NCBI RefSeq assembly: GCF_036199905.1
Contig: NZ_CP108109.1
Coordinates: forward strand, 5,207,501-5,271,500
Origin: Streptomyces sp. NBC_00223
GTDB lineage: Bacteria; Actinomycetota; Actinomycetes; Streptomycetales; Streptomycetaceae
Length of the DNA: 64,000 nucleotides
Direction of reading: 5' to 3'
Shown piece after piece: positions 1 to 64,000 of this stretch (position 1 is the first letter of the stretch; each line of letters begins with the position of its first letter). A program made the translations under genes and the position numbers. The notes under the pieces are model-generated. The model was given only the letters and a program-made list of their open reading frames with translations. It made no database searches and was not told where the DNA came from.

Positions 1-118
1 GGAGATGGCCGCCGCCGGCAATGTCAGCGAGCTGCCGATCTCGGTGTCGTACTCGTACTGGCCGTCGCTCTCGGTCCAGGGCGTGTCCCTGAACCCGAGC
101 CTGCCCTACGCCCAGTAG
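1..118 (+). CDS. RiPP precursor peptide 1, C-terminal part (cut by window edge)
   Basis: The open frame runs from the window edge to TAG at 116-118 and gives 38 residues ending SLNPSLPYAQ. The first residues, EMAAAG, align with the end of the conserved leader (LQEMATT) of the gene at 782-973, so this is the tail of a fourth family member whose start lies outside the window. Its core is Ser-rich, with Ser alternating with hydrophobic residues (PISVSYSYWPSLSV), and has no Cys. It lies 32 bases upstream of the next family member on the same strand. The family assignment rests on this paralogy; the mature product is unknown. Confidence 0.7.
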   Translation, partial: EMAAAGNVSELPISVSYSYWPSLSVQGVSLNPSLPYAQ

Positions 119-150
119 CGGGGGCCGCGAAGCGGCGGAGAGGAGAGGAC

Positions 151-318
151 GTGGACACCTCTGACCTGATGGGCGGTTACACGGCGTACGTCACGCCGAA
201 CGCCGTTCTCCAGGAACTGGCCACCACGGGGGCGACGCAGACGCCGCCCACAGCGTCGATCACGATCACGCTCAGCGTCACGGTGAGCCTGAGTTTCGTG
301 GCGCCGCAACCGCAGTAG
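151..318 (+). CDS. RiPP precursor peptide 2 (55 aa)
   Basis: A GTG start at 151 follows a strong purine-rich site (AGGAGAGG, about 139-148); the stop is TAG at 316-318. Residues 1-26 are the family leader (DLMGGY, AYVTPNAVLQE). Residues 36-49 alternate Ser/Thr at even positions (S36, T38, T40, S42, T44, S46, S48) with I, I, L, V, V, L, F at odd positions, followed by VAPQPQ. There is no Cys. It is too short for most gene finders, but paralogy with the genes at 782 and 986 and the good ribosome site support it. I infer a precursor matured by the kinase/lyase/reductase genes of the same locus; the leader cleavage site cannot be placed. Confidence 0.8.
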   Translation: MDTSDLMGGYTAYVTPNAVLQELATTGATQTPPTASITITLSVTVSLSFVAPQPQ

Positions 319-346
319 CGACAACCGCACAGCAGAAGTACGCCAT

Positions 347-377
347 GGCCCTGCCTCCCCAACGGGAGAGCAGGGCC
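347..377 (+). terminator. Hairpin terminator after precursor 2
   Basis: GGCCCTGC (347-354) pairs with GCAGGGCC (370-377), with an inner CTCCC/GGGAG pairing that leaves one bulged base. It lies 28 bases after the stop of precursor 2. The hairpin and about 14 bases beyond it recur after precursor 4 (1177-1223). Confidence 0.7.
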
Positions 378-781
378 GCGGCGCGTTCCGGCATTCCCCG
401 CACTGCTCCTCGGCGTCCGGCGCATTCGTCGGGCGCCGTTCCGGTCGGCGCCATCCGGCGGGCGGGGTCGCGCAGCGCGCGCGCTGTGCGCGGACCGCAC
501 GCCCGCCGGCGGGGGCGGTGAGAGGGCGACGCCGGTCCGGGCGTGACAGGGCCGTCCGCTTGTCTGGCAGAGGGTTCGGATCTGTCATCCCCATGGCAGA
601 ACGGCATGGCGGCGACCGCGTCCGGACAGGGAATCGCTGACAAGGGGCCGACAATTGCGGCCCGAATGCTGCTATTCCGTTGGCCCGGCCGCCTCTGGTC
701 TTATTGAGGCAGACGGAGAAGCCGCCCGGAAATCCCTCCGGGAAAGGAAAGAATCCGTCGGACGAGACCAAGGAGTTTCCC
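378..781 (+). promoter_or_regulatory. Upstream region of the precursor 3-4 transcript
   Basis: These 400 bases separate the terminator of precursor 2 from precursor 3 and contain no convincing gene. A possible promoter is TTGGCC (680-685), a 16-base spacer and TATTGA (702-707). A small hairpin CCCGGA/TCCGGG lies at 725-742, and AAGGAG (770-775) is six bases before the ATG. CTGTCA/TGACAG hexamers occur at 544-549 and 582-587 and resemble ones upstream of other cluster genes. The promoter is a by-eye guess; the ribosome site is clear. Confidence 0.4.
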
Positions 782-973
782 ATGAACACTGGCGACCTGA
801 TGGCCGGATACGCCGCCTACACCACCCCGAACGCGGTCCTCCAGGAGATGGCCACCACCTCCGCCACCGTGGCCCCCGACAGCTCGATCTCCATCTCCAT
901 CTCGATCTCCTACAGCCTGTCCCTGTCCTGGAGCGTCTCGGTCAGCTTCGTGAACCAGCCCGTCGAGGTGTGA
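782..973 (+). CDS. RiPP precursor peptide 3 (63 aa), alternating Ser/hydrophobic core
   Basis: ATG at 782 with AAGGAG six bases upstream; stop TGA at 971-973. The leader (residues 1-29) carries DLMAGYAAY and TPNAVLQE. The core is striking: every odd residue from S35 to S55 is Ser (11 of them), and every even residue from I36 to F56 is I, I, I, I, Y, L, L, W, V, V or F, followed by VNQPVEV. There is no Cys. Dehydrating the serines and reducing the dehydroalanines would give a 22-residue run of alternating L-hydrophobic and D-Ala residues, the stereochemistry of beta-helical channel peptides. That modification is inferred from the HopA1-like (10084-11088), kinase (11094-12239) and F420-type reductase (8266-9240) genes. 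The composition alone could also suit an unmodified amphipathic beta strand. Confidence 0.85.
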   Translation: MNTGDLMAGYAAYTTPNAVLQEMATTSATVAPDSSISISISISYSLSLSWSVSVSFVNQPVEV

Positions 974-985
974 GGTTCGCGGCCG

Positions 986-1156
986 ATGGACTCCGCTGAT
1001 CCGATGGCCGGCCACGCGGCGTACGTCACGCCGAACGCCGTCCTCCAGGAGACGGCCGCCCCGGGACTCGCCGCCGAGACGATCACCTGGCCGTTCTCGG
1101 TCTCCCTTCCCGGGCCGCCCGGCGTCTCGGTGATCAGCGTCAGCTTCGCCCGGTAA
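986..1156 (+). CDS. RiPP precursor peptide 4 (56 aa)
   Basis: ATG at 986, 12 bases after the stop of precursor 3; stop TAA at 1154-1156. Only a weak GAGG lies upstream, so translational coupling to precursor 3 is likely. The leader is conserved (PMAGHAAYVTPNAVLQE). The core keeps the alternation in two blocks, T32-I-T-W and F37-S-V-S-L, then a PGPPG turn, then V47-S-V-I-S-V-S-F54, ending AR. There is no Cys. The Pro/Gly insert would break a continuous alternating helix, so this product may fold differently from precursor 3. Confidence 0.78.
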   Translation: MDSADPMAGHAAYVTPNAVLQETAAPGLAAETITWPFSVSLPGPPGVSVISVSFAR

Positions 1157-1176
1157 CAACGGCACATGAACGCCTT

Positions 1177-1209
1177 GGCCCTGCCTCCCCGCGAGGGGAG
1201 AGCAGGGCC
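1177..1209. terminator. Bidirectional terminator after precursor 4
   Basis: GGCCCTGC (1177-1184) with GCAGGGCC (1202-1209), plus inner CTCCCC/GGGGAG around a GCGA loop. It sits between two converging genes (precursor 4 and the minus-strand regulator ending at 1237). The stem and the following GCGGCGCGTTCC copy the 347-391 element. Confidence 0.8.
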
Positions 1210-1236
1210 GCGGCGCGTTCCGGGCGGGGCCGTCGC

Positions 1237-3852
1237 TCACGCGGTCCGCGCCTCGGCCGCGCGGTGGGTGAGGACACGGCTGGCGACGCCCACCCGGGAG
1301 GTGCAGTCGAGCTTGCGCATGATCTCGCGCATGTGGTTGACCACGGTCCACTCGGAGATCTGCAGACGGCGGGCGATCTGCTTGTTGCTCATGCCCTCGG
1401 TGACGAGTTCGCAGACCTCCGACTGCCGGGCGGTCAGGACCCCGCCGAAGCCGGCCGAGAGGTTCCCGGTCGCGTACGTGGTGGGCGCGCGCGGCGGCGC
1501 GAGGGGCACGCCGGGGCTGCCGGTGAGGCCGGGCACCCCGCCGGCACCGGACCCGCCGGAGACGCCGACCGCTCCCGGAACGCCGGGAAAGCCCGCCGAC
1601 AGGGCCGACGGCACCGGCACCGTACCGCCGCCCAACTGCGCGATCTGGTCGACCAGCCGTAGCGCCGCCCCCTCCCGCAGGGCCCGCGTGAAGTCCTGGT
1701 CGCCGAGCAGCCGCCGCAAAGGCTGTTCGAGTCCGCTCACCGCGAAGTCCGGCACCGACGCCGCCCCGAGTATCGCCTCGCGGGACGCGTAGAAGCCGCC
1801 CAGCAGCCGTACGGTGCCGAACGCCCGGTCCGACATGCCGGGACGCATCGGGCCCGCGACCACGCGGACGAAGGAGCCCAGCACCGCGACCGCGCCGAGC
1901 CCGCGCAGGCTGGCCAGCGCCCGGTGGAAGTACTCCTCGGCGCGGGCCGCGGCGCCCGCCACCCGACCGTCCGGCCCGGGAGCGCCTGCCCCCGAACCGC
2001 CCGCCGCCGAACCGCCTGCCCCCGAACCGCCCGCAGCCCGGCCGCCCGCCGCCGCGTACGCGCTCAACTGGAGCAGCGCCGTACCGCTGTTGAGGAAGTC
2101 GGCGCGCGAGACCGCGTCCGCGACGACCTCCTGGGCCAGCAACGTCGCCGCTTCCGCGTCGCCGTCGAAGAAGTGCGCGGCCGCGAGGTCGAGCAGGACG
2201 TGGCAGGCCGCGTGCCGGTCGCCGACCTCGCGCCACCGTACGAGCGACTGCCGCAACAGGGCGACGGACGCGCCCGGGACGCCGTGGTGCTCGGTGAGGC
2301 CGCGTACGTGCAGCAGGCGGGCGGCGAGTGCGGGGTCGGCGGCCGCGGCGGGCTCGGCGAGGGCGATCTGTACGCGGGCGGCCTCGGGTTCGCCCGCCCT
2401 GGCCCGTGCCTCGGCCTGGATCAGCCCGGCCCGGGCGGCGGTGGCGGGCGTGGCGGCGGCGGCCCCCGCGCCCGCCCCGACAGCGTTCCTGGCTTCGAAC
2501 TCCCCTGCCCCCGAGAGCCCTTCGAGCAATGCGAGCCGCGTGGCCCAGGCGAACGGCCGTCCGGTGGCCCGCCAGTAGTGGCAGGCGCTGTCCACCAGGT
2601 CCACGGCCTCGTCGTACGCCCCGGCGGCCAGCAGCGTCTCCAGGGCGGCGCCGATGTTGCGCTCCTCGCCGTGGAAGGCGGCCACCCCGGTGTACTGGTC
2701 GCCCGCGCGAATCCGCCGGGCCGCCGCGCGGGCCAGGCCGGCGTAGTAACGGGCGTGCGCCCGGCGGGCGTCGGCGGGGTCCGGCAGCGCGGCGGCAGCG
2801 GCGGCGACCGAGGCCGCGGGCAGGTGCAGCCGTACCCGGGCGAGGCCGTCGAGCGTGCCGGACGGCAGCGCGGACACGGCGAGCAGATGGCGGGCCACCA
2901 GGGGTTCCAGCGCGTCGGAGCGGCCGACCCCGGCGACCGTGCGCAGGGCCTCCGCGCCGAAGCCGCCGGTGAAGACCCGGGCGTGGCCGAGCAGCCGCAG
3001 CGCGACCGGGTCGAGCCCTTCGGTGTCCGCGGTCCCCTCGGCGCCGGACGCGCGGGAGCCGTACGAGCCGCCGTACGAGTCGACCAGCGCGGCCAGGTCG
3101 GTGCGCGCGGGGGCCGACCGCTCGTCCACGGCGGCCGAGAACGCCTCAAGGCCCTCCGTCCCCGCGACCTGCGCGGCCCGGCACAGGGCGTCCGGCACCC
3201 CGCGCAGTTCGGCGCAGATCCGGGCCACGAGATGCTGGTTGGCGTGGTCGACCCGGAAGCCGGGGTGGAGATCGCGGACCCGGTCGGCGAAGAGCCGTAC
3301 GGACGCGACGCGGGCGAGTCCGGCCAGGTCCAGCGCACTGGAGTCCAGCGGTACGGGCAGCGCGCAGACCCGGTACGGGCGCAGCCCGGCGACATCGACC
3401 GGCTGCCGCAGCGCGACCAGGCAGCGGTCGGCGCGGGCGCGGGCGGTGTCGAGTACGTGCCGCAGGGCCGCGGGGGAGAGGCGGTCGAGTCCGTCGAGCA
3501 CGATCAGTTCCAACGGGTCCCGCTCGCCCAGGAGTTCGGCCACGGCCAGGACGGCGGGGTGGTACGGGCCGGCCTCGCCCTCCGCCTCGCTCTCCGCCTC
3601 GGCGTACGTCCGCAGGTCGACGGTCAGCACCTGGCCGGGCACGGCGGCGGCGACGGCCCGCGCCAGCCGGGACTTGCCGATGCCGGGGCCACCGTGCAAC
3701 TGCACTCCCCAGAACTCGGGTTCGGCGAGCAGGCCCAGGACTTCGCGCACGTCCTGGTCCCGGCCGACGAGCGCCGGGAGCGCCGGATACGCCGGGGGCG
3801 GCGGGTCCGCCGGAGCGGGATCGGCGAACCGGGACGCACGTCGCATGGGCAT
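1237..3852 (-). CDS. Large ATP-binding LuxR-family (LAL-like) transcriptional regulator
   Basis: The 871-aa protein has a Walker A motif GGPGIGKS (residues 54-61), a Walker B-like LIVLDGLD near 116, a long helical mid-section of TPR or AAA-regulator character, and a C-terminal LuxR helix-turn-helix (LTARQSEVCELVTEGMSNKQ, with DNA-reading helix near SEWTVVNHMREIM). It therefore looks like an NTP-switched activator of the LAL/STAND type. Two low-complexity linkers are odd: a Gly/Ala-rich one in mid-protein and a collagen-like one just before the HTH (GFPGVPGAVGVSGGSGAGG). ATG at 3852 is favoured by AGGAGG at 3857-3862; ATG at 3846 is possible. It converges on the precursor genes across a shared terminator and is the likely pathway regulator; its target is not shown. 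Confidence 0.88.
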   Translation of the reverse strand: MPMRRASRFADPAPADPPPPAYPALPALVGRDQDVREVLGLLAEPEFWGVQLHGGPGIGKSRLARAVAAAVPGQVLTVDLRTYAEAESEAEGEAGPYHPAVLAVAELLGERDPLELIVLDGLDRLSPAALRHVLDTARARADRCLVALRQPVDVAGLRPYRVCALPVPLDSSALDLAGLARVASVRLFADRVRDLHPGFRVDHANQHLVARICAELRGVPDALCRAAQVAGTEGLEAFSAAVDERSAPARTDLAALVDSYGGSYGSRASGAEGTADTEGLDPVALRLLGHARVFTGGFGAEALRTVAGVGRSDALEPLVARHLLAVSALPSGTLDGLARVRLHLPAASVAAAAAALPDPADARRAHARYYAGLARAAARRIRAGDQYTGVAAFHGEERNIGAALETLLAAGAYDEAVDLVDSACHYWRATGRPFAWATRLALLEGLSGAGEFEARNAVGAGAGAAAATPATAARAGLIQAEARARAGEPEAARVQIALAEPAAAADPALAARLLHVRGLTEHHGVPGASVALLRQSLVRWREVGDRHAACHVLLDLAAAHFFDGDAEAATLLAQEVVADAVSRADFLNSGTALLQLSAYAAAGGRAAGGSGAGGSAAGGSGAGAPGPDGRVAGAAARAEEYFHRALASLRGLGAVAVLGSFVRVVAGPMRPGMSDRAFGTVRLLGGFYASREAILGAASVPDFAVSGLEQPLRRLLGDQDFTRALREGAALRLVDQIAQLGGGTVPVPSALSAGFPGVPGAVGVSGGSGAGGVPGLTGSPGVPLAPPRAPTTYATGNLSAGFGGVLTARQSEVCELVTEGMSNKQIARRLQISEWTVVNHMREIMRKLDCTSRVGVASRVLTHRAAEARTA

Positions 3853-3903
3853 GAACTCCTCCTGGGTGAAAGGGCGTTCGTCGTCGGAAGTGGGGGTCGC
3901 GGA

Positions 3904-4455
3904 TCAGCGGCCGCCCGGGTCGCCGAGGTCGTGCAGCAGCACGGCGGCCGCGATCACGCGGTCGTCAGGGGCCGGGGGCCCGGGGGGCAGCCGTACGACG
4001 CTGACCCGTACCCGACCGGTGCTCACGGGTGGCGGGCCGGCGCCGGGGTCGGTGCCCGGGGCGGCCACCGCGATGACATGGGCGGCCCGGCCCGAGGCCG
4101 CCAGCGCGGCGATCACCTCGGGTCCCGGTAACGGAGACGTACAGCCGGGCGGCGGGAGGTAGACGAGGAGGTCGACCGGGCCGAGATCGGCCGCGATGTC
4201 CGCCAACAGCCCGGGCAGGCCCGCCGGATCGCCGGGGCCGACCCGGTACGGCAGGGCGGTCAGCCCCTGGTCCGTCAGCTCCTTGCTGAGGAAGGCGGCC
4301 CCGCCGCTGCTCCCCGTGGCGGCCACCGCGACGGCCGCGCCGCCCGTGGCGAGCCGGGTGCTGACGATACGGCCGGGCCCACGGGAGCCGTCGACGACGA
4401 GCGCGACCCGGGGGAGGGGAGAGACGGGCCGGCCGGGCGGGGTGGGTGCGGACAC
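3904..4455 (-). CDS. Degenerate short-chain dehydrogenase-like protein (183 aa)
   Basis: A GTG start at 4455 follows a GGGAG site; the stop lies 51 bases upstream of the regulator at 1237-3852, so the two are probably cotranscribed. The N-terminal half resembles an SDR Rossmann fold: RVALVVDGSRGPGRIVSTRL matches the usual VTGxxxGIG strand-loop-helix with altered glycines, then GAAVAVAATG, then GPVDLLVYLPPPG where active SDRs have NNAG. No catalytic Tyr-x-x-x-Lys is visible and the protein ends about 70 residues short of a normal SDR. I read it as a non-catalytic or rewired SDR relative; it may bind a nucleotide or simply be decaying. Confidence 0.6.
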   Translation of the reverse strand: MSAPTPPGRPVSPLPRVALVVDGSRGPGRIVSTRLATGGAAVAVAATGSSGGAAFLSKELTDQGLTALPYRVGPGDPAGLPGLLADIAADLGPVDLLVYLPPPGCTSPLPGPEVIAALAASGRAAHVIAVAAPGTDPGAGPPPVSTGRVRVSVVRLPPGPPAPDDRVIAAAVLLHDLGDPGGR

Positions 4456-4653
4456 GAGGGCTCCCTTTCCTGACAGTTCCGGGCAGTTCGAAAACGATTA
4501 CTGAGAAGGGGGTGATGTCGTGGGTTGGATGGGGCAGAAGAGATCGAATGCCCGGACGATTTACGTGCGCCCTACCGATAAACTTCTCTGCGTTTGCGCG
4601 CTGAGCCATGCCCTGTCCGGTGGTGCCCGTGAGGTCGAAGGGGTGACTGTTCC
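4456..4653. promoter_or_regulatory. Divergent promoter region of the two regulatory transcripts
   Basis: The region lies between the minus-strand GTG at 4455 and the plus-strand regulator at 4654. It holds TGACAGTTCC at 4471-4480; the same octamer TGACAGTT recurs at 12271-12278 upstream of the kinase operon. A shared regulator site is possible but judged only by eye. Confidence 0.4.
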
Positions 4654-5637
4654 TTGTCGGACGAGATGGATCTGGATCAGGAGACGCTCGCCGTCTACCG
4701 GGCCGTACTTCTGCACCACGAGACCGACCCCGAAGCTCTCGCCAAACTCATGGACTTATCGCAGGACCGGGTGACGGCGGCGGTCCGGCGATTGACCGAA
4801 CTGTCGCTGCTCGCGCCCTCCTGGGAGGAGCCCGGCCGGCTGCGGGCGGTCAGACCCGATGTCGGCCTCGGTGTCCTGCTCCAGCGTGAGCAGCGCGAAC
4901 TCGCCGAACGCCAGCGGCGGATCGAGCAGAGCAGGGCCGCACTCGCCTCGCTCGCCGCCGAGTACACCGCGCAGGGCCGGGCGGGTGCGCTGGAGGAGTC
5001 CGAGGAAGTCGTGGGAATCGACGAGATCCGGGCCCGGCTGGAATCGTTGGCCGCCGCATGCAGCCGCGAATCGGTCGCTTTTCATCCTGACACCGCTCTC
5101 ACGGAGGAATCGATAGAAGCCGGCCGCCCGCTCAATGAGCGGGCGCTGGAACGGGGAGTGCGCTTTCGTACCCTCTATCTCGACAGCATCGCCAAGGACC
5201 GCACGACGCGTGAGTACGCGACATGGATGGCCGATCGCGGCAGTGAAATCCGTACGTCGCCGACGCTGCCGATGCGGCTGCTGATCGTGGACGGCACCAC
5301 CGCGGTGGTGGCCGGTCTGCCGAGCCGGGACCAGCCGACCGCCCTGATCCTGCACAGCGCGCCCGTCGTACAGGCGATGCTCGCGCTGTTCGAGGCGTAC
5401 TGGGAGCGGGCCACCCCGCTGGGCCGGCCGGCCGCGCGGCTCGCCAGCGGACTCACCCCGCAGGAAAGACAGTTGCTGCAACTGCTGGCGGCGGGGGCGA
5501 CCGACGACGTGGTGTCGCGGGCGCTGGGCATCGGGGTGCGGACCGAGCGGCGGATCGTGGCCGAGCTGATGGACCGGCTCAAGGCGTCCAGCCGGTTCGA
5601 GGCCGGGGTGAAGGCCGCGCGGCTCGACTGGGTCTGA
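4654..5637 (+). CDS. TrmB/LuxR-type regulator with a TTA (bldA) codon
   Basis: The 327-aa protein starts with a winged-helix-like segment (residues 10-60, LAKLMDLSQDRVTAAVRRL), then a coiled coil (about 78-105), a central effector-like domain containing LPMRLLIVDGTTAVV, and a C-terminal LuxR-type HTH (LTPQERQLLQLLAAGATDDV to ERRIVAELMDRL). This layout is common in Streptomyces regulators next to peptide clusters. Codon 35 (4756-4758) is TTA, the rarest Streptomyces codon, read only by the bldA tRNA, so translation is probably limited to late growth. Start: TTG 4654 with AAGGGG 10 bases upstream; ATG 4666 is an alternative. It is divergent from the SDR-like gene. The effector is unknown. Confidence 0.85.
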   Translation: MSDEMDLDQETLAVYRAVLLHHETDPEALAKLMDLSQDRVTAAVRRLTELSLLAPSWEEPGRLRAVRPDVGLGVLLQREQRELAERQRRIEQSRAALASLAAEYTAQGRAGALEESEEVVGIDEIRARLESLAAACSRESVAFHPDTALTEESIEAGRPLNERALERGVRFRTLYLDSIAKDRTTREYATWMADRGSEIRTSPTLPMRLLIVDGTTAVVAGLPSRDQPTALILHSAPVVQAMLALFEAYWERATPLGRPAARLASGLTPQERQLLQLLAAGATDDVVSRALGIGVRTERRIVAELMDRLKASSRFEAGVKAARLDWV

Positions 5638-5638
5638 C

Positions 5639-5680
5639 GCCCACGGTCCCGACGCGGCCGGGGGCGGCGGGACCGTGGGC
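5639..5680. terminator. Bidirectional terminator
   Basis: GCCCACGGTCCCG (5639-5651) pairs perfectly over 13 bp with 5668-5680, with a 16-base loop. It follows the regulator stop directly and lies downstream of the convergent small gene at 5732-6010. Confidence 0.8.
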
Positions 5681-5731
5681 GACGGGACCGGGGCTCGCTC
5701 GGCCCCCGGCGGCCGGCCGGGTGCGCCGCGG

Positions 5732-6010
5732 TCACGGCCAGACGAAGTCGGCGGGCGTCACCCGCAGCGCGTGGGACGGCCGGACGAACTCCGCGTGCGC
5801 GGCGTGCGCGGCGCGCACCGGCCAGACGAAGTCGGCGGGGACGATCGGCGCCGACGCGCGCTCGAAGTCCACCGAGGAGACGGCGGCGGGCCGCGGTACG
5901 AGGTGCTGCCCGGTGATCGCGGCCACCGCGAGCGCTCCGCATGCGGCGGTCACCGCGACGGTCGCGGAGGTGCCGAGGGTCAGGGAGGCGATACGCAGCG
6001 TAGCGAGCAT
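5732..6010 (-). CDS. Small membrane or secreted protein with ADFVWP repeats (92 aa)
   Basis: ATG at 6010 with GGAG 10 bases upstream. The N-terminus has a basic start and a hydrophobic stretch (IASLTLGTSATVAVTAACG, continuing to AVAAI) that could be a signal peptide or single membrane anchor; a Cys sits near its end. The rest carries imperfect repeats: VDFERA, PADFVWPV, HAEFVRPS and PADFVWP as the very last residues. At the DNA level GGCCAGACGAAGTCGGCGG occurs twice (5736-5754 and 5820-5838). I do not recognise the family. Because it sits beside the exporter within the RiPP locus, it could be an accessory, immunity or multi-core substrate protein; none of these is shown. Confidence 0.65.
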   Translation of the reverse strand: MLATLRIASLTLGTSATVAVTAACGALAVAAITGQHLVPRPAAVSSVDFERASAPIVPADFVWPVRAAHAAHAEFVRPSHALRVTPADFVWP

Positions 6011-6170
6011 GGCGAAACTCCAAGTCCGTGGTGGTGGGCGGGGGTTCAGGGCTCCGGTCCGCCGGTTTCGCGGTGCGTTGCCCTCTGTGAAGAGGTAATC
6101 ACCTCGGAGCGACCCCTGTCCCCAATCGCGGAGGCCAGGATGCTGCCCCGCACATTCCTGCCAAACGGGA

Positions 6171-6205
6171 GGGGTCGCGCGGGCGTGGAGAGCCCGCGCG
6201 ACCCC
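6171..6205 (-). terminator. Strong hairpin terminator after the ABC exporter
   Basis: GGGGTCGCGCGGGC (6171-6184) and its exact complement (6192-6205) form a 14-bp stem with a 7-base loop. It lies downstream of the minus-strand exporter gene (stop at 6318). The rest of the 6011-6317 gap holds no gene; the promoter of the small gene starting at 6010 should lie in 6011-6170. Confidence 0.85.
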
Positions 6206-6317
6206 TGTGACGTGTGTGTTTGTCTGTGCCGTGGGTGGCGATTGAGTGGTGACGGTGTGAGTGTCGGGACGTGGGGGTGTGGGGTCGTGGTGGTGTGGGG
6301 CTGCGAGGGCGTACCCC

Positions 6318-8135
6318 TCAGCGCCCGGCCGGTACGGGCTCCGGCGTCGCCGGAATGAGGGCTGCGGGCGCCTCGGCCTCGGCGGACGAGCCCGCGCCCG
6401 TACCGTTCTGCCCGCTGACCAGCGAGCGGTAGCCCTCGCACTCCCGCAGCAGCTCGAAGTGCGGCCCGGCGCCCAGGACTTCGCCGTCCTGGACGAAGAC
6501 GATCTGGTCCGCGTGCTGCACGGTCGACAGCCGGTGGGCCACCACCACGACCGCCCGGTCGGCGGCCAGCCGGTCCACCGCCTTGCGCAGCAACTGCTCG
6601 TTGACGCCGTCCAGTTGCGAGGACGGCTCGTCCAGCAGCACCACGTCCGCGTCCGACAGCAGCGCCCGGGCCAGCGCGAGACGCTGCCGCTGGCCGCCCG
6701 ACAGGTCGCTCGCCCCGCCGACCCGCGTGTCCAGGCCGTCCGGCAGCGCGCGTACCACCAGGTCCATGCCGACCATGGCGAGCGCGTCCAGCAGCGCGTC
6801 GTCCGGCACGTCCCCGCCGGCCGCCGTCCGCAGGCCGAGCGTGAGGTTCTCCCTGACCGTGCCGTCCAGCAGGGTGAACGACTGGTCGACGTACGAGATC
6901 CGGCTGCGCAGCGCGGTCAGCGGCCACCGGTCGAGCGGGACGCCGTGCAACTCCACGCTGCCGGAGGTGGGTTCGAGCAGCCGCTCGACCATGGTCAGTA
7001 CGGTGGACTTGCCCGCGCCCGACGGGCCGACCAGCGCGGTCAGACCGCGGGCCGGGACGGTCAGCGTCACACCGTGCAGCACCGGCTCGCCGTCGTACCC
7101 GCCGGTCAGACCGCGCAGCCGCAGCGCGGGCGCGCCCGCGACGGCGGGCGGCTCGTGGTCCGGGCCCGGATTCTCGACCGGCATGCCCAGCAGTTCGCGG
7201 ATACGGCCCGAGGCGGACAGACCCGCCTGCACCCGGCCGAGTCCGGAGGCCACCGTGGTCAGCGGGGCGATCAGCTGGAACAGATACATCAGGAAGGCCA
7301 CGAAGTCCGCGGGCGCCAGCGCCCCCGAGGCCAGCCGGGCGCCGCTGCCCGCGACCACCCCGATGATCGCGATCTGCTGCCCGAGGCCCATCAGCGGGCT
7401 GATGAACACCTGCGCCCGGTCGGCGGAGATCGCCGCGTGCGTGGCGGTCTCCGCCTCGGCGGTCACCGCGCGGGCCGCGCTCGTCTCGGCGCGGTTCGCC
7501 TTGATCGTCGACAGCGACCCCAGGGCGGCGGTGAACGCCTGGGCCAGCGAGCCCAGCGCCTCCTGCTGCTCGGTCAGACCCTTGCGGACGTTGCGCACGA
7601 AGACGGCGATCGCCGCGCCCGCGACCAGGAACGTGACGACCACGATCAGCAGCAGCACCCAGTCCAGCAGGCCCATCAGCACCAGCGAGACGACCGAGAT
7701 CAGCGCGGACACCGGCAGCGCGGTGACGCCGACGTCGACCATCGACCGCAGCTGCGCCGCGTCCGTGGTGACCCGGGCCGCCAACTGGCCCGCCCCGATC
7801 CGCCGTACGTCCAGCAGCCGCATCGACATGGCGTGCCTGACCACGCGGCCGCGGGTCTCCAGGATCGCGTACTCGCCGATCCGGCCGAGCAGGAAGGACG
7901 ACCAGGCGCCGGCCATCGCCCCGCCGAGCGCGAGCAGACCGAGGGTGATCACCGACCAGACCGGGGACTTGTGGCTACCGAGGTCCTGGACGACCTGCTT
8001 GACGGACATCGGCACCCACAGCGAGGAGCCCGCGGCGGCCAGGATCAGTACGAAGGCGAGGGCCGCCTGGAAGCGGCGGCGGCGGAACTCTTCGCGGATC
8101 GGCCCTTCCGCGGGGCCTCCGGGGAATCGGGGCAT
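6318..8135 (-). CDS. ABC transporter, fused permease-ATPase (peptide export candidate)
   Basis: The 605-aa half-transporter has a six-helix membrane domain over residues 20-310 and a nucleotide-binding domain with Walker A GPSGAGKST, signature LSGGQRQRL, Walker B VVLLDEPSSQLD and switch His AHRLSTV. It would export a substrate as a homodimer. There is no N-terminal C39 peptidase domain, so it does not itself clip a leader peptide. ATG at 8135 is set by AAGGAG nine bases upstream. It lies 130 bases downstream of the oxidoreductase gene in the same direction. Export of the mature cluster peptide is the natural guess from context. Confidence 0.9.
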   Translation of the reverse strand: MPRFPGGPAEGPIREEFRRRRFQAALAFVLILAAAGSSLWVPMSVKQVVQDLGSHKSPVWSVITLGLLALGGAMAGAWSSFLLGRIGEYAILETRGRVVRHAMSMRLLDVRRIGAGQLAARVTTDAAQLRSMVDVGVTALPVSALISVVSLVLMGLLDWVLLLIVVVTFLVAGAAIAVFVRNVRKGLTEQQEALGSLAQAFTAALGSLSTIKANRAETSAARAVTAEAETATHAAISADRAQVFISPLMGLGQQIAIIGVVAGSGARLASGALAPADFVAFLMYLFQLIAPLTTVASGLGRVQAGLSASGRIRELLGMPVENPGPDHEPPAVAGAPALRLRGLTGGYDGEPVLHGVTLTVPARGLTALVGPSGAGKSTVLTMVERLLEPTSGSVELHGVPLDRWPLTALRSRISYVDQSFTLLDGTVRENLTLGLRTAAGGDVPDDALLDALAMVGMDLVVRALPDGLDTRVGGASDLSGGQRQRLALARALLSDADVVLLDEPSSQLDGVNEQLLRKAVDRLAADRAVVVVAHRLSTVQHADQIVFVQDGEVLGAGPHFELLRECEGYRSLVSGQNGTGAGSSAEAEAPAALIPATPEPVPAGR

Positions 8136-8265
8136 GGCTGAACTCCTTCTCGGGCGGCGGGGGTTGGACGGAGGGGCCGGGGTGGTGCTCGGGCGTTCGC
8201 GCTGGGGTGGGTTGCGGCTTGTACGGCGGCGGCCTTACGGTTCGCGCCGGGCGGGCGTCAGGCGC

Positions 8266-9240
8266 TCAGCCGACCTCGGCGAGGATGTCGCGGAGGTCTT
8301 CGAGGCCCGCCTCCGGGCCGTGCACCGCGCTGACGCCCATCGGGTTGAGGATCACCTCGTCCACACCCGCGTCGAAGTACGCGCGCAGACCCGCGGTGAT
8401 GTCGCCGGGCTTGCCGTACAAGTACACGCCCTCGTCGACCAGTTCACGGGCGCCGGACACCGGGTCGGCCGCGTCCACGTCGAGGCCCGCGCGGCGCAGC
8501 ATGTCGGTGTAGTGCGGGGCGCGCAGGTGGTTGCCCGCGCTGTGCTGGGCCAGCAGCATCGGGTTGCGGCCCGGGCGGGCCACGGCGGCGTGCACGACGG
8601 TCACGACGCGGGGCCGGGGCCGGGTGCCGTCCGCGCCCGCGTCGAGCGCGGGCACGAGCACGTCGCGTACGTAACCGGGCGGGGTCATCCAGGTGATCGC
8701 CGCGCTCGCGGTACGACCGGCCGCCTTCGCCATGCCCGGCCGCAGCACGCCCGCGCCGACCTCGACGGCGGGCGCCTCCATCGGGGGCAGCGGCTGGGCG
8801 ATGCGGAAGTGGGTCCCGGCCGTCGGGACGCCACCGTCGATCAGCGCGGCGACGGCTCCGACGTACTCCCGCACGAACGCGGCGGGCTTGGCGTAGGGCG
8901 CGCCGTGCAGCCGGGAGACGAAGCCGGGGTCTGCGGCGCCGTAGCCGATGGTCGGGGCGTGGCCCATCAGCCGGGCCACGGAACGCGCCTGGAGGGCCGC
9001 GTCGAAGGGGTGCCGGAGCGCGGCGAGGGCCACGCAGATACCGACGGGGATGCGGTAGCCGGTCCCGGCGAGGTACGAGAACGTGGCGTGCGTCTCGACG
9101 GCCAGCGACTGGCCCATCCACAGCCGGGCCGCGGGGCCGTCCTGGACGAGATCGGCGAAGGGTCGCAACTCGTCGGCGTCGTGCGGTTGTTGGGGGAAGA
9201 GCACGGAGACGTGTTCGCTGCTGGTGCGGGTGCTGGTCAC
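8266..9240 (-). CDS. Luciferase-like (LLM) F420-dependent oxidoreductase, candidate dehydroalanine reductase
   Basis: GTG at 9240 with GAGGAGG upstream; 324 aa, usual length for the LLM flavin/F420 family. The barrel signature is visible: RIPVGICVALAALRHPFDAA, then ARLMGHAPTIGYGAADPGFV (the usual 'P..lAr...lD.lS.GR...GiGaG' region), later GVDEVILNPMGV at the C-terminus. In the class V lanthipeptide lexapeptide, an F420H2-dependent enzyme of this superfamily (LxmJ) reduces dehydroalanine to D-Ala. Here the gene is in the same locus as a kinase and a HopA1-like lyase able in principle to make dehydroalanine, so the same role is inferred. Cofactor choice (F420 against FMN) cannot be read safely by eye. 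Confidence 0.8.
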   Translation of the reverse strand: MTSTRTSSEHVSVLFPQQPHDADELRPFADLVQDGPAARLWMGQSLAVETHATFSYLAGTGYRIPVGICVALAALRHPFDAALQARSVARLMGHAPTIGYGAADPGFVSRLHGAPYAKPAAFVREYVGAVAALIDGGVPTAGTHFRIAQPLPPMEAPAVEVGAGVLRPGMAKAAGRTASAAITWMTPPGYVRDVLVPALDAGADGTRPRPRVVTVVHAAVARPGRNPMLLAQHSAGNHLRAPHYTDMLRRAGLDVDAADPVSGARELVDEGVYLYGKPGDITAGLRAYFDAGVDEVILNPMGVSAVHGPEAGLEDLRDILAEVG

Positions 9241-10083
9241 AGCAGCCTCCTCTCGGGTGAGTGCGGGCGGCCTGCGGCCGGGGCGTTGACGGATGAAGCC
9301 GGCGGCCGGTCCCTACCGCCCGCCGAGCGGCTACGTGCAGTCGGCCGACCCCCACCGGCCGGCCCGTCCCCCGGGTGAGGTCCGCCGGTCCAGGCGGCCG
9401 GGTGTGCCGGGGGCGTTCCACGCGGACGGGGGTCGGGCGAGGTCCGCCGGTTCGGGCGGCCGGTTGGGGACGGGGTCGGGCGAGTCCGCCGGTGCAGGCG
9501 GCTGTTGCGGCTTGGGACACGGCTCGCCCGTGCCGTCGACTCGGTGGTGCGTCCGGCCAAGCGGTGGGTCATGGGCCGGGGGCCCGGGGCCTGTTGGTCC
9601 GGGTGCCGGACATCGGGGCTGGGTCTGCTGGCCGCGGTGGCCTTGCGGCTGGGGGCCGTTGGGCGGTTCGTCAGTTGGGGACGGGGGTCGGGCGGGGTCC
9701 GCCGGTTCAGGCGGCCATGGGCCTGGCTGGGTCTGCTGTTCCGGGTGCCCGACATCTGGGCCGGAGCCGCCGGCTGTACCGGCCCTGTGGCCGGGGGCCG
9801 TTGGTCGGTTGGGGGCGGGGGCGGGTGCGGTCCGCTGGTTCAAGCGGCCGGGTGGGCCCGGGGAAGCCTGGTTCGCGTGGCGGCTGCCCGGGTGTCCGGG
9901 CGTGGTCCGTCGGTCGCGGGACCGGTCCGCCGGTGCAGGCGGCCGGAGGCCCCTGGCGCTCGGTGCGGGTGCCGCCGGCTTGGGCGGCCGTCGGGTCCGG
10001 GGCGCGATCGCCCGTGTGGGTGGCCGAGTGGCCTCGGGGCACGCCGCCCGTGCGGGCGGCCGGTGGCCACGTACCGGCCCGCG
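9241..10083. repeat. Non-coding GC-rich repeat tract splitting the maturation genes
   Basis: This 843-base gap between the oxidoreductase and HopA1-like genes carries at least eight degenerate copies of a roughly 20-bp imperfect palindrome (GTCCGCCGGTTCAGGCGGCC), near 9380, 9441, 9483, 9697, 9830, 9923, 9969 and 10042, mixed with GGGGACGGGGGTCGGGCG-like strings. Open frames on both strands cross it, but they are Pro/Arg/Gly-rich, have no recognisable domain and no consistent start, so I call it non-coding. It may be a repeat expansion or a decayed gene. Confidence 0.6.
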
Positions 10084-11088
10084 TCAGGCGGGGATCGGGG
10101 ACGGGGTTCGCGTTGGGGAGGGGAGGGCGGGGGAGTCGACGTTCATCGCGGGGTCCGCCGGGTCCACCCGGGCGTCGAGCAGCGCGCGCGCCACCAGGTC
10201 CGTAAGGTCGCCGCCCGCGGCGCCCCGCATCACGCCGTGCGCCACCGCCGCCGCCCTGTGCTGGCCGAAGCTCATCCGGTCCCAGCCCGTACGGGCGTCC
10301 CGCGGCTCCCACGCGACCGCGACGCCGGGGGCGAGCGCGCGGACGAAGCGGGAGGTGGCCCGGCCCAGACCGGGCAGCGCGCGTACCGCCTCGGCGAGCA
10401 GCACCGCCTCGTCCGTGTCCTCCGCGCCCAGGTAGACCACGATGGCGTCCCTGCGCGGGAAGGACCACGGGCGGGAGATGACCTTGGCCCGGTAGCGGAC
10501 CGACCGCGCGGCGAGCTGCGTCAGCGTCGTGTTCCACAGCAGCGGCGCGGCGTCGGCGTCCTCGACGTGGAGGTACACGCGCAGCACGTCCTGCCGGTGC
10601 ACGCTGTGCCCGAACGGCCCGTCGAGCAGCAGGAATCCGGGCGACAGCGCGGGCCGTACCGCGGGCAGCGCGACCTCGACGGCCGTGCCCACGGCGGGTA
10701 CGGGACCGGCCGGCAGCGCCGACAGCGGCAGGTCGACCCGGACCCGGTCGATCTCGGCGAGCACCACCTCACCGGCAGGACCGGGCCGCGGCTCGGAGCG
10801 GACCACGGCCTTCGCCGTGGACGTGGTGTGCGGGGTAGCGGCGATCAGCCGCTGCTCGTACGGCCGGTCGCGGTGCGGACCGCGCCTGCTGCCGTCCCGG
10901 CGGTCGATGCCGGCGTGCCACTCCTCGTAGAGCACGGAGCCGAGTTCGCGCCGCAGGTCCCGCGCGGAGTCCGCGGTCACCTCGCGCTCGCCGACGCGGG
11001 CGGTGGTGCCGGCCTCGTCGACCCGTACGGTGGCCAGCGCCTCGGCGAGGCCCGCCGCGAGCCGGGGTTGCGTCTGTGGTGCCGTCAT
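10084..11088 (-). CDS. HopA1-like protein, putative phospho-Ser/Thr lyase of the RiPP pathway
   Basis: The ~334-aa protein resembles the HopA1 effector family: LGSVLYEEWHAGIDRR near the N-terminus, GHSVHRQDVLRVYLHVEDAD in the middle, then KVISRPWSFPRRDAIVVYLG and a C-terminal block AWEPRDARTGWDRMSFGQHR. HopA1-family proteins pair with APH-like kinases in thioamitide (TvaC/TvaD) and class V lanthipeptide pathways, where the pair phosphorylates Ser/Thr and eliminates phosphate. The upstream kinase ends in TGA overlapping an in-frame ATG (11094); ATG 11088 has the better spacing from GGAGGAG, and GTG 11097 is also in frame. This tight coupling supports a joint kinase-lyase function. Confidence 0.8.
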   Translation of the reverse strand: MTAPQTQPRLAAGLAEALATVRVDEAGTTARVGEREVTADSARDLRRELGSVLYEEWHAGIDRRDGSRRGPHRDRPYEQRLIAATPHTTSTAKAVVRSEPRPGPAGEVVLAEIDRVRVDLPLSALPAGPVPAVGTAVEVALPAVRPALSPGFLLLDGPFGHSVHRQDVLRVYLHVEDADAAPLLWNTTLTQLAARSVRYRAKVISRPWSFPRRDAIVVYLGAEDTDEAVLLAEAVRALPGLGRATSRFVRALAPGVAVAWEPRDARTGWDRMSFGQHRAAAVAHGVMRGAAGGDLTDLVARALLDARVDPADPAMNVDSPALPSPTRTPSPIPA

Positions 11089-11093
11089 GTTCA

Positions 11094-12239
11094 TCACTCC
11101 TCCACCAGACCGATCGTCTCCACGAAGCGCTCCGGGCTGAGCAGGGCGCCACGGCCGACGCCGGCCACCCCGCGTTCCATGCCGGTGAGTTTGGGGCCGA
11201 ACATCGCCCCGGCGAGCATGCGGTCGAACAGGTGCCAGCCCGCGAAGGCGACCACCCGCTCGGCGAATCCGGGGTCGCCCGGATCGTGGTCCGCGGCCGG
11301 GCGCACCTCGCGGTAGCCCTGCCAGAAGGCGGTGATCAGCGGCCGTACGGCGGTCAGTTCGTCCTCGCCGCCCCGCACGATGCTGCCGTGCGCGTCCCCG
11401 ACGGAGTCCGCGTCAGCGGAGTCCGCGGTGGTGAACATCCGGCTCGCCGCGCGGAAAAGCCACTCGCCGACGAGGCCGCCCACGTCGTGCGCGGGGTCCG
11501 CGAGCCGGAACTCCTCCCAGTCCGTGAGGTACAACTCCTCGCCGACGAGCAGGAATTGGTCGAGCCGCAGATCGCAGTGGCTCGGCACCCGCGAGGCCGC
11601 GTCGGAGCGCTCCCGTAGCGCGGCCAGCGCCCGGTTCAGCCCCTTGTCGTGGTGGATCAGCGCCCACGCCTCCAACTCGGCGAAGCTGCTGCCCGCGTAG
11701 TCCTGGAGGGTCAGCGCCCTGATGTGGCCGGGCAGGCCCGCGCCGCGCAGCTCCTCCATCGACTCCCGGCGTACGGCCAGTTCGTGCACCTCGGCGACCG
11801 CGCGGCCGGCCCGGCGGGCGAGTACTGCGTCGAACTCGCCGTCCTCGGCCACGTGGTGGCCCGCGCGGCCGCCTTCCAGGCGCTCGAAGGCCAGTACCAG
11901 GGCGTCCCGGTCGCCGCCGAGGAAGACCGGGGCCCGCCAGCCGCTCGGTGTGGTCCCCGCGAGCGCCGCCTCGAAGGCGCACAGCCGGTCGAAGCGGGCC
12001 CGGGCGTGCGGGCCCTCGCCGCCGATCCGCTTGACGAACACCTCGCGGCCGCTCTCGGTACGGCCGGCCCAGTTGTCGTTGCGGCCCATGACGCCGGTCA
12101 ACCCGCCGTCCGCCGCGAACCGTCCGAGGCCCAGCCGCTCCATCGCCGCGGCAACCTCGGGAACCTCATCGAGTGGAACGGGGTCGATGCCCCGTACGGG
12201 TGTGTCGGCCTCCGCCGAAAGAGTCGCTGCCATGTCCAT
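11094..12239 (-). CDS. APH-fold kinase, putative RiPP Ser/Thr kinase
   Basis: The 381-aa aminoglycoside-phosphotransferase-like protein has a candidate ATP Lys (EVFVKRI, K70), the catalytic loop SHCDLRLDQF (H221, D223, D227, with Q228 in place of the usual Asn) and a metal-binding D240 in LTDWEEF. Alone it could be an antibiotic or small-molecule kinase. Its gene overlaps that of the HopA1-like lyase, the arrangement of TvaC/TvaD and class V lanthipeptide kinases, so Ser/Thr of the precursor peptides is the likely substrate. ATG 12239 or 12233; no clear Shine-Dalgarno is seen, so a leaderless or weakly translated message is possible. It heads the minus-strand maturation operon. Confidence 0.82.
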   Translation of the reverse strand: MDMAATLSAEADTPVRGIDPVPLDEVPEVAAAMERLGLGRFAADGGLTGVMGRNDNWAGRTESGREVFVKRIGGEGPHARARFDRLCAFEAALAGTTPSGWRAPVFLGGDRDALVLAFERLEGGRAGHHVAEDGEFDAVLARRAGRAVAEVHELAVRRESMEELRGAGLPGHIRALTLQDYAGSSFAELEAWALIHHDKGLNRALAALRERSDAASRVPSHCDLRLDQFLLVGEELYLTDWEEFRLADPAHDVGGLVGEWLFRAASRMFTTADSADADSVGDAHGSIVRGGEDELTAVRPLITAFWQGYREVRPAADHDPGDPGFAERVVAFAGWHLFDRMLAGAMFGPKLTGMERGVAGVGRGALLSPERFVETIGLVEE

Positions 12240-12364
12240 GAAGCTAGGGACAGGGGCGGGGCCCGGACAATGACAGTTACCCGCGTCCCAGGGCCCGGCC
12301 CCCCTCCCAGCAACCTGTCAGACGGCGGCCCCGAGCTGCGGTTTCTCTCCCCTGACAGACAGGT
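12240..12364. promoter_or_regulatory. Promoter region of the maturation operon
   Basis: The region lies between the kinase start and the end of the next gene. It contains TGACAGTTAC (12271-12280), CTGTCA (12315-12320) and TGACAG (12353-12358); the last two form a long-loop inverted repeat that could also act as a terminator for the upstream gene. Similar hexamers lie at 4471 and 544-587. This marks the likely right edge of the RiPP locus. Confidence 0.4.
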
Positions 12365-13426
12365 CTACGAGGGCCGGGTCGCACCCGCGAAGGGCATCTC
12401 CGAGATCGGCGCGATCCGGACCGCCGCGCCCGGGTGCGGGGCGTGGATCATCTGGCCGTTGCCGATGTAGAGGCCGACGTGCGAGACCCCGGAGTAGAAG
12501 AACACCAGGTCGCCCGGGCGCAGTTGCGACTGCGCGACCCGGGTCCCGGCGTTGATCTGGGTGTAGGTGGTACGCGGCAGCGAGACCCCCGCCGACCGCC
12601 AGGCGGCCTGCGTCAGGCCCGAACAGTCGAACGCGCCGGGGCCGGTCGCGCCCCACACGTACGGGCTGCCGAGCGCGCGGTAGGCGAACGCCACGGCCTG
12701 GGCGGCGCGGGCGGAGGGCGCCGGGACGTCGACGACCGGCAGGCGGAGGTGCGAACGGGTGGCGGTGGTCCGCGCGGCGGGGCCGGCACCCTCGGACGCG
12801 TCGACCGAGGCGCGCTGCGGGGCGGTGAGCCTGTCGAGGAGTTCCTGCGCCTCGTGCAGCTTGGTCCGCACGGTCTGCTTCCGCTCCGCGAGCCGGGTCC
12901 GCGCGGTCCGCAGCGCGGCCAGTTTGGCGTCGGCCCGGGCGCGGGTCAGCTCGATGTCCTGGCGCTGCGCGGCCAGTCGGGCCAGAGTCGCGGTCTGTCG
13001 GCCCCCGAGCTGGTTGAGCATCCCGGCCTTCTCCAGATAGCTGTCGGGCGATGAACTCAGCGCCAACTGGAGCCCGGGGTCCAGGGATCCCGAGCGGTAC
13101 TGCGCCGCGGCGATCGAACCGATGGCGTCCCGCGTCGAGTTGAGCCGCGCGGTCTTGCGGGCCAGCTCGTCCTGGAGCGCGGCCACCGCCGCACCGGCCG
13201 CGTGCGACTGCTGCTTCGCGCCGTCGTAGTCCTCCGTCGCCTGCTCGGCCTGCCGGTACAGGGCATCGACCCTCGCCTTGGTCCCGGCCACCGAGGCCCC
13301 TGGATCGGCGTGCGCGGTCTCGCCCCACATCAGGGAGGCGGCCGACGCGAGGACGAGGGTGAGCGCCGCGCGGGCGGTCGTACGGGAGGCCCTGCGCGAA
13401 GCGGGACGGCGACTGTGTGAGGCCAT
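12365..13426 (-). CDS. Secreted NlpC/P60 peptidoglycan endopeptidase (paralogue 1)
   Basis: The 353-aa protein has a signal peptide (RTTARAALTLVLASAASLMW, cleavage near AHADPG), a long coiled coil (about residues 40-205) and a C-terminal NlpC/P60 domain with catalytic Cys in FDCSGLTQAAW and His in SHVGLYIGNGQMIHAPH. Such RipA/CwlO-like enzymes cut D-Glu-diamino acid bonds in wall peptides. ATG 13426 is chosen because it starts the same MASH/MATH motif as the paralogues; GGAAGGAG lies about 12 bases upstream. A large hairpin is present in its leader. It is one of three paralogues within 5 kb (others at 14767 and 16197). Confidence 0.93.
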   Translation of the reverse strand: MASHSRRPASRRASRTTARAALTLVLASAASLMWGETAHADPGASVAGTKARVDALYRQAEQATEDYDGAKQQSHAAGAAVAALQDELARKTARLNSTRDAIGSIAAAQYRSGSLDPGLQLALSSSPDSYLEKAGMLNQLGGRQTATLARLAAQRQDIELTRARADAKLAALRTARTRLAERKQTVRTKLHEAQELLDRLTAPQRASVDASEGAGPAARTTATRSHLRLPVVDVPAPSARAAQAVAFAYRALGSPYVWGATGPGAFDCSGLTQAAWRSAGVSLPRTTYTQINAGTRVAQSQLRPGDLVFFYSGVSHVGLYIGNGQMIHAPHPGAAVRIAPISEMPFAGATRPS

Positions 13427-13452
13427 GCGGCCGGTCACTCCTTCCAAGAGGG

Positions 13453-13492
13453 GTCCGGCGGCGCCCGTACGGGGGAACGCGCGCCGCCGGAC
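13453..13492 (-). promoter_or_regulatory. Stable leader hairpin upstream of NlpC/P60 paralogue 1
   Basis: GTCCGGCGGCGC (13453-13464) pairs exactly with 13481-13492, just upstream of the ribosome site. It could be an attenuator or RNA-stability element. It does not show the conserved blocks of the c-di-AMP riboswitch seen at 15903-16020. The rest of the 13427-13947 gap shows no gene and should hold divergent promoters for this gene and the methyltransferase. Confidence 0.45.
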
Positions 13493-13947
13493 CTCGGCTG
13501 GGGCGGCCGTGCCGTCCGCGTTCGGACGGCAATGGGTGCCGGCCACCCGGGGACTGACGCTATGGCTCCCCGGGGGAGGGGCCGGGCCAGGAGATCGGGA
13601 CTGCCCTCTTTCGGCCGTGGTGTGATCATGAACGACCGCCGTTCGACGGGTGAATCGCCCATATCCGGATAATCGCTGACCGAAGTGACCGGCTCCGGCC
13701 CGGGACCGGCAGAGAAGTGCTACGGGGGGCGAGGCCGGCGGTCGGGTGCCGCTCGCTCCGGGCTGCGGCCACCGGCGCCCGGCTGCCCGAACGCGGCCGT
13801 GAGCGGCCGCGATCAGGAGCACGCTCCCGGCGCGCGGCCGTGGACACCCCGCGTCCGGCCGTCGGGCCCCGGTTATCGTTGCGCGGGCGGCGCGGCCCGG
13901 CGGCGGCCGGGCATGGGGACCGCGGCGAACTCAGGGGGAGAGCACCG

Positions 13948-14679
13948 ATGGCAGGCATCTCGTACGACCGTGACACCGCCGAGCAGTACCGGCTCGCCCG
14001 GGAGATCCCGCGTGACGGGCTCACGGCGTGGCGTACGGCGATCGAGGCTGCCGCCGGGCTCGCGCCGGGCATGACCGTGCTCGACGTCGGCGCGGGCACC
14101 GGGGGGTTCGCGGGGGCGCTGCGCGACTGGTTCGGCGTCCGGGTGCTCGCGGTCGAGCCCGCGGCGGCGATGCGCGACCTGATCCCGGCGGAGCCCGGCA
14201 TCGAGGCGCTGGACGGCCGCGCCGAGGCGCTGCCCGTCGCCGACGGCTGCGCGGACGCGGCCTGGCTCGGCTCGGTCCTGCACCACATCGGCGACCTCAC
14301 GGCCGCGGCCCACGAACTGCGCAGGGCGCTCCGGCCGCAGGCCCCCGTGCTGATCCGCAACATCTTCCCCGGCCGGGCCGACAACGACCTGCGGGTGCGG
14401 TTCTTCCCCGAGACCGCCCGGGGCATCGCCGACTACGCGAGCGTCGAGCAGGTCTGCGCGGCCTTCGCGCCGGCCGGATTCACCCGGGTGAGCCTGGCCG
14501 CCGTACCGCAGGAGAGCGCCGCGAACCTCGGGCAGTACGCGGACCGGCTGCGCCGGGACGCCGACTCCAAGCTGCGGGCGCTGAGCGACGAGGAGTTCGC
14601 GCGCGGCACGGCCCGGCTGCGGGCGGCCGACCCGGACGCGCCCGCGACGAGCTGGATGGACCTGCTGGTGCTGCGCTGA
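13948..14679 (+). CDS. Class I SAM-dependent methyltransferase
   Basis: The 243-aa protein has the motif I loop VLDVGAGTGGFAGAL (near residues 47-61), acidic VLAVEPAAAM for the ribose hydroxyls, and a motif IV region AAWLGSVLHHIGD of the UbiE/type-11 methyltransferase group. ATG 13948 is fixed by AGGGGGAG with a 7-base gap. The substrate is unknown. It lies alone between two minus-strand wall hydrolase genes. Its 3' end takes part in a 33-bp tandem duplication across the stop codon. Confidence 0.9.
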   Translation: MAGISYDRDTAEQYRLAREIPRDGLTAWRTAIEAAAGLAPGMTVLDVGAGTGGFAGALRDWFGVRVLAVEPAAAMRDLIPAEPGIEALDGRAEALPVADGCADAAWLGSVLHHIGDLTAAAHELRRALRPQAPVLIRNIFPGRADNDLRVRFFPETARGIADYASVEQVCAAFAPAGFTRVSLAAVPQESAANLGQYADRLRRDADSKLRALSDEEFARGTARLRAADPDAPATSWMDLLVLR

Positions 14680-14735
14680 GCGCTCGGCGGCCGAGAGCGT
14701 CGGCTGCGCTGAGCGCTCGGCAGTCGAGAGCGGCG
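14668..14735 (+). repeat. 33-bp tandem duplication across the methyltransferase stop codon
   Basis: CTGCGCTGAGCGCTCGG occurs at 14671 and again at 14704, followed in each case by a near-identical GGCCGAGAGCG-type tail. The first copy contains the real stop TGA (14677-14679). Similar stop-spanning duplications occur at 45997 and 53848. Confidence 0.8.
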
Positions 14736-14766
14736 GTGACGCGACCCGGCGCCCGGAGGCGGCGCC

Positions 14767-15858
14767 TTACGCGATCCGGCGCGCCGCCGCGAACGGCATC
14801 CAGCTCATCTGCCCGACCTCCACGACCGCCCCGGTGTGCGGTGCGTGCACGATCTGGCCGTTGCCGATGTAGATGCCGACATGGCTGATGCCGGAGTAGA
14901 AGAACACCAGGTCGCCTGGGCGCAGTTCGGACTGCGAGACCGCCGTGCCGTCCTTGACCTGGTCCCAGGTCGTCCGCCCGATGGTGATGCCCGCCGCGTG
15001 GTAGGCCGCCTGGGTCAGACCCGAGCAGTCGTACGAGTCCGGGCCCGTGCCGGTGGAGCGGTACGGCTTGCCGCGCTGGGCCATCGCGAACGCGATCGCG
15101 GCCGCCGCGCGCCCGGAGGCGGGACCGTTGTAGGTGTAGCTCGCGTTCGACGCCGAGGAGGAGGAAGAAGAGGAAGAAGAGGACGACGACGAGACCGGCG
15201 CCACCTTCGGGTGCATCGCGGCGAGCTTGGCGCGCTGTTCGGCGTTGAGGCTGTTGAGCAGCTTCTGCGCGGCGGCCAGCTTGGTCTGGAGGTTCTTCTT
15301 CTCGGTGGCGAGCTTGTTCTGCGCGGTGGTCAGCTCGTTCAGGCTCGCGGTGGCCTGGGCACGCTGGATGGACGCCTGCTCCTGCTGGATCTTGAAGTCC
15401 TCCAGCGCCTGTTCCTGCGTGGCGGAGACCCGGTCCATCAGGTGCGACTGCTGGAAGAACTGCTCCGGGTTGTCGGAGAGCAGCAGCTGGGTCGTCTGGT
15501 CCAGGCCGCCGTCGCGGTACTGGGCGGCGGCGAACTGGCCGAGCACCCGCCGCGTCTCGTTCATCTTCTGGGTCTTCTGGGCGACCTGGGTGAGCAGCTG
15601 GTTGGCCTTCTCCCGCTGCTTCTCGGTCTTCTCCTTGGCCTGGTCGTAGTGCTGTGTCGCGATCTCGGCCTGCTCGTTGAGGTCGTCGACCTGCTGCTTC
15701 ACCTCGGAGATCGAGGGCTGCGAGGGCTTGGCCGGCGCGGCAGTGGCGCTCTCGCTGAGCAGGGTGACCGAGGCGAGGGCCGCGGCGGTGATACCCACGG
15801 CGGCACGCGGAGCGGCCGAGGAGAGTATGTGGGTGCGCGGCTTGCGGTGCGACGCCAA
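14767..15858 (-). CDS. Secreted NlpC/P60 endopeptidase with poly-Ser linker (paralogue 2), c-di-AMP riboswitch controlled
   Basis: The 363-aa protein has a signal peptide (AAVGITAAALASVTLLSES, cleavage near ATAAP), a coiled coil over about residues 50-200, a run of 14 Ser as linker, and an NlpC/P60 domain with catalytic Cys in YDCSGLTQAAY and His in SHVGIYIGNGQIVHAPH. The start is taken as TTG 15858: GGAAGGAG lies 8 bases before it, and it yields MASHRK, matching the paralogues; ATG 15876 would put the ribosome site inside the gene. A ydaO-type riboswitch precedes it, so expression should follow c-di-AMP, as for other Streptomyces wall hydrolases. Confidence 0.93.
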   Translation of the reverse strand: MASHRKPRTHILSSAAPRAAVGITAAALASVTLLSESATAAPAKPSQPSISEVKQQVDDLNEQAEIATQHYDQAKEKTEKQREKANQLLTQVAQKTQKMNETRRVLGQFAAAQYRDGGLDQTTQLLLSDNPEQFFQQSHLMDRVSATQEQALEDFKIQQEQASIQRAQATASLNELTTAQNKLATEKKNLQTKLAAAQKLLNSLNAEQRAKLAAMHPKVAPVSSSSSSSSSSSSSASNASYTYNGPASGRAAAAIAFAMAQRGKPYRSTGTGPDSYDCSGLTQAAYHAAGITIGRTTWDQVKDGTAVSQSELRPGDLVFFYSGISHVGIYIGNGQIVHAPHTGAVVEVGQMSWMPFAAARRIA

Positions 15859-15902
15859 GGAGGCGACTCCTTCCATGCGCCGCCGACCGGGTTAGCTGAC
15901 GG

Positions 15903-16020
15903 GTTCGGGCCGGAAAGGTAGCCCTACGGGCCGGACGCCTGTCGGCGCCTGCCCCGATTCACCCCAAACTGCTGGTGGGTCCCCGGTTCCGGCTGTCGCC
16001 GGATTAGGCGGAGGCGGCTG
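15903..16020 (-). promoter_or_regulatory. c-di-AMP (ydaO/yuaA) riboswitch
   Basis: Read on the minus strand, the leader shows the conserved blocks of actinobacterial ydaO elements in order: TAATCCGGCGACAGCCGGA, CCGGGGACCCA, TTGGGGTGAATCGG and GTAGGGCTACC, about 45 bases before the start of the NlpC/P60 gene. In this class c-di-AMP binding usually turns expression off. The remaining part of the 15859-16196 gap holds the promoter side and no gene. Confidence 0.85.
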
Positions 16021-16196
16021 GCTGCCGGCACCTTCACCGGCGGGGAACGAGCCACCTAGCGGGCTACGGTAGTCAACTGGCGCAAGGCTTGGGAAGTTTA
16101 GATCGCAATGTGACCGAAATCGCTTTGTGATCTTACGGGTTGTGCGGGGCATCGTTACCCATTACCGCCCAATGCGCTCCGATCGCCCTCAAGGGA

Positions 16197-17309
16197 TCAA
16201 TACGGGCGCGCCGCCGCATAGAACGGCATTTCGGTGATCGGGGCGATTTTGACCACCGTGCCGGTGTGCGGGGCGTGGATCATCTGGCCGTCGCCGATGT
16301 AGAGCCCGACATGGCTGACGTCGCTGTAGAAGAAGATCAGATCGCCCGGCCGGAGGTCCGACTCCGACACCCGGGTGCCGACGTCCACCTGGTCGTACGT
16401 GGTCCGCGGCAGCTCGATCCCGGCCGCCTTGTACGCCGCCTGGGTAAGGCCCGAGCAGTCGAACGAGTCCGGCCCGGTCGCGCCCCACACATACGGCTTC
16501 CCGAGCTGGTTGCGCGCGAAGGCGATGGCCTGGTCGGCGACCGAGGAGTTGGCGGCCGGCACGGGGGCGTCCTCGGCCCTGGCGGCCGCGGCCTGCCGCG
16601 CGGCCTTCTCCTTCGCCGCCAGCGCGGCCGCCTTCACCCGCGCTTCGGCCTCCTGCTCGGCCTGTAGCGCCGCCAGCCGCGCCTTCTCCTGCGCGGTCAG
16701 CGTGTTGAGCAGGTGCTGCGCCGCGCCCAGCTTGGTCTGTACGTCCTTCTTGGCCGTCCGCAGTCCGGCCTGCTGCGTGGTGAGGGTCGCCAGGCTCTGC
16801 GCCGCCTCGATCCGCTGCTGAGTGGCCGCGGCCTGCTGCACCCGGTAGGACTCCACGGCCTGCTTCTGCCGCCGGCCGAGCACATCGGTCAGATGGGCCT
16901 GGTCGGCCAGGCTCTCCGGGTCGGCGGCGAGCAGATAGCGCCCGGCCGAGTCGTCGCCGCCGGCCCGGTACTGCGCGGCCGCGTACTGGCCCAGCAACCG
17001 CCGGGAGTCGTTCAGCTGCTGTGTCTTCCGCGCGGCCTGCGCCAGCAGCTTGTTGACCTTCGTGTTCTGCTGGTCGGTCTGCTCCTTGGCGCCGTTGTAG
17101 TGCTCGGTGGCGACCTCGGCCTGGTGCATCAGCGAGTCGACCTTCGCCTTCACCTCGGATATCGACGGCTGCGCGGGCTTGGCGGGCGCGGCGTTCGCGC
17201 TCTCGGTGAGCAGGGTCACGGTGGCCAGGGCGGCTGTGGTGAGCCCCACGGCCGCGCGCGGGCCGGGGGAGCTGAGTAGCGCGGTACGGGCCTTACGGTG
17301 TGTCGCCAT
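16197..17309 (-). CDS. Secreted NlpC/P60 endopeptidase (paralogue 3)
   Basis: The 370-aa protein has the same plan as paralogue 2: signal peptide (VGLTTAALATVTLLTES, cleavage near NAAPAK), an Ala/Gln/Lys-rich coiled coil over about 45-260, and an NlpC/P60 domain with Cys in FDCSGLTQAAY and His in SHVGLYIGDGQMIHAPH. ATG 17309 (MATHRK) has GAGGAG 11 bases upstream. No ydaO blocks are visible upstream (17310-17577), so this copy seems regulated differently from paralogue 2. It is divergent from pcrA. Confidence 0.93.
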   Translation of the reverse strand: MATHRKARTALLSSPGPRAAVGLTTAALATVTLLTESANAAPAKPAQPSISEVKAKVDSLMHQAEVATEHYNGAKEQTDQQNTKVNKLLAQAARKTQQLNDSRRLLGQYAAAQYRAGGDDSAGRYLLAADPESLADQAHLTDVLGRRQKQAVESYRVQQAAATQQRIEAAQSLATLTTQQAGLRTAKKDVQTKLGAAQHLLNTLTAQEKARLAALQAEQEAEARVKAAALAAKEKAARQAAAARAEDAPVPAANSSVADQAIAFARNQLGKPYVWGATGPDSFDCSGLTQAAYKAAGIELPRTTYDQVDVGTRVSESDLRPGDLIFFYSDVSHVGLYIGDGQMIHAPHTGTVVKIAPITEMPFYAAARPY

Positions 17310-17577
17310 TGCGGGCGGACTCCTCTCGGCCGCTGCCTGGATGCGGTTGGTGCGGAACCGTAGCCAACGCCCGGTACCACTGGAAAGGCCGATGTCCGAT
17401 AGGCCCGATACCTTTTCGTCATCTTTTGCCGATCGCGGAGAGTTGTGACGGAGGGTGGCGGACGGGCTACGAGGGGACGGGCGCGGGGCGGCGCCGCGGG
17501 CCCGTACGGACACCTCCGCCGGGTCCTTCGGTGAACCGGGCCGGACTGTCGGTGGGGACGCCTAGACTCGGGAGGCG

Positions 17578-20064
17578 ATGAGCAGCCTCTTTGACGAACA
17601 CTTCCTCGCCGGCCTCGACTCCGCCGCCCATGGGCCGGTCGACTCCGCGCCCCCGCCGCCGGAGGACGACGGCGGGCCGGAGCACGTACCGGACAGCCTC
17701 TTCGGCGACCGGTTCGACGGGCCGCCGCCCGAGCGCGACGCGTACTACCGGGACGGCGCACCGCGCCCGGCCACCGACCCCGCGCAACTGCTCGAAGGGC
17801 TCAACGAGCAGCAGCGCGCGGCCGTCGAGCACGCCGGCGGACCGCTGCTCATCGTCGCCGGGGCCGGCTCGGGCAAGACCCGGGTGCTCACCCACCGCAT
17901 CGCCTATCTGCTCGGCGCCCGCCAGGTGCACCCCGGCGCGATCCTCGCGATCACCTTCACCAACAAGGCCGCGGGCGAGATGAAGGAGCGCGTCGAGGAG
18001 CTGGTCGGCCCGCGCGCCAAGGCCATGTGGGTGTCCACCTTCCACAGCGCCTGCGTCCGCATCCTGCGCCGCGAGTCCAAGGTGCTGGGCTTCACCTCGT
18101 CCTTCTCGATCTACGACGCCGCCGACTCCAAGCGGCTGATGGCGCTGGTCTGCCGGGACCTGGACCTCGACCCCAAGCAGTTCCCGCCGAAGTCCTTCAG
18201 CGCGAAGGTCTCCAACCTCAAGAACGAACTCATCGACGAGGAGACCTTCGCCGCCCAGGCGGAGAACTCCTTCGAGAAGAAGCTCGCCGAGGCGTACGCG
18301 ATGTACCAGGCGCGGCTGCGCGAGGCCAACGCGCTGGACTTCGACGACATCATCATGACCACGGTCAATCTGCTCCAGGCGTTCCCCGACGTCGCCGAGC
18401 ACTACCGGCGGCGCTTCCGGCACGTCCTCGTCGACGAGTACCAGGACACCAACCACGCCCAGTACACGCTGGTGCGCGAGCTGGTCGGGCCGGGCGGAGC
18501 CGAGGGCGGCGAGCCGGCTCACGAGATGGCCGAGCTGTGCGTCGTCGGCGACGCGGACCAGTCGATCTACGCCTTCCGGGGCGCGACCATCCGCAACATC
18601 CTCCAGTTCGAGGAGGACTACCCGCAGGCCCGTACGATCCTGCTGGAGCAGAACTACCGCTCCACCCAGACCATCCTCTCGGCCGCCAACGCCGTCATCG
18701 AGCGCAACGCCGGGCGCCGCGCCAAGAACCTGTGGACCGAGTCCGGCGAGGGCCCGGTCATCATCGGCTACGCGGCCGACCAGGAGCACGACGAGGCGCA
18801 GTACGTCGCCGACGAGATCGACCGCCTCACCGACGCCGGTGACGCCCGCCCCGGCGACGTCGCCGTCTTCTACCGCACCAACGCGCAGTCCCGTGTCTTC
18901 GAAGAGGTCTTCATCCGGGTCGGGCTGCCGTACAAGGTGGTCGGCGGCGTCCGCTTCTACGAGCGGCGCGAGGTCCGCGACGTGCTCGCCTACCTGCGGG
19001 TGCTGGCCAACCCCGAGGACTCCGTACCCCTGCGCCGCATCCTCAACGTGCCCAAGCGCGGCATCGGCGACCGGGCCGAGGCGATGATCGACGCCCTGTC
19101 GCAGCGCGAGCGGATCTCCTTCCCGCAGGCACTGCGCCGGGTCGACGACGCCTACGGCATGGCGGCGCGCTCGGCCAACGCGGTCAAGCGGTTCAACACG
19201 CTGATGGACGAGCTGCGCACGGTCGTCGAGTCGGGCGCCGGGCCCGCGGTGGTGCTGGAAGCGGTGCTGGAACGGACCGGCTATCTCGCCGAGTTGCAGG
19301 CGTCGACCGATCCGCAGGACGAGACCCGGGTCGAGAACCTTCAGGAACTCGCCGCGGTGGCACTGGAGTTCGAGCAGGAGCGCGGCGAGGAGGAGCCGGG
19401 CACGCTGGCCGAGTTCCTGGAGCGGGTCGCGCTCGTCGCCGACTCGGACCAGATCCCGGACGACGACACGGAGTCCGGCGGTGTGATCACGCTCATGACG
19501 CTGCACACCGCGAAGGGCCTTGAGTTCCCTGTGGTGTTCCTGACCGGCATGGAGGACGGGGTCTTCCCGCACATGCGGGCGCTGGGCCAGGTCAAAGAGC
19601 TGGAGGAGGAGCGCCGGCTGGCGTACGTGGGCATCACCCGCGCCCGCGAACGGCTCTACCTCACCCGGTCGATGATGCGCAGCGCGTGGGGCCAGCCCTC
19701 GTACAACCCGCCGTCGCGGTTCCTGGAGGAGATCCCGGACTCGCTCATCGAGTGGAAGCGGACGGGTTCGTCCGGGGGACCTTCGGGGCCCGGCTCCAAG
19801 GCGGCGGCGTCGCTCTCCTCGACGCTCTCCGCCGGGCGCGGCGGCGGCCGCTCCGCCAGCGGCGGCTTCGCGACGCGCCGCTCGTCCGGCGACCGCCCGG
19901 TGATCTCACTGACGGTCGGCGACCGGGTCACCCACGACCAGTTCGGCCTGGGCACGGTCGTCTCGGTCACGGGCAACCCGGGCGACGAAAAGGCCACGAT
20001 CGACTTCGGCGACGAGCGCCCCAAACAACTCCTCCTCCGCTACGCCCCAGTCGAAAAACTCTAA
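17578..20064 (+). CDS. pcrA: ATP-dependent DNA helicase PcrA/UvrD
   Basis: The 828-aa SF1A 3'-5' helicase acts in nucleotide excision repair and removal of RNA polymerase or RecA from DNA. Visible motifs: Q-motif region LNEQQRAAVEH, Walker A GAGSGKTRVL, motif Ia TFTNKAAGEMKER, motif II VDEYQDTN, motif III GDADQSIYAFRGA, motif IV QNYRST, motif V TLHTAKGLEFPVVF and motif VI VGITRARERLYL. The C-terminus ends in a Tudor-like module (VGDRVTHDQFGLGTVVSV) that contacts RNA polymerase in PcrA. There is an acidic N-terminal extension of about 70 residues, as in other actinobacterial PcrA. ATG 17578 with GGGAGG upstream. Confidence 0.97.
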   Translation: MSSLFDEHFLAGLDSAAHGPVDSAPPPPEDDGGPEHVPDSLFGDRFDGPPPERDAYYRDGAPRPATDPAQLLEGLNEQQRAAVEHAGGPLLIVAGAGSGKTRVLTHRIAYLLGARQVHPGAILAITFTNKAAGEMKERVEELVGPRAKAMWVSTFHSACVRILRRESKVLGFTSSFSIYDAADSKRLMALVCRDLDLDPKQFPPKSFSAKVSNLKNELIDEETFAAQAENSFEKKLAEAYAMYQARLREANALDFDDIIMTTVNLLQAFPDVAEHYRRRFRHVLVDEYQDTNHAQYTLVRELVGPGGAEGGEPAHEMAELCVVGDADQSIYAFRGATIRNILQFEEDYPQARTILLEQNYRSTQTILSAANAVIERNAGRRAKNLWTESGEGPVIIGYAADQEHDEAQYVADEIDRLTDAGDARPGDVAVFYRTNAQSRVFEEVFIRVGLPYKVVGGVRFYERREVRDVLAYLRVLANPEDSVPLRRILNVPKRGIGDRAEAMIDALSQRERISFPQALRRVDDAYGMAARSANAVKRFNTLMDELRTVVESGAGPAVVLEAVLERTGYLAELQASTDPQDETRVENLQELAAVALEFEQERGEEEPGTLAEFLERVALVADSDQIPDDDTESGGVITLMTLHTAKGLEFPVVFLTGMEDGVFPHMRALGQVKELEEERRLAYVGITRARERLYLTRSMMRSAWGQPSYNPPSRFLEEIPDSLIEWKRTGSSGGPSGPGSKAAASLSSTLSAGRGGGRSASGGFATRRSSGDRPVISLTVGDRVTHDQFGLGTVVSVTGNPGDEKATIDFGDERPKQLLLRYAPVEKL

Positions 20065-20126
20065 CGCCCGCCCCACGACGGACGGATGTTCCGGACCAGG
20101 GCCTTGGAGGCAGCGGCCTCCGGTTA

Positions 20127-20235
20127 GGGGCGCGAGGAACTGCGCGACCAGCCATCGACCGGGCGGAAGGTCCGGAACTGGCCTCGGGGGCACCCCCTGC
20201 GGTCGGGGGCGCGAGGAACTGCGCGCTCAGCCCGC
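20127..20235. repeat. Two copies of a Streptomyces dispersed intergenic repeat
   Basis: GGGGCGCGAGGAACTGCGCG lies at 20127-20146 and 20206-20225, each followed by an AGCC-type tail. Near-identical strings are frequent between Streptomyces genes. The pair sits in the 242-base gap between convergent pcrA and the M23 peptidase, where no separate simple hairpin terminator stands out. Confidence 0.7.
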
Positions 20236-20306
20236 TACCGGCGGACGTTCCGGAAACCAGCCCCAACGCGCCACCGCGTTCGGCTCTCCCACCGCCCCGC
20301 GAAGGA

Positions 20307-21920
20307 TCAGCGGGGATCGAGCCCATGCGCCAACAACCACGGCAGCGGATCAATGGGCGCCCCCCCATTCGGCCGCACCTCAAAGTGCATATGCGGCCCG
20401 GTGGTATTACCCGTATTTCCGGAGTAGGCGATCACCTCCCCCGCCTTGACCTTGCCACTACGAATCTTCGTACTGCTCAGATGGCAGTACCACGTCTCCG
20501 TACCGTCGGGCGCGGTCACGATCGCCATGTTTCCGTACGAGCTGTTCCACTGCGTACGGACCGTTCCATCGGTCGCGGCCATCACGGGAGTACCGACCTG
20601 TACGGGAAAGTCGATCCCCGTGTGCAGCGCCATCCAGTTGACGCCCGCCTGCCCGAAGTACGCGCTCAACCCCTTCTGCTTCACCGGCAGCAGGAACTTC
20701 GGCCGCAGCGCCTCCTTGCGGGCCGCCGCCTCGGCCTTCGCCTTCTTCGCCGCCTCCTGGCGGTCCTTGAGGTCGATCCGCTCCTGCGTACGGCTGGCAC
20801 GCGTGGCGAAGTCGTCCGCGTCGCGGCTCACCCCGGCGAGCTGCCGGTCGAGCTGCGTGGTCGGGGCCTTCGCCGACGCCTGGCCGTCGGCCCGCGTACT
20901 GGACGAGTCATGGGCCATGTCCACCCCGGCCACCGCGGCGGCGCCGACCGCCGCCACACCCATCACGGCCACGGACGGCACTGCGACGGTGAGCAGCGCC
21001 GAACGCTTCGCGGGCTTGCGGCGACGGCTGCGGGCGACCGGCTCCCCGTGCCCGGCGAGGTCGTCACCGGCGTAGTCGTGCCGCTCGGGCACGTCGTCGG
21101 TGGCGAGCGCGGTCGTCGTGAACACGTCGTCGAGCGCGGGGTCCGGGTCGAGGTCGTAGGCCACCGTGGGCTCGGGCGTCCGTACGGGCTCGGGCGTCTG
21201 CCGGGGCTCGTAGGTCCCGTGGCTCTCGTACGCGGGCGGCGCCTGCTCGAAGACGCCGGTGTCGCCGCTCGCGTCGTACCCGTAGCCATAGCTGTACCCA
21301 TAGCCGTACGCCGGGTAAGCGCCCGAGTCCCAGTCCTGCTGCGGATAGCCGGCGGCGGACTGCTGGGGCTGCTGGGACTGGTCGGCCGGGGTCTGGACGG
21401 CCTGAGTGGCCTGGGCGGTGGGCGGCTCGGCCTGCCACAGCGCGCTGGTGTCGTACGTGCCGGTGTCGTAGTAGCCGGAGTTGCCGTACGCGTACGGGTC
21501 GTAAGTGGCGTGCGACCCCGTGTCGTAGGCGGTGGTGTCGTAACCGACGGCGCCGATGACACCCGTGTCGTATGTACCTGTGTCGTACGTACCCGTGTCG
21601 TAGGTCCCGGTGCCGTACGTCGTCGACTCGTATCCGGTGCCGTACGACTGCGCGGCGGACTGCTCGTATCCGGTGGCGTAGCCCTCGGGACCGTAGCCGT
21701 ACCCCTGCGCGGGCACCTGAGGCTGCTGCATCTGGAACTGCTGGGTCTGCTGGGCCTGCATCTGGCCGAACGGGTCCGGCTGCGGCGGGATGTACGCGTA
21801 GGTGCCGGTCGCGTCGTCCGCGTAGGTGGTGCCGACGGGCCGGTAGGAATCCTGGGAGTAGGAGTCGTACCCGTGTGCGTCGTAATCGGGGGTATACCCC
21901 GACGGGGGACGTGCGTTCAC
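20307..21920 (-). CDS. Membrane-anchored M23 (LytM-type) metallopeptidase with Tyr-rich cytoplasmic region
   Basis: The 537-aa protein has a Gln/Tyr/Pro/Gly-rich N-terminal ~290 residues with repeats such as TGTYDTGTYDTGTYDTG and GYGYSYGYGYD, a basic SRRRKPAKR stop-transfer signal, one membrane helix (LLTVAVPSVAVMGVAAVGAA), a short coiled coil, and a C-terminal M23 domain with the zinc motifs HTGIDF (HxGxD) and HMHFEV (HxH). It should cleave or sense peptidoglycan outside the membrane. GTG 21920 is used; the ribosome site is weak (GAGAAG). It converges on pcrA. Confidence 0.9.
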   Translation of the reverse strand: MNARPPSGYTPDYDAHGYDSYSQDSYRPVGTTYADDATGTYAYIPPQPDPFGQMQAQQTQQFQMQQPQVPAQGYGYGPEGYATGYEQSAAQSYGTGYESTTYGTGTYDTGTYDTGTYDTGVIGAVGYDTTAYDTGSHATYDPYAYGNSGYYDTGTYDTSALWQAEPPTAQATQAVQTPADQSQQPQQSAAGYPQQDWDSGAYPAYGYGYSYGYGYDASGDTGVFEQAPPAYESHGTYEPRQTPEPVRTPEPTVAYDLDPDPALDDVFTTTALATDDVPERHDYAGDDLAGHGEPVARSRRRKPAKRSALLTVAVPSVAVMGVAAVGAAAVAGVDMAHDSSSTRADGQASAKAPTTQLDRQLAGVSRDADDFATRASRTQERIDLKDRQEAAKKAKAEAAARKEALRPKFLLPVKQKGLSAYFGQAGVNWMALHTGIDFPVQVGTPVMAATDGTVRTQWNSSYGNMAIVTAPDGTETWYCHLSSTKIRSGKVKAGEVIAYSGNTGNTTGPHMHFEVRPNGGAPIDPLPWLLAHGLDPR

Positions 21921-22059
21921 CGCCAGCTTCTCTTTCGCCTCGGCAGCAGGAGAATTAGCGGCGACTGTAGCCCTCTGTACCCAGCCGCCACAATCTCTTC
22001 CGGCGACCTGGCGTCCGCCTTGCCCGGTGTTCGGTCGGTATTCGACCGTTATGTGTCCG

Positions 22060-23154
22060 TTATGCGGCGTCGATCGCGTCCTGCAAAGGGCCGTTTTCGG
22101 TCAGCGCCCGGCGTATCTCCGCAGCTACGGCCGTGTGCACGGGCAGTGCGAGATGGCCGATACCGGTCACCAGGACATTTTTCGCCCTCAGGTCCGGATG
22201 TTCGAGGCGCGCCGACTCGACCGGAATCATCAACTGATCGAGGTTGCTCCAAAAGGCTACGAAGCGTGTTCGGCAGCCCTTCGCCGGACCCGCCAACTCC
22301 TTCAGCACCGGAGATCCGGGGCGCATCTGGCGGGCCAGCGGGTGCGGGGCGAGGGCCGGCACCGCGCGGGTGCCTGCGTGCGGGGTGCCCATCGTCACCA
22401 GGGTGCGTACACGCGCGTCGCCGCCGAGGCACTGCGCGTAATAGCGGGCGACCAGGCCGCCCAGGCTGTGGGCGACGATGTCCACCTCGGAGTGGCCGGA
22501 CCGGGCGCAGACCTGCTCGATCAGCGGGCCCAGCAGTTCGGCGGCGGTACGGATGTCGCTGGTCAGCGGCGAATAGTTGACCGCCTGGACGCGGGGCCAG
22601 CCGTGCCGCAGCAGAGAACGACGCAGCAGGGTGAGCGCCGAGCGGTTGTCCACGAAGCCGTGGAGGAGGAGGACCGGAGGGTGCTCGGCGGGCGGCCGGG
22701 CCGATGGCTTGTTGTGCGAGGTGGCCCGGGTGCGCGGTCCGGGCGTGGCGTCCGTGTCGTCTGCGGAGTCTGCGGAGTCCGTGGTGTCGGCGGCGTCCGC
22801 GGCATCCATGGCGTCGGCGGGCGGCGGGGCGGGTGCGGGGGAGTGCTCGCGCTCGGGCAGCATGCCGGTCGGGTAGAGCAGCACATGTCCGGCCAGCAGG
22901 GCCAGGTCGATGGCGGTGGCCCGGGCCAGCTCGGCGCTGTGGGTTCGCCAGAGCCGGCTGCCCGGCAGTGACCAGTGGTGGCGGTGGGCCTCGGGCTCGG
23001 CGGCCTCCGGCTGCTCGTGGTCGGCTCGGTCTTGTCCGGGCGGCTGAGGGCCGGGGTGCTGAGAGCGGGGTGACTGAGGGCCGGATCGCTGATGGTCGGG
23101 CGGCTGAGGGCCGGGCTCGGCCCCCGGACCGGTCTCCGACGACTGGGCGGCCAT
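22060..23154 (-). CDS. Lipase/esterase-like alpha/beta hydrolase
   Basis: The ~364-aa protein has a Pro/Gln/Asp-rich N-terminal ~150 residues including an acidic DAADAADTTDSADSADD tract, then a lipase fold: VLLLHGFVDNRSALTLLRR (oxyanion region) and VDIVAHSLGGLVARYYAQ with the nucleophile Ser, then TMGTPHAGT. It resembles class 2 lipases/PGAP1-like esterases, but the lid and substrate cannot be inferred. ATG 23154 with GGAGG eight bases upstream is preferred to longer starts, which would run over the promoter region. There is a hydrophobic segment (AIDLALLAGHVLLYP) but no classical signal peptide. Confidence 0.82.
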   Translation of the reverse strand: MAAQSSETGPGAEPGPQPPDHQRSGPQSPRSQHPGPQPPGQDRADHEQPEAAEPEAHRHHWSLPGSRLWRTHSAELARATAIDLALLAGHVLLYPTGMLPEREHSPAPAPPPADAMDAADAADTTDSADSADDTDATPGPRTRATSHNKPSARPPAEHPPVLLLHGFVDNRSALTLLRRSLLRHGWPRVQAVNYSPLTSDIRTAAELLGPLIEQVCARSGHSEVDIVAHSLGGLVARYYAQCLGGDARVRTLVTMGTPHAGTRAVPALAPHPLARQMRPGSPVLKELAGPAKGCRTRFVAFWSNLDQLMIPVESARLEHPDLRAKNVLVTGIGHLALPVHTAVAAEIRRALTENGPLQDAIDAA

Positions 23155-23516
23155 GGCCCACCTCCCGTCGCGGCGTCGGGAGGTCGACGATGACCTCCGG
23201 GCGCGCCCTCGGCGGGAGCCGGAGCGGAGGCCGCACCGCCGTGTCCTGCGGCTGAGGTGCGGCGATACGGCTTCCTGGCTGCGGCTCCTGCGGAACGTGC
23301 CGGGCCCACCCGCCGCTCCGGCGTGTCCCGCGCCGGGGAGACCTGGGCGGACCCGACTCTCGGTGAATCTGTCCCCCTGTGTGATTTCCCCCTCCCCGGG
23401 TCCCGTAAAACTGACGGGCCCCCGGCGGGGGCGATAACGTTCGTTCACGCTGCGGTGAGCCGACCGGTGCCGCGGCTCACAGACCCGGCCCGCGAGCCGT
23501 ACGCATGGAGGCAGTC
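23155..23516. promoter_or_regulatory. Divergent promoter region, lipase and icmB
   Basis: These 362 bases between divergent genes show no gene. A GATAACGTT block (about 23432-23440) about 75 bases before the icmB start could be a -10 element. Nothing else distinctive is seen. Confidence 0.35.
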
Positions 23517-23930
23517 ATGGGAGTGTCCGGACCCATCCGCGTGGTGGTCGCCAAGCCCGGTCTTGACGGCCACGACCGTGGGGCCAAGGTGATCGCGCGG
23601 GCGCTGCGGGACGCCGGTATGGAGGTCATCTACACCGGGCTGCACCAGACGCCCGAGCAGGTCGTCGACACGGCCATCCAGGAGGACGCCGACGCGATCG
23701 GGCTCTCGATCCTGTCCGGCGCGCACATGACGCTCTTCGCGAAGGTGCTTGAGCTGCTCAAGGACCGCGACGCGGCGGACATCAAGGTCTTCGGCGGCGG
23801 GATCATCCCCGAGGCGGACATCCCCCCGCTCAAGGAGCTGGGCGTCGCCGCGATCTTCACGCCGGGCACGCCCACCGGCGACGTGGTGACCTGGGTCAAC
23901 GCGAACGTCCGCCAGCCCGCCGGCGCGTAA
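23517..23930 (+). CDS. icmB: Cobalamin-binding subunit, isobutyryl-CoA mutase small subunit type
   Basis: The 137-aa protein is a stand-alone B12-binding domain: [12 protein letters not shown] contains the DxHxxG motif whose His replaces dimethylbenzimidazole on cobalt, followed by [13 protein letters not shown] and [11 protein letters not shown] that cradle the nucleotide tail. Length and isolation match IcmB, the small subunit that joins IcmA to interconvert isobutyryl-CoA and n-butyryl-CoA; the gene also lies next to pcrA in S. coelicolor. ATG 23517 has GGAGG five bases upstream (the site overlaps the earlier ATG 23505). No large subunit is present in the window, so it must be encoded elsewhere. 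Confidence 0.88.
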
Positions 23931-24250
23931 CCCGCTCCCGCGCGACCCCTGCGGCCGGGCGCGTGCCCGGCTTGTCGCCGAGCCGCGCCCAAGCCGGGGC
24001 GCGGCTGAGGTGCGCCCGTGTACGAGGGGTGCGGCTCGGCGCACGCCCGTGTACGAGGGGTGCGGCCCGCGCTCCGCGCGGGTCGGTTGCGCGTGACCGT
24101 GGCCCCCTCCGCGCGGAGACATCCGCGCTGGGCGGGCGGTTCGCGCGTGACCGTGGGGGCCCGTCGGCCCGGCTCGGCGCGGTGCGCGTGGCCGTGGTGC
24201 GCGTGACCCCGACGGGCGTTGGGCGCAAGTGCGCGGCAGCGGGGGCGGGT
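23931..24250. repeat. Intergenic short tandem repeats
   Basis: The 320-base gap between convergent genes holds a 31-bp tandem repeat (CGCCCGTGTACGAGGGGTGC at 24013 and 24044) and a second motif, CGCGTGACCGTGG, near 24090 and 24145. No gene is credible here. Confidence 0.55.
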
Positions 24251-25828
24251 TCATCGCGGCGCGCCTTCCTGCTGGGGCGGGCGGAGCTCCGTCAGCATCG
24301 CGGCCCGTAGCCGCAGCGTGCCGACCAGGCGCTGGAACGCCTCCGACCAGTACGCGACCGCCCCCGGCGAACCGTCCCGCGGTTCCTCGGCCGCCGCGCT
24401 CAGTACGGCGACCTGGTCGGCCGCGTCCGGGTCGAGCGAACGCTCTGCCAGGCCCATCACGCCGCTGAAACTCCACGGGTAACTGCCCGCGTCCCGCGCG
24501 ATGTCCAGCGCGTCCACCACCGCCCGGCCCAACGGCCCCGACCACGGCACCGCGCACACCCCGAGCATCTGGAACGCCTCCGACAGCCCGTGCGCCGCGA
24601 TGAACTCGGCAACCCAGTCCGCCCGTTCCCCCGCCGGCAGGATCGCCAGCAGCTTCGCCGGATCGCCGATCGCCGCGACCGGCGCGGCGGACGTGGGCGG
24701 CGGGCCGAGCAGCGCCCGCACCCAGGCCGTGTCCCGTTGCCGTACCGCCGCCCGGCACCACGCGGCGTGCAGGTCCGACTGCCACTCGTCCAGCACGGGC
24801 AGCGCGATGATCTCCTCCGGCGTACGGCCGCCGAACCGGGCCGGCCACATCGACAGCGGCGCCGCGTCCACCAACTGGCCCAGCCACCAGGAACGTTCGC
24901 CCCGCCCGTTCGGCGGCTTCGCGGCCACCCCGTCCCGCTCCATCGCCGGGTCGCAGGCGTACGGTGCCTCGACGGTGATCCCCTCGGGCCCGAGCGACAC
25001 ACAACTGCGGGCCCGGGCCGCCATCCGCCCGGCCAGCGCGGAGTCCGGCAGCGCGGACAGCAACTCGGCAGCCGTCGCCCGCACGTTACGGCTGCGGTCG
25101 GTCAACGCCTCCTCAAGGAACGGTTCGTCCGCCGCCGACAGGCCCGTCCGCAGCGCGTCCAGGAACATCAGCCGGTCCTCGGCGCGTTCGCTCCGCCAGG
25201 TCGAGGCGAGCAGGGCGAGGGCGCCGGCCGGGTCGCGCAGCCGCAGCCGCGTCAGAAGGGCGATACGTTCGGCGAACAGGCCCTCCTCCCACAGCCGTTG
25301 CGGCTCCCCTTCCTCCGTCACGGCCGCGCCGCCGCCCGCGCGCAGGGCGAACTTCCAGTCCGGGTTCAGCCCCGCGAGCCACAGGGCGCGCGGTCCCGCG
25401 AGCGCCAGGGCGTCCGCCCGCAGGTCCGTACGGGCCCTGGCGGCGTCCAGCAGCGCGGGCAGCAGCGGCGGCGGAGCGCGGTAGCCCTCCCGGCGGGCGG
25501 CCGCCAGCCACTGCGGCAGCAGCTCGGCGAGGTTCGGCGCCGCGCCTCGCCGGGCTCTGGCGCCGTCGGCCGTACGGTCCGCGAGCAGCGCGGCCAGCCG
25601 CCGCCGGGCCGCCTGCGGCAACTCGGGTCGCGGGTCCGGCGGGGCGACGGGCGGCCGCTCCCCGGCGACCGCCGGGACGACCCCGGCCCGGCGCCGTACG
25701 ACCCCGCCCGCCGCGGCGTCCAACAGGCTCTCGGCGGCTTCCTCCGCATCCCCGACCACCCCGGTGGGCCGCCGCCGCTCGGTCCCGAGCAGCGCATTGC
25801 CGACGAGGTCGTCCCACGCCACGCTCAT
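24251..25828 (-). CDS. DUF5691-type protein of the MoxR/VWA island
   Basis: The ~525-aa protein starts MSVAWDDLVGNALLGTERR, typical of DUF5691 proteins, and continues as an Ala/Leu/Arg-rich, probably all-helical repeat protein (for example LAGRMAARARSCV and EALTDRSRNVRATAAELLSALP, which looks HEAT-like). No catalytic motif is visible. ATG 25828 is preceded by AAGGGGAA; starts up to 25867 are possible. It lies in the same direction as the SWIM gene, 492 bases downstream, and I infer it belongs to the same functional set as MoxR, VWA and DUF5682 because these families travel together in Actinobacteria. Confidence 0.8.
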   Translation of the reverse strand: MSVAWDDLVGNALLGTERRRPTGVVGDAEEAAESLLDAAAGGVVRRRAGVVPAVAGERPPVAPPDPRPELPQAARRRLAALLADRTADGARARRGAAPNLAELLPQWLAAARREGYRAPPPLLPALLDAARARTDLRADALALAGPRALWLAGLNPDWKFALRAGGGAAVTEEGEPQRLWEEGLFAERIALLTRLRLRDPAGALALLASTWRSERAEDRLMFLDALRTGLSAADEPFLEEALTDRSRNVRATAAELLSALPDSALAGRMAARARSCVSLGPEGITVEAPYACDPAMERDGVAAKPPNGRGERSWWLGQLVDAAPLSMWPARFGGRTPEEIIALPVLDEWQSDLHAAWCRAAVRQRDTAWVRALLGPPPTSAAPVAAIGDPAKLLAILPAGERADWVAEFIAAHGLSEAFQMLGVCAVPWSGPLGRAVVDALDIARDAGSYPWSFSGVMGLAERSLDPDAADQVAVLSAAAEEPRDGSPGAVAYWSEAFQRLVGTLRLRAAMLTELRPPQQEGAPR

Positions 25829-26320
25829 CACTTCCCCTTTCATCGCACTGCTCCCCTTCCTCGTCACACCCAGCCCCCGCGCGGTACCAAAACCGCCGCT
25901 GTGAGCCCCGCTTCCTCGCCTTCTCCCACCGCGACGCCGCCCCCTGGGCGCGAGCCCCCGGCAACGCGAGCCGCACCCGGCCCCGAACCGCGGCCTCGGC
26001 CCGCCACCTCCCTGCGGGAGCCCGGCGCTCCGGTCCGAACCTGCGTGCTTGGCAGCGCTCCCGCTGTCCCCCCTCCGATGCGACGGACCCTCCCCGTCCG
26101 GCCCCGCGTTCCCCCCGACGGGAGAGGTGCTTGCCGTGGTCCAGCCCCGCCCCCGAGCCGCAGGGAACTGCCCAACGCCTGGGCTGATCCGGCGGAACGC
26201 CCCCGCATCCCGGCCCGGCGGCGCCCAGCCGGCGCCAGCTTCTCCACGCCTGCCCGGGCAGCCTCCCGACTCGCCCGGCGGCGAACCCGCCGCCCCGCCC
26301 CGCCCCGGGACAGGCTCGCG
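25829..26320. other. 492-base gap with no convincing gene
   Basis: Several overlapping Pro/Arg/Gly-rich open frames cross this stretch on both strands, but none has a recognisable fold or a good start. It could carry the promoter of the DUF5691 gene. No hairpin of note was found. Confidence 0.4.
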
Positions 26321-27652
26321 TCAGAGAGGCGTGAGCCCGGGGGCCCATGCCGCGAGAGGACGGACGCCCAGGGGGCCGAGTTCGGCGAAGACGGGGACCG
26401 GGGCGCCCCCGGAGACGGAGGCGAGCCGCCAGAGCGCGGAGGAGGGCGCCCCGGCAACGGGCACCGCGTCCGGCCCCTCCGCCGAGGCCAACTGCCACCG
26501 CCCGCCCCCGGGTATGGGCACCACCCCGGACAACAGCACCGGCCACGCGTCGAGCCAGGGATCGTCGGCCAGCGCCGTACCGTACGACGCGAGGGCCGCC
26601 TCGACCTCCACCCCCGACGGCACGCCCCGAGGGACGGTGACCCCGTGCCGCGCCCCGAGCACCGCCCGCAGAGGGAGCGCCGACGGATGGTAGGCGACCT
26701 CCGCGTCGACCACCGAGCCCACCGGCAGGGCCAGTTCGGGCGCCCGCCCGGCCGCTCCGAAGGAGAGCAGAAGCGCGAACTTCCCCGACCCCTCCTCGTA
26801 CAGCCATATCCGCCGCGTGGTCAGCCGCTCGTCCGCCGTGTCGTACTGGCACAGCACCAGCCACTGCCCCCGGACCGTGGGGCCGGCCAGCAACTCCGCG
26901 CTGTCGACGGTGAATCCGACCCTCGCCCGTACTGTGTCCGCGAGCGGTCCTGGCAGTCGCTCGCGGCCGAGAAAGCCGCGGGCGAGCAGATGCAGCAGCG
27001 CCGTCTCCTCCAGCATCCGCGACGGCCAGTCGCCCCCCGTCGCGACCACCGCCCCCAACTCCCGCACCCGCGAGGCGAGTCCGGGCGCCTGCGCGTCGAC
27101 CATCCGCGCGGCGATCTCGTCCCACTGCTGATACCCCGCCCGGTCCGCCCCCGCCAGACCGCCCCGCAACAGGTCCGTCAGCCGCTGCTCCAGTTCGGCC
27201 GCACCCCCCTCCACCCGGACCGCCCGCCGGTCGGCCCGCCGCTTCGCCGCGTCCGGGTCCGCGGGCCCGGAGGCCCGTGCGGCCGCCCCCGCGACCGCGG
27301 CCTCCGTCTTCTTGCGCCGCGCCGCCGTCCACTGCTCCACCCAGTCCGGCTCAGCGGCCGGACCGACCGGCCCGCTCTCGCCCTCCGCCCAGATCAGCAG
27401 CAGCGCCAGCGCGTGCTTGCAGGGGAACTTCCGGCTCGGGCAGGTGCAGCGGAACGCCGGCCCGTCCACATCGACGGCCGTCTGATACGGCTTGCTGCCG
27501 CTGCCCTTGCACAACCCCCACACCGCTGTCCCCGCCACCCCCGTGCCGGACCACGGCGCGGGCGTCGCGAGCCGCGCGCCCGCCTTGCGTGATGCGGTGT
27601 CAGGTGCGAGCGCGAGCACCTGATCCGCTGTCCACCGTGCTTCCGTTTTCAT
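26321..27652 (-). CDS. SWIM zinc-finger protein
   Basis: The ~443-aa protein has a SWIM finger near residues 65-90: FRCTCPSRKFPCKHALALLL, the CxCx(n)CxH zinc ligand pattern, used for DNA or protein contacts. The remainder is helical, then beta-rich, without a known catalytic motif. ATG 27652 (MKTEARWTADQVLALAPD) is chosen although its ribosome site is weak, because the upstream TTG at 27682 would overlap the inverted-repeat operator. It is divergent from the MoxR gene across that operator and probably forms one functional unit with it. Confidence 0.88.
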   Translation of the reverse strand: MKTEARWTADQVLALAPDTASRKAGARLATPAPWSGTGVAGTAVWGLCKGSGSKPYQTAVDVDGPAFRCTCPSRKFPCKHALALLLIWAEGESGPVGPAAEPDWVEQWTAARRKKTEAAVAGAAARASGPADPDAAKRRADRRAVRVEGGAAELEQRLTDLLRGGLAGADRAGYQQWDEIAARMVDAQAPGLASRVRELGAVVATGGDWPSRMLEETALLHLLARGFLGRERLPGPLADTVRARVGFTVDSAELLAGPTVRGQWLVLCQYDTADERLTTRRIWLYEEGSGKFALLLSFGAAGRAPELALPVGSVVDAEVAYHPSALPLRAVLGARHGVTVPRGVPSGVEVEAALASYGTALADDPWLDAWPVLLSGVVPIPGGGRWQLASAEGPDAVPVAGAPSSALWRLASVSGGAPVPVFAELGPLGVRPLAAWAPGLTPL

Positions 27653-27672
27653 GCCACCGACCGTAGAACGCC

Positions 27673-27728
27673 CCACTGACAATCGCTCTGACCTGTGCTT
27701 ATAGCGCTCGGTGACCGATTGTCAGTGG
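27673..27728. promoter_or_regulatory. Perfect 13-bp inverted repeat between divergent SWIM and MoxR genes
   Basis: CCACTGACAATCG (27673-27685) is exactly repeated in inverse orientation at 27716-27728, with a 30-base spacer that includes TATAGC. Arms about four helical turns apart in a divergent promoter suggest an operator pair for a dimeric regulator; a cruciform or transcript hairpin is less likely given the spacer. The bound protein is unknown. Confidence 0.65.
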
Positions 27729-27791
27729 TGGGGTGCACAGTGGAAACCAGCACGGACCGCGGGGGTCCGTGGAGGTGAGTGGGGGAGAGCC

Positions 27792-28904
27792 ATGACCGCA
27801 ACAGCCAGTGCGGCGCCCGGTGTCGAGCAGGCCCTGCGGCCGCACGCCGAGGACGCGTTCGCGGACGAACTGACCGCGCTCGCGGCCGCCGACGACCGGC
27901 CGCGCCCGGCCCGCTGGAAACTCTCGCCGTGGGCGGTCGCGACGTATCTCCTCGGCGGCGCGCTGCCCGACGGGACCGTGATCACCCCGAAGTACGTGGG
28001 CCCGCGGCGCATCGTCGAAGTGGCCGTCACCACGCTGGCCACCGACCGCGCGCTGCTGCTGCTCGGCGTGCCCGGCACGGCCAAGACCTGGGTGTCGGAG
28101 CATCTCGCCGCCGCGATCAGCGGGGACTCCACGCTGCTCGTGCAGGGCACCGCGGGCACACCGGAAGAGGCGATCCGCTACGGGTGGAACTACGCGCAGC
28201 TCCTCACCCACGGCCCGAGCCCGGCCGCGCTCGTGCACAGCCCGGTCATGCGGGCGATGGCCGAGGGCCGGATCGCGCGTATCGAGGAGCTGACCCGTAT
28301 CCCGGCCGACGTGCAGGACGGGCTGATCACGATCCTGTCCGAGAAGACGCTGCCGATACCGGAGCTGGGCACCGAGACCCAGGCGGTGCGCGGCTTCAAC
28401 GTGATAGCGACCGCCAACGACCGCGACCGGGGGGTCAACGATCTGTCGAGCGCGCTGCGCCGCCGTTTCAACACGGTGGTGCTGCCGCTGCCCGCCACCG
28501 CGCAGGACGAGGTGGACATCGTCTCGCGCCGGGTCGAGCAGATCGGCGGCAGCCTCGACCTGCCCGCCGCGCCGCGCGGCGCGGACGAGATCCGCCGGGT
28601 GGTCACCGTCTTCCGCGAGCTGCGCGGCGGCGTCACCGACGACGGCCGCACCAAGCTCAAGTCCCCGTCGGGCACGCTCTCCACGGCCGAGGCGATCTCC
28701 GTGGTCACCAACGGCCTGGCCCTGGCCGCCCACTTCGGGGACGGCGTGCTGCGCGCCGGGGACGTCGCCGCAGGCATCCTCGGCGCGGTGGTCCGGGACC
28801 CGGCCGCCGACCGGCTGATCTGGCAGGAGTATCTGGAGACGGTCGTCAGGGAGCGGGACGGCTGGAAGGACTTCTACCGTGCCTGCCGTGAGGTGTCGGC
28901 ATGA
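27792..28904 (+). CDS. MoxR-family AAA+ ATPase
   Basis: The 370-aa protein has Walker A GVPGTAKTWVSEHLA, sensor 1 GFNVIATANDRDRGVNDLSS and the arginine-finger region ALRRRFNTVVLP typical of MoxR ATPases, which act as chaperones activating VWA partners. ATG 27792 with GGGGGAG five bases upstream. It is the first gene of a three-gene operon: its TGA overlaps the ATG of the DUF5682 gene, which in turn overlaps the VWA gene. Confidence 0.95.
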   Translation: MTATASAAPGVEQALRPHAEDAFADELTALAAADDRPRPARWKLSPWAVATYLLGGALPDGTVITPKYVGPRRIVEVAVTTLATDRALLLLGVPGTAKTWVSEHLAAAISGDSTLLVQGTAGTPEEAIRYGWNYAQLLTHGPSPAALVHSPVMRAMAEGRIARIEELTRIPADVQDGLITILSEKTLPIPELGTETQAVRGFNVIATANDRDRGVNDLSSALRRRFNTVVLPLPATAQDEVDIVSRRVEQIGGSLDLPAAPRGADEIRRVVTVFRELRGGVTDDGRTKLKSPSGTLSTAEAISVVTNGLALAAHFGDGVLRAGDVAAGILGAVVRDPAADRLIWQEYLETVVRERDGWKDFYRACREVSA

Positions 28905-31786
28905 CGACCCCGACCACCACTCCGCAGGCGACGCGCCCGCCGGGTACCGAGGACGACCTCGTACTGCTGGGCGTACGGCACCACGGCCCCGGTTCGGCCC
29001 GCGCGGTGCGGGCCGCGCTGGACGCGTACCGGCCGCAGGCCGTCCTCATCGAGGGCCCGCCGGAGGCCGACGCGCTCACCGCGCTGGCCGCCGACCCCGC
29101 GATGCGCCCGCCCGTCGCGCTGCTCGCCCACGTCGTGGACGAGCCGGCCAGGGCCGGGTTCTGGCCCTTCGCCGAGTTCTCGCCCGAGTGGGTGGCGATC
29201 CAGTGGGCGGCCAAGGCGGGGGCGGAGATCCGCTTCATCGACCTGCCCGCCGCCCACACGCTCGCCCTGCGGGCCGCGGACGGCACGGAGGCGTCCGAGG
29301 CCGGTCCGGAGGACGGAACGGGTGACGGCCCCGACGCGGCCGCCGTACGGATCGACCCGCTCGCCGTCCTCGCCGAGACCGCGGGGTACGACGACCCCGA
29401 GCGCTGGTGGGAGGACGCGGTCGAGCACCGCGGCGGCGAGGGGGAGGGGGACGCGCTGACCCCCTTCACGGCGCTGGCCGAGGCGATGACCGCGATCCGG
29501 GAGACGTACGGCGACGGCGGCCACGCCCAGGACCCGCTGCGGGAGGCCCATATGCGGCTGCGGGTCCGCGAGGCCCGGCGCGCGTACGACAGGACGGCCG
29601 TGGTGTGCGGCGCCTGGCACGTCCCGGCGCTCGCGGCGCGGACCACGGCCACGGCCGATCGGCAGCTTCTCAAGGGCCTGCCCAAGGCGAAGGTCGAGGC
29701 GACCTGGGTGCCGTGGACCCACCGCAGGCTGGCCAGGGCCAGTGGATACGGCGCCGGGATCGACTCGCCCGGCTGGTACGGGCACTTGTTCTCCTCGCCC
29801 GACCGGCCCGTCACGCGCTGGATGACGAAGGTCGCCGGGCTGCTGCGGGACGAGGACCTGCCGGTGTCCTCGGCCCATGTCATCGAGGCCGTGCGGCTCG
29901 CCGACACCCTCGCGGCGATGCGCGGCCGCCCGCTGGCCGGGCTCGGTGAGACCACCGACGCGGTCCGGGCGGTGATGTGCGACGGGTCGGACGTACCGCT
30001 GGCCCTGATCCGGGACCGGCTCGTCGTCGGGGATGTGCTCGGCGAGGTGCCGCCGGACGCCCCCGCGGTGCCGCTCGCCCGCGATCTGGCCCGCGAGCAG
30101 CGCAGACTGCGCCTCAAGCCGGAGGCGGTCGAACGCGATCTCGACCTGGACCTGCGCAAGGACACGGACGCGGCGCGTAGCCAACTCCTGCACCGGCTGC
30201 GGCTGCTCGGGATCGACTGGGGCGAGCCGGTGTCGGCGCGCGGCGGCAAGGGGACGTTCCGGGAGACCTGGCGGCTGCGGTGGGAGCCGGAGGCGGCGAT
30301 ACGGGTCGCCGAGGCCGGCATCTGGGGCACGACCGTGCACTCCGCGGCCACCGCCCGCGCGGAGGACGAGGCGGTGCGGGCCACGGCTCTCGCCGAGGTC
30401 ACCTCGGTCGCCGAGCGCTGCCTGCTCGCCGGGCTGTCGGACGCGTTGCCCACGGTGATGCGGGCGCTCGCGGACCGCGCCGCCCTGGACGTGGACGTCG
30501 CCCACCTGGCCGCGGCGCTGCCCGCGCTGGTCCGCGCGGTCCGCTACGGCGATGTGCGCGGCACGGATTCCGCCGCGCTCGGCCGGGTGGCGGAGGGCTT
30601 GGCCCAGCGCATCTGCGTCGGCTTCCCGTCGGCCTGCGTCGGCCTCGACACGGACGCGGCGGCGTCCCTGCGCACGCACCTCCACGAGGTCCACCGCGCG
30701 ATCGCCCTCCTCCCCTCCGCCCCGGCAACCGCTATCCCGGCCGGGGAGATGGCTTCCGTCCCGTCGGCCCCGGGCCTGCCCGCCAGCCCCGAGTCCGGCG
30801 CCGGGGTGGGGGAGGGTGCGTTGGCCGGACCGTCAGCTCTGGTGTTGGTCGGCCTCGATGGGGCCGGAGCCGAGCCGGGCGCGGGTGCCCCCGCGCCCGC
30901 CGTCCCGGCCGGGGAGACGGCTTCCGTCCCGTCGGCCCCGGGCCTGCCCGCCGGTACCGAGTCCGGCGCCGGGGTGGGGGAGGGTGCGTTGGCCGGACCG
31001 TCAGCTCTGGTGTTGGTCCGCCTCGATGGGGCCGGAGCCGAGCCGGGTACGGCTGCCCCCGCGCCCGCCGTCCCGGCCGGGGAGATGGCTTCCGTGCCGC
31101 CGGCCCCGGGCCTGCCCGCCGGCCCCGAGCCCGGCGCCGAAGGTGCAACAACACCCCCGGCCGGTCCGGCGGATGCCGGGTCCGCGCGGGGCGGGGGCTC
31201 GGACGCCGTGCTCGCCCCCGCCGGAGGCGAGTTGCGGGAGCGTTGGGCGGGGGTGCTGCGGGGGATCGCCGAGCGGGACGGGGTGATACCCGGGGTGCTG
31301 CGGGGCGCCGCCGCGCGGCTGCTCATGGACGACGGGCGGCTGAGCGCGGAGGAGACCGCGCGTCTGATGGGCCTCGCGCTGTCCCCCGGCACCGGCCCGG
31401 CCGAAGCGGCCGCGTGGGTCGAGGGCTTCCTCGCCGGCGGCGGCATGCTGCTGGTCCACGACGAGCGGCTGCTCGCCCTCGTGGACGGGTGGCTGACGAG
31501 CGTGACCGGGGACGCGTTCACGGATGTACTGCCGCTGCTGCGGCGGACGTTCGCGGACTTCGAGCCCGGAGTGCGCCGCTCGGTGGGCGAGTTGGTGCGC
31601 CGTGGGCCCACCGCCGCCCGCCGTCCGGCGGGCACGTCCGGCACCGCCGAAGCCGGGCTGCCCGGCTTCGGCCCCGGCCTCGACCGGACCCGCGCGTTCG
31701 CCGCCGACCGGACCGTACGACTACTGCTCAACCGGCCCATGACAACCGCCCTGGAGCCGGCCGACCTTGGGGGTAATGGGAGATGA
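28901..31786 (+). CDS. DUF5682-type protein, with internal tandem repeats
   Basis: The 961-aa protein begins with a conserved block (LLGVRHHGPGSARAVRAAL, then AVLIEGPPEAD, WPFAEFSPEWVAI and EIRFIDLPAAH) reminiscent of the TraB/ChaN/erythromycin-esterase-like fold; H and E residues in RHHGPGS and EGPPEAD may be functional. Middle and C-terminal parts are helical. Residues ~610-750 are an insertion of 56-residue direct repeats rich in Ala, Gly and Pro. Its start overlaps MoxR (ATGA) and its end overlaps the VWA gene. Its biochemical role is unknown. Confidence 0.85.
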   Translation: MTTPTTTPQATRPPGTEDDLVLLGVRHHGPGSARAVRAALDAYRPQAVLIEGPPEADALTALAADPAMRPPVALLAHVVDEPARAGFWPFAEFSPEWVAIQWAAKAGAEIRFIDLPAAHTLALRAADGTEASEAGPEDGTGDGPDAAAVRIDPLAVLAETAGYDDPERWWEDAVEHRGGEGEGDALTPFTALAEAMTAIRETYGDGGHAQDPLREAHMRLRVREARRAYDRTAVVCGAWHVPALAARTTATADRQLLKGLPKAKVEATWVPWTHRRLARASGYGAGIDSPGWYGHLFSSPDRPVTRWMTKVAGLLRDEDLPVSSAHVIEAVRLADTLAAMRGRPLAGLGETTDAVRAVMCDGSDVPLALIRDRLVVGDVLGEVPPDAPAVPLARDLAREQRRLRLKPEAVERDLDLDLRKDTDAARSQLLHRLRLLGIDWGEPVSARGGKGTFRETWRLRWEPEAAIRVAEAGIWGTTVHSAATARAEDEAVRATALAEVTSVAERCLLAGLSDALPTVMRALADRAALDVDVAHLAAALPALVRAVRYGDVRGTDSAALGRVAEGLAQRICVGFPSACVGLDTDAAASLRTHLHEVHRAIALLPSAPATAIPAGEMASVPSAPGLPASPESGAGVGEGALAGPSALVLVGLDGAGAEPGAGAPAPAVPAGETASVPSAPGLPAGTESGAGVGEGALAGPSALVLVRLDGAGAEPGTAAPAPAVPAGEMASVPPAPGLPAGPEPGAEGATTPPAGPADAGSARGGGSDAVLAPAGGELRERWAGVLRGIAERDGVIPGVLRGAAARLLMDDGRLSAEETARLMGLALSPGTGPAEAAAWVEGFLAGGGMLLVHDERLLALVDGWLTSVTGDAFTDVLPLLRRTFADFEPGVRRSVGELVRRGPTAARRPAGTSGTAEAGLPGFGPGLDRTRAFAADRTVRLLLNRPMTTALEPADLGGNGR
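30739..31140 (+). repeat. 168-bp in-frame direct repeat within the DUF5682 gene
   Basis: GGGGAGATGGCTTCCGT-like starts lie at 30743, 30911 and 31079, exactly 168 bases apart (56 codons), giving two full and one partial near-identical unit (AGEMASVPSAPGLPA... ALAGPSALVLV). Exact reading-frame preservation implies recent expansion within a tolerated linker. Confidence 0.9.
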
Positions 31787-32946
31787 CGGACACCGACGAG
31801 CGGCTGCGCCGCTGGCGACTCGTCCTCGGCGGCGGTCAGGCCGACGGCACCGGCCGTGAACTCGCAGGGCGCGACGCGGCGATGGACCGTACGCTCGCCG
31901 CCCTCTACGGCAACCGGAGCGGTGATCGGGGCGACCGGACCGCGGACCGCGGCACCGACCGCTCGGCCGGCCTCGGCGGCTCCGCCCCGCAGGTCGCCCG
32001 CTGGCTCGGCGACATCCGTACGTACTTTCCCAGTTCCGTCGTTCAGGTGATGCAGCGCGACGCCATCGACCGGCTCGGCCTGTCCGCGCTGCTGCTGGAG
32101 CCGGAGATGCTGGAGGCCGTCGAGGCCGACGTGCACCTGGTCGGCACCCTGCTCTCGCTGAACAAGGCGATGCCCGAGACGACCAAGGAGACCGCGCGGG
32201 CGGTGGTCCGCAAGGTGGTCGACGATCTGGAGAAGCGGCTCGCCACCCGCACCAGGGCGACGCTGACGGGGGCGCTCGACCGTTCCGCCCGGGTCAACCG
32301 CCCCCGGCACCGCGACATCGACTGGGACCGCACGATTCGGGCCAATCTCAAGCACTATCTGCCCGAGCACGGCACGATCGTCCCCGAGCGCCTGATCGGG
32401 TACGGCCGCGCCGACCGGGCCGTGAAGAAGGACGTCGTCCTGTGCATCGACCAGTCGGGTTCGATGGCCGCGTCCGTCGTCTACGCCTCGGTCTTCGGCG
32501 CCGTGCTCGCCTCGATGCGGTCGATCGACACCAAGCTGGTCGTCTTCGACACCGCCGTGGTCGATCTCACCGAACAACTGGACGACCCGGTCGACGTCCT
32601 GTTCGGCACACAGCTCGGCGGCGGCACCGACATCAACCGCGCGCTGGCGTACTGCCAGTCCCTGATCACCCGTCCGGCGGACACCGTCGTCGTCCTGATC
32701 AGTGATCTGTACGAGGGCGGGATCCGCGACGAGATGCTCAAACGGGTGGCGGCGATGAAGGCGTCGGGGGTGCAGTTCGTGGCCCTGCTCGCGCTGTCGG
32801 ACGAGGGCGCGCCCGCCTACGACCGGGAGCACGCGGCGGCGCTTGCGGCCCTGGACGCCCCGGCGTTCGCCTGCACCCCCGACCTCTTCCCCGAGGTCAT
32901 GGCCGCCGCGATCGAAAAACGCCCGCTGCCGATACCGGACGTGTGA
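31783..32946 (+). CDS. VWA (von Willebrand A) domain protein, MoxR partner
   Basis: The 387-aa protein has a charged N-terminal half (with an RSGDRGDRTADRGTDRS spacer) and a C-terminal VWA domain with the MIDAS motif DQSGSMAAS (DxSxS), a Thr in the GGGTDINRAL loop and an Asp in VVVLISDLYEGG. Metal-dependent ligand binding is expected and the MoxR ATPase is the likely activator. It overlaps the DUF5682 gene by ATGA and ends the operon. Confidence 0.95.
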   Translation: MTDTDERLRRWRLVLGGGQADGTGRELAGRDAAMDRTLAALYGNRSGDRGDRTADRGTDRSAGLGGSAPQVARWLGDIRTYFPSSVVQVMQRDAIDRLGLSALLLEPEMLEAVEADVHLVGTLLSLNKAMPETTKETARAVVRKVVDDLEKRLATRTRATLTGALDRSARVNRPRHRDIDWDRTIRANLKHYLPEHGTIVPERLIGYGRADRAVKKDVVLCIDQSGSMAASVVYASVFGAVLASMRSIDTKLVVFDTAVVDLTEQLDDPVDVLFGTQLGGGTDINRALAYCQSLITRPADTVVVLISDLYEGGIRDEMLKRVAAMKASGVQFVALLALSDEGAPAYDREHAAALAALDAPAFACTPDLFPEVMAAAIEKRPLPIPDV

Positions 32947-33244
32947 AAGACGTGCGAGAAACGTGAGGAAGGCGATCTGTGACCGTTCTCACCGCTCACA
33001 TGTGATCTGCGGTTTAGGCCCCCATGGCCCTCGGCGATAACCTGCAAGACGGACATGCCGCGTACTCGGTCACCGTGTGCGCTTCCCTGTGACAGCGCAG
33101 TTGCCCTGCCCGTAGCGGCACGCCCCGGCAGACCAGGCAGCGCCGTACATCTGGCGGCAGCCGCCCGCGGGACGCCGAATCCCGGGAAGCATCCGGGGAA
33201 AAGCCAGGAACCAGGGAAACCAGGGAAAAGGGAGACGGACGCGC
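32947..33244 (+). promoter_or_regulatory. sucCD promoter and leader
   Basis: This 298-base gap has no gene. A possible promoter is TTTAGG (33013-33018), a 19-base spacer and TAACCT (33038-33043). GGGAG at 33230-33234 serves the GTG of sucC. The leader is therefore about 200 bases long. Confidence 0.4.
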
Positions 33245-34417
33245 GTGGACCTGTTCGAGTACCAGGCGAGGGACCTCTTCGCCAAGCACGGTGTACCGGT
33301 GCTGGCCGGTGAAGTCATCGACACGCCTGAGGCGGCGCGCGAGGTGGCGGAGCGGCTCGGCGGCCGTGCGGTCGTCAAGGCGCAGGTCAAGGTCGGCGGC
33401 CGCGGCAAGGCCGGTGGCGTGAAGCTCGCCGCCGACCCGGCCGACGCGGTCGCCAAGGCCGAGGCGATCCTTGGGATGGACATCAAGGGCCACACGGTCC
33501 ACAAGGTGATGCTCGCCCAGACCGCGGACATCAAGGAGGAGTACTACGTCTCCTTCCTGCTCGACCGCACCAACCGCACCTTCCTCGCCATGGCCTCCGT
33601 CGAGGGCGGCGTCGAGATCGAGGTCGTCGCCGAGAAGAACCCCGAGGCGCTGGCCAAGGTCGCGGTCGACGCGATCGAGGGCGTGACCCCGGAGAAGGCC
33701 GCCGAGATCGTGGCCGCGGCGAAGTTCCCGGCCGAGATCGCCGACCAGGTCGCCTCCGTGCTCCAGCAGCTGTGGACCGTCTTCATCAAGGAGGACGCGC
33801 TGCTCGTCGAGGTCAACCCGCTGGTCAAGACCGGTGACGGCAAGATCGTCGCCCTGGACGGCAAGGTCTCGCTCGACGAGAACGCCGCCTTCCGGCAGCC
33901 CGAGCACGAGGCGCTGGAGGACAAGGCCGCCGCCAACCCGCTGGAGGCGAAGGCCAAGGCCAAGGGCCTCAACTACGTCAAGCTCGACGGCCAGGTCGGC
34001 ATCATCGGCAACGGCGCGGGTCTTGTGATGAGCACCCTGGACGTCGTCGCGTACGCCGGCGAGGCCCACGGCGGCGTGAAGCCCGCCAACTTCCTGGACA
34101 TCGGCGGCGGCGCCAGCGCCGAGGTCATGGCCAACGGCCTGGAGATCATCCTCGGCGACCCGGATGTGAAGTCCGTGTTCGTCAACGTCTTCGGCGGCAT
34201 CACCGCCTGTGACGAGGTGGCCAACGGCATTGTTCAGGCCCTCGAACTGCTGAAGTCCAAGGGCGAGGACGTCACCAAGCCCCTGGTCGTCCGCCTGGAC
34301 GGCAACAACGCGGAGCTGGGTCGCAAGATCCTGTCCGACGCGAATCACCCGCTGGTGCAGCGAGTGGACACCATGGACGGCGCGGCCGACAAGGCCGCCG
34401 AGCTGGCCGCGAAGTAA
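33245..34417 (+). CDS. sucC: Succinate-CoA ligase (ADP-forming), beta subunit
   Basis: The 390-aa protein starts [19 protein letters not shown] and has an ATP-grasp domain ([19 protein letters not shown]) and the C-terminal CoA-ligase domain ([28 protein letters not shown]). With SucD it converts succinyl-CoA to succinate with ATP formation in the TCA cycle. GTG start with GGGAG upstream. sucD follows after 21 bases. Confidence 0.98.
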
Positions 34418-34438
34418 GGGACGAGGACACCGACAACC

Positions 34439-35323
34439 ATGGCTATCTTCCTGACCAAGGACAGCAAGGTCATCGTCCAGGGCATGACCGGCGGCACCGG
34501 CATGAAGCACACCCGGCTGATGCTCGCGGACGGCACCAACATCGTCGGCGGCGTCAACCCGCGCAAGGCCGGCACCACGGTCTCCTTCGACCAGGGCGAG
34601 GTACCGGTCTTCGGCACCGTCAAGGAGGCCATCGAGGCCACCGGCGCGGACGTGACGGTCATCTTCGTCCCGGAGAAGTTCACCAAGAGCGCGGTCGTCG
34701 AGGCCATCGAGGCCGAGATCCCGCTCGCCGTCGTGATCACCGAGGGTGTCGCGGTGCACGACAGCGCCGCGTTCTGGGCGCTCGCCCAGGCCAAGGGCAA
34801 CAAGACCCGGATCATCGGCCCGAACTGTCCCGGCCTGATCACCCCCGGCCAGTCCAACGCGGGCATCATCCCCGGCGACATCACCAAGCCCGGCCGGATC
34901 GGCCTGGTGTCGAAGTCCGGCACGCTGACGTACCAGATGATGTACGAGCTGCGGGACATCGGCTTCTCGTCCGCCATCGGCATCGGCGGCGACCCGATCA
35001 TCGGCACGACACACATCGACGCGCTCGCCGCGTTCGAGGCCGACCCCGACACCGATCTGATCGTCATGATCGGCGAGATCGGTGGCGACGCCGAGGAGCG
35101 GGCCGCGGCCTTCATCGAGAAGAACGTGACGAAGCCGGTCGTCGGCTACGTCGCCGGCTTCACCGCGCCCGAGGGCAAGACGATGGGCCACGCGGGCGCC
35201 ATCGTCTCCGGCTCGTCGGGCACGGCCCAGGCGAAGAAGGAGGCGCTGGAGGCCGCGGGCGTCAAGGTCGGCAAGACGCCGTCCGAGACGGCTCGGCTCG
35301 CGCGGGCGATCCTCGCGGGCTGA
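34439..35323 (+). CDS. sucD: Succinate-CoA ligase, alpha subunit
   Basis: The 294-aa protein has a CoA-binding Rossmann domain ([19 protein letters not shown]) and the phosphohistidine loop ([21 protein letters not shown], His in GHAGA). It is the partner of SucC in one operon. The usual length and all key regions are intact. Confidence 0.98.
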
Positions 35324-35339
35324 GGCAGGCGCCTCGGCT

Positions 35340-36803
35340 TCACCGTGTGACGGCGTGGGTCCGTACCCCGGAAGGGGACGGGCCCGCGCCGTTCCGGCGT
35401 CCGGGGGTCAACGAACCCTGCGGGCCCTGCGGCTCCTGCGGGTGCGTCGACGTGGGGGCGGGCGGGCCGGCCTGGCGCGGCCCGGTGTCCGTCAGGTGCG
35501 CGGGCCCGATCGCCACGGCCACGGTGGCCGCCAGCGCGATCAGCCCGGTCGCCGCGAAGACCCCGGCGGTTCGGCGCCGCGCCCCGCGCTCGCTCGCGTC
35601 CCGTACGCCCTCGGGCGCTCCCGGCGGCTCCGCCTCCGGGTCCGCGTCGAGCAGCGCGCCCAGTCGTACCGGCAGTTCGGCCTCGTCGGCCAGATCCGGT
35701 ACGGCCGCGGTCAGCGCCTTCCGCGCCCGGAGGATCCGGCCCGCCGCCGCGACCGTACTGGCCTCGGCCTCGGCCGCCGCCTCCGGCAGGTCGAGCCCGA
35801 GCCCGTCGTAGAGCAGCACCGCGCGGCGCTGGGTCGGCGGCAGGTCGAGCAGCGCGGCCTCCAGGGGGCCGTCCGGGGTACGGGGGTGCGGGCGGTGGCC
35901 CGGGATCCAGTGCTGCCAGGGCGCGAGCGCGTAGTCGTACGCCGCCGCCCGCACCCAGCCCGCCGGGTCGCTGTCCCCGGCGACCTCGGGCCAGTGCTGC
36001 CATGCCTGGTCATAGGCGTGGGCCACGGCCTGGCGGGTGAAGAGGGGGTCGCCGGTGAGGAGTTCGACCTGGCGCAGGAGGGCGGGGGCGCCGCCGCGGT
36101 AGAGCGCGTCGAAGGCGGCTTCGGGGGTCCGGGCGGTCTGCGGCGCGCCTGCCGCCTCGCGCGGCGGGGAGGTCCTGGTCGGCGCGGCCGCGCGAGGCTG
36201 GGCTTCGCGTGGCGGCGTCTTGGGCGGCGGGTCGGCTTTGCGCGGCGGGGCTTCGCGCGAGGGCGCCTTGGCCGTCGTGGTCTTGGGCGGGCCGGCCTTG
36301 AGCGTCCTGCCTTCGCGCGGCGTCGCCGTACGCGAGGTGGACTTGGGCGGCACGGCTTTCGTCGTCGTGCCCTCGCGCGGCGCGGGCTTGGGCGTGGCGG
36401 CCTTGAGCGGCGTGTCCCCGCGGGCGGTCGGTTTCGCCGTTGCGCCCTCGCGTGGTGCGGGCTTGGGTGGCGCGGCTTTTGTCGTCGTGTTTCGGTGCGG
36501 CGCGGGCTTGGGCGTGGGGTTCTTACGCGGAGTGGCCTTGCTCGGCGGGCCCTTGCGCGGTGGGGCCGGCGGCGGGGGTCCGGGCGGGGCCGGGGGTTCG
36601 GCCGGTACGGGCGGCGGCGCGGGCATGGCCGCGACAGGACGGTACGTACGCGGCAGTACGTGCGCGGCGGCGGGGAGGGTGACCCGGGCCGCCGGAGCCG
36701 TGGCGGACGCCGCAGCACCGGGCTTGCGCGGCGGCGCGGCCACTCCCGGCTTGCGCGCCCGCGCCCCCTTGCGCCGCTTCTGCGACTTCCTGCGGGCGGT
36801 CAT
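35340..36803 (-). CDS. Sigma-70-like domain protein with basic Pro-rich N-terminus and one membrane helix
   Basis: The 487-aa protein has an N-terminal ~240 residues of repeated Lys/Pro/Arg/Thr units (for example PKPAPREGTTTKA), then a sigma-factor-like part: FDALYRGGAPALLRQVELLTG to DPAGWVRAAAYDYALAPWQHW, and LDLPPTQRRAVLLYDGLGLD as a region-4-like helix-turn-helix. Next comes a membrane helix (AGVFAATGLIALAATVAVAI) and a short outer tail. The layout suggests a membrane-tethered sigma-like regulator or a nucleic-acid-binding membrane protein, not a standard sigma factor. ATG 36803 is preferred; a start at 36992 would run across the divergent promoter. It converges on sucD. Confidence 0.75.
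   Translation of the reverse strand: MTARRKSQKRRKGARARKPGVAAPPRKPGAAASATAPAARVTLPAAAHVLPRTYRPVAAMPAPPPVPAEPPAPPGPPPPAPPRKGPPSKATPRKNPTPKPAPHRNTTTKAAPPKPAPREGATAKPTARGDTPLKAATPKPAPREGTTTKAVPPKSTSRTATPREGRTLKAGPPKTTTAKAPSREAPPRKADPPPKTPPREAQPRAAAPTRTSPPREAAGAPQTARTPEAAFDALYRGGAPALLRQVELLTGDPLFTRQAVAHAYDQAWQHWPEVAGDSDPAGWVRAAAYDYALAPWQHWIPGHRPHPRTPDGPLEAALLDLPPTQRRAVLLYDGLGLDLPEAAAEAEASTVAAAGRILRARKALTAAVPDLADEAELPVRLGALLDADPEAEPPGAPEGVRDASERGARRRTAGVFAATGLIALAATVAVAIGPAHLTDTGPRQAGPPAPTSTHPQEPQGPQGSLTPGRRNGAGPSPSGVRTHAVTR
35352..35390. terminator. Probable sucCD terminator
   Basis: 35352-35369 pairs with 35374-35390 (GGGGACGGGCCCGCGCC) with G-T pairs and one bulge around a GGAA loop. It lies 29 bases after the sucD stop and inside the end of the convergent minus-strand gene. 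Confidence 0.55.
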
Positions 36804-36967
36804 CGGGGCGTCCCGGGGTCGGGCCTCGTACCGGCATTTCCGTATGAGCCGTCGATCGGTAGAGATGACGATCGGAAAAAAGCACACATAAGCCCCATCA
36901 TGAACGACACGACGACTTTCCGCCCGCTGCCGGGGCAAAACGGGTGTTGTTGGCACGATGGGGGGTC

Positions 36968-38302
36968 GTGACGCACACGAGCGAATCCGCAACGGCCCCC
37001 GTACCGCCGCCCGACCCTCCCGAGACCGGAGCCGGAGCCGGAGCCGTAACCGGGCCCGAGCCCAGGTCCGAGCCCGAGTTCGACTCCGAGCCCGAGGAGG
37101 CGGCAGGGGCGAGAGCGGCGTGGCCCGCCGTCCGGGCGTCCGCCTTCGCCGGGGGGATGTCCGCGGCCGGGCTCGGGCTCGGGGCGGTCATCACGGTGGT
37201 CCTGCTGCTGTGGATGAGTTCGCCCTTCCCCGAGAGCGGGCTCGGCGGGGCGCTGCACATCGGCGCCGGGCTGTGGCTGCTCGCGCAGGGCGCCGAACTC
37301 GTACGGACCGGCACGCTGTCCGGCGACCCGGCGCCGGTCGCCGTCACCCCGCTGCTGCTCAGCGCGTTGCCCGCGTGGCTGCTCTACCGAGGTACGGCGT
37401 CGGTGGTCACCGAGGCCGACCCGGAGGACCCCCGCGAGGCGGCGCTGGTGGCCGGGCGGGTACTCGGCGGGTACCTCGTGGTGGCCGCGGTCGTGGTGGG
37501 CTGGGCGGCCGGCGGGTCCTTGCGGGTGAACGTGCTCACCGCGCTCTACGTGCTGCTGTTCGCGGCGGTCGCCGCCGGGGCCGGGGCGTGGAAGGGGTGC
37601 GGGCGGCCGGCGTTCTTCGGGGCGGTCGGGGAGGAGATCGGGGCGGCGCTGCGGGGGGCCGGGATCGCCGGCGGGGTGCTGCTCGCGGGCGGGGCGCTGC
37701 TCGGCGCGGTGTCGCTCGCGTGGCACGCGGGGGCGTCGGGGCGGACGTACGCGCAGCTCAGTGGGCCCCTCGTGGGACGGTTCGCGGTCCTGCTGCTCGC
37801 GGTCGCGCTCGTGCCGAACCTGGCGGTGTGGGCGGCTTCGTACGGGCTCGGCGTCGGGTTCTCGGTGGGGGTCGGCAGTGCGGTGGGCCCTGCGGGCGCT
37901 TCGGGGTACGGGTTGCTGCCGGCGTTTCCGCTGCTGGCCGCGTTGCCCCAGCCGGGGGTGGGCGGCTGGGTCGGGTGGGTCACGCTCGTGGTGCCCGGTG
38001 CCGCGGGGGGCGTCATGGGGTGGTGGGCCGGGGGTCGGGGGTGGGCCGTGTGGCGTACGGTCCGGGTCGTGGCGGGGGCGGGGGTTGTGTGCGGGTGCGG
38101 GTTCGCTGTGCTCGCTGCGTGGTCGGGTGGGGCGCTCGGTACGGGGACGCTCGCCCGCTTTGGGCCGACGTGGTGGCTCGCGGGGCCCGCGGCCCTCGCG
38201 TGGACCGTGGCGGTCGCCCTCCCCACGTCCCTCCTCACCCGCGTGGCCCCGCGATGCCGCCCCCTATGGAACGCGGCACTCCGCTTTCTCCCCCACGCCT
38301 GA
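36968..38302 (+). CDS. Polytopic membrane protein (DUF6350-type)
   Basis: The 444-aa protein has a short acidic, Pro-rich cytoplasmic N-terminus and then about ten hydrophobic segments (for example LGAVITVVLLLWM, LVVAAVVVGWAAGGS, LLAVALVPNLAVWAASYGLG). The GPAGASGYGLLPAFPLLAALP block is typical of the actinobacterial DUF6350 family, found upstream of purN. GTG 36968 follows GGGGGG. Function is unknown. Confidence 0.85.
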   Translation: MTHTSESATAPVPPPDPPETGAGAGAVTGPEPRSEPEFDSEPEEAAGARAAWPAVRASAFAGGMSAAGLGLGAVITVVLLLWMSSPFPESGLGGALHIGAGLWLLAQGAELVRTGTLSGDPAPVAVTPLLLSALPAWLLYRGTASVVTEADPEDPREAALVAGRVLGGYLVVAAVVVGWAAGGSLRVNVLTALYVLLFAAVAAGAGAWKGCGRPAFFGAVGEEIGAALRGAGIAGGVLLAGGALLGAVSLAWHAGASGRTYAQLSGPLVGRFAVLLLAVALVPNLAVWAASYGLGVGFSVGVGSAVGPAGASGYGLLPAFPLLAALPQPGVGGWVGWVTLVVPGAAGGVMGWWAGGRGWAVWRTVRVVAGAGVVCGCGFAVLAAWSGGALGTGTLARFGPTWWLAGPAALAWTVAVALPTSLLTRVAPRCRPLWNAALRFLPHA

Positions 38303-38362
38303 CGCCTGCGGCGCGCGTCACGGGTTGCCAACGGGACCGCCCACCGGGGCGTGCCGACGTGC

Positions 38363-39290
38363 CCCTTCTCTCCGCCGTCGCGGCGGGACGCGGGTTGGCG
38401 CGTCTCGGCGGTGCCGTGCTTGCCGGTCCGGGCGGTTCGGCGCCGCCGGGTCGCGTCGTGTGTCGTCTCGCCGTCGCGGCGGAAGGAAGTTGCCCTGCGG
38501 GCAACGGGGCTGTGGTCGAGCCTGCGGCCAGGCGGTTGAGGCGAGGGGGTGCGTGCCGGACGCGCACCCCGTTGCCGCCGCCGCGGCGGGACGCGGGGAC
38601 CTGCCGGTTCGGCGGTGCCGTGCTGCCGGTCCGGGCGGTTCGGCGCCGCCGGTTCGCGTCGTGTGCCGTCCCGCCGTCGCGGCGGAAGGAAGTTGCCCTG
38701 CGGGCAATGGCCCCTGGTGGCTGGCGCCGCCGGCGGGGTGGGGCAGCGGGTCGCCCCTGTGGCCAGGCGGCGCCGTTGCCTTGGGCAACAGGGGTGAGGG
38801 GGTGCCGGCGCGCGCCTTCTCTCCGCCGCGGCGGCGGGACGCGGGTTGCCGGTTATCGGCGGTGCCGTGCTGCCGGTTCGGCGCCGCCGGTTCGCGTCGT
38901 GTGCCGTCCCGCCGTTGCGGCGGAAGGAAGTTGCCCTGCGGGCAATGGCCCCTGGTGGCTGGCGCCGCCGGGGCGGCGGGGTGGGGCAGCGGGTCGCTCC
39001 TGTGGCCAGGCGGCGCCGTTGCCTTGGGCAACAGGGGTGAGGGGGTGCCGACGCACCCCTTCTCTCCGCCGCCGCGGCGGGACGCGGGTTGGCGCGTCTC
39101 GGCGGTGCCGTGCTGCCGGTCCGGGCGGTTCGGCGCCGCCGGGTTGCGTCGTGTGTCGTCTCGCCGTCGCGGCGGCAAGAAGTTGGGCAACGGCACCTGC
39201 CGGGCGTCCGCCCCCGGCCGTCGGGGGCGTGCCGACGTGTGCTCTTCCGCCCCGGCGGCAAGAAGCGCCCGGGCCCCGGGGGCGGGCCGG
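38363..39290. repeat. Four imperfect ~245-bp tandem repeats, non-coding
   Basis: Units begin near 38363, 38566, 38813 and 39055 with a CTTCTCTCCGCCGCGGCGGG-like string. Each then has GGCGGTGCCGTGCTGCCGGT, TTCGGCGCCGCCGG and CGTCGCGGCGGAAGGAAG; three of the four continue with the palindrome TTGCCCTGCGGGCAA, and units 2 and 3 also contain TTGCCTTGGGCAAC. Arg/Ala/Pro-rich frames run through on both strands, but the paired frames simply mirror the repeats. The tract fills the 995-base gap between convergent genes. I regard it as an expanded non-coding repeat. Confidence 0.75.
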
Positions 39291-39297
39291 GGACGGC

Positions 39298-40071
39298 CTA
39301 GTCGTGGAGGGCGGGGAGGTCGCGGAGGGGGCCCGGGAGGAGTTTTTGGCAGGCATGGGAGGCCGGCGCCGTCAACGCGTCCGCCTTGCACGCGTAGTAG
39401 TCGCGGTACGCGAAGTGGAAGCTGTACGTCGCCGCCACCACCGCCAGCGCGAGCGCACTCGTCACGATCCCGCTCCACACCGCCGTACGGAACGACCGCT
39501 GCGCCTCCGGCCCCGGCGCCGGCGGCGCCGGCCGCGGGCTCTGCGCCGCCTCCGCCAGCGCGGAAGCCGCCGCCGCCCGCGCCGCCGCACGGTCCGCCGG
39601 GGACATCCGCAGCGCGCTGATCCCCCAGTAGAGCGCCAGCGCCCCGAGCAGCAGACCGACCGCGGTCCACCCGAGGAGCGCGAAGATCAGCCCCCACCCG
39701 CCGCACACCAGGGCGTAACGCGACCGCCGGTGCGCCGGATCCGTCGGGTCGAAGCGCGGCCCCGTGCCCTGCGGCCCGCTCGGCCCCTGCCCGCCGCCCT
39801 CCGGCCGCCGGGCGAAGGGGTCCGGCCGCCCGGACTGCGGCTGCTGGCTGCTCCACTGGCTGCCCCACGCGGTAGGCGCCCCGGACGGTGCCGCGGACGG
39901 CGGCCCGGAAGGAGCCCCGTCCGTAGACCCCTCGGTCCCGGCCCCCGGCTCCTCCGGCTGCCGCGGCTGCCACGGCCGGTCCTCCGCCCCCTCGGGCGGA
40001 GGCGCGAACGGGTTGTCCCGCTGATCGCCCTCGGGCGCGCGCAGCACGAGATGATTGCGTTCGCTGCTCAT
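39298..40071 (-). CDS. Pro-rich double-membrane-helix protein
   Basis: The ~257-aa protein starts MSSERNHLVLRAPEGDQRDN (ATG 40071; the in-frame ATG 40086 is an alternative, and neither has a strong ribosome site). It has a long Pro/Gly/Ser-rich cytoplasmic part, then hydrophobic segments YALVCGGWGLIFALLGW, VGLLLGALALYWGISAL and VWSGIVTSALALAVVAATYS, and a short tail with two Cys (YYACKADAL and HACQKLL) probably outside. The gene lies upstream of and divergent from purN. Function is unknown. Confidence 0.78.
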   Translation of the reverse strand: MSSERNHLVLRAPEGDQRDNPFAPPPEGAEDRPWQPRQPEEPGAGTEGSTDGAPSGPPSAAPSGAPTAWGSQWSSQQPQSGRPDPFARRPEGGGQGPSGPQGTGPRFDPTDPAHRRSRYALVCGGWGLIFALLGWTAVGLLLGALALYWGISALRMSPADRAAARAAAASALAEAAQSPRPAPPAPGPEAQRSFRTAVWSGIVTSALALAVVAATYSFHFAYRDYYACKADALTAPASHACQKLLPGPLRDLPALHD

Positions 40072-40344
40072 GATGTGATGCGCCATCCCCTTGGGCTCGA
40101 CTCCTCGTAGCGAGTAGCTGACACGTGCTTTCAGGTCGCTCTGACTCGCGCACCGGGGGCGCGCGGAGTCCCGCTCTCTCGGCAGACGCTACCGTCCGCG
40201 CGCTCCCCCGTCCCGTGGGGGCTGTCCGTAGTGCCGGTATCGTTGCTGACGGACGGCGGCCTCGTAGGGTTCCCCGGAATCCGAGCGGCCCCCTTCTCGT
40301 ACGATCATCCAACATCCAGTACCGCCCCGAGAGAGCCCCCGCCA

Positions 40345-40968
40345 GTGGCCCCCCGTACCCCCGCCCGCCTTGTCGTCCTCGTCTCCGGTTCGGGTACGAA
40401 CCTGCAGGCGCTGCTCGACGCCATCGACAACGACCCCTCCTACGGCGCCCGGATCGTCGCGGTCGGCGCCGACCGCGACAACATCGCCGGGCTGGAGCGC
40501 GCCGAGCGCGCCGGACTGCCCACCTTCGTCGTCAGGGTGAAGGACCACGAGGACCGGGCCGCCTGGGACCGGGCCCTCACCGCGGCGACCGCCGGGTACG
40601 AGCCCGACCTCGTGGTCTCGGCCGGTTTTATGAAGATCGTCGGCAAGGAGTTCCTGGCCAGGTTCGGGGGGCGGTTCATGAACACGCACCCCGCGCTCCT
40701 GCCGAGTTTCCCCGGTGCGCACGGCGTGCGCGACGCGCTCGCGTACGGCGCGAAGGTGACCGGGTGCACCGTCCACTTCGTCGACGACGGCGTCGACACC
40801 GGCCCGGTCATCGCCCAGAGCGTGGTCGAGGTCCGGCCGGACGACACGGAAGAAGCGCTCCACGAGCGCATCAAGGAAGTCGAGCGAGGACTGCTCGTCG
40901 ACGTTGTGGGGCGGCTGTCGCGCGACGGCTACCGCATTGAGGGACGAAAGGTACTGATTCCGGCATGA
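40345..40968 (+). CDS. purN: Phosphoribosylglycinamide formyltransferase
   Basis: The 207-aa folate-dependent GART (10-formyl-THF) has [18 protein letters not shown] for phosphate binding, [18 protein letters not shown] with the catalytic Asn/His and [10 protein letters not shown]. It forms formyl-GAR in purine synthesis. GTG 40345 is used; upstream in-frame starts would precede the likely promoter. Its stop overlaps the purH start (ATGA). Confidence 0.96.
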
Positions 40969-42545
40969 GCGCCGAGCGCAGCACGCAGAACGACGGCACG
41001 AAGCGGCCCTTCCGCCGCGCGCTGATCAGCGTCTACGACAAGACCGGCTTGGAGGAGCTGGCCCGCGGCCTGCACGACGCGGGCGTCGAGCTGGTGTCGA
41101 CCGGCTCGACCGCCGGGCGGATCGCCGCCGCCGGCCTGCCGGTGACGAAGGTCGAGGAGCTGACCGGCTTCCCGGAGTGCCTGGACGGCCGGGTCAAGAC
41201 GCTGCACCCCAAGGTGCACGCGGGCATCCTCGCCGACCTGCGGCTCGACGACCACCGCCGACAGCTCGACGAGCTGGGCGTACGGCCGTTCGAGCTGGTC
41301 GTGGTGAACCTCTACCCCTTCCGCGAGACGGTCGCCTCGGGCGCGAGCGACGACGAGTGCGTCGAGCAGATCGACATCGGCGGCCCCTCGATGGTCCGCG
41401 CCGCCGCGAAGAACCACCCGAGCGTCGCGGTGGTCACCAGCCCCGACCGGTACGCGGACGTACTCGCCGCGGCCACCGACGGCGGCTTCGACCTCACGAC
41501 CCGCAAGCGGCTGGCCGCCGAGGCGTTCGCGCACACGGCCGCGTACGACGTGACCGTCGCCTCCTGGTTCGCCGAGGGCTACGCGGCCGACGACAGCGGC
41601 TTCCCCGCGTTCACCGGCGGCACGTACACCCGTCAGCACACCCTGCGCTACGGCGAGAACCCGCACCAGGGCGCGGCGCTCTACGTCGACGGCAGCGGCA
41701 CGGGCCTGGCGGGCGCCGAGCAGCTGCACGGCAAGGAGATGTCGTACAACAACTACACGGACACCGAGGCCGCGCGCCGGGCCGCGTACGACCACGAGCA
41801 GACCTGCGTGGCGATCGTCAAGCACGCCAACCCGTGCGGGATCGCGGTGGGCGCGGATGTCGCCGAGGCGCACCGCAGGGCGCACGCCTGTGACCCGCTG
41901 TCGGCGTACGGCGGTGTGATCGCGGTCAACCGGCCGGTGTCGGTGGCGATGGCCGAGCAGGTCGCGGAGATCTTCACCGAGGTGATCGTCGCCCCGGCGT
42001 ACGAGGACGGCGCCGTCGAGGTGCTGGCCCGCAAGAAGAACATCCGGGTGCTGCGCTGCCCCGACGCGCCCGGGGCGGTGACCGAGCAGCGGCCGATCGA
42101 GGGCGGTGTGCTGGTCCAGGTCAAGGACCGCCTCCAGGCCGAGGGCGACGACCCGACCACCTGGACGCTGGCCACCGGCGACCCGCTGCCCGAAGAGGAG
42201 CTGGCCGAGCTGGCGTTCGCCTGGCGCGCCTGCCGGGCCGTGAAGTCCAACGCGATCCTGCTCGCCAAGGGCGGCGCCACGGTCGGCGTCGGCATGGGCC
42301 AGGTCAACCGGGTCGACTCCGCGAAGCTCGCGGTCGAGCGGGCGGGCGCCGAGCGCGCCGCGGGCTCGTACGCGGCCTCCGACGCGTTCTTCCCGTTCCC
42401 CGACGGGCTGGAGGTGCTGACCGCCGCGGGCGTCAAGGCCGTGGCCCAGCCCGGTGGTTCGATCCGCGACGAGGCGGTCGTGGAGGCCGCGCGCAAGGCG
42501 GGCGTGACGATGTACCTCACCGGTACGCGGCACTTCTTCCACTGA
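40965..42545 (+). CDS. purH: Bifunctional AICAR transformylase/IMP cyclohydrolase
   Basis: The 526-aa protein has an N-terminal IMP cyclohydrolase ([32 protein letters not shown]) and a C-terminal AICAR transformylase ([48 protein letters not shown]). It carries out the last two steps of IMP synthesis. Intact, and coupled to purN by an ATGA overlap. Confidence 0.98.
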
Positions 42546-42574
42546 TCCGCGCCCGGTAGCGACGCGAGACGGCC

Positions 42575-42612
42575 GGAGGCCGCACCCCCTGAGCAACGGG
42601 GGTGCGGCCTCC
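42575..42612. terminator. Bidirectional terminator after purNH
   Basis: GGAGGCCGCACCCCC (42575-42589) pairs perfectly over 15 bp with 42598-42612 around an 8-base loop. It lies between convergent purH and the RDD-family gene. Confidence 0.9.
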
Positions 42613-42646
42613 AGGTCGTACCGGGCTAAGGACCCGGCCGGGTCGG

Positions 42647-43348
42647 TCAGGACCGGTCCTTGATGACCACCGTGTGCACGATCTTGTCGGTGAAGGTCTG
42701 GTTCTTGTTGTCCCACAGCGGCCACAGGTAGCCGAGGTAGCAGGCGGCACCGTCCACCACGTGCAGCAGTCGGCGGCCGAAGGCGAGGCCGAAGCCCAGC
42801 GTGGCGCCGTCGTACTCCTTGAGCAGCCGGATGCCGACGATCCGCTTGCCGGGGGTCTGGCCCGTCTTGCCCTCGCGGTAGCAGAGGTAGAGGGCGGCGA
42901 TCAGGGAGAGCACGGCGCCGATGGCGATCAGCCCGAGAGCGCTGCCCGGGAGGTCCGGGGTCGGGCAGTCGGCCGAGGAAGTGCCCGCGCGGTCGCAGGC
43001 GTCCTGCGCGTCGATGAACTTGCTGATGAACTGCACATATCCGGCCATGATGAGGCCGATCGGTATGAGCATGAACATCAGGCCGTCGAGCAGTGTCGCA
43101 CCCACCCGGGCGCCCCAGCTCGCCAGCGGTGGCATGCCGGGCGGCAGGCCGTTCTGCGGGTAGTAGGGCGTGGGACCGCCGGGCGGCTGCGGATAGGCGG
43201 CGTAAGGGTCCGGCTGGCCGCCGTACGGTCCCTGCTGCGGATACGAGGGCTGCTGCGGATAACCGTACGGCTGCTGCGGCGGCGGACTGCCGTACGGCTG
43301 CTGCGGCTGGCCGCCGTAGGGGTTCGCGGGGTCGGGGGGCTGGGTCAC
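42647..43348 (-). CDS. RDD-family membrane protein
   Basis: The 233-aa protein has a Pro/Gln/Tyr/Gly-rich N-terminal ~75 residues ([20 protein letters not shown]), then an RDD domain with [19 protein letters not shown], membrane helices and [20 protein letters not shown] 43348 has AAAGG nine bases upstream; ATG 43357 is the alternative. RDD proteins are mostly of unknown transport function. It is convergent with purH and divergent from folD. Confidence 0.9.
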
Positions 43349-43562
43349 GTGCGGCATCCTTTGGGCGGGGACGGGCGTTTCCGGGGACGCGGCACATCGT
43401 GGGGCCCCGGCCGGGTGGTACGCAAGGGACAATGTTGTCCGGCGCCGGCGGACGGTCCGCGTCCGGGGTGCGGGCGGTCCCGGTCCGGTCCCGGCGGGCG
43501 GGCGTTGTCCGGGGTGCGGGCGGATTGGTCGGGCGCGGTGCGGATCGGCGAGTATGGGGGGC

Positions 43563-44441
43563 ATGACCGCCCAGATTCTCGATGGCAAGGCCACGTCCGC
43601 CGCGATCAAGGCCGAGCTGACCGCACGCGTCCAGGCCCTCAAGGCCCGCGGGATCACCCCCGGCCTCGGCACCCTGCTGGTCGGTGACGACCCGGGCAGC
43701 AAGTGGTACGTCGCGGGCAAGCACCGCGACTGCGCCCAGGTCGGCATCGGCTCGATCCAGCGCGAACTCCCCGCGACCGCCACCCAGGACGAGATCGAGG
43801 CGGTCGTCCGCGAGCTGAACGACAACCCGGAGTGCACCGGCTACATCGTGCAACTCCCGCTCCCCAAGGGCATCGACACCAACCGCGTGCTGGAGCTGAT
43901 GGACCCGGCCAAGGACGCCGACGGTCTGCACCCGACGAACCTCGGGCGGCTGGTGCTCAACGAGACCGGCCCGCTGCCGTGCACCCCCAACGGCATCGTG
44001 GAGCTGCTGCGCCGGCACGGCGTGGAGATCAACGGCGCCCATGTGGTGGTGCTCGGGCGCGGTATCACCGTCGGGCGGTCGATCGGCCTGCTGCTGACCC
44101 GCAAGTCGGAGAACGCCACGGTGACCCTGTGCCACACCGGCACCCGCGATCTGTCGGCGCAGATCAGGCAGGCCGACATCGTCGTGGCAGCGGCCGGTGT
44201 GCCGCACCTGGTCAAGCCGGAGGACGTCAAGCCGGGCGCGGCCGTCCTGGACGTGGGCGTCAGCCGGGACGAGCACGGGAAGATCGTCGGCGATGTGCAC
44301 CCGGGCGTGGCCGAGGTCGCCGCCTGGCTGTCGCCGAACCCCGGCGGGGTCGGCCCGATGACCCGCGCGCTGCTGCTGCAGAACGTGGTGGAGGCCGCCG
44401 AGCGCGCCGCCGAGGGCCTGGCGGCGGACCGTGTCGGCTGA
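43563..44441 (+). CDS. folD: Methylenetetrahydrofolate dehydrogenase/cyclohydrolase
   Basis: The 292-aa protein has the active-site region [18 protein letters not shown] (YxxxK with the K in GKH), the NADP loop [17 protein letters not shown] and the [12 protein letters not shown] signature. It supplies 10-formyl-THF for PurN/PurH. ATG 43563 is chosen by comparison with family N-termini ([10 protein letters not shown]); ATG 43554 is possible. It overlaps the next gene. Confidence 0.96.
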
Positions 44442-44928
44442 GACCCCCGCGGCCCCGGCCGCGGGTCCCGGCCGCGAGGGCCGCGAGGGCCGCGAGAGTC
44501 GTGAAGGCCGCGAGGGACGCGAGTCCGGCCGGGCGTACGCGGGCCGGCACGAGCGCGGGCGCGGGGCGCCCAGGACCACCGCGCGGCCCGAGGGCGGCGG
44601 GCGCGCCGCGGGCGCGGACGCCCCGGCGCCCGCCCGGCAGTGGCCGATCCTGCTGGTCATCGCCGGTGCGATCATCGGTCTGATCGTCACGGCGACCGGC
44701 GCATTTCGGCCGGGTACGCTCACGGTCGGCGCCTCGCTGCTGGTCGGCGCGGTGCTGCGGTGGAGCCTGACGGCGGTCGGCATGCTCGCGGTCCGCAGCC
44801 GCTTCACCGATGTGATCACCTACGGGGTGCTCGGCCTCGGAATCGTGCTGTTGGCGCTGATGGCGCAGCCGGACCCGCTGATCCGCATCCCGTTCCTGGA
44901 GGACATCATCCACTTCTCGGTGCGGTGA
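44431..44928 (+). CDS. DUF3017 membrane protein
   Basis: The 165-aa protein starts with GTG 44431 inside folD (11-base overlap). The N-terminal half is an Arg/Glu/Gly tract with GRE-type repeats ([16 protein letters not shown]); the rest has three hydrophobic segments ([54 protein letters not shown]), the pattern of DUF3017. It is commonly found directly after folD in Streptomyces. Role unknown. Confidence 0.87.
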
Positions 44929-45130
44929 CGGACGCGGACGTCGGCGGCCATCCGCGGTGACGGACGCGGTCGTCGGCGGACGTAGGCGGTGCCGAGCCGA
45001 TCGTCGTACGACGCGCCTATAGCAGGTCGTACGGCCTTGCGGTGTCCTGTCCGGAAAGTCCTCCGGATGGGGCACTGGCGTTCTAGCGTGGCTCTCGGAA
45101 CGAGTGCCGAACGGACGCGAGGGGTAAGGC

Positions 45131-46015
45131 GTGGGGCAGTGGGAGCCGTTGGCGGACCGCATCCCGCTGGATGTGCGGCGGCTCGCCACGCAACTGCGGC
45201 GGATGAAGGACCGCGGTGGGCTGACGGTACCGGCGCTCGCGGCGCGCACCGCGCAGCCCGTCGAGACCTGGACGCGGGCGCTGGCGGGCCGGGCGGTGCC
45301 GCCGCTGGACGCGGTGGAGGTGCTCGCGCAGATCAGCGGCGCGGACTACGACCGGATCGGCGCGCTGTGGCGGCTGGCGGAGAAGGCCCAGGCGGGAGCC
45401 GGCGACCGGGTGCCCGGTCGGCCGCTGCCGCACCCCGATCCGCTGGACCCGCTGGGGGCGGAGGACGGGTTGCCGGGGCGCCGCCGCAATGTGCTGGTGC
45501 TGGCCGTGGTGGCGCTGCTGGCCGCCGGCGCGCTGGTGGGGGTGCTGCTCACGGCGGGCCGGAGCAGTGGCGGCCCGCCCGAGGAGGACGCGGCGCCGAC
45601 CGTCTCGGGACTGCCCTCGGCCTCGGGTCCGACCTCCCCGCCCCTCGGCGGGACCGCCGGTGGCCGTGCGCCGGGCGTGACGGGCGCCGAGGCCCCGGAG
45701 CCGGACGACACGCCCAAGGACCGGCCGTCCGCGGCGATGGGCTCGGCGTCGCCGTCGGCGGCGCCAGGGGCCGGGCACACGACGGCTGCGAGCGCGGGAC
45801 ACGCGACCCCGACCGACGGCGCCACGGCGACGACCCCGGCCGGAGGCACGGGCGGAGGCTCCGACGGCGGGCCGGACGGCGGTACGGGCGAGGGGAGCAC
45901 CCCGGACAGCGGTACGACCTCGGCGCCGGCCACCGACCCGGCCACGGCGACCCCCAGCCCCACCCGCACCGGCCTGTGCCTCTCCCTGCCCATCCTGGGC
46001 ATCTGCCTCGGCTGA
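45131..46015 (+). CDS. Helix-turn-helix protein with one membrane helix and Ser/Thr/Gly-rich outer tail
   Basis: The 294-aa protein has an N-terminal XRE-like helical domain (DVRRLATQLRRMKDRGGLTV then LAARTAQPVETWTRALAG), a membrane helix (NVLVLAVVALLAAGALVGVLL) and a ~150-residue low-complexity tail rich in Gly, Thr, Ser, Pro and Ala, ending in a hydrophobic SLPILGICLG. This resembles the RodZ/HTH-anchor arrangement of Streptomyces membrane proteins. GTG 45131 with GAGGGG upstream. The final 16 bases and the region beyond are tandemly duplicated. It lies upstream of mdh. Role unknown. Confidence 0.78.
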   Translation: MGQWEPLADRIPLDVRRLATQLRRMKDRGGLTVPALAARTAQPVETWTRALAGRAVPPLDAVEVLAQISGADYDRIGALWRLAEKAQAGAGDRVPGRPLPHPDPLDPLGAEDGLPGRRRNVLVLAVVALLAAGALVGVLLTAGRSSGGPPEEDAAPTVSGLPSASGPTSPPLGGTAGGRAPGVTGAEAPEPDDTPKDRPSAAMGSASPSAAPGAGHTTAASAGHATPTDGATATTPAGGTGGGSDGGPDGGTGEGSTPDSGTTSAPATDPATATPSPTRTGLCLSLPILGICLG

Positions 46016-46280
46016 GACGCGAGGCCCGGGCAGTACGGGTCCGGACGGTACGGGCCTGGGCGTACGGGTCCGGGCTGTACGGTCCCGGCGGCGCGCGCGG
46101 GCCGGCCGGGCGTGGCATACCTCCCGACCTACCGGCGCGGGCATCTGCCTCGGCTGAGACGCGAGGCCCGGGCGATACGGGTCCGGACGGTACGGGTCTG
46201 GGCTGTACGGTCCCGGCGGCGCGCGCGGGCCGACCCGCCGTGCGTACCTCCCGACCCACGGGCACGCGCTCGGCGATACG
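45997..46280 (+). repeat. 142-bp tandem duplication across the stop codon, plus gap to mdh
   Basis: GGGCATCTGCCTCGGCTGAG starts at 45997 and again at 46139 and continues as a near-identical copy through GGTCCCGGCGGCGCGCGCGG. Inside each copy GTACGGGTCCGG-type strings repeat. The first copy includes the end of the preceding gene and its TGA. The 46016-46464 gap otherwise contains only the mdh promoter side; no gene was seen. Confidence 0.85.
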
Positions 46281-46338
46281 CCGCCGGTGGCGGCCGGGCC
46301 GCGACCCACGGTGACCGGGGCCACACGACCTCGGGTGA

Positions 46339-47454
<1,116 letters not shown>

Positions 47455-47473
47455 TCCGTTCCACGCCTTGTCG

Positions 47474-47507
47474 GTAAGGGGCCCCGCCCATGGGTGGGGC
47501 CCCTTAC
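47474..47507. terminator. Bidirectional terminator after mdh
   Basis: GTAAGGGGCCCC (47474-47485) pairs with GGGGCCCCTTAC (47496-47507), with pairing continuing inward through CCCA/TGGG to a tiny loop. It lies between convergent mdh and the MocR-type regulator. Confidence 0.92.
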
Positions 47508-47571
47508 CCGTGGGTCGGCCCGCCGCCGAGCCCTTGAGACGGTCGGCTCATCCGCTCACCGGCTCGTACGA

Positions 47572-49050
47572 TCACCCGTTCAGCACCTCGCACAGCAGAT
47601 CCAGCGCGGTGCCGAACGCGTGCTCCGGCGGGGTGCCGTAGCCGATCACCAGGGCGGGCGGGGCATCGGGCGGCGCGCCGAAGACCGGCAACCCCGTGAC
47701 GGCCAGACCGCGTCGGTGGGCCCGGTCGACGACCGCCGTCAACGGCCCGGCCTCCGGCGGGAGTTCGAGCACCGCGTGCAGTCCCGCCGCGATCCCCGAC
47801 ACCCGTACCCGCGGCGCCCGCGCGGCGAGCGTCGCCACCAGCCGGTCCCGGCGCGCCCGGTAGCGCAGCCGCATTCCGCGGACATGCCGGTCGTACGCCC
47901 CCGAGGCGATGAACTCCGCGAACGTCAACTGGTCCAGCACCGGCGAGTGGTGGTCGGCCATCCGCTTCTCCCGGATCACCGCCTCCATCAGCGACGGCGG
48001 CACGGCGATCCACGCCAGCCGCAGCCCCGGCGCCAGGCTCTTGCTCGCCGTGCCCGCGTACACCACATGGTCGGGCGCGAGCCCTTGCAGCGCCCCCACG
48101 GGTTGCCGGTCGTAGCGGAACTCCCCGTCGTAGTCGTCCTCGACGATCAGCCCGCCGGTCTCCCGGGCCCACGCGGTGACGGCGGTACGGCGGGCGGGGG
48201 ACAGCCGTACCCCGGTCGGGAACTGGTGGGCGGGCGTCAGCAGCGCCGCCGAGACCTCCGCGTCCAGGTCCTCGACCCGGGCGCCGTCCGCGTCCAGCGG
48301 CAGCGTCACCGTCTCCAGACCGGCGGCCGCGAGCAGCGCGCGGTTGTCGGGGAAGCCCCGCGACTCCACCGCGACCCGGCGGGCTCCCCGGCCGCGCAGC
48401 ACCCGGGCCAGCAGTCCGACCGCCTGGACGAACCCCGTGCAGATCACGATCAGTTCGGGGTCGGCACGCACCCCGCGGACCCGGGCGAGATACCCGGCGA
48501 GCGCCGTCCGCAGCTCGGGCCGCCCGCGCGGGTCGGAGTAGCCGAAGGCCTCGCTCGGCGCCGCCGTCAGCGCCCGCCGGGCGGCCGCCGCCCACGCGGT
48601 GCGCGGAAAGGAGGACAGATCGGGGGAGCCCGGCCACAGCGAGTACGGCAGCGCGATCGCGTCCGGCACCAGCTCGGCCGGCCCGGCCCCCGGCGGGTCG
48701 GGACGGCGGAGCGGGGCCACGGGCGTACGGGGAGCCGGGCGCGGGGCCACGGTGGTGCCGGAGCCCTGTCGCGCGGTCAGCCAGCCCTCGGCGACGAGCT
48801 GCCCGTACGCGTCGGCGACGGTGTTGCGGGCCAGCCCGAGGTCGCGGGCCAGTTCCCGGCTCGACGGCAGCCGCGAGCTGGGGGCGAGCCGCCCCTCGCG
48901 CACGGCCTCGCGCAGCGCCGCCTCAAGCCCGGCCCTGGCCCCGGCGCCGGGGGTCGCGGCGCGGGCGGCGGCGAGGTCGAGCAGCAGGTCGTAACCGGCG
49001 GCGCGGTCGCCCCGAGCGGTCCGGTCGTCCTGAGTGGCCCGGTCGTCCAT
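47572..49050 (-). CDS. MocR/PdxR-type GntR regulator (PLP aminotransferase fold)
   Basis: The 492-aa protein has an N-terminal GntR winged helix (LPSSRELARDLGLARNTVADAY) and an aminotransferase-like domain with the PLP lysine in GTASKSLAPGLRLAW and VEDDYDGEFRYD. MocR regulators sense PLP or amino compounds. It is divergent from an AhpD-like gene with only 49 bases between starts, so that gene is the probable target. ATG 49050. Confidence 0.93.
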   Translation of the reverse strand: MDDRATQDDRTARGDRAAGYDLLLDLAAARAATPGAGARAGLEAALREAVREGRLAPSSRLPSSRELARDLGLARNTVADAYGQLVAEGWLTARQGSGTTVAPRPAPRTPVAPLRRPDPPGAGPAELVPDAIALPYSLWPGSPDLSSFPRTAWAAAARRALTAAPSEAFGYSDPRGRPELRTALAGYLARVRGVRADPELIVICTGFVQAVGLLARVLRGRGARRVAVESRGFPDNRALLAAAGLETVTLPLDADGARVEDLDAEVSAALLTPAHQFPTGVRLSPARRTAVTAWARETGGLIVEDDYDGEFRYDRQPVGALQGLAPDHVVYAGTASKSLAPGLRLAWIAVPPSLMEAVIREKRMADHHSPVLDQLTFAEFIASGAYDRHVRGMRLRYRARRDRLVATLAARAPRVRVSGIAAGLHAVLELPPEAGPLTAVVDRAHRRGLAVTGLPVFGAPPDAPPALVIGYGTPPEHAFGTALDLLCEVLNG

Positions 49051-49099
49051 GGGTCAAGTGGACCACAGCGGCAGGCCACTTCGGGGCTAGCTTGGGCTC

Positions 49100-49570
49100 A
49101 TGACGACCACAGAAACCGTCGCTCCCCCGGCCCGGCGGATCAACCTCATGGACCGCGCGCCCGACTTCTACCAGGCGATGTTCGCGCTCGACAAAGCCGC
49201 CTCGCTCGGACTCGACCCCGCCGTACGCGAGCTGGTCCGCATCCGGGCGTCGCAGCTCAACGGGTGCGCGTACTGCGTCGACAAGCACACCGCGGACGCC
49301 CGGGACCTCGGGCTGTCAGACCAGAAGCTGCACGGACTGACGGTCTGGCGCGAGACGCCCTTCTTCACCGCACGGGAGCGGGCCGCGCTCGCCCTGGCCG
49401 AGGAGGTCACCGCACTCGGCGCCCACGGGGTCCCCGACGCGGTCTACGACGAGTCGGCCCGGCTCTTCGACGAGGACGAGCTGCCGCGGCTGATCGCGAT
49501 GTGCGTGACGATCAACGCCTGGAACCGGATCGGCGTCACCTGCCGGCTCTCCCCGGCGATCCGGGCGTAG
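49100..49570 (+). CDS. Carboxymuconolactone decarboxylase/AhpD-family protein
   Basis: The 156-aa protein has the AhpD redox motif NGCAYCVDKHTADAR (CxxC with the downstream His) and an all-helical CMD fold. It probably acts as a small thiol peroxidase or reductase-type protein. It is divergent from the MocR regulator, a pairing common in Actinobacteria. The last 35 bases overlap the convergent transporter gene. Confidence 0.92.
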   Translation: MTTTETVAPPARRINLMDRAPDFYQAMFALDKAASLGLDPAVRELVRIRASQLNGCAYCVDKHTADARDLGLSDQKLHGLTVWRETPFFTARERAALALAEEVTALGAHGVPDAVYDESARLFDEDELPRLIAMCVTINAWNRIGVTCRLSPAIRA

Positions 49571-50399
49571 CGGGCGACTGCGACGGGCCGCCCTCGCCGA
49601 ACCGGGCCAGCGCGAGCGCGCCCAGCACGGCCAGCGCGAAACCGGCGACGGCCACCGGGGCCCAGCCCGCGCGGGTACGGTCGCCCAGCGCGACCACGCC
49701 GACCAGGGCGGGGCCGACCGTCTCGCCGATCACCATGCCCGCGGTGGCCACCGTCACGGAGCCGCTTTGCAGCGCCGAGGTCAGCAGCAGGAAGGCGGTC
49801 CCACCGCCGACGAGCAGGGCGTACGCGGCCGGGTTCGTGAACAGCCCGGTCGGGGTCAGCCGGTCCAGCAGCCGTACGGCCAGCTCGACGATGCCGAAAC
49901 CGAAGCCCGCGCCCAGGCCGAGGACCGCGGCGCGGGACCGCTGCGGCAGCCTTCCGGCGGCGGCGCCGGCCGCCAGGACCGCGAGCGCGGCGGCGAGGAC
50001 GCCCCAGCGCAGCTCCGGGTCGCCGTGGGAGTCGCCCGAGTGGCCCGCGGCGAGGCCGAGCAGGGCGAGGCCGCCGCAGACGACCGCGACGGCGGACCAT
50101 TCCTTCCCGGCGAGCCGGGCGTTCAGCAGACGGGCGGCGGTCACGGCCGTCACGGCGAGGCTCGCGGCCAGGGCGGCGCCGACGGCGTAGATCGGCAGGG
50201 AGCGCAGGGCGATGAGCTCCAGGGCGAAGCCGAGGATGTCGAGGGCGAGGCCGGCGAGGTACGGGCCCTGGCGCATGGCCCGGGCCAGGAGGCCGGGGTC
50301 CACGCCGGATCCGCTGCCCGGGGCGGTGGCGCGGGTGGCCAGGGCTTGGAGGACGGTGGCCACGCCGAAGCAGGCGGCTGCGCCGAGCGCGGTGAGCAT
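49536..50399 (-). CDS. DMT-type membrane protein (EamA-like)
   Basis: About 287 aa with nine to ten hydrophobic segments, starting MLTALGAAACFGVATVLQALAT and including LRSLPIYAVGAALAASLAVT and ALQSGSVTVATAGMVIGETVGPALVG, the repeat pattern of drug/metabolite transporters. ATG 50399 is the simplest start (GTG codons upstream lack a good ribosome site). It overlaps the AhpD gene end to end by 35 bases. Substrate unknown. Confidence 0.82.
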   Translation of the reverse strand: MLTALGAAACFGVATVLQALATRATAPGSGSGVDPGLLARAMRQGPYLAGLALDILGFALELIALRSLPIYAVGAALAASLAVTAVTAARLLNARLAGKEWSAVAVVCGGLALLGLAAGHSGDSHGDPELRWGVLAAALAVLAAGAAAGRLPQRSRAAVLGLGAGFGFGIVELAVRLLDRLTPTGLFTNPAAYALLVGGGTAFLLLTSALQSGSVTVATAGMVIGETVGPALVGVVALGDRTRAGWAPVAVAGFALAVLGALALARFGEGGPSQSPATPGSPGRAGR

Positions 50400-50549
50400 T
50401 CCCGTAAGCACGGGGGTGACTTTACGGGGGGCTTGAAGTGGTGCCGCGCCGTATTCGGGTGCACGTCCGTGCGGGGTTGCCCGCGCCTGGCGGCGCGGGG
50501 TGTTTCCCCGCCCGCACCACCCGTGCAGCATCGATTTCGGCTGCCGGTC

Positions 50550-50815
50550 CTCCCGTGGGGGTGCGCCACCGTCGGCGGCTGCCGCGCCGTCTCCGGGGTG
50601 AGTGCGGGCGAGAGCGCCCGGCCCAGCCGGGGCGTGCGAGTACGAGGCCGCCTGCGGGCTCCCGTGGGGGTGCGCCACCGTTGGCGGCTGCCGCGCCGTC
50701 TCCGGGGTGGGTGCGGGCGAGAGTGCCCGGCCCCGCCGGGTCGTGCGAGCGCGACACCGGCTTCGGGTCTCCCCGTGGGGGTGCCGCGCCGTTGGCGGCT
50801 GGCGCTGTCCCTATT
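50550..50815. repeat. Three ~110-bp tandem repeats between membrane protein and rocD
   Basis: Units start CTCCCGTGGGGGTGCGCCACC at 50550 and 50659, and a shortened unit starts at about 50769; each full unit carries GGCGGCTGCCGCGCCGTCTC and GTGCGGGCGAGAG. They fill most of the 50400-50810 gap, in which no gene is evident. Confidence 0.75.
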
Positions 50816-52028
50816 GGGCCAGTACCTCGCGGAGCTTGGTGAGGGACCAGTCGAGGTCCTGCTTTGAGATGACCAGGGGTGGGGCGAGGCGGATGGTGGA
50901 GCCGTGGGTGTCCTTGACCAGGACGCCGCGGGTGAGGAGGCGTTCGGAGATCTCGCGGCCCGTGCCGAGGGTGGGGGCCACGTCGACGCCCGCCCACAGG
51001 CCCCGGCCCCGTACCGCAGTGACCGCTCCCGTGGCGGTCAGCGCGGCCAGTTCCGCGTGGAGGTGGTCGCCCAGTTGGGCGGCCCGCTCCTGGTACTCCC
51101 CGGTCCGCAGCATCGCGATCACCTCAAGGCCCACCGCGCACGCCAGCGGGTTCCCGCCGAAGGTGGACCCGTGCTCGCCGGGACTGAAGACCCCGAGGAC
51201 CGCCGCGGAGGAGACCACCGCCGAGACCGGTACGACCCCGCCGCCGAGCGCCTTGCCCAGCACGTACATGTCCGGCACGACGCCCTCGTGCTCGCACGCG
51301 AACGTACGGCCGGTGCGGCCGAGACCGGACTGGATCTCGTCGGCGATGAAGAGCACCCCGCGCTCGGCGGTCAGCCGCCGTACCCCCGCCAGATAGCCGG
51401 GCGGCGGGACCAGCACGCCCGCCTCGCCCTGGATGGGTTCGAGGAGTACGGCCACGGTGTCCTCGTCGACCGCCGCGTCGAGGGCGGCCAGGTCGCCGTA
51501 GGGGACGATCGTGAAGCCGGGGGTGTAGGGGCCGTAGTCGGCGCGGGCCTCCGGGTCGGTGGAGAAGCTGATGATCGTCGTCGTGCGCCCGTGGAAGTTG
51601 CCCGCGGCCACCACGATCTTCGCCCGTCCGTCGGGCACGCCCTTGACCCGGTAGCCCCACTTGCGCGCGGTCTTGATCGCCGTCTCCACCGCCTCGGCGC
51701 CGGTGTTCATCGGCAGGACCATCTCCATGCCGCACAGCTCGGCCAGCTCCGTACAGAACTCGGCGAACCGGTCGTGGTGGAAGGCGCGCGAGGTCAGTGT
51801 CACGCGGTCCAGCTGGGCCTTGGCCGCCGCGATCAGCCGGGGGTTGCCGTGGCCGAAGTTGAGCGCCGAGTACCCGGCGAGCATGTCGAGGTAGCGGCGG
51901 CCCTCGACGTCCGTCACCCAGGCGCCCTGCGCGGAGGCGATGACGACGGGCAGCGGGTGGTAGTTGTGCGCGCTGTGCGCCTCGGCCGAGGCGATCTCGC
52001 GGTCCGTCGGGGAAGAGAGGGTGGTCAC
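50811..52028 (-). CDS. rocD: Ornithine--oxo-acid aminotransferase
   Basis: The 405-aa class III aminotransferase has [59 protein letters not shown] and the PLP lysine in [17 protein letters not shown]. It converts ornithine to glutamate semialdehyde in arginine/proline catabolism. GTG 52028 has GGAGA six bases upstream. It is divergent from trpS. Confidence 0.94.
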
Positions 52029-52155
52029 GTGCGTCTCCGTTCGTTGTGCGTCGGGAGCCAGGACCGATTGCCTGGAGCGGGGGCCGGGGTGGTGCCCCCT
52101 TCCATCCTCGCCCACGGCCGGGAAGAAGGGGTATGGGAGCGTGCCACCGACCTGA

Positions 52156-53181
<1,026 letters not shown>

Positions 53182-53290
53182 GGGGACGCGCGGGCCCCGC
53201 GGTGCGGCTGTGACGGACGTCGCTGTCCGGTATGCCCGCACGCGCGCGACACTGGATCGGGCGATCGACCCGGGGAAAGGGGTGAACGCA

Positions 53291-53860
53291 GTGGGTACCA
53301 CCACGATCGGCGTGTCCATCGCGGTCCCGGAGCCGTACGGGCGCCTGCTCCAGGAGCGGCGGGCCGCTTTCGGCGACCCGGCCGCGTACGCGATCCCCAC
53401 GCATGTGACGCTGCTGCCGCCCACCGAGGTCGAGTGCTCCGAGCTGCCCGCCTTCGGCCGGTATCTCGCGGGCGTGGCCCGGCAGGGGCGGCCCTTCCCG
53501 ATGCGGCTCGACGGGACGGATACGTTCCGGCCGCTGTCGCCCGTGGTCTACGTCTGTGTGACCGAGGGCGGCACCGATTGCGCCGAACTCCAGGAACTGG
53601 TGCGGTCCGGGCCGGTGGCCCGGGAGCTCCAGTTCCCGTACCACCCGCATGTGACGGTCGCCCACGGCATCGGCGAGGCCGGGATGGACCGGGCGCAGTC
53701 GGAGCTGGCGGAGTTCGCGGCGGCGTGGACCGCGTCCGGCTTCGCGCTGTACGCGCAGGGGTCGGACGGGGTCTGGCGGCAGCTTCGGGTCTTCCCCTTC
53801 GGCGCGGAGGGCCGGGCGGCGCTGCCGCACCAGGCCGTCCGCACGGCGTCCCGCATCTGA
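53291..53860 (+). CDS. 2'-5' RNA ligase-family (2H phosphoesterase) protein
   Basis: The 189-aa protein has two catalytic H-x-T/S-x motifs, PTHVTLLPP and HPHVTVAHG, of the 2H phosphoesterase/LigT family; substrate RNA or nucleotide unknown. GTG 53291 has AAAGGGG eight bases upstream; GTG 53282 is possible. It is commonly found after trpS. The stop codon lies in a 29-bp tandem duplication. Confidence 0.9.
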   Translation: MGTTTIGVSIAVPEPYGRLLQERRAAFGDPAAYAIPTHVTLLPPTEVECSELPAFGRYLAGVARQGRPFPMRLDGTDTFRPLSPVVYVCVTEGGTDCAELQELVRSGPVARELQFPYHPHVTVAHGIGEAGMDRAQSELAEFAAAWTASGFALYAQGSDGVWRQLRVFPFGAEGRAALPHQAVRTASRI

Positions 53861-53897
53861 CCGAGCCGCATCGCCCGTCCCGCATCTGACTGAGCCG
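53848..53897 (+). repeat. 29-bp tandem duplication across a stop codon
   Basis: GTCCCGCATCTGACCGAGCC (from 53848) is repeated from 53877 with one change; the first copy contains the stop TGA 53858-53860. Confidence 0.8.
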
Positions 53898-53947
53898 CGC
53901 CTGTGCAACCGGGCCCGCGCCCGCCGATCCCCGCCGCGCCGCCGGCC

Positions 53948-54703
53948 TCAGACGGGGAGGCGGCGGAAGGCCGCGCGGGGGAGATGCCGCATCGTGGACA
54001 TGACCACGCGCAGCGCGCCGGGGACCCAGATGATCTCGGCCCGGCGCCGCAGGCCGCCCTCGATCGCCTCGGCCACCGCCTCCGCCGTCGTGGCCAGCGG
54101 CGCCGCCGGCAGACCGGCCGTCATCTTCGTCCGTACGAAGCCGGGCCGCACGGCCATGACATGCACCCCGCAGCCGTGTAGCGCGTCCCCCAGCCCCTGG
54201 GTGAACGCGTCGAGCCCGGCCTTGCTGCTTCCGTAGATGAAGTTCGCCCGCCGGGCCCGCTCGCCCGCGACGGAGGAGAGCACCACCAGCGAGCCGTGCC
54301 CCTGCCGCTGGAGCGCGGTGCCGCACACCAGGGCCGCGGAGACCGCCCCGGTGTAGTTGGTCTGCGCGACCCGTACGGCCGCCAGCGGCTCCCGTTCGTC
54401 GCGCGCCTGGTCCCCGAGCACGCCGAAGGCGAGCAGCACCACGTCGATGTCGCCGTCCGCGAAGACCTTGCCGAGGATCTCCTCGTGCGCGCCGGGGTCC
54501 AGCGCGTCGAAGGCCACCACGTACGCCTCCGCGCCCAGGCCGCGCAGCTCCTCGGCCGCCGCCTCCAGCGCGGGCGACGGCCGCCCGGCCAGATACACCC
54601 GGCGGGCCCGGCGCGCGACGAGCCGCCGGGCGGTGGCCAGACCGATCTCCGAGGTGCCGCCCAGGACCAGCAGGGACTGGGGTGCGCCGAAAGCGTCCTT
54701 CAT
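53948..54703 (-). CDS. dprE2: Decaprenylphosphoryl-2-keto-ribose reductase-like SDR
   Basis: The 251-aa SDR has the DprE2-like nucleotide loop LVLGGTSEIGLATARRL, VVLLAFGVLG in place of NNAG, a catalytic Tyr-Lys in FIYGSSKAGLD and Ser in VVLSSVAGE. With the adjacent DprE1-like oxidase it would epimerise polyprenylphosphoryl-ribose to arabinose. ATG 54703 with GGAG. It lies 59 bases downstream of dprE1 on the same strand. Confidence 0.88.
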   Translation of the reverse strand: MKDAFGAPQSLLVLGGTSEIGLATARRLVARRARRVYLAGRPSPALEAAAEELRGLGAEAYVVAFDALDPGAHEEILGKVFADGDIDVVLLAFGVLGDQARDEREPLAAVRVAQTNYTGAVSAALVCGTALQRQGHGSLVVLSSVAGERARRANFIYGSSKAGLDAFTQGLGDALHGCGVHVMAVRPGFVRTKMTAGLPAAPLATTAEAVAEAIEGGLRRRAEIIWVPGALRVVMSTMRHLPRAAFRRLPV

Positions 54704-54762
54704 ACGGGTCTCCAGAGTCGCCGCGCGGGCCGCCGACCGGCCCGCGGCCGCCGTACCGCGGT

Positions 54763-56190
54763 TCACAGCGCGAGCCTTCGCGCGAGGTCGGAGGTGAGGG
54801 TGCCGCGCGGGTCGTACCGCGCCCGCAGCGTCCGGAAGTCGTCGAGCCGCGGATACATCCGGGCGACCAGTTCGGGCCGCAGCCGGGAGTCCTTGGCGAG
54901 GTAGACCCGGCCGCCCGCGGTGGCGACCAGCTCGTCCAGTTCGTCCAGCAGCGCGCCGAGTCCTGGCAGGGCCGCCGGGATGTCCAGGGCCAGGGTCCAG
55001 CCCGGCATCGGGAAGGACAGCCATCCCGGGTCGCCGTCCCCGAACCGCTTGAGCACCGCGAGGAACGACGGGCAGCCGCGCGTGCTCAGCCGCCGTACGA
55101 CCGTCCGCAGTGTCTCCTCCTGGCCGTGGCCGACCACGAACTGGTACTGGACGAAGCCGCTGCGGCCGTAGATCCGGTTCCACTCGGGCAGGCCGTCCAG
55201 CGGGTGGAAGAAGGACGACAGGCTCCGCAGCCGGCCGTGCTCCTCGCGCGGGGCCCTGCGGTACCAGAACTCGTTGAAGAGCCCCACAGAGCGGGGCCCG
55301 AGCAGTCCGTCAGGCACGAAGCGCGGGACGGCGGGCAGCCGCCGCGGCCGGAAGGCGAGCGGGGTGGCGCGCAGCCGGGCCGGGAGCGCGTCGAGGGGGG
55401 CGTGGTCGCCGCGGGTGAGCACGGCCCGGCCGGTCGCGGCGCCGCGCGCGAGCAGATCGACCCAGGCGACCGAGTAGCGGTAGCGGTGGTCGGTCGTGGT
55501 CAGCCGGTCCATCAGGTCGTCCAGGTCGACGGCCCGCTCGGTGTCCACGGCCATCAGCGAGGTCCGCACCGGCAGCAGTTGGATCGTGGCGGCCAGGATC
55601 ACCCCCGTCAGGCCCATCCCGCCCGCCGTCGCCCAGAACAGCTCCGGCTCCTCCTCCGGGGTGACCAGCCGGGTCTCGCCGTCTCCGGTGAGCAGCTCGA
55701 CCGCCCGGACATGGCGGGTGAAGGACCCGGCGCCGTGGTGGTTCTTGCCGTGGATGTCGGCGCCGATCGCGCCGCCGACCGTCACGTACCGGGTGCCGGG
55801 GGTGACCGGTACGAACCAGCCGAGCGGCAGCAGCGCCTCCATCAGCCGGTGCAGCGAGACGCCCGCGTCGCACACCACCAGGCCGTTGACCGCGTCGATC
55901 TCGTGGACGCGGTCCAGGCCGGTCATGTCGAGGACCGCGCCGCCCGCGTTCTGCGCCGCGTCGCCGTACGCCCGGCCCAGGCCCCGGGGGATCAGCCCGC
56001 GGCGGCCGGACTCCCGCACGGCCGCGACGGCCTCCTCGTACGAACCCGGGCGCAGCAGCCGGGCCGTGGTGGGGGCGGTGCGGCCCCAGCCGGAGACGGA
56101 GACGGAGGCGGCGCCGCCGTGGTCGGGGTCGGGGCGGCCGGGGCCCGGGCCGGGCCGGCCGGGGGCATCCGTCGCGGAGGGTGCGGACAT
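54763..56190 (-). CDS. dprE1: Decaprenylphosphoryl-ribose oxidase-like FAD enzyme
   Basis: The 475-aa protein has an FAD-binding_4 fold with IPRGLGRAYGDAAQ, VTVGGAIGADIHGKNHHGAG (the HGKNHH block characteristic of DprE1) and a C-terminal D-arabinono-lactone oxidase-type domain. It oxidises the 2'-OH of polyprenylphosphoryl-ribose. ATG 56190 is not backed by a clear ribosome site. It is divergent from the PAP2-UbiA-GtrA operon and followed by dprE2. Confidence 0.9.
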   Translation of the reverse strand: MSAPSATDAPGRPGPGPGRPDPDHGGAASVSVSGWGRTAPTTARLLRPGSYEEAVAAVRESGRRGLIPRGLGRAYGDAAQNAGGAVLDMTGLDRVHEIDAVNGLVVCDAGVSLHRLMEALLPLGWFVPVTPGTRYVTVGGAIGADIHGKNHHGAGSFTRHVRAVELLTGDGETRLVTPEEEPELFWATAGGMGLTGVILAATIQLLPVRTSLMAVDTERAVDLDDLMDRLTTTDHRYRYSVAWVDLLARGAATGRAVLTRGDHAPLDALPARLRATPLAFRPRRLPAVPRFVPDGLLGPRSVGLFNEFWYRRAPREEHGRLRSLSSFFHPLDGLPEWNRIYGRSGFVQYQFVVGHGQEETLRTVVRRLSTRGCPSFLAVLKRFGDGDPGWLSFPMPGWTLALDIPAALPGLGALLDELDELVATAGGRVYLAKDSRLRPELVARMYPRLDDFRTLRARYDPRGTLTSDLARRLAL

Positions 56191-56358
56191 GCCCGTGACC
56201 GTATCGCCGAAAAGGCGGTAAAAGCTTAATAAATCGCCGCTTATGGCCGGATTTCTCACTGGAAAGGGTGAGTGGGGAGGCGTGAGGAGGAGGGGCGCAC
56301 GGTAAGCACTCGTAGTCCGATGGGTGATTCGTATGACCGCACATGAGGGAGACCGCCG

Positions 56359-57066
56359 GTGCGCCACCTCGAATCCGCCGCGGAACGCGCGGACCACCAC
56401 CTGCTCACCGCGCTGCGCCGCTGCGCCGCCGACCCGTATGTCGCGGGCGCCGCGAAGGGGCTGTCCCGGGCGGGGGAGCACGGCGCGCTCTGGCTGGCCG
56501 CGGGGCTCGCGGGCGCGGGCGCGGCCGGCGCCGACCGGGACCTGCGCCGGGCGTGGCTGCGGGCCACCGCGCTGGTCGCCGTCGCGCACGTGGCGAGCAT
56601 GGCCGTCAAGCGGGTGGTCCGCCGGCCCCGCCCGCAGGGGCAGGCGCCGCTGGTCAGGACCGCCGGGCGGCACAGCTTTCCCAGCTCGCACGCCGCGTCC
56701 TCCGTCGCCGCGGCCGTCGCCTTCGCGCCGCTGCTGCCACGCGGCCCCGTCCCGCCGCTGGCCGCCGCGGTGTGCGTGTCCCGGCTGGTGGCGGGCGTCC
56801 ACTACCCGACGGACGTGGCCTGCGGCGCCCTGCTGGGCGGCGCGCTGGCCCGGCTCGGCCGCGACTGGTCGCTGCGGGCGGGCCGCTGGGGCGGGGGCGC
56901 CTCCGTGGTGGCCGCCTCGGCCCTGTCCGGAGCAGCCGCGGCAGCCACCACGCCGGCCGGGCGGGCGGTCGGCGGTACGTTCGCCCGCGTGGCCGGGCCG
57001 GCCGCCGGGGCCGCCGGGGTCGCCGGGCGGCCGGTTGCCTCCGTTGGGCGGAGGCGATGGTCGTGA
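56359..57066 (+). CDS. PAP2-family membrane phosphatase
   Basis: The 235-aa protein has the three PAP2 signatures: KRVVRRPRP, FPSSHAAS and SRLVAGVHYPTD. In mycobacteria a homologue (Rv3807c) is thought to dephosphorylate polyprenylphosphoryl-5-phosphoribose, and the neighbours here fit that. GTG 56359 with GGGAG. It overlaps the UbiA gene start. Confidence 0.9.
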   Translation: MRHLESAAERADHHLLTALRRCAADPYVAGAAKGLSRAGEHGALWLAAGLAGAGAAGADRDLRRAWLRATALVAVAHVASMAVKRVVRRPRPQGQAPLVRTAGRHSFPSSHAASSVAAAVAFAPLLPRGPVPPLAAAVCVSRLVAGVHYPTDVACGALLGGALARLGRDWSLRAGRWGGGASVVAASALSGAAAAATTPAGRAVGGTFARVAGPAAGAAGVAGRPVASVGRRRWS

Positions 57067-58022
57067 CCGAGCAGACCGCGACCCTGACGGAACGGGCCGC
57101 CCCGGAATCGGGGGCCACCCCGGTCGACCCGCGGTCGCTGCTCGGCGGCCTGCTGCGGACCGCCCGGCCCCGGCAGTGGGTGAAGAACGTCCTGGTGCTC
57201 GCCGCGCCCTTCGCCGCCGCCCGGCTGCTGACCGCACCCGAGGCCATACGCCTCGCGGTGGTGCTCGCGCTGTTCACCGCGTGCGCGGCGGCCGTCTATC
57301 TGATCAACGACGCCCGCGACGCCGACGCCGACCGCGCCCACCCCGTCAAGTGCCTGCGGCCGGTGGCCAGCGGCCGGGTGCCCGTCCCCGTGGCCTACGC
57401 GGTCGGCGGCCTGCTCGCCGTCCTCGCCCCGGCCACCGCCGCCGTGACCTGCAACGCCGACACCGCCGGACTGCTGTGCGGCTATGTCGTCATGCAGCTC
57501 GCGTACTGCCTGTGGCTCAAGCACATGCTCGTGGTCGACCTGGTGGTCGTCACCTCCGGATTCCTGATGCGGGCCATGGCGGGCGGGCTCGCGCTCGGCA
57601 TCGGGCTGTCCCGGTGGTTCCTGATCACCTCGGGCTTCGGCGCGCTGTTCATGGTCGCCGCCAAGCGCTACTCCGAGCTGGTGCTGATGTCCCAGCAGGC
57701 CGACGGCGAGGTCGGCGCCACCCGGGCGCTGCTCGGCTCGTACACCATCGGCTATCTGCGGTTCGTGTGGCAGCTCGCGGCGGGCGTCGCGGTCCTCGCG
57801 TACTGCCTGTGGGCGCTGGAGACCGGCCGCGCGCCCGGGAGCTGGCTGCCCTGGCGGCAGTTGTCGATGATCCCGTTCATCCTGGCCGTGCTGCGCTACG
57901 CCGTCTTCGCCGACGCGGGCTCCGCGGGCGAGCCCGAGGACCTGATGCTCCGTGACCGCGCGCTGCTGGCCATCGCCCTGGCGTGGGGAGCGCTGTACGT
58001 GCTCGCCGTGATCAATCGATGA
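57063..58022 (+). CDS. UbiA-family polyprenyl-phosphate phosphoribosyltransferase
   Basis: About 319 aa with around nine membrane helices and the Asp motif LINDARDADADRAHPVKCLRP, close to the Rv3806c (DPPR synthase) signature, which transfers phosphoribose from PRPP to decaprenyl phosphate. GTG 57063 sits eight bases from GGAGG (57050-57054); ATG 57057 is only two bases away and less likely. Overlaps the PAP2 gene and shares ATGA with the GtrA gene. Confidence 0.9.
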   Translation: MTEQTATLTERAAPESGATPVDPRSLLGGLLRTARPRQWVKNVLVLAAPFAAARLLTAPEAIRLAVVLALFTACAAAVYLINDARDADADRAHPVKCLRPVASGRVPVPVAYAVGGLLAVLAPATAAVTCNADTAGLLCGYVVMQLAYCLWLKHMLVVDLVVVTSGFLMRAMAGGLALGIGLSRWFLITSGFGALFMVAAKRYSELVLMSQQADGEVGATRALLGSYTIGYLRFVWQLAAGVAVLAYCLWALETGRAPGSWLPWRQLSMIPFILAVLRYAVFADAGSAGEPEDLMLRDRALLAIALAWGALYVLAVINR

Positions 58023-58522
58023 GGCCGGCGCCGGGCGCGCGGCGGGTACGGGCCATGCTGCCGGAACTCCTCGGCTTCGCGCTCGCCGGTGGCGCCGCCT
58101 ACGTCGCCGATCTGGGCCTGTTCATCTGGCTGCGCGGTCCCGGCGGGCTCGGTCCGCTGACCGCCAAGGCGCTGTCCTTCCTCGCGGGCTGCACGGTCGC
58201 CTACGCGGGGAACGCGCTGGGCACCTACCGCCGCCGTACGCCCCCGGCCGGCCGGGCCCGGCAGTACGGCGTCTTCTTCGCCGTCAACACCGCGGGCGCG
58301 CTCGTCCAGTTGCTGTGCCTGGCCGTGTCGCACTACGTCCTCGGCTTCACCGATCCGCGCTCGGACATCGTCTCCGGGGCGGGCGTCGGAATGCTGCTGG
58401 CCACCGCGCTGCGCTTCTGGGGGATCCGCACGCTGGTCTTCCGGCCGCGGCCCGAGGTACGCTCTGCCGCCCGCTCACCGGGCCGCAGGAGCCGCGGGCG
58501 TGCTCGGGCCGGGGGAGGGTAA
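58019..58522 (+). CDS. GtrA-family membrane protein
   Basis: The 167-aa protein has four hydrophobic helices (LLGFALAGGAAYVADLGLF, LSFLAGCTVAYAGNALG, FFAVNTAGALVQLLCLAVSH, GAGVGMLLATALRFWGIR) of the GtrA family. The mycobacterial relative Rv3789 acts in arabinan assembly. ATG 58019 overlaps the UbiA stop. Last gene of the operon. Confidence 0.88.
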   Translation: MRPAPGARRVRAMLPELLGFALAGGAAYVADLGLFIWLRGPGGLGPLTAKALSFLAGCTVAYAGNALGTYRRRTPPAGRARQYGVFFAVNTAGALVQLLCLAVSHYVLGFTDPRSDIVSGAGVGMLLATALRFWGIRTLVFRPRPEVRSAARSPGRRSRGRARAGGG

Positions 58523-58531
58523 CCGCTTCGC

Positions 58532-59512
58532 ATGGACTGGTTGACCGGACTGCCGTGGATCGGCTCCCGTATCGCGACGGTGATGCGGACCCATGCGTAC
58601 CGGGCGTTCGCGCACCTGCTGACCGTGCACTGGACCCGGCTGGCCGCCGCGATGACCTTCACCAGCTTTCTGTCGCTCTTCCCGCTGCTCGCGGTCAGCG
58701 CCGCGATCGGGGCCGCGACACTGTCGAAGGGCCAGCTGGCCACGCTGGAGCACAAGCTCACCCAGCAGATCCCCGGCATCGCCGACCAGCTCGACATCAG
58801 CGGCCTGGTCGCCAACGCCGGGGCCGTGGGCCTGATCAGCGCCGGCGCCCTGCTGCTCACCGGGGTCGGCTGGGTCGGTTCGCTGCGCGACTGCCTGCGG
58901 GCGGTCTGGCACAAGGACGACGAGGAACACAACCTGATCGTCAACAAGGTCCAGGACGCGGGCATTCTGCTGGGCCTCGGCGCCGCCGTCCTGATCTCGC
59001 TCGCCGCCTCGGGCTTCGCCACCGCCGCCGTCGACTGGACCGCCGCCCGGATCGGGATCGCGCACAACGGCCCCGGGCCCGTGCTGCTGACCCTGGTCGG
59101 CTACGTCCTGGCCGGTATCGCCGACTTCCTGATCCTGGTCTATCTGCTGACGCTGCTGCCCGGCGTGGAGCCGCCGCGCCGGGCGGTGGCGGGCGCGGCG
59201 CTGATCGGCGCGGTCGGCTTCGAAGTGCTGAAGCTGGCGCTCAGCGGCTATCTGCAACGGGTGGCGGGCAAGAACGTCTACGGCGCCTTCGGCACGCCGA
59301 TCGCGCTGCTGCTGTGGATCAACTTCATGGCGAAGCTGCTGCTGTACTGCGCCGCGTGGACGGCGACCCCGATCCACGCGGGGGACCTGGACCCGCACGC
59401 CCACCGCGGCGGCAAGGGCCAGGAGATCACCGGCGACGCCGACGAGCAGGGCGGGTCGCACCGGTGGGAGCGTCCCCGGTGGGGAGCGGACGGCGGCGGC
59501 GTACCACGATGA
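58532..59512 (+). CDS. YihY/virulence factor BrkB-family membrane protein
   Basis: The 326-aa protein has six hydrophobic helices and the YihY pattern: LAAAMTFTSFLSLFPLLAV, GVGWVGSLRDCLRAVW and NVYGAFGTPIALLLWINF. Function unsettled. ATG 58532 lies nine bases after the GtrA gene with GGGGGAGGG upstream, so it may extend that operon. Its last 86 bases overlap the convergent carboxypeptidase gene. Confidence 0.92.
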   Translation: MDWLTGLPWIGSRIATVMRTHAYRAFAHLLTVHWTRLAAAMTFTSFLSLFPLLAVSAAIGAATLSKGQLATLEHKLTQQIPGIADQLDISGLVANAGAVGLISAGALLLTGVGWVGSLRDCLRAVWHKDDEEHNLIVNKVQDAGILLGLGAAVLISLAASGFATAAVDWTAARIGIAHNGPGPVLLTLVGYVLAGIADFLILVYLLTLLPGVEPPRRAVAGAALIGAVGFEVLKLALSGYLQRVAGKNVYGAFGTPIALLLWINFMAKLLLYCAAWTATPIHAGDLDPHAHRGGKGQEITGDADEQGGSHRWERPRWGADGGGVPR

Positions 59513-60758
59513 TCACCGCGGCCAGCAGCGCCCCCGTACCCGCCGTCAGGCCCGCCGCCGTCCACAGGCCGCGCGAGGAGGAGGACGAGGTCGCCGCGAC
59601 CGTCGTCTGCGCGGCCACGTGCGAGCCGGGCCGGGAGGTCGCCTTGGGCGTCGGCGAGGGGTGCGGCACCTGGCTCAGCGGCGGCACCAGCGTGCCGACC
59701 GGCTGTACGACGGGCGCCGCCGCGAACCCCCAGTCCAGCAGCGAGGCCGCCTCGCGGTAGACCACGTTGTGCCCGGGCGCCGGGTTCATCACGGTGACCA
59801 GCAGCGTACGGCCGCCGCGCTGGGCGACCCCGGTGTAGGTGGCGCCCGCGTTGGTGGTGTTGCCGTTCTTCACGCCGGCTATGCCCGGGTACGGCTTGAG
59901 GTCGTAGTCCCCGCTGAGCAGGCGGTCGGTGTTCTGGATCTGGAAGGACTCCCTGACCTTGGCCGGCTTGGTCGCGCTCTTTCCGGCCTTCCCCGCCTTC
60001 TTGGACTTCTTGACCTTCTTCCAGTCGCCGGGGAACTGCGCGGTGACCGTCGAGCAGTAGGCGCGGAAGTCGGGGTTCTGCAGCCCGTCGCGCGCGAAGA
60101 GCGTGAGGTCGTAGGCGCTGCTGACCTGGCCCGGCATGTCGTAGCCGTCGGGCGAGACCACATGGGTGTCGTTCGCCTGGAGTTCGTGGGCGCGCGCGTT
60201 CATCCCGGCGACCGTGGCGGGGACGCCGCCGTTCATCGCGGCGAGGACGTGCACGGCGTCGTTGCCCGAGCGCAGGAAGACGCCCAGCCACAGATCGTGG
60301 ACGGTGTACGTGAGGTTCTCGCGTATGCCGACCAGGCTGCTGCCCTCGCCCACGCCCTTGAGGTCGCTCAGCAGCACCTTGTGCACGGTCGACTTGGGGA
60401 ACTTCGGCAGCACCGTGTCGGCGAAGAGCATCTTCAGGGTGCTGGCCGGGGCCAGCCGCCAGTGCGCGTTGTGCTCCGCCAGGATCGCCCCGGTCTCGGC
60501 GTCGGCCACGATCCAGGAGCGGGCGGTCAGCTTCTTCGGCAGCGCGGGCACGCCCGGCGCCTGGTTGAGCTGGGTGCCCGGCACCCCGAGCCGGTCGCCG
60601 CCCACCGTCGACATCCTCGCGGGCGGTTTGGGTGTCTTCCCGGCCGCCGGGGCCGCGTCCGCCGTTCCGGCGAGCACGGTGCCGCCGAACAGCGCGGCGA
60701 TCAGGGACACGGCCAGGGCGGTGCGGCCGGGGACGGCCGCGGTCACGGTCTTGGGCAC
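59427..60758 (-). CDS. D-alanyl-D-alanine carboxypeptidase (penicillin-binding, S11)
   Basis: The 443-aa protein has a signal sequence (ALAVSLIAALFGGTVLAG, cleavage near ADAAPA), the SxxK motif APASTLKML, SxN in LRSGNDAV, and KNG in AGVKNGNTTNAG where most family members have KTG. The tail has a Pro/Ser/Thr linker, a membrane helix (AAGLTAGTGALLAAVIIVV) and an Arg-rich end, so it is probably anchored outside. GTG 60758 is used; no ribosome site is visible, but a TACGTT -10-like element lies six bases before it, so the message may be leaderless. Trims wall stem peptides. Confidence 0.9.
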   Translation of the reverse strand: MPKTVTAAVPGRTALAVSLIAALFGGTVLAGTADAAPAAGKTPKPPARMSTVGGDRLGVPGTQLNQAPGVPALPKKLTARSWIVADAETGAILAEHNAHWRLAPASTLKMLFADTVLPKFPKSTVHKVLLSDLKGVGEGSSLVGIRENLTYTVHDLWLGVFLRSGNDAVHVLAAMNGGVPATVAGMNARAHELQANDTHVVSPDGYDMPGQVSSAYDLTLFARDGLQNPDFRAYCSTVTAQFPGDWKKVKKSKKAGKAGKSATKPAKVRESFQIQNTDRLLSGDYDLKPYPGIAGVKNGNTTNAGATYTGVAQRGGRTLLVTVMNPAPGHNVVYREAASLLDWGFAAAPVVQPVGTLVPPLSQVPHPSPTPKATSRPGSHVAAQTTVAATSSSSSRGLWTAAGLTAGTGALLAAVIIVVRRRRPLPTGDAPTGATRPARRRRR

Positions 60759-60775
60759 TCGGAGAACGTACAGGG
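60759..60775 (-). promoter_or_regulatory. Candidate promoter of a leaderless carboxypeptidase transcript
   Basis: On the minus strand CTGTACGTTCTCCGA precedes the GTG directly: TACGTT then six bases then GTG, the spacing expected if transcription begins at the start codon. No -35 was recognised. Confidence 0.4.
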
Positions 60776-60915
60776 CCCGGCGCCCGGCCGGGCCCCCGGG
60801 TCCACGCCCGCCCCATATACCCCGCCCACACCGGCCTGTGCGCACCCGCGGCTCCCGTCTTCCCGTCAAGGCCCCCGCTGCCGTCTCCCGTCCGGTTCCA
60901 CTCATACTGGTACGT

Positions 60916-61248
60916 ATGAAGCTCAGCCGCCGGGTCTCCTGGTTCCTTGTCGCGTTCGGCGTCTGGTCCTGGATCGTCTGGACCACCTTCGTGAAGAATC
61001 TCTGGAAGGACGCCAGCGGCCTCGCGTTCCGGCACGGCGACCACTCAGCGCCGACCACGTACTTCTGGGTCCACCTCACCCTGGCCATCACGTCCTTCCT
61101 GCTCGGGACGGGCATCGGCTGGCTGGGTGTGCGCGGTCTGCGGGCCCTGCGCGGCGCCGACGGGACCGCGGGCGGGCCGGCCCGGGAGCCCGCCGGGGAG
61201 CAGGCCGACAGCACCGTTGAAGAGTCCGAGCGCGCCACCGTACGCTGA
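60916..61248 (+). CDS. Small two-helix membrane protein (SCO4848-type)
   Basis: The 110-aa protein starts MKLSRRVSWFLVAFGVWSW and has a second helix (YFWVHLTLAITSFLLGTGIG) and a charged Glu/Arg/Ala tail. It resembles the SCO4848-family membrane proteins found next to the carboxypeptidase in S. coelicolor. ATG 60916. It is divergent from the carboxypeptidase. Function unknown. Confidence 0.85.
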   Translation: MKLSRRVSWFLVAFGVWSWIVWTTFVKNLWKDASGLAFRHGDHSAPTTYFWVHLTLAITSFLLGTGIGWLGVRGLRALRGADGTAGGPAREPAGEQADSTVEESERATVR

Positions 61249-61254
61249 ACGGCC

Positions 61255-61287
61255 GGTGGCGGCCCCCTCGTGCCCGGGGCCGCCACC
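61255..61287. terminator. Bidirectional terminator
   Basis: GGTGGCGGCCCC (61255-61266) pairs exactly with 61276-61287. It lies between the small membrane protein gene and the convergent NRPS gene. Confidence 0.9.
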
Positions 61288-61304
61288 GTCGTACGTCCTT
61301 CGGA

Positions 61305-64000
61305 CTACTTGATCGCCTCCGCGACCTCGTGGACCCCCGGGGCCTGGAGGAACGAGTAGTGGTCCCCGGGCACGGTCACCGTCCGCGCCCCGGCGCCGAG
61401 CAGCGCCGTCCACCGGTCGGTCATGTCGAACGACCCGTCGGCGGTGACCACCACGGTCGGCGCCTTCACCGGCGCCGGGCGGTGGCCGCCGATCAGCCGC
61501 AGATGCGCCTTGAACACCTCGAAGCGGCTCTCGATGTCGGCCCGCACCTCGGCCAGGTCGCCCGAGCCCGCGGTCAGCCTCTCGCCCAGCCACTCCAGTT
61601 GCTCGGTCACGGTCGCGGTCTCCGGGTTCGGCGGGTCGCCCGCGTCCGGCCCGAGCGCCCGGGCGGCGTCGAGGACGAACTGCGCCGCGAAGTCGTTCTC
61701 CGAGGCGCCCGTGACGTCCGGCGGCTCGATCGGCGTGTCGAGCAGACCCACCAGCGACACCTCGGCGCCCGCCGCCTCGAACCTGCGGGCCGCCTCCAGC
61801 GCCACCAGACCGCCCATCGACCAGCCGGCCAGCCGGTAGGGGCCGGCGGGCTGCGCGGCGCGGATCGCCTCGACGTAACGGGTCACCATCGCGTCCAGGT
61901 TCGCGGCCGGGGAGGTGCCCGGCCGGACCCCGGCGGCCTCGACGCCGTACACCTTGTAGCGGCTGCCCAGGTCCTTGGCCAGGTTCACGAAGGCGTAGAC
62001 CGTGCCGCCGACCGCGTGGACCAGGTACAGCGGGTCCTCGCCCGGGCCGTCGGTCAGCGCTACCAGCGGTCCGGAGGCCGGGACGGAAGGAGCGGCGGCG
62101 GTGCCGCCGCCCTCCACCGAGGCCAGCAGCGCCGCCGCCTCGTCCTCGGACAGCTGCCCGAGCTCGTCCAGGTCGATCTCGTCGAGGCTGGTGTCCTCAA
62201 GACCGTGCTTCTTGGTCAGCGCCGAGGTCAGCTGCGCGGGCGTCGGCGCCAGGAAGATCGCGGTCACATCGGTGTCGACGGCCAGGTCCTTGCGCAGCCG
62301 GGTGATCAGCTGCATGGCCTGGAGCGAGTTGCCGCCGAGGTCGAAGAAGTTGTTCTCGATGCCGACCCGGTCCAGATTGAGCACGCTGGCGTACATGTCG
62401 ACCAGGACGGTCTCCACCAGCGTGCGCGGCGCCACGTAGTCGGCCCCGGTGTCCGCGCTGTCGGGCGACGGCAGCGCCGAGCGGTCGACCTTGCCGTTCG
62501 CGTTGAGCGGGAACTTGTCCAGGATCACCAGGTGGGTGGGGACCATGTACGCGGGCAGGTGCTCGGCCAGGTGCACCCGCAGCTCGGCCTGCGAGACCGC
62601 CGGGAGGTCCGGCGCGGACCGGGCGTACCCGACGAGGTTCTTCTGCCCCGCCTGGTCCTCCACGACCAGGATCGCGGCCTGCGCGACGGACGGGTGGGAG
62701 GCCAGTACGGCTTCGATCTCGCCCAGCTCCACCCGCAGTCCGCGGATCTTGACCTGGTCGTCGAACCGGCCGAGGAACTGCAGATTGCCGTCGGGCAGCC
62801 GGCGGGCCAGGTCACCGGTCTTGTACATCCGCGCGTCCGGCGCCTTGCCGAACGGGTCGTGGACGAACCGCTCGGCGGTCAGCTCCGGCCGGTTGAGGTA
62901 GCCGCGGGTCACGCTCGCCCCGCCGATGTGCAGCTCGCCCGCGACCCCGACCGGCACCGGGTTGAGGTGCTTGTCGAGCACGTACGCGGTGTAGTTGGTC
63001 AGCGGCAGGCCGATCGGCGGCGGGTCGATGCCGTTGTCGTGGCACTCGGCCATGGTGGAGCCGACGGTCGTCTCGGTCGGGCCGTAGCCGTTGATGAACT
63101 TCATCCCGGGCCGGGCCCAGCTGCGCACCAGCTCGGAGGAGAACGCCTCCCCGCCCGCGATGACCACCCGCAGGCTGGGGAACTGCTCGTCGGCGAGCAG
63201 GTTGAGCACCGCGGGCGGCAGGCACATGAAGGTGATGCCCTCGCCGCGGATCAGCTCGGCCAGCCGGGGCGGCGAGAGCAGCGTCTCGGTGGTGCCCAGC
63301 ACCAGAGTCGCGCCCGAGAGCAGCGCGCCGAACATGTCGAGCACCGACACGTCGAAGTTGAGCGAGGCGAACTGGAGAATCCGGTCGCCCGGTCCCAGCG
63401 GCCAGTGCTCGATCTCCGCGGTCGCGAAGTTGACCGCCTGGCGGTGCTCGACCACCACTCCTTTGGGCCGGCCGGTCGAGCCGGAGGTGTAGATGACATA
63501 GGCGACGTTGGCGGGGTCGGCGGCCACCTCGACATTGGAGCCGTCGAGCGCGGACAGCCCGTCCCACTCCCGGTCCAGGTTCACCACGGTCACCGAACCG
63601 GTGGGCACCGCGGCCTGGCTGGCCTCGTCGGTGAGCACCACGGACATCGCGGCGTCCTCGACCATGAAGGACAGCCGGTCGGCCGGGTACTCCGGGTCCA
63701 GCGGCACATAGCCGCCGCCCGCCTTGAGGATGCCCAGCAGGCCCGCCATCCGCCGCGCGGAGCGCTGCATGCTGACGCCGACCAGCACCTCGGGGCCGAC
63801 ACCCAGGTCACGCAGCCGCCGGGCGATCCGGTTGGCCTGCGCGTTCAGTTCGGCGTACGTCACGCCGGCGCCGGCCAGCTCCACCGCGACCGCGTCGGGG
63901 TGGGCGTCGACCTGCGACTCGAACTTCTGGTGCAGATTCCAGTCGGGGAACTCCACCGCGGTGTCGTTCCACTCGACGATCTCCTGCCGCAGCTCGGCCT
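61305..64000 (-). CDS. Non-ribosomal peptide synthetase, terminal A-PCP-TE module (5' part outside window)
   Basis: The frame stays open through the window edge (GTG 63956 is internal; upstream residues ELRQEIVEWNDTA are the usual end of a condensation domain). Visible order: adenylation domain with YTSGSTGRPKGVVVEH (A3), INGYGPTETT (A5), YKTGDLARRLPDGNLQFLGR (A7-A8) and NGKVDRSAL (A10); carrier domain with FFDLGGNSLQAMQL (phosphopantetheine Ser); and a type I thioesterase with LAGWSMGGLVALEAA and a C-terminal GDHYSFL His. By GrsA alignment the specificity residues read D-V-L-C-I-G-G-V-G-K, which I do not assign. This enzyme releases the final peptide of an unknown product. Confidence 0.95.
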   Translation of the reverse strand, partial: AELRQEIVEWNDTAVEFPDWNLHQKFESQVDAHPDAVAVELAGAGVTYAELNAQANRIARRLRDLGVGPEVLVGVSMQRSARRMAGLLGILKAGGGYVPLDPEYPADRLSFMVEDAAMSVVLTDEASQAAVPTGSVTVVNLDREWDGLSALDGSNVEVAADPANVAYVIYTSGSTGRPKGVVVEHRQAVNFATAEIEHWPLGPGDRILQFASLNFDVSVLDMFGALLSGATLVLGTTETLLSPPRLAELIRGEGITFMCLPPAVLNLLADEQFPSLRVVIAGGEAFSSELVRSWARPGMKFINGYGPTETTVGSTMAECHDNGIDPPPIGLPLTNYTAYVLDKHLNPVPVGVAGELHIGGASVTRGYLNRPELTAERFVHDPFGKAPDARMYKTGDLARRLPDGNLQFLGRFDDQVKIRGLRVELGEIEAVLASHPSVAQAAILVVEDQAGQKNLVGYARSAPDLPAVSQAELRVHLAEHLPAYMVPTHLVILDKFPLNANGKVDRSALPSPDSADTGADYVAPRTLVETVLVDMYASVLNLDRVGIENNFFDLGGNSLQAMQLITRLRKDLAVDTDVTAIFLAPTPAQLTSALTKKHGLEDTSLDEIDLDELGQLSEDEAAALLASVEGGGTAAAPSVPASGPLVALTDGPGEDPLYLVHAVGGTVYAFVNLAKDLGSRYKVYGVEAAGVRPGTSPAANLDAMVTRYVEAIRAAQPAGPYRLAGWSMGGLVALEAARRFEAAGAEVSLVGLLDTPIEPPDVTGASENDFAAQFVLDAARALGPDAGDPPNPETATVTEQLEWLGERLTAGSGDLAEVRADIESRFEVFKAHLRLIGGHRPAPVKAPTVVVTADGSFDMTDRWTALLGAGARTVTVPGDHYSFLQAPGVHEVAEAIK

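What the first reader, a model, noticed from the sequence alone, without database searches (positions are those of the whole stretch)
1..12239. Candidate RiPP system making alternating L/D peptides (gramicidin-like)
Seen: four precursors whose cores alternate Ser/Thr with bulky hydrophobic or aromatic residues (11 alternating Ser in precursor 3, residues 35-55), plus an APH-like kinase, a HopA1-like protein, an LLM/F420-type oxidoreductase and an exporter. Known: in class V lanthipeptides, kinase + HopA1-type lyase produce dehydroalanine, and LxmJ (F420H2-dependent) reduces it to D-Ala. Inference: full conversion would make a strictly alternating L-hydrophobic/D-Ala chain of about 22 residues, able to form a beta-helix or membrane channel like gramicidin or polytheonamide, by dehydration-reduction instead of NRPS or radical epimerisation. 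I know of no described system with this core design, but could not search.
Basis: partly seen in the sequence, partly recalled or inferred. Interest (0 to 1): 0.95.

Follow-up and report, generated by a model that had tools for sequence, protein, structure and literature searches.

The report
Ribosomal route to gramicidin-like peptides
A relative of Streptomyces carries genes for small cysteine-free peptides, the strictest of which have serine at every second position of a 22-residue core run, beside enzymes predicted to turn those residues into D-amino acids, so it would likely make gramicidin-like alternating L/D peptides on the ribosome, without the usual giant peptide synthetases.

Summary
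The locus is real and belongs to a family for which I found no description. Five precursor genes lie here (one wholly upstream of the window, one cut by its edge); none has Cys. P1 and P4 have a strict 22-residue Ser/hydrophobic alternation, P3 a 16-residue Ser/Thr one; P2 alternates partly, P5 not significantly. Beside them are a LxmK-type kinase (409 bits, cut-off 315), a HopA1 lyase with the CaoY catalytic residues, an LLM reductase whose model is closest to F420 enzymes, and an exporter. CaoX- and CaoD-like genes, which serve lanthionine/AviCys in class V, gave no hit. Of 65 homologous precursors tested, 49 have a strict alternating run of 12 or more; of 22 Cys-containing class V cores, one does, cacaoidin. 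The Cys-free kinase/lyase/reductase loci split off on one branch in both trees. Best reading: class V dehydration plus F420-type reduction, used alone, write an alternating L-hydrophobic/D-Ala(D-Abu) chain, probably a gramicidin-like beta-helix. Chemistry and channel activity are untested. Against: three related loci have the same enzymes but non-alternating cores. Cacaoidin, with four D-Ala, is a partial precedent.

The parts
1..118 (+). 3' part of precursor P2 (whole gene L009:11939-12118, G000:C1:5207439-5207618): core partly alternating (ISVSYSY), no Cys
   Evidence: run of 7, p=0.019
151..318 (+). precursor P3 (55 aa, GTG start): leader ..TPNAVLQE, strict 16-residue alternation TASITITLSVTVSLSF, no Cys
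   Evidence: NF038146 LxmA_leader 22.5 bits, cut-off 25
782..973 (+). precursor P4 (63 aa): strict 22-residue alternation SISISISISYSLSLSWSVSVSF (11 Ser), aromatics at Y44, W50, F56, no Cys
   Evidence: NF038146 24.7 bits, cut-off 25
986..1156 (+). precursor P5 (56 aa): same leader, core only locally alternating (run 5, p=0.24), no Cys
1237..3852 (-). large ATPase-LuxR (GerE) regulator; similar regulators in several related loci
   Evidence: PF00196 62.6 bits
4654..5637 (+). TrmB-like/LuxR HTH regulator
   Evidence: PF00196 27.5 bits; homologue at 42% in L044
6318..8135 (-). T: ABC transporter, permease plus ATPase, likely peptide exporter
   Evidence: PF00005, PF00664; close homologue (over 400 bits) in 8 of 12 Cys-free loci, this one included
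8266..9240 (-). J: LLM-class reductase, predicted F420H2-dependent (LanJC-like), would reduce Dha/Dhb
10084..11097 (-). Y: HopA1-family lyase (LanY-like), predicted phosphoSer/Thr elimination
   Evidence: PF17914 141.8 bits; PDB 9dk1_B 3.4e-48; H61, R173, K205, R215, Y222 match CaoY residues
11094..12239 (-). K: LxmK-type Ser/Thr kinase, overlaps Y by 4 bases
   Evidence: NF038156 409 bits, cut-off 315; PDB 9dk1_A 6.1e-68; only hit over the cut-off in the genome

Best explanation
The cluster encodes Cys-free precursors, three of the five with strictly alternating Ser/Thr-hydrophobic cores, beside a LxmK-type kinase, a HopA1-type lyase and an LLM-type reductase, and it most likely makes linear, lanthionine-free peptides in which kinase and lyase are predicted to dehydrate the Ser/Thr residues and the reductase would convert them to D-Ala or D-Abu, giving an alternating L/D chain likely to fold as a gramicidin-like beta-helix. 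Steps: (1) the shared leader would dock on K (shown: leader conserved; inferred: binding). (2) K phosphorylates and Y eliminates phosphate, leaving Dha/Dhb at every second position (inferred from homology and conserved catalytic residues). (3) With no Cys to attack Dha/Dhb and no CaoX/CaoD-like gene found, J is the one enzyme conserved in these loci that could act on them further; it would reduce them with F420H2 to D residues (inferred). (4) A peptidase cuts the leader: an M16 pair sits in 5 of 12 Cys-free loci but not here, so here it would act from elsewhere in the genome (inferred). (5) T exports the peptides (inferred). The alternating run, with aromatics towards its C-terminal end in the family, would make a beta-helical membrane peptide or channel (inferred). 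The five paralogues suggest a multi-component product.
For: Kinase and lyase families and solved relatives 9dk1-9dk3. CaoY R187, K219 and R229, whose substitution abolished or impaired elimination in PMC9486802, and Y236 and H57 are conserved in the window and in 10 of 10 Cys-free lyases aligned, the window's included. J: model pLDDT 94.3, closest to F420 enzymes; CofD for F420 in the genome, 432 bits. rosJ deletion gives a product 4 Da lighter, read by its authors as two unreduced Dha (PMC12291118). 49 of 65 homologous precursors have a strict run of 12 or more, each with p <= 0.001, against 1 of 22 Cys-containing class V cores. 64 of 66 homologues have no Cys. X and D hits in 0 of 12 Cys-free loci; K, Y and J in 11 of 12. 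These 11 loci split off on one branch: J tree SH-aLRT 99 (11 against 20), K tree 87 (11 against 32). Aromatics sit late in the 35 non-redundant runs: mean relative place 0.71, 0 of 10,000 permutations as high; in the last six residues of 29 of 35, in the first six of 4 of 35. 34 of 49 runs end within one residue of the C-terminus. Between G961 and G962, four of five precursors have a close counterpart, with 18 synonymous and 3 other codon differences, the 3 all in the leader.
Against: No product, mass or activity is known. L071, L072 and L123 have K, Y and J with Cys-free cores that do not alternate, and they are the nearest relatives of the window in both trees, so J does not imply alternation; L072 and L123 are near copies, so this is about two cases. 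14 of 65 homologous precursors show no significant alternation. P2 and P5 of this cluster alternate poorly. Thr is nearly as common as Ser in the runs (147 and 153 in 35 runs), and LxmJ could not reduce Dhb at its site (PMC8068269); in rosin A1 only two of nine dehydrated residues become D-Ala. So full reduction is not assured. G014 has an alternating precursor but a kinase split over two pieces, a short lyase piece and no J hit in 18.6 kb. No leader peptidase was found beside the cluster. Precursors and loci are related by descent, so the counts are not independent.
Confidence: 0.68

Rival explanations
1. K and Y dehydrate the core but J reduces only some positions, so the product is a mixed alternating peptide of L-hydrophobic residues with Dha/Dhb and a few D-Ala. 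Its backbone would be planar at the dehydro residues and need not form a gramicidin-like beta-helix.
For: LxmJ reduces one Dha and not Dhb at that site (PMC8068269); rosin A1 has nine dehydrations and two D-Ala (PMC12291118). Thr is nearly as common as Ser in the alternating runs.
Against: [quoted passage not shown] The P1 and P4 runs are all Ser, which suits full Dha reduction. J is present in 11 of 12 Cys-free loci although X and D are not found.
Confidence: 0.2
2. The alternating cores stay unmodified or little modified and act as amphipathic beta-strands or functional amyloid; the enzymes serve other peptides.
For: Alternating polar/hydrophobic residues is the classic beta-strand pattern (recalled).
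Against: Precursors share a leader with class V precursors, and K/Y/J lie beside them in 11 of 12 Cys-free loci. K is the only LxmK over the cut-off in the genome.
Confidence: 0.06
3. It is a degenerate class V lanthipeptide cluster that lost Cys, cyclase and decarboxylase and is decaying, with no coherent product.
For: P2 and P5 are irregular; G014's cluster looks broken.
Against: Catalytic residues are conserved; strict alternation recurs in divergent precursors from several actinobacterial lineages; in four close precursor pairs of G961 and G962 no core residue differs, against 18 synonymous codon differences over leader and core.
Confidence: 0.06

Closest known systems
Cacaoidin (class V lanthipeptide, Streptomyces cacaoi; locus L047 here)
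   Same: Homologous kinase, HopA1 lyase, F420-type reductase and ABC exporter; related leader; core holds a 13-residue Ser/Thr-hydrophobic alternation; [quoted passage not shown]
   Different: Cacaoidin has Cys, lanthionine, AviMeCys, N-dimethylation and a disaccharide, and CaoX, CaoD and M16 peptidase genes; the window precursors have no Cys, and these three genes gave no hit in 42 kb
Rosins (class Va, Microbispora rosea ATCC 12950; locus L044 here)
   Same: RosK, RosY, RosJ homologues; rosJ deletion leaves two Dha unreduced by mass (PMC12291118, passages)
   Different: Two D-Ala out of nine dehydrations, with Lan and AviMeCys rings; the two L044 cores tested do not alternate (runs of 5)
Kintamdin
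   Same: HopA1-type and kinase dehydration, putative reductase KinJ and three D-Ala (PMC9415263, passages)
   Different: Has a bis-thioether cross-link (MAbi) and a beta-enamino acid
Gramicidin A (nonribosomal)
   Same: Alternating chirality in a short hydrophobic peptide with aromatics towards the C-terminus is the predicted design here (gramicidin sequence recalled)
   Different: Gramicidin is built by NRPS; here the cores are encoded by genes, and D residues would be Ala/Abu only
Polytheonamides (proteusin RiPPs)
   Same: Ribosomal peptide with alternating L/D residues forming a beta-helix channel (PMC8183687, passages)
   Different: Made by other chemistry (radical SAM epimerases, recalled); no radical SAM family among the 15 neighbouring proteins scanned
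Bicereucin, rodencin, lacticin 3147 (LanJ D-amino-acid lanthipeptides)
   Same: Dehydration then reduction to D-Ala and in part D-Abu (PMC11519912, passages)
   Different: LanM enzymes, LanJA or LanJB reductases, lanthionine rings (PMC11519912, passages)

Membership tests
Class V dehydratase kinase (LanK/LxmK) | Score over the NF038156 cut-off | tested here: met
   409 bits against 315
Class V lyase (LanY) | HopA1 domain and CaoY catalytic residues R187, K219, R229, Y236 | tested here: met
   PF17914 141.8 bits against 22.7; R173, K205, R215, Y222
LanJC reductase | Luciferase-like fold with F420-enzyme resemblance and homology to RosJ/Cao12 | tested here: met
   47% to the L044 (RosJ) protein, 44% to the L047 (Cao12) protein; F420 enzymes head the VIA list
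LanJC reductase | F420H2-dependent reduction of peptidyl Dha to D-Ala | not testable with these tools
   needs enzyme assay
Lanthipeptide, class V | Cys in the core able to form lanthionine | tested here: not met
   no Cys in P1-P5
Lanthipeptide, class Va | LanX cyclase and LanD decarboxylase in the cluster | tested here: not met
   no cao_X or cao_D hit at E<=1e-4 in 42 kb around the window cluster; very distant relatives could be missed
Lanthipeptide, class Vb | LanC cyclase in the cluster | not tested
   no LanC query was run; with no Cys in P1-P5 it would have no substrate
LxmA leader family (NF038146) | Score over the cut-off of 25 bits | tested here: inconclusive
   P4 24.7, P3 22.5, P5 14.3 bits; P1 and P2 not scanned
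Gramicidin (NRPS) | Core assembled by a nonribosomal peptide synthetase | tested here: not met
   the cores are encoded by short genes; no NRPS domain in 15 neighbouring proteins scanned
Proteusin (polytheonamide type) | Radical SAM epimerase beside the precursor | tested here: not met
   none among 15 neighbouring proteins scanned
Beta-helical channel peptides | Alternating L/D backbone and ion conduction | not testable with these tools
   needs Marfey analysis and bilayer recordings

The most novel reading that the evidence does not exclude
A family of ribosomal gramicidins: class V dehydration and F420-type reduction, with lanthionine formation absent, write a strictly alternating L/D chain of about 12-22 residues from a gene, often ending in an aromatic belt, that folds as a beta-helical membrane channel. 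Actinobacteria carry it as arrays of up to six paralogous precursors, so channels could be redesigned by editing codons.
Probability: 0.42. Interest if true: 0.96.

Novelty: new variant of a known kind. Interest (0 to 1): 0.87.

Why it matters
Alternating L/D channel peptides are known from NRPS (gramicidin) and from the heavily modified polytheonamides. A gene-encoded route with one dehydratase pair and one reductase would make such backbones editable at the DNA level, and would show class V enzymes used for stereochemistry rather than for rings. These precursors would be missed by mining that demands Cys in the core, as in PMC9486802 (section 7). The prediction is sharp: -15.995 Da per Ser, and D-Ala at every second position of the run.

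Tried and rejected
Amyloid or unmodified reading: set aside because the cores sit behind class V-like leaders beside K/Y/J. Simple DNA repeat: rejected, Ser codons are mixed. Lanthipeptide reading: rejected, no Cys and no X/D hits. 'J implies alternation': rejected, three loci break it. Precursors of L040, L059, L061 and L065 were not found by a motif scan; that scan was crude, as it also missed the L045 and L055 precursors that one search had found. L061 has J without X or D hits and is unexplained. L055 has a leader hit without Cys but no J, X or D hit; in the trees it counts as 'other', so 'Cys-free' in the tree statements means the 11 Cys-free K/Y/J loci. Not every 'other' locus has a verified Cys precursor. 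Pfam gave nothing for four precursors scanned. The first shuffle test counted alignment gaps as letters and is superseded. The synonymous-only comparison looked up identical peptides, so its result was given beforehand; one search replaces it. That no charged residue lies in a run follows from the definition of a run and is not used. Literature: no Cys-free class V or alternating D-Ala RiPP in the listings of searches; several were capped (for example 30 of 264 and 15 of 4,448 listed), and subscription journals are mostly not held, so this is not proof of absence. In the Foldseek list flavin luciferases stand among the F420 enzymes; VIA separates them.

Rows dropped: P0188 (26 aa) from the shuffle test; L043 (same locus as L019) and L020 (kinase in two pieces) from the trees; L071, L044, L058 and L074 are not in the Y set of 39 (stretch too short or with a stop; L075 has no Y hit); L074 is not in the J set. 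The 28-row alignment given to the structure job leaves out L050, L063 and L126 of the 31 in the J tree. The 22 Cys-containing control cores were picked by hand from the leader hits. Papers were seen as listings, abstracts, passages or named sections: PMC9486802 outline and sections 3, 4 (parts 1 and 2), 7; PMC8068269 sections 3, 5 (part 1), 7 and passages; PMC7794033 section 9 and passages; PMC12291118, PMC9415263, PMC11519912, PMC8183687, PMC10880069 and PMC11447909 passages only.


Full report
What is there. The window is G000:C1:5207501-5271500 of a 7.96 Mb genome. Its first 12.2 kb hold precursor genes on the + strand and, on the - strand, a LuxR regulator, an ABC exporter (T), an LLM reductase (J), a HopA1 lyase (Y) and a kinase (K); a second regulator is on the + strand. 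The upstream stretch shows that there are five precursors: P1 lies outside the window and P2 is cut by its start. All five share the leader ending TPNAVLQE and none has Cys. P1 and P4 are paralogues: a 376-base stretch that includes them is 86% identical. The five proteins scanned upstream are PspC, sensor kinase, response regulator and MerR/PP2C types and one without a family.

Alternation is real. P4 and P1 have 22 residues in strict Ser/hydrophobic alternation, P3 has 16 with Ser and Thr. P2 has 7 and P5 has 5, the last not significant. Among 750 frame stretches of the window nothing else exceeds 8. Ser codons in the runs mix TCN and AGY, so this is not a DNA repeat. In P4 the aromatics fall at 44, 50 and 56, a spacing of six, near one turn of the beta-6.3 helix (helix pitch recalled; an observation, not a test).

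A family, not one locus. A profile search found 66 homologous precursors (sequences). Of 65 tested, 49 have a strict run of at least 12, each with p <= 0.001 by shuffling its own core; 14 have p above 0.05. After collapsing similar cores, 35 of 49 keep such a run. The hydrophobic slots of these 35 runs vary (V 92, I 58, W 53, L 37, A 23, Y 19, F 19, G 2), as do the others between Ser (153) and Thr (147). Examples: SLSLSLSVSLSVTYSWSWTW (P0133) and SLSLTVTLTITVTI (P0176). 64 of 66 lack Cys. Many runs end at the C-terminus (34 of 49 within one residue), and aromatics sit late in the runs (mean relative place 0.71, 0 of 10,000 permutations as high). Of 22 Cys-containing class V cores only cacaoidin has a run of 12 or more.

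Gene content. Twelve Cys-free loci were compared with references from the cacaoidin cluster. Eleven of twelve have K, Y and J; the twelfth, G014, has a split kinase, a short lyase piece and no J hit. None of twelve has a hit for CaoX or CaoD at E <= 1e-4. Of the 29 other loci of the kinase scan (31 loci less L042 and L043), 21 have an X hit and 20 a D hit, the cacaoidin locus itself included. J also occurs in 18 of those 29, so J alone does not mark the group. An M16 peptidase pair sits in 5 of 12 Cys-free loci (L125-L128 and G014's), not in the window; the window genome has M16 genes elsewhere. No other biosynthetic gene recurs in three or more of the Cys-free loci (the rest are regulators, an HTH and a peptidase-like pair, a membrane protein, and genes shared by closely related genomes). 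Precursor arrays reach six hits in one locus.

Trees. In the reductase tree the 11 Cys-free K/Y/J loci are split from the 20 others by one branch, SH-aLRT 99; in the kinase tree likewise, 11 from 32, SH-aLRT 87. These are quick trees without bootstraps, and the kinase of L129 is a long branch. Three loci with non-alternating Cys-free cores (L071, L072, L123) are nested inside, next to the window. So alternation was probably ancestral to the group and lost there, and the window's own P2 and P5 may be on the way (inference).

Spread. Matches with the alternating-precursor profile: 8 of 391 genomes of the order, 1 of 396 of the phylum sample, the window's own, 5 of 341 of the family of the Microbispora rosea genome. 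With earlier profiles: 3 of 35 of the genus, 9 of 394 of the family. Several of the hits are Cys-containing class V or non-alternating precursors. The trait is rare and scattered.

Mechanism. Shown: Cys-free alternating precursors, class V dehydratase genes with conserved catalytic residues, an F420-type reductase fold, no CaoX or CaoD relatives found. Inferred: dehydration at the alternating Ser/Thr, reduction to D residues, leader removal, export, a beta-helix in membranes. The weakest steps are completeness of reduction, above all for Thr-derived Dhb, and the biological role.

Known and new. [quoted passage not shown] In rosin A1 two of nine dehydrated residues become D-Ala, and by mass rosJ deletion leaves them unreduced (PMC12291118, passages). 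PMC7794033 (section 9) already noted that the kinase/HopA1 pair occurs in many contexts and may leave residues dehydrated without thioether rings. I found no description of Cys-free, strictly alternating class V-like precursors in the listings of ten text searches of an open-licence library. I therefore file this as a new variant of class V chemistry with a probably new product type.

Noticed in passing
window 15866-16020 (-): c-di-AMP riboswitch (RF00379, 85 bits) in front of one of three neighbouring NlpC/P60 protein genes (12365-13822, 14791-15876, 16203-17258, all -).
   Followed up: no
window 13717-14679 (+): A methyltransferase gene (PF08241) beyond the first NlpC/P60 gene; nothing like it recurs in three or more Cys-free loci, so probably not part of the cluster.
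   Followed up: partly
L020 (G014:C126) about 12455-13771: A sister cluster with an intact alternating precursor but a kinase in two tblastn pieces and a short lyase piece; sequence error or decay.
   Followed up: partly
L071, L072, L123: Relatives with K, Y and J and Cys-free, Thr-containing but non-alternating cores; a sister product type that deserves its own study.
   Followed up: partly
L125-L128 (G961, G962, G1125, G1128): Loci from the family of Microbispora rosea with four to six precursor hits each beside K, Y, J, T and an M16 peptidase pair; one core reads SITLTVTVSWTWTWTWTY.
   Followed up: partly
L061 (Lentzea sp. NBRC 102530) 10001-12718: Kinase, lyase and reductase without CaoX or CaoD hits; its precursor was not found.
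   Followed up: partly
P0156, P0166: Two of the 66 precursor homologues carry a precomputed Pfam label PF28162, but the Pfam copy held here returned no family for them.
   Followed up: partly
window 9240-10084 (-): An 844-base gap between J and Y, while J follows Y directly in 8 of the 11 Cys-free K/Y/J loci.
   Followed up: no
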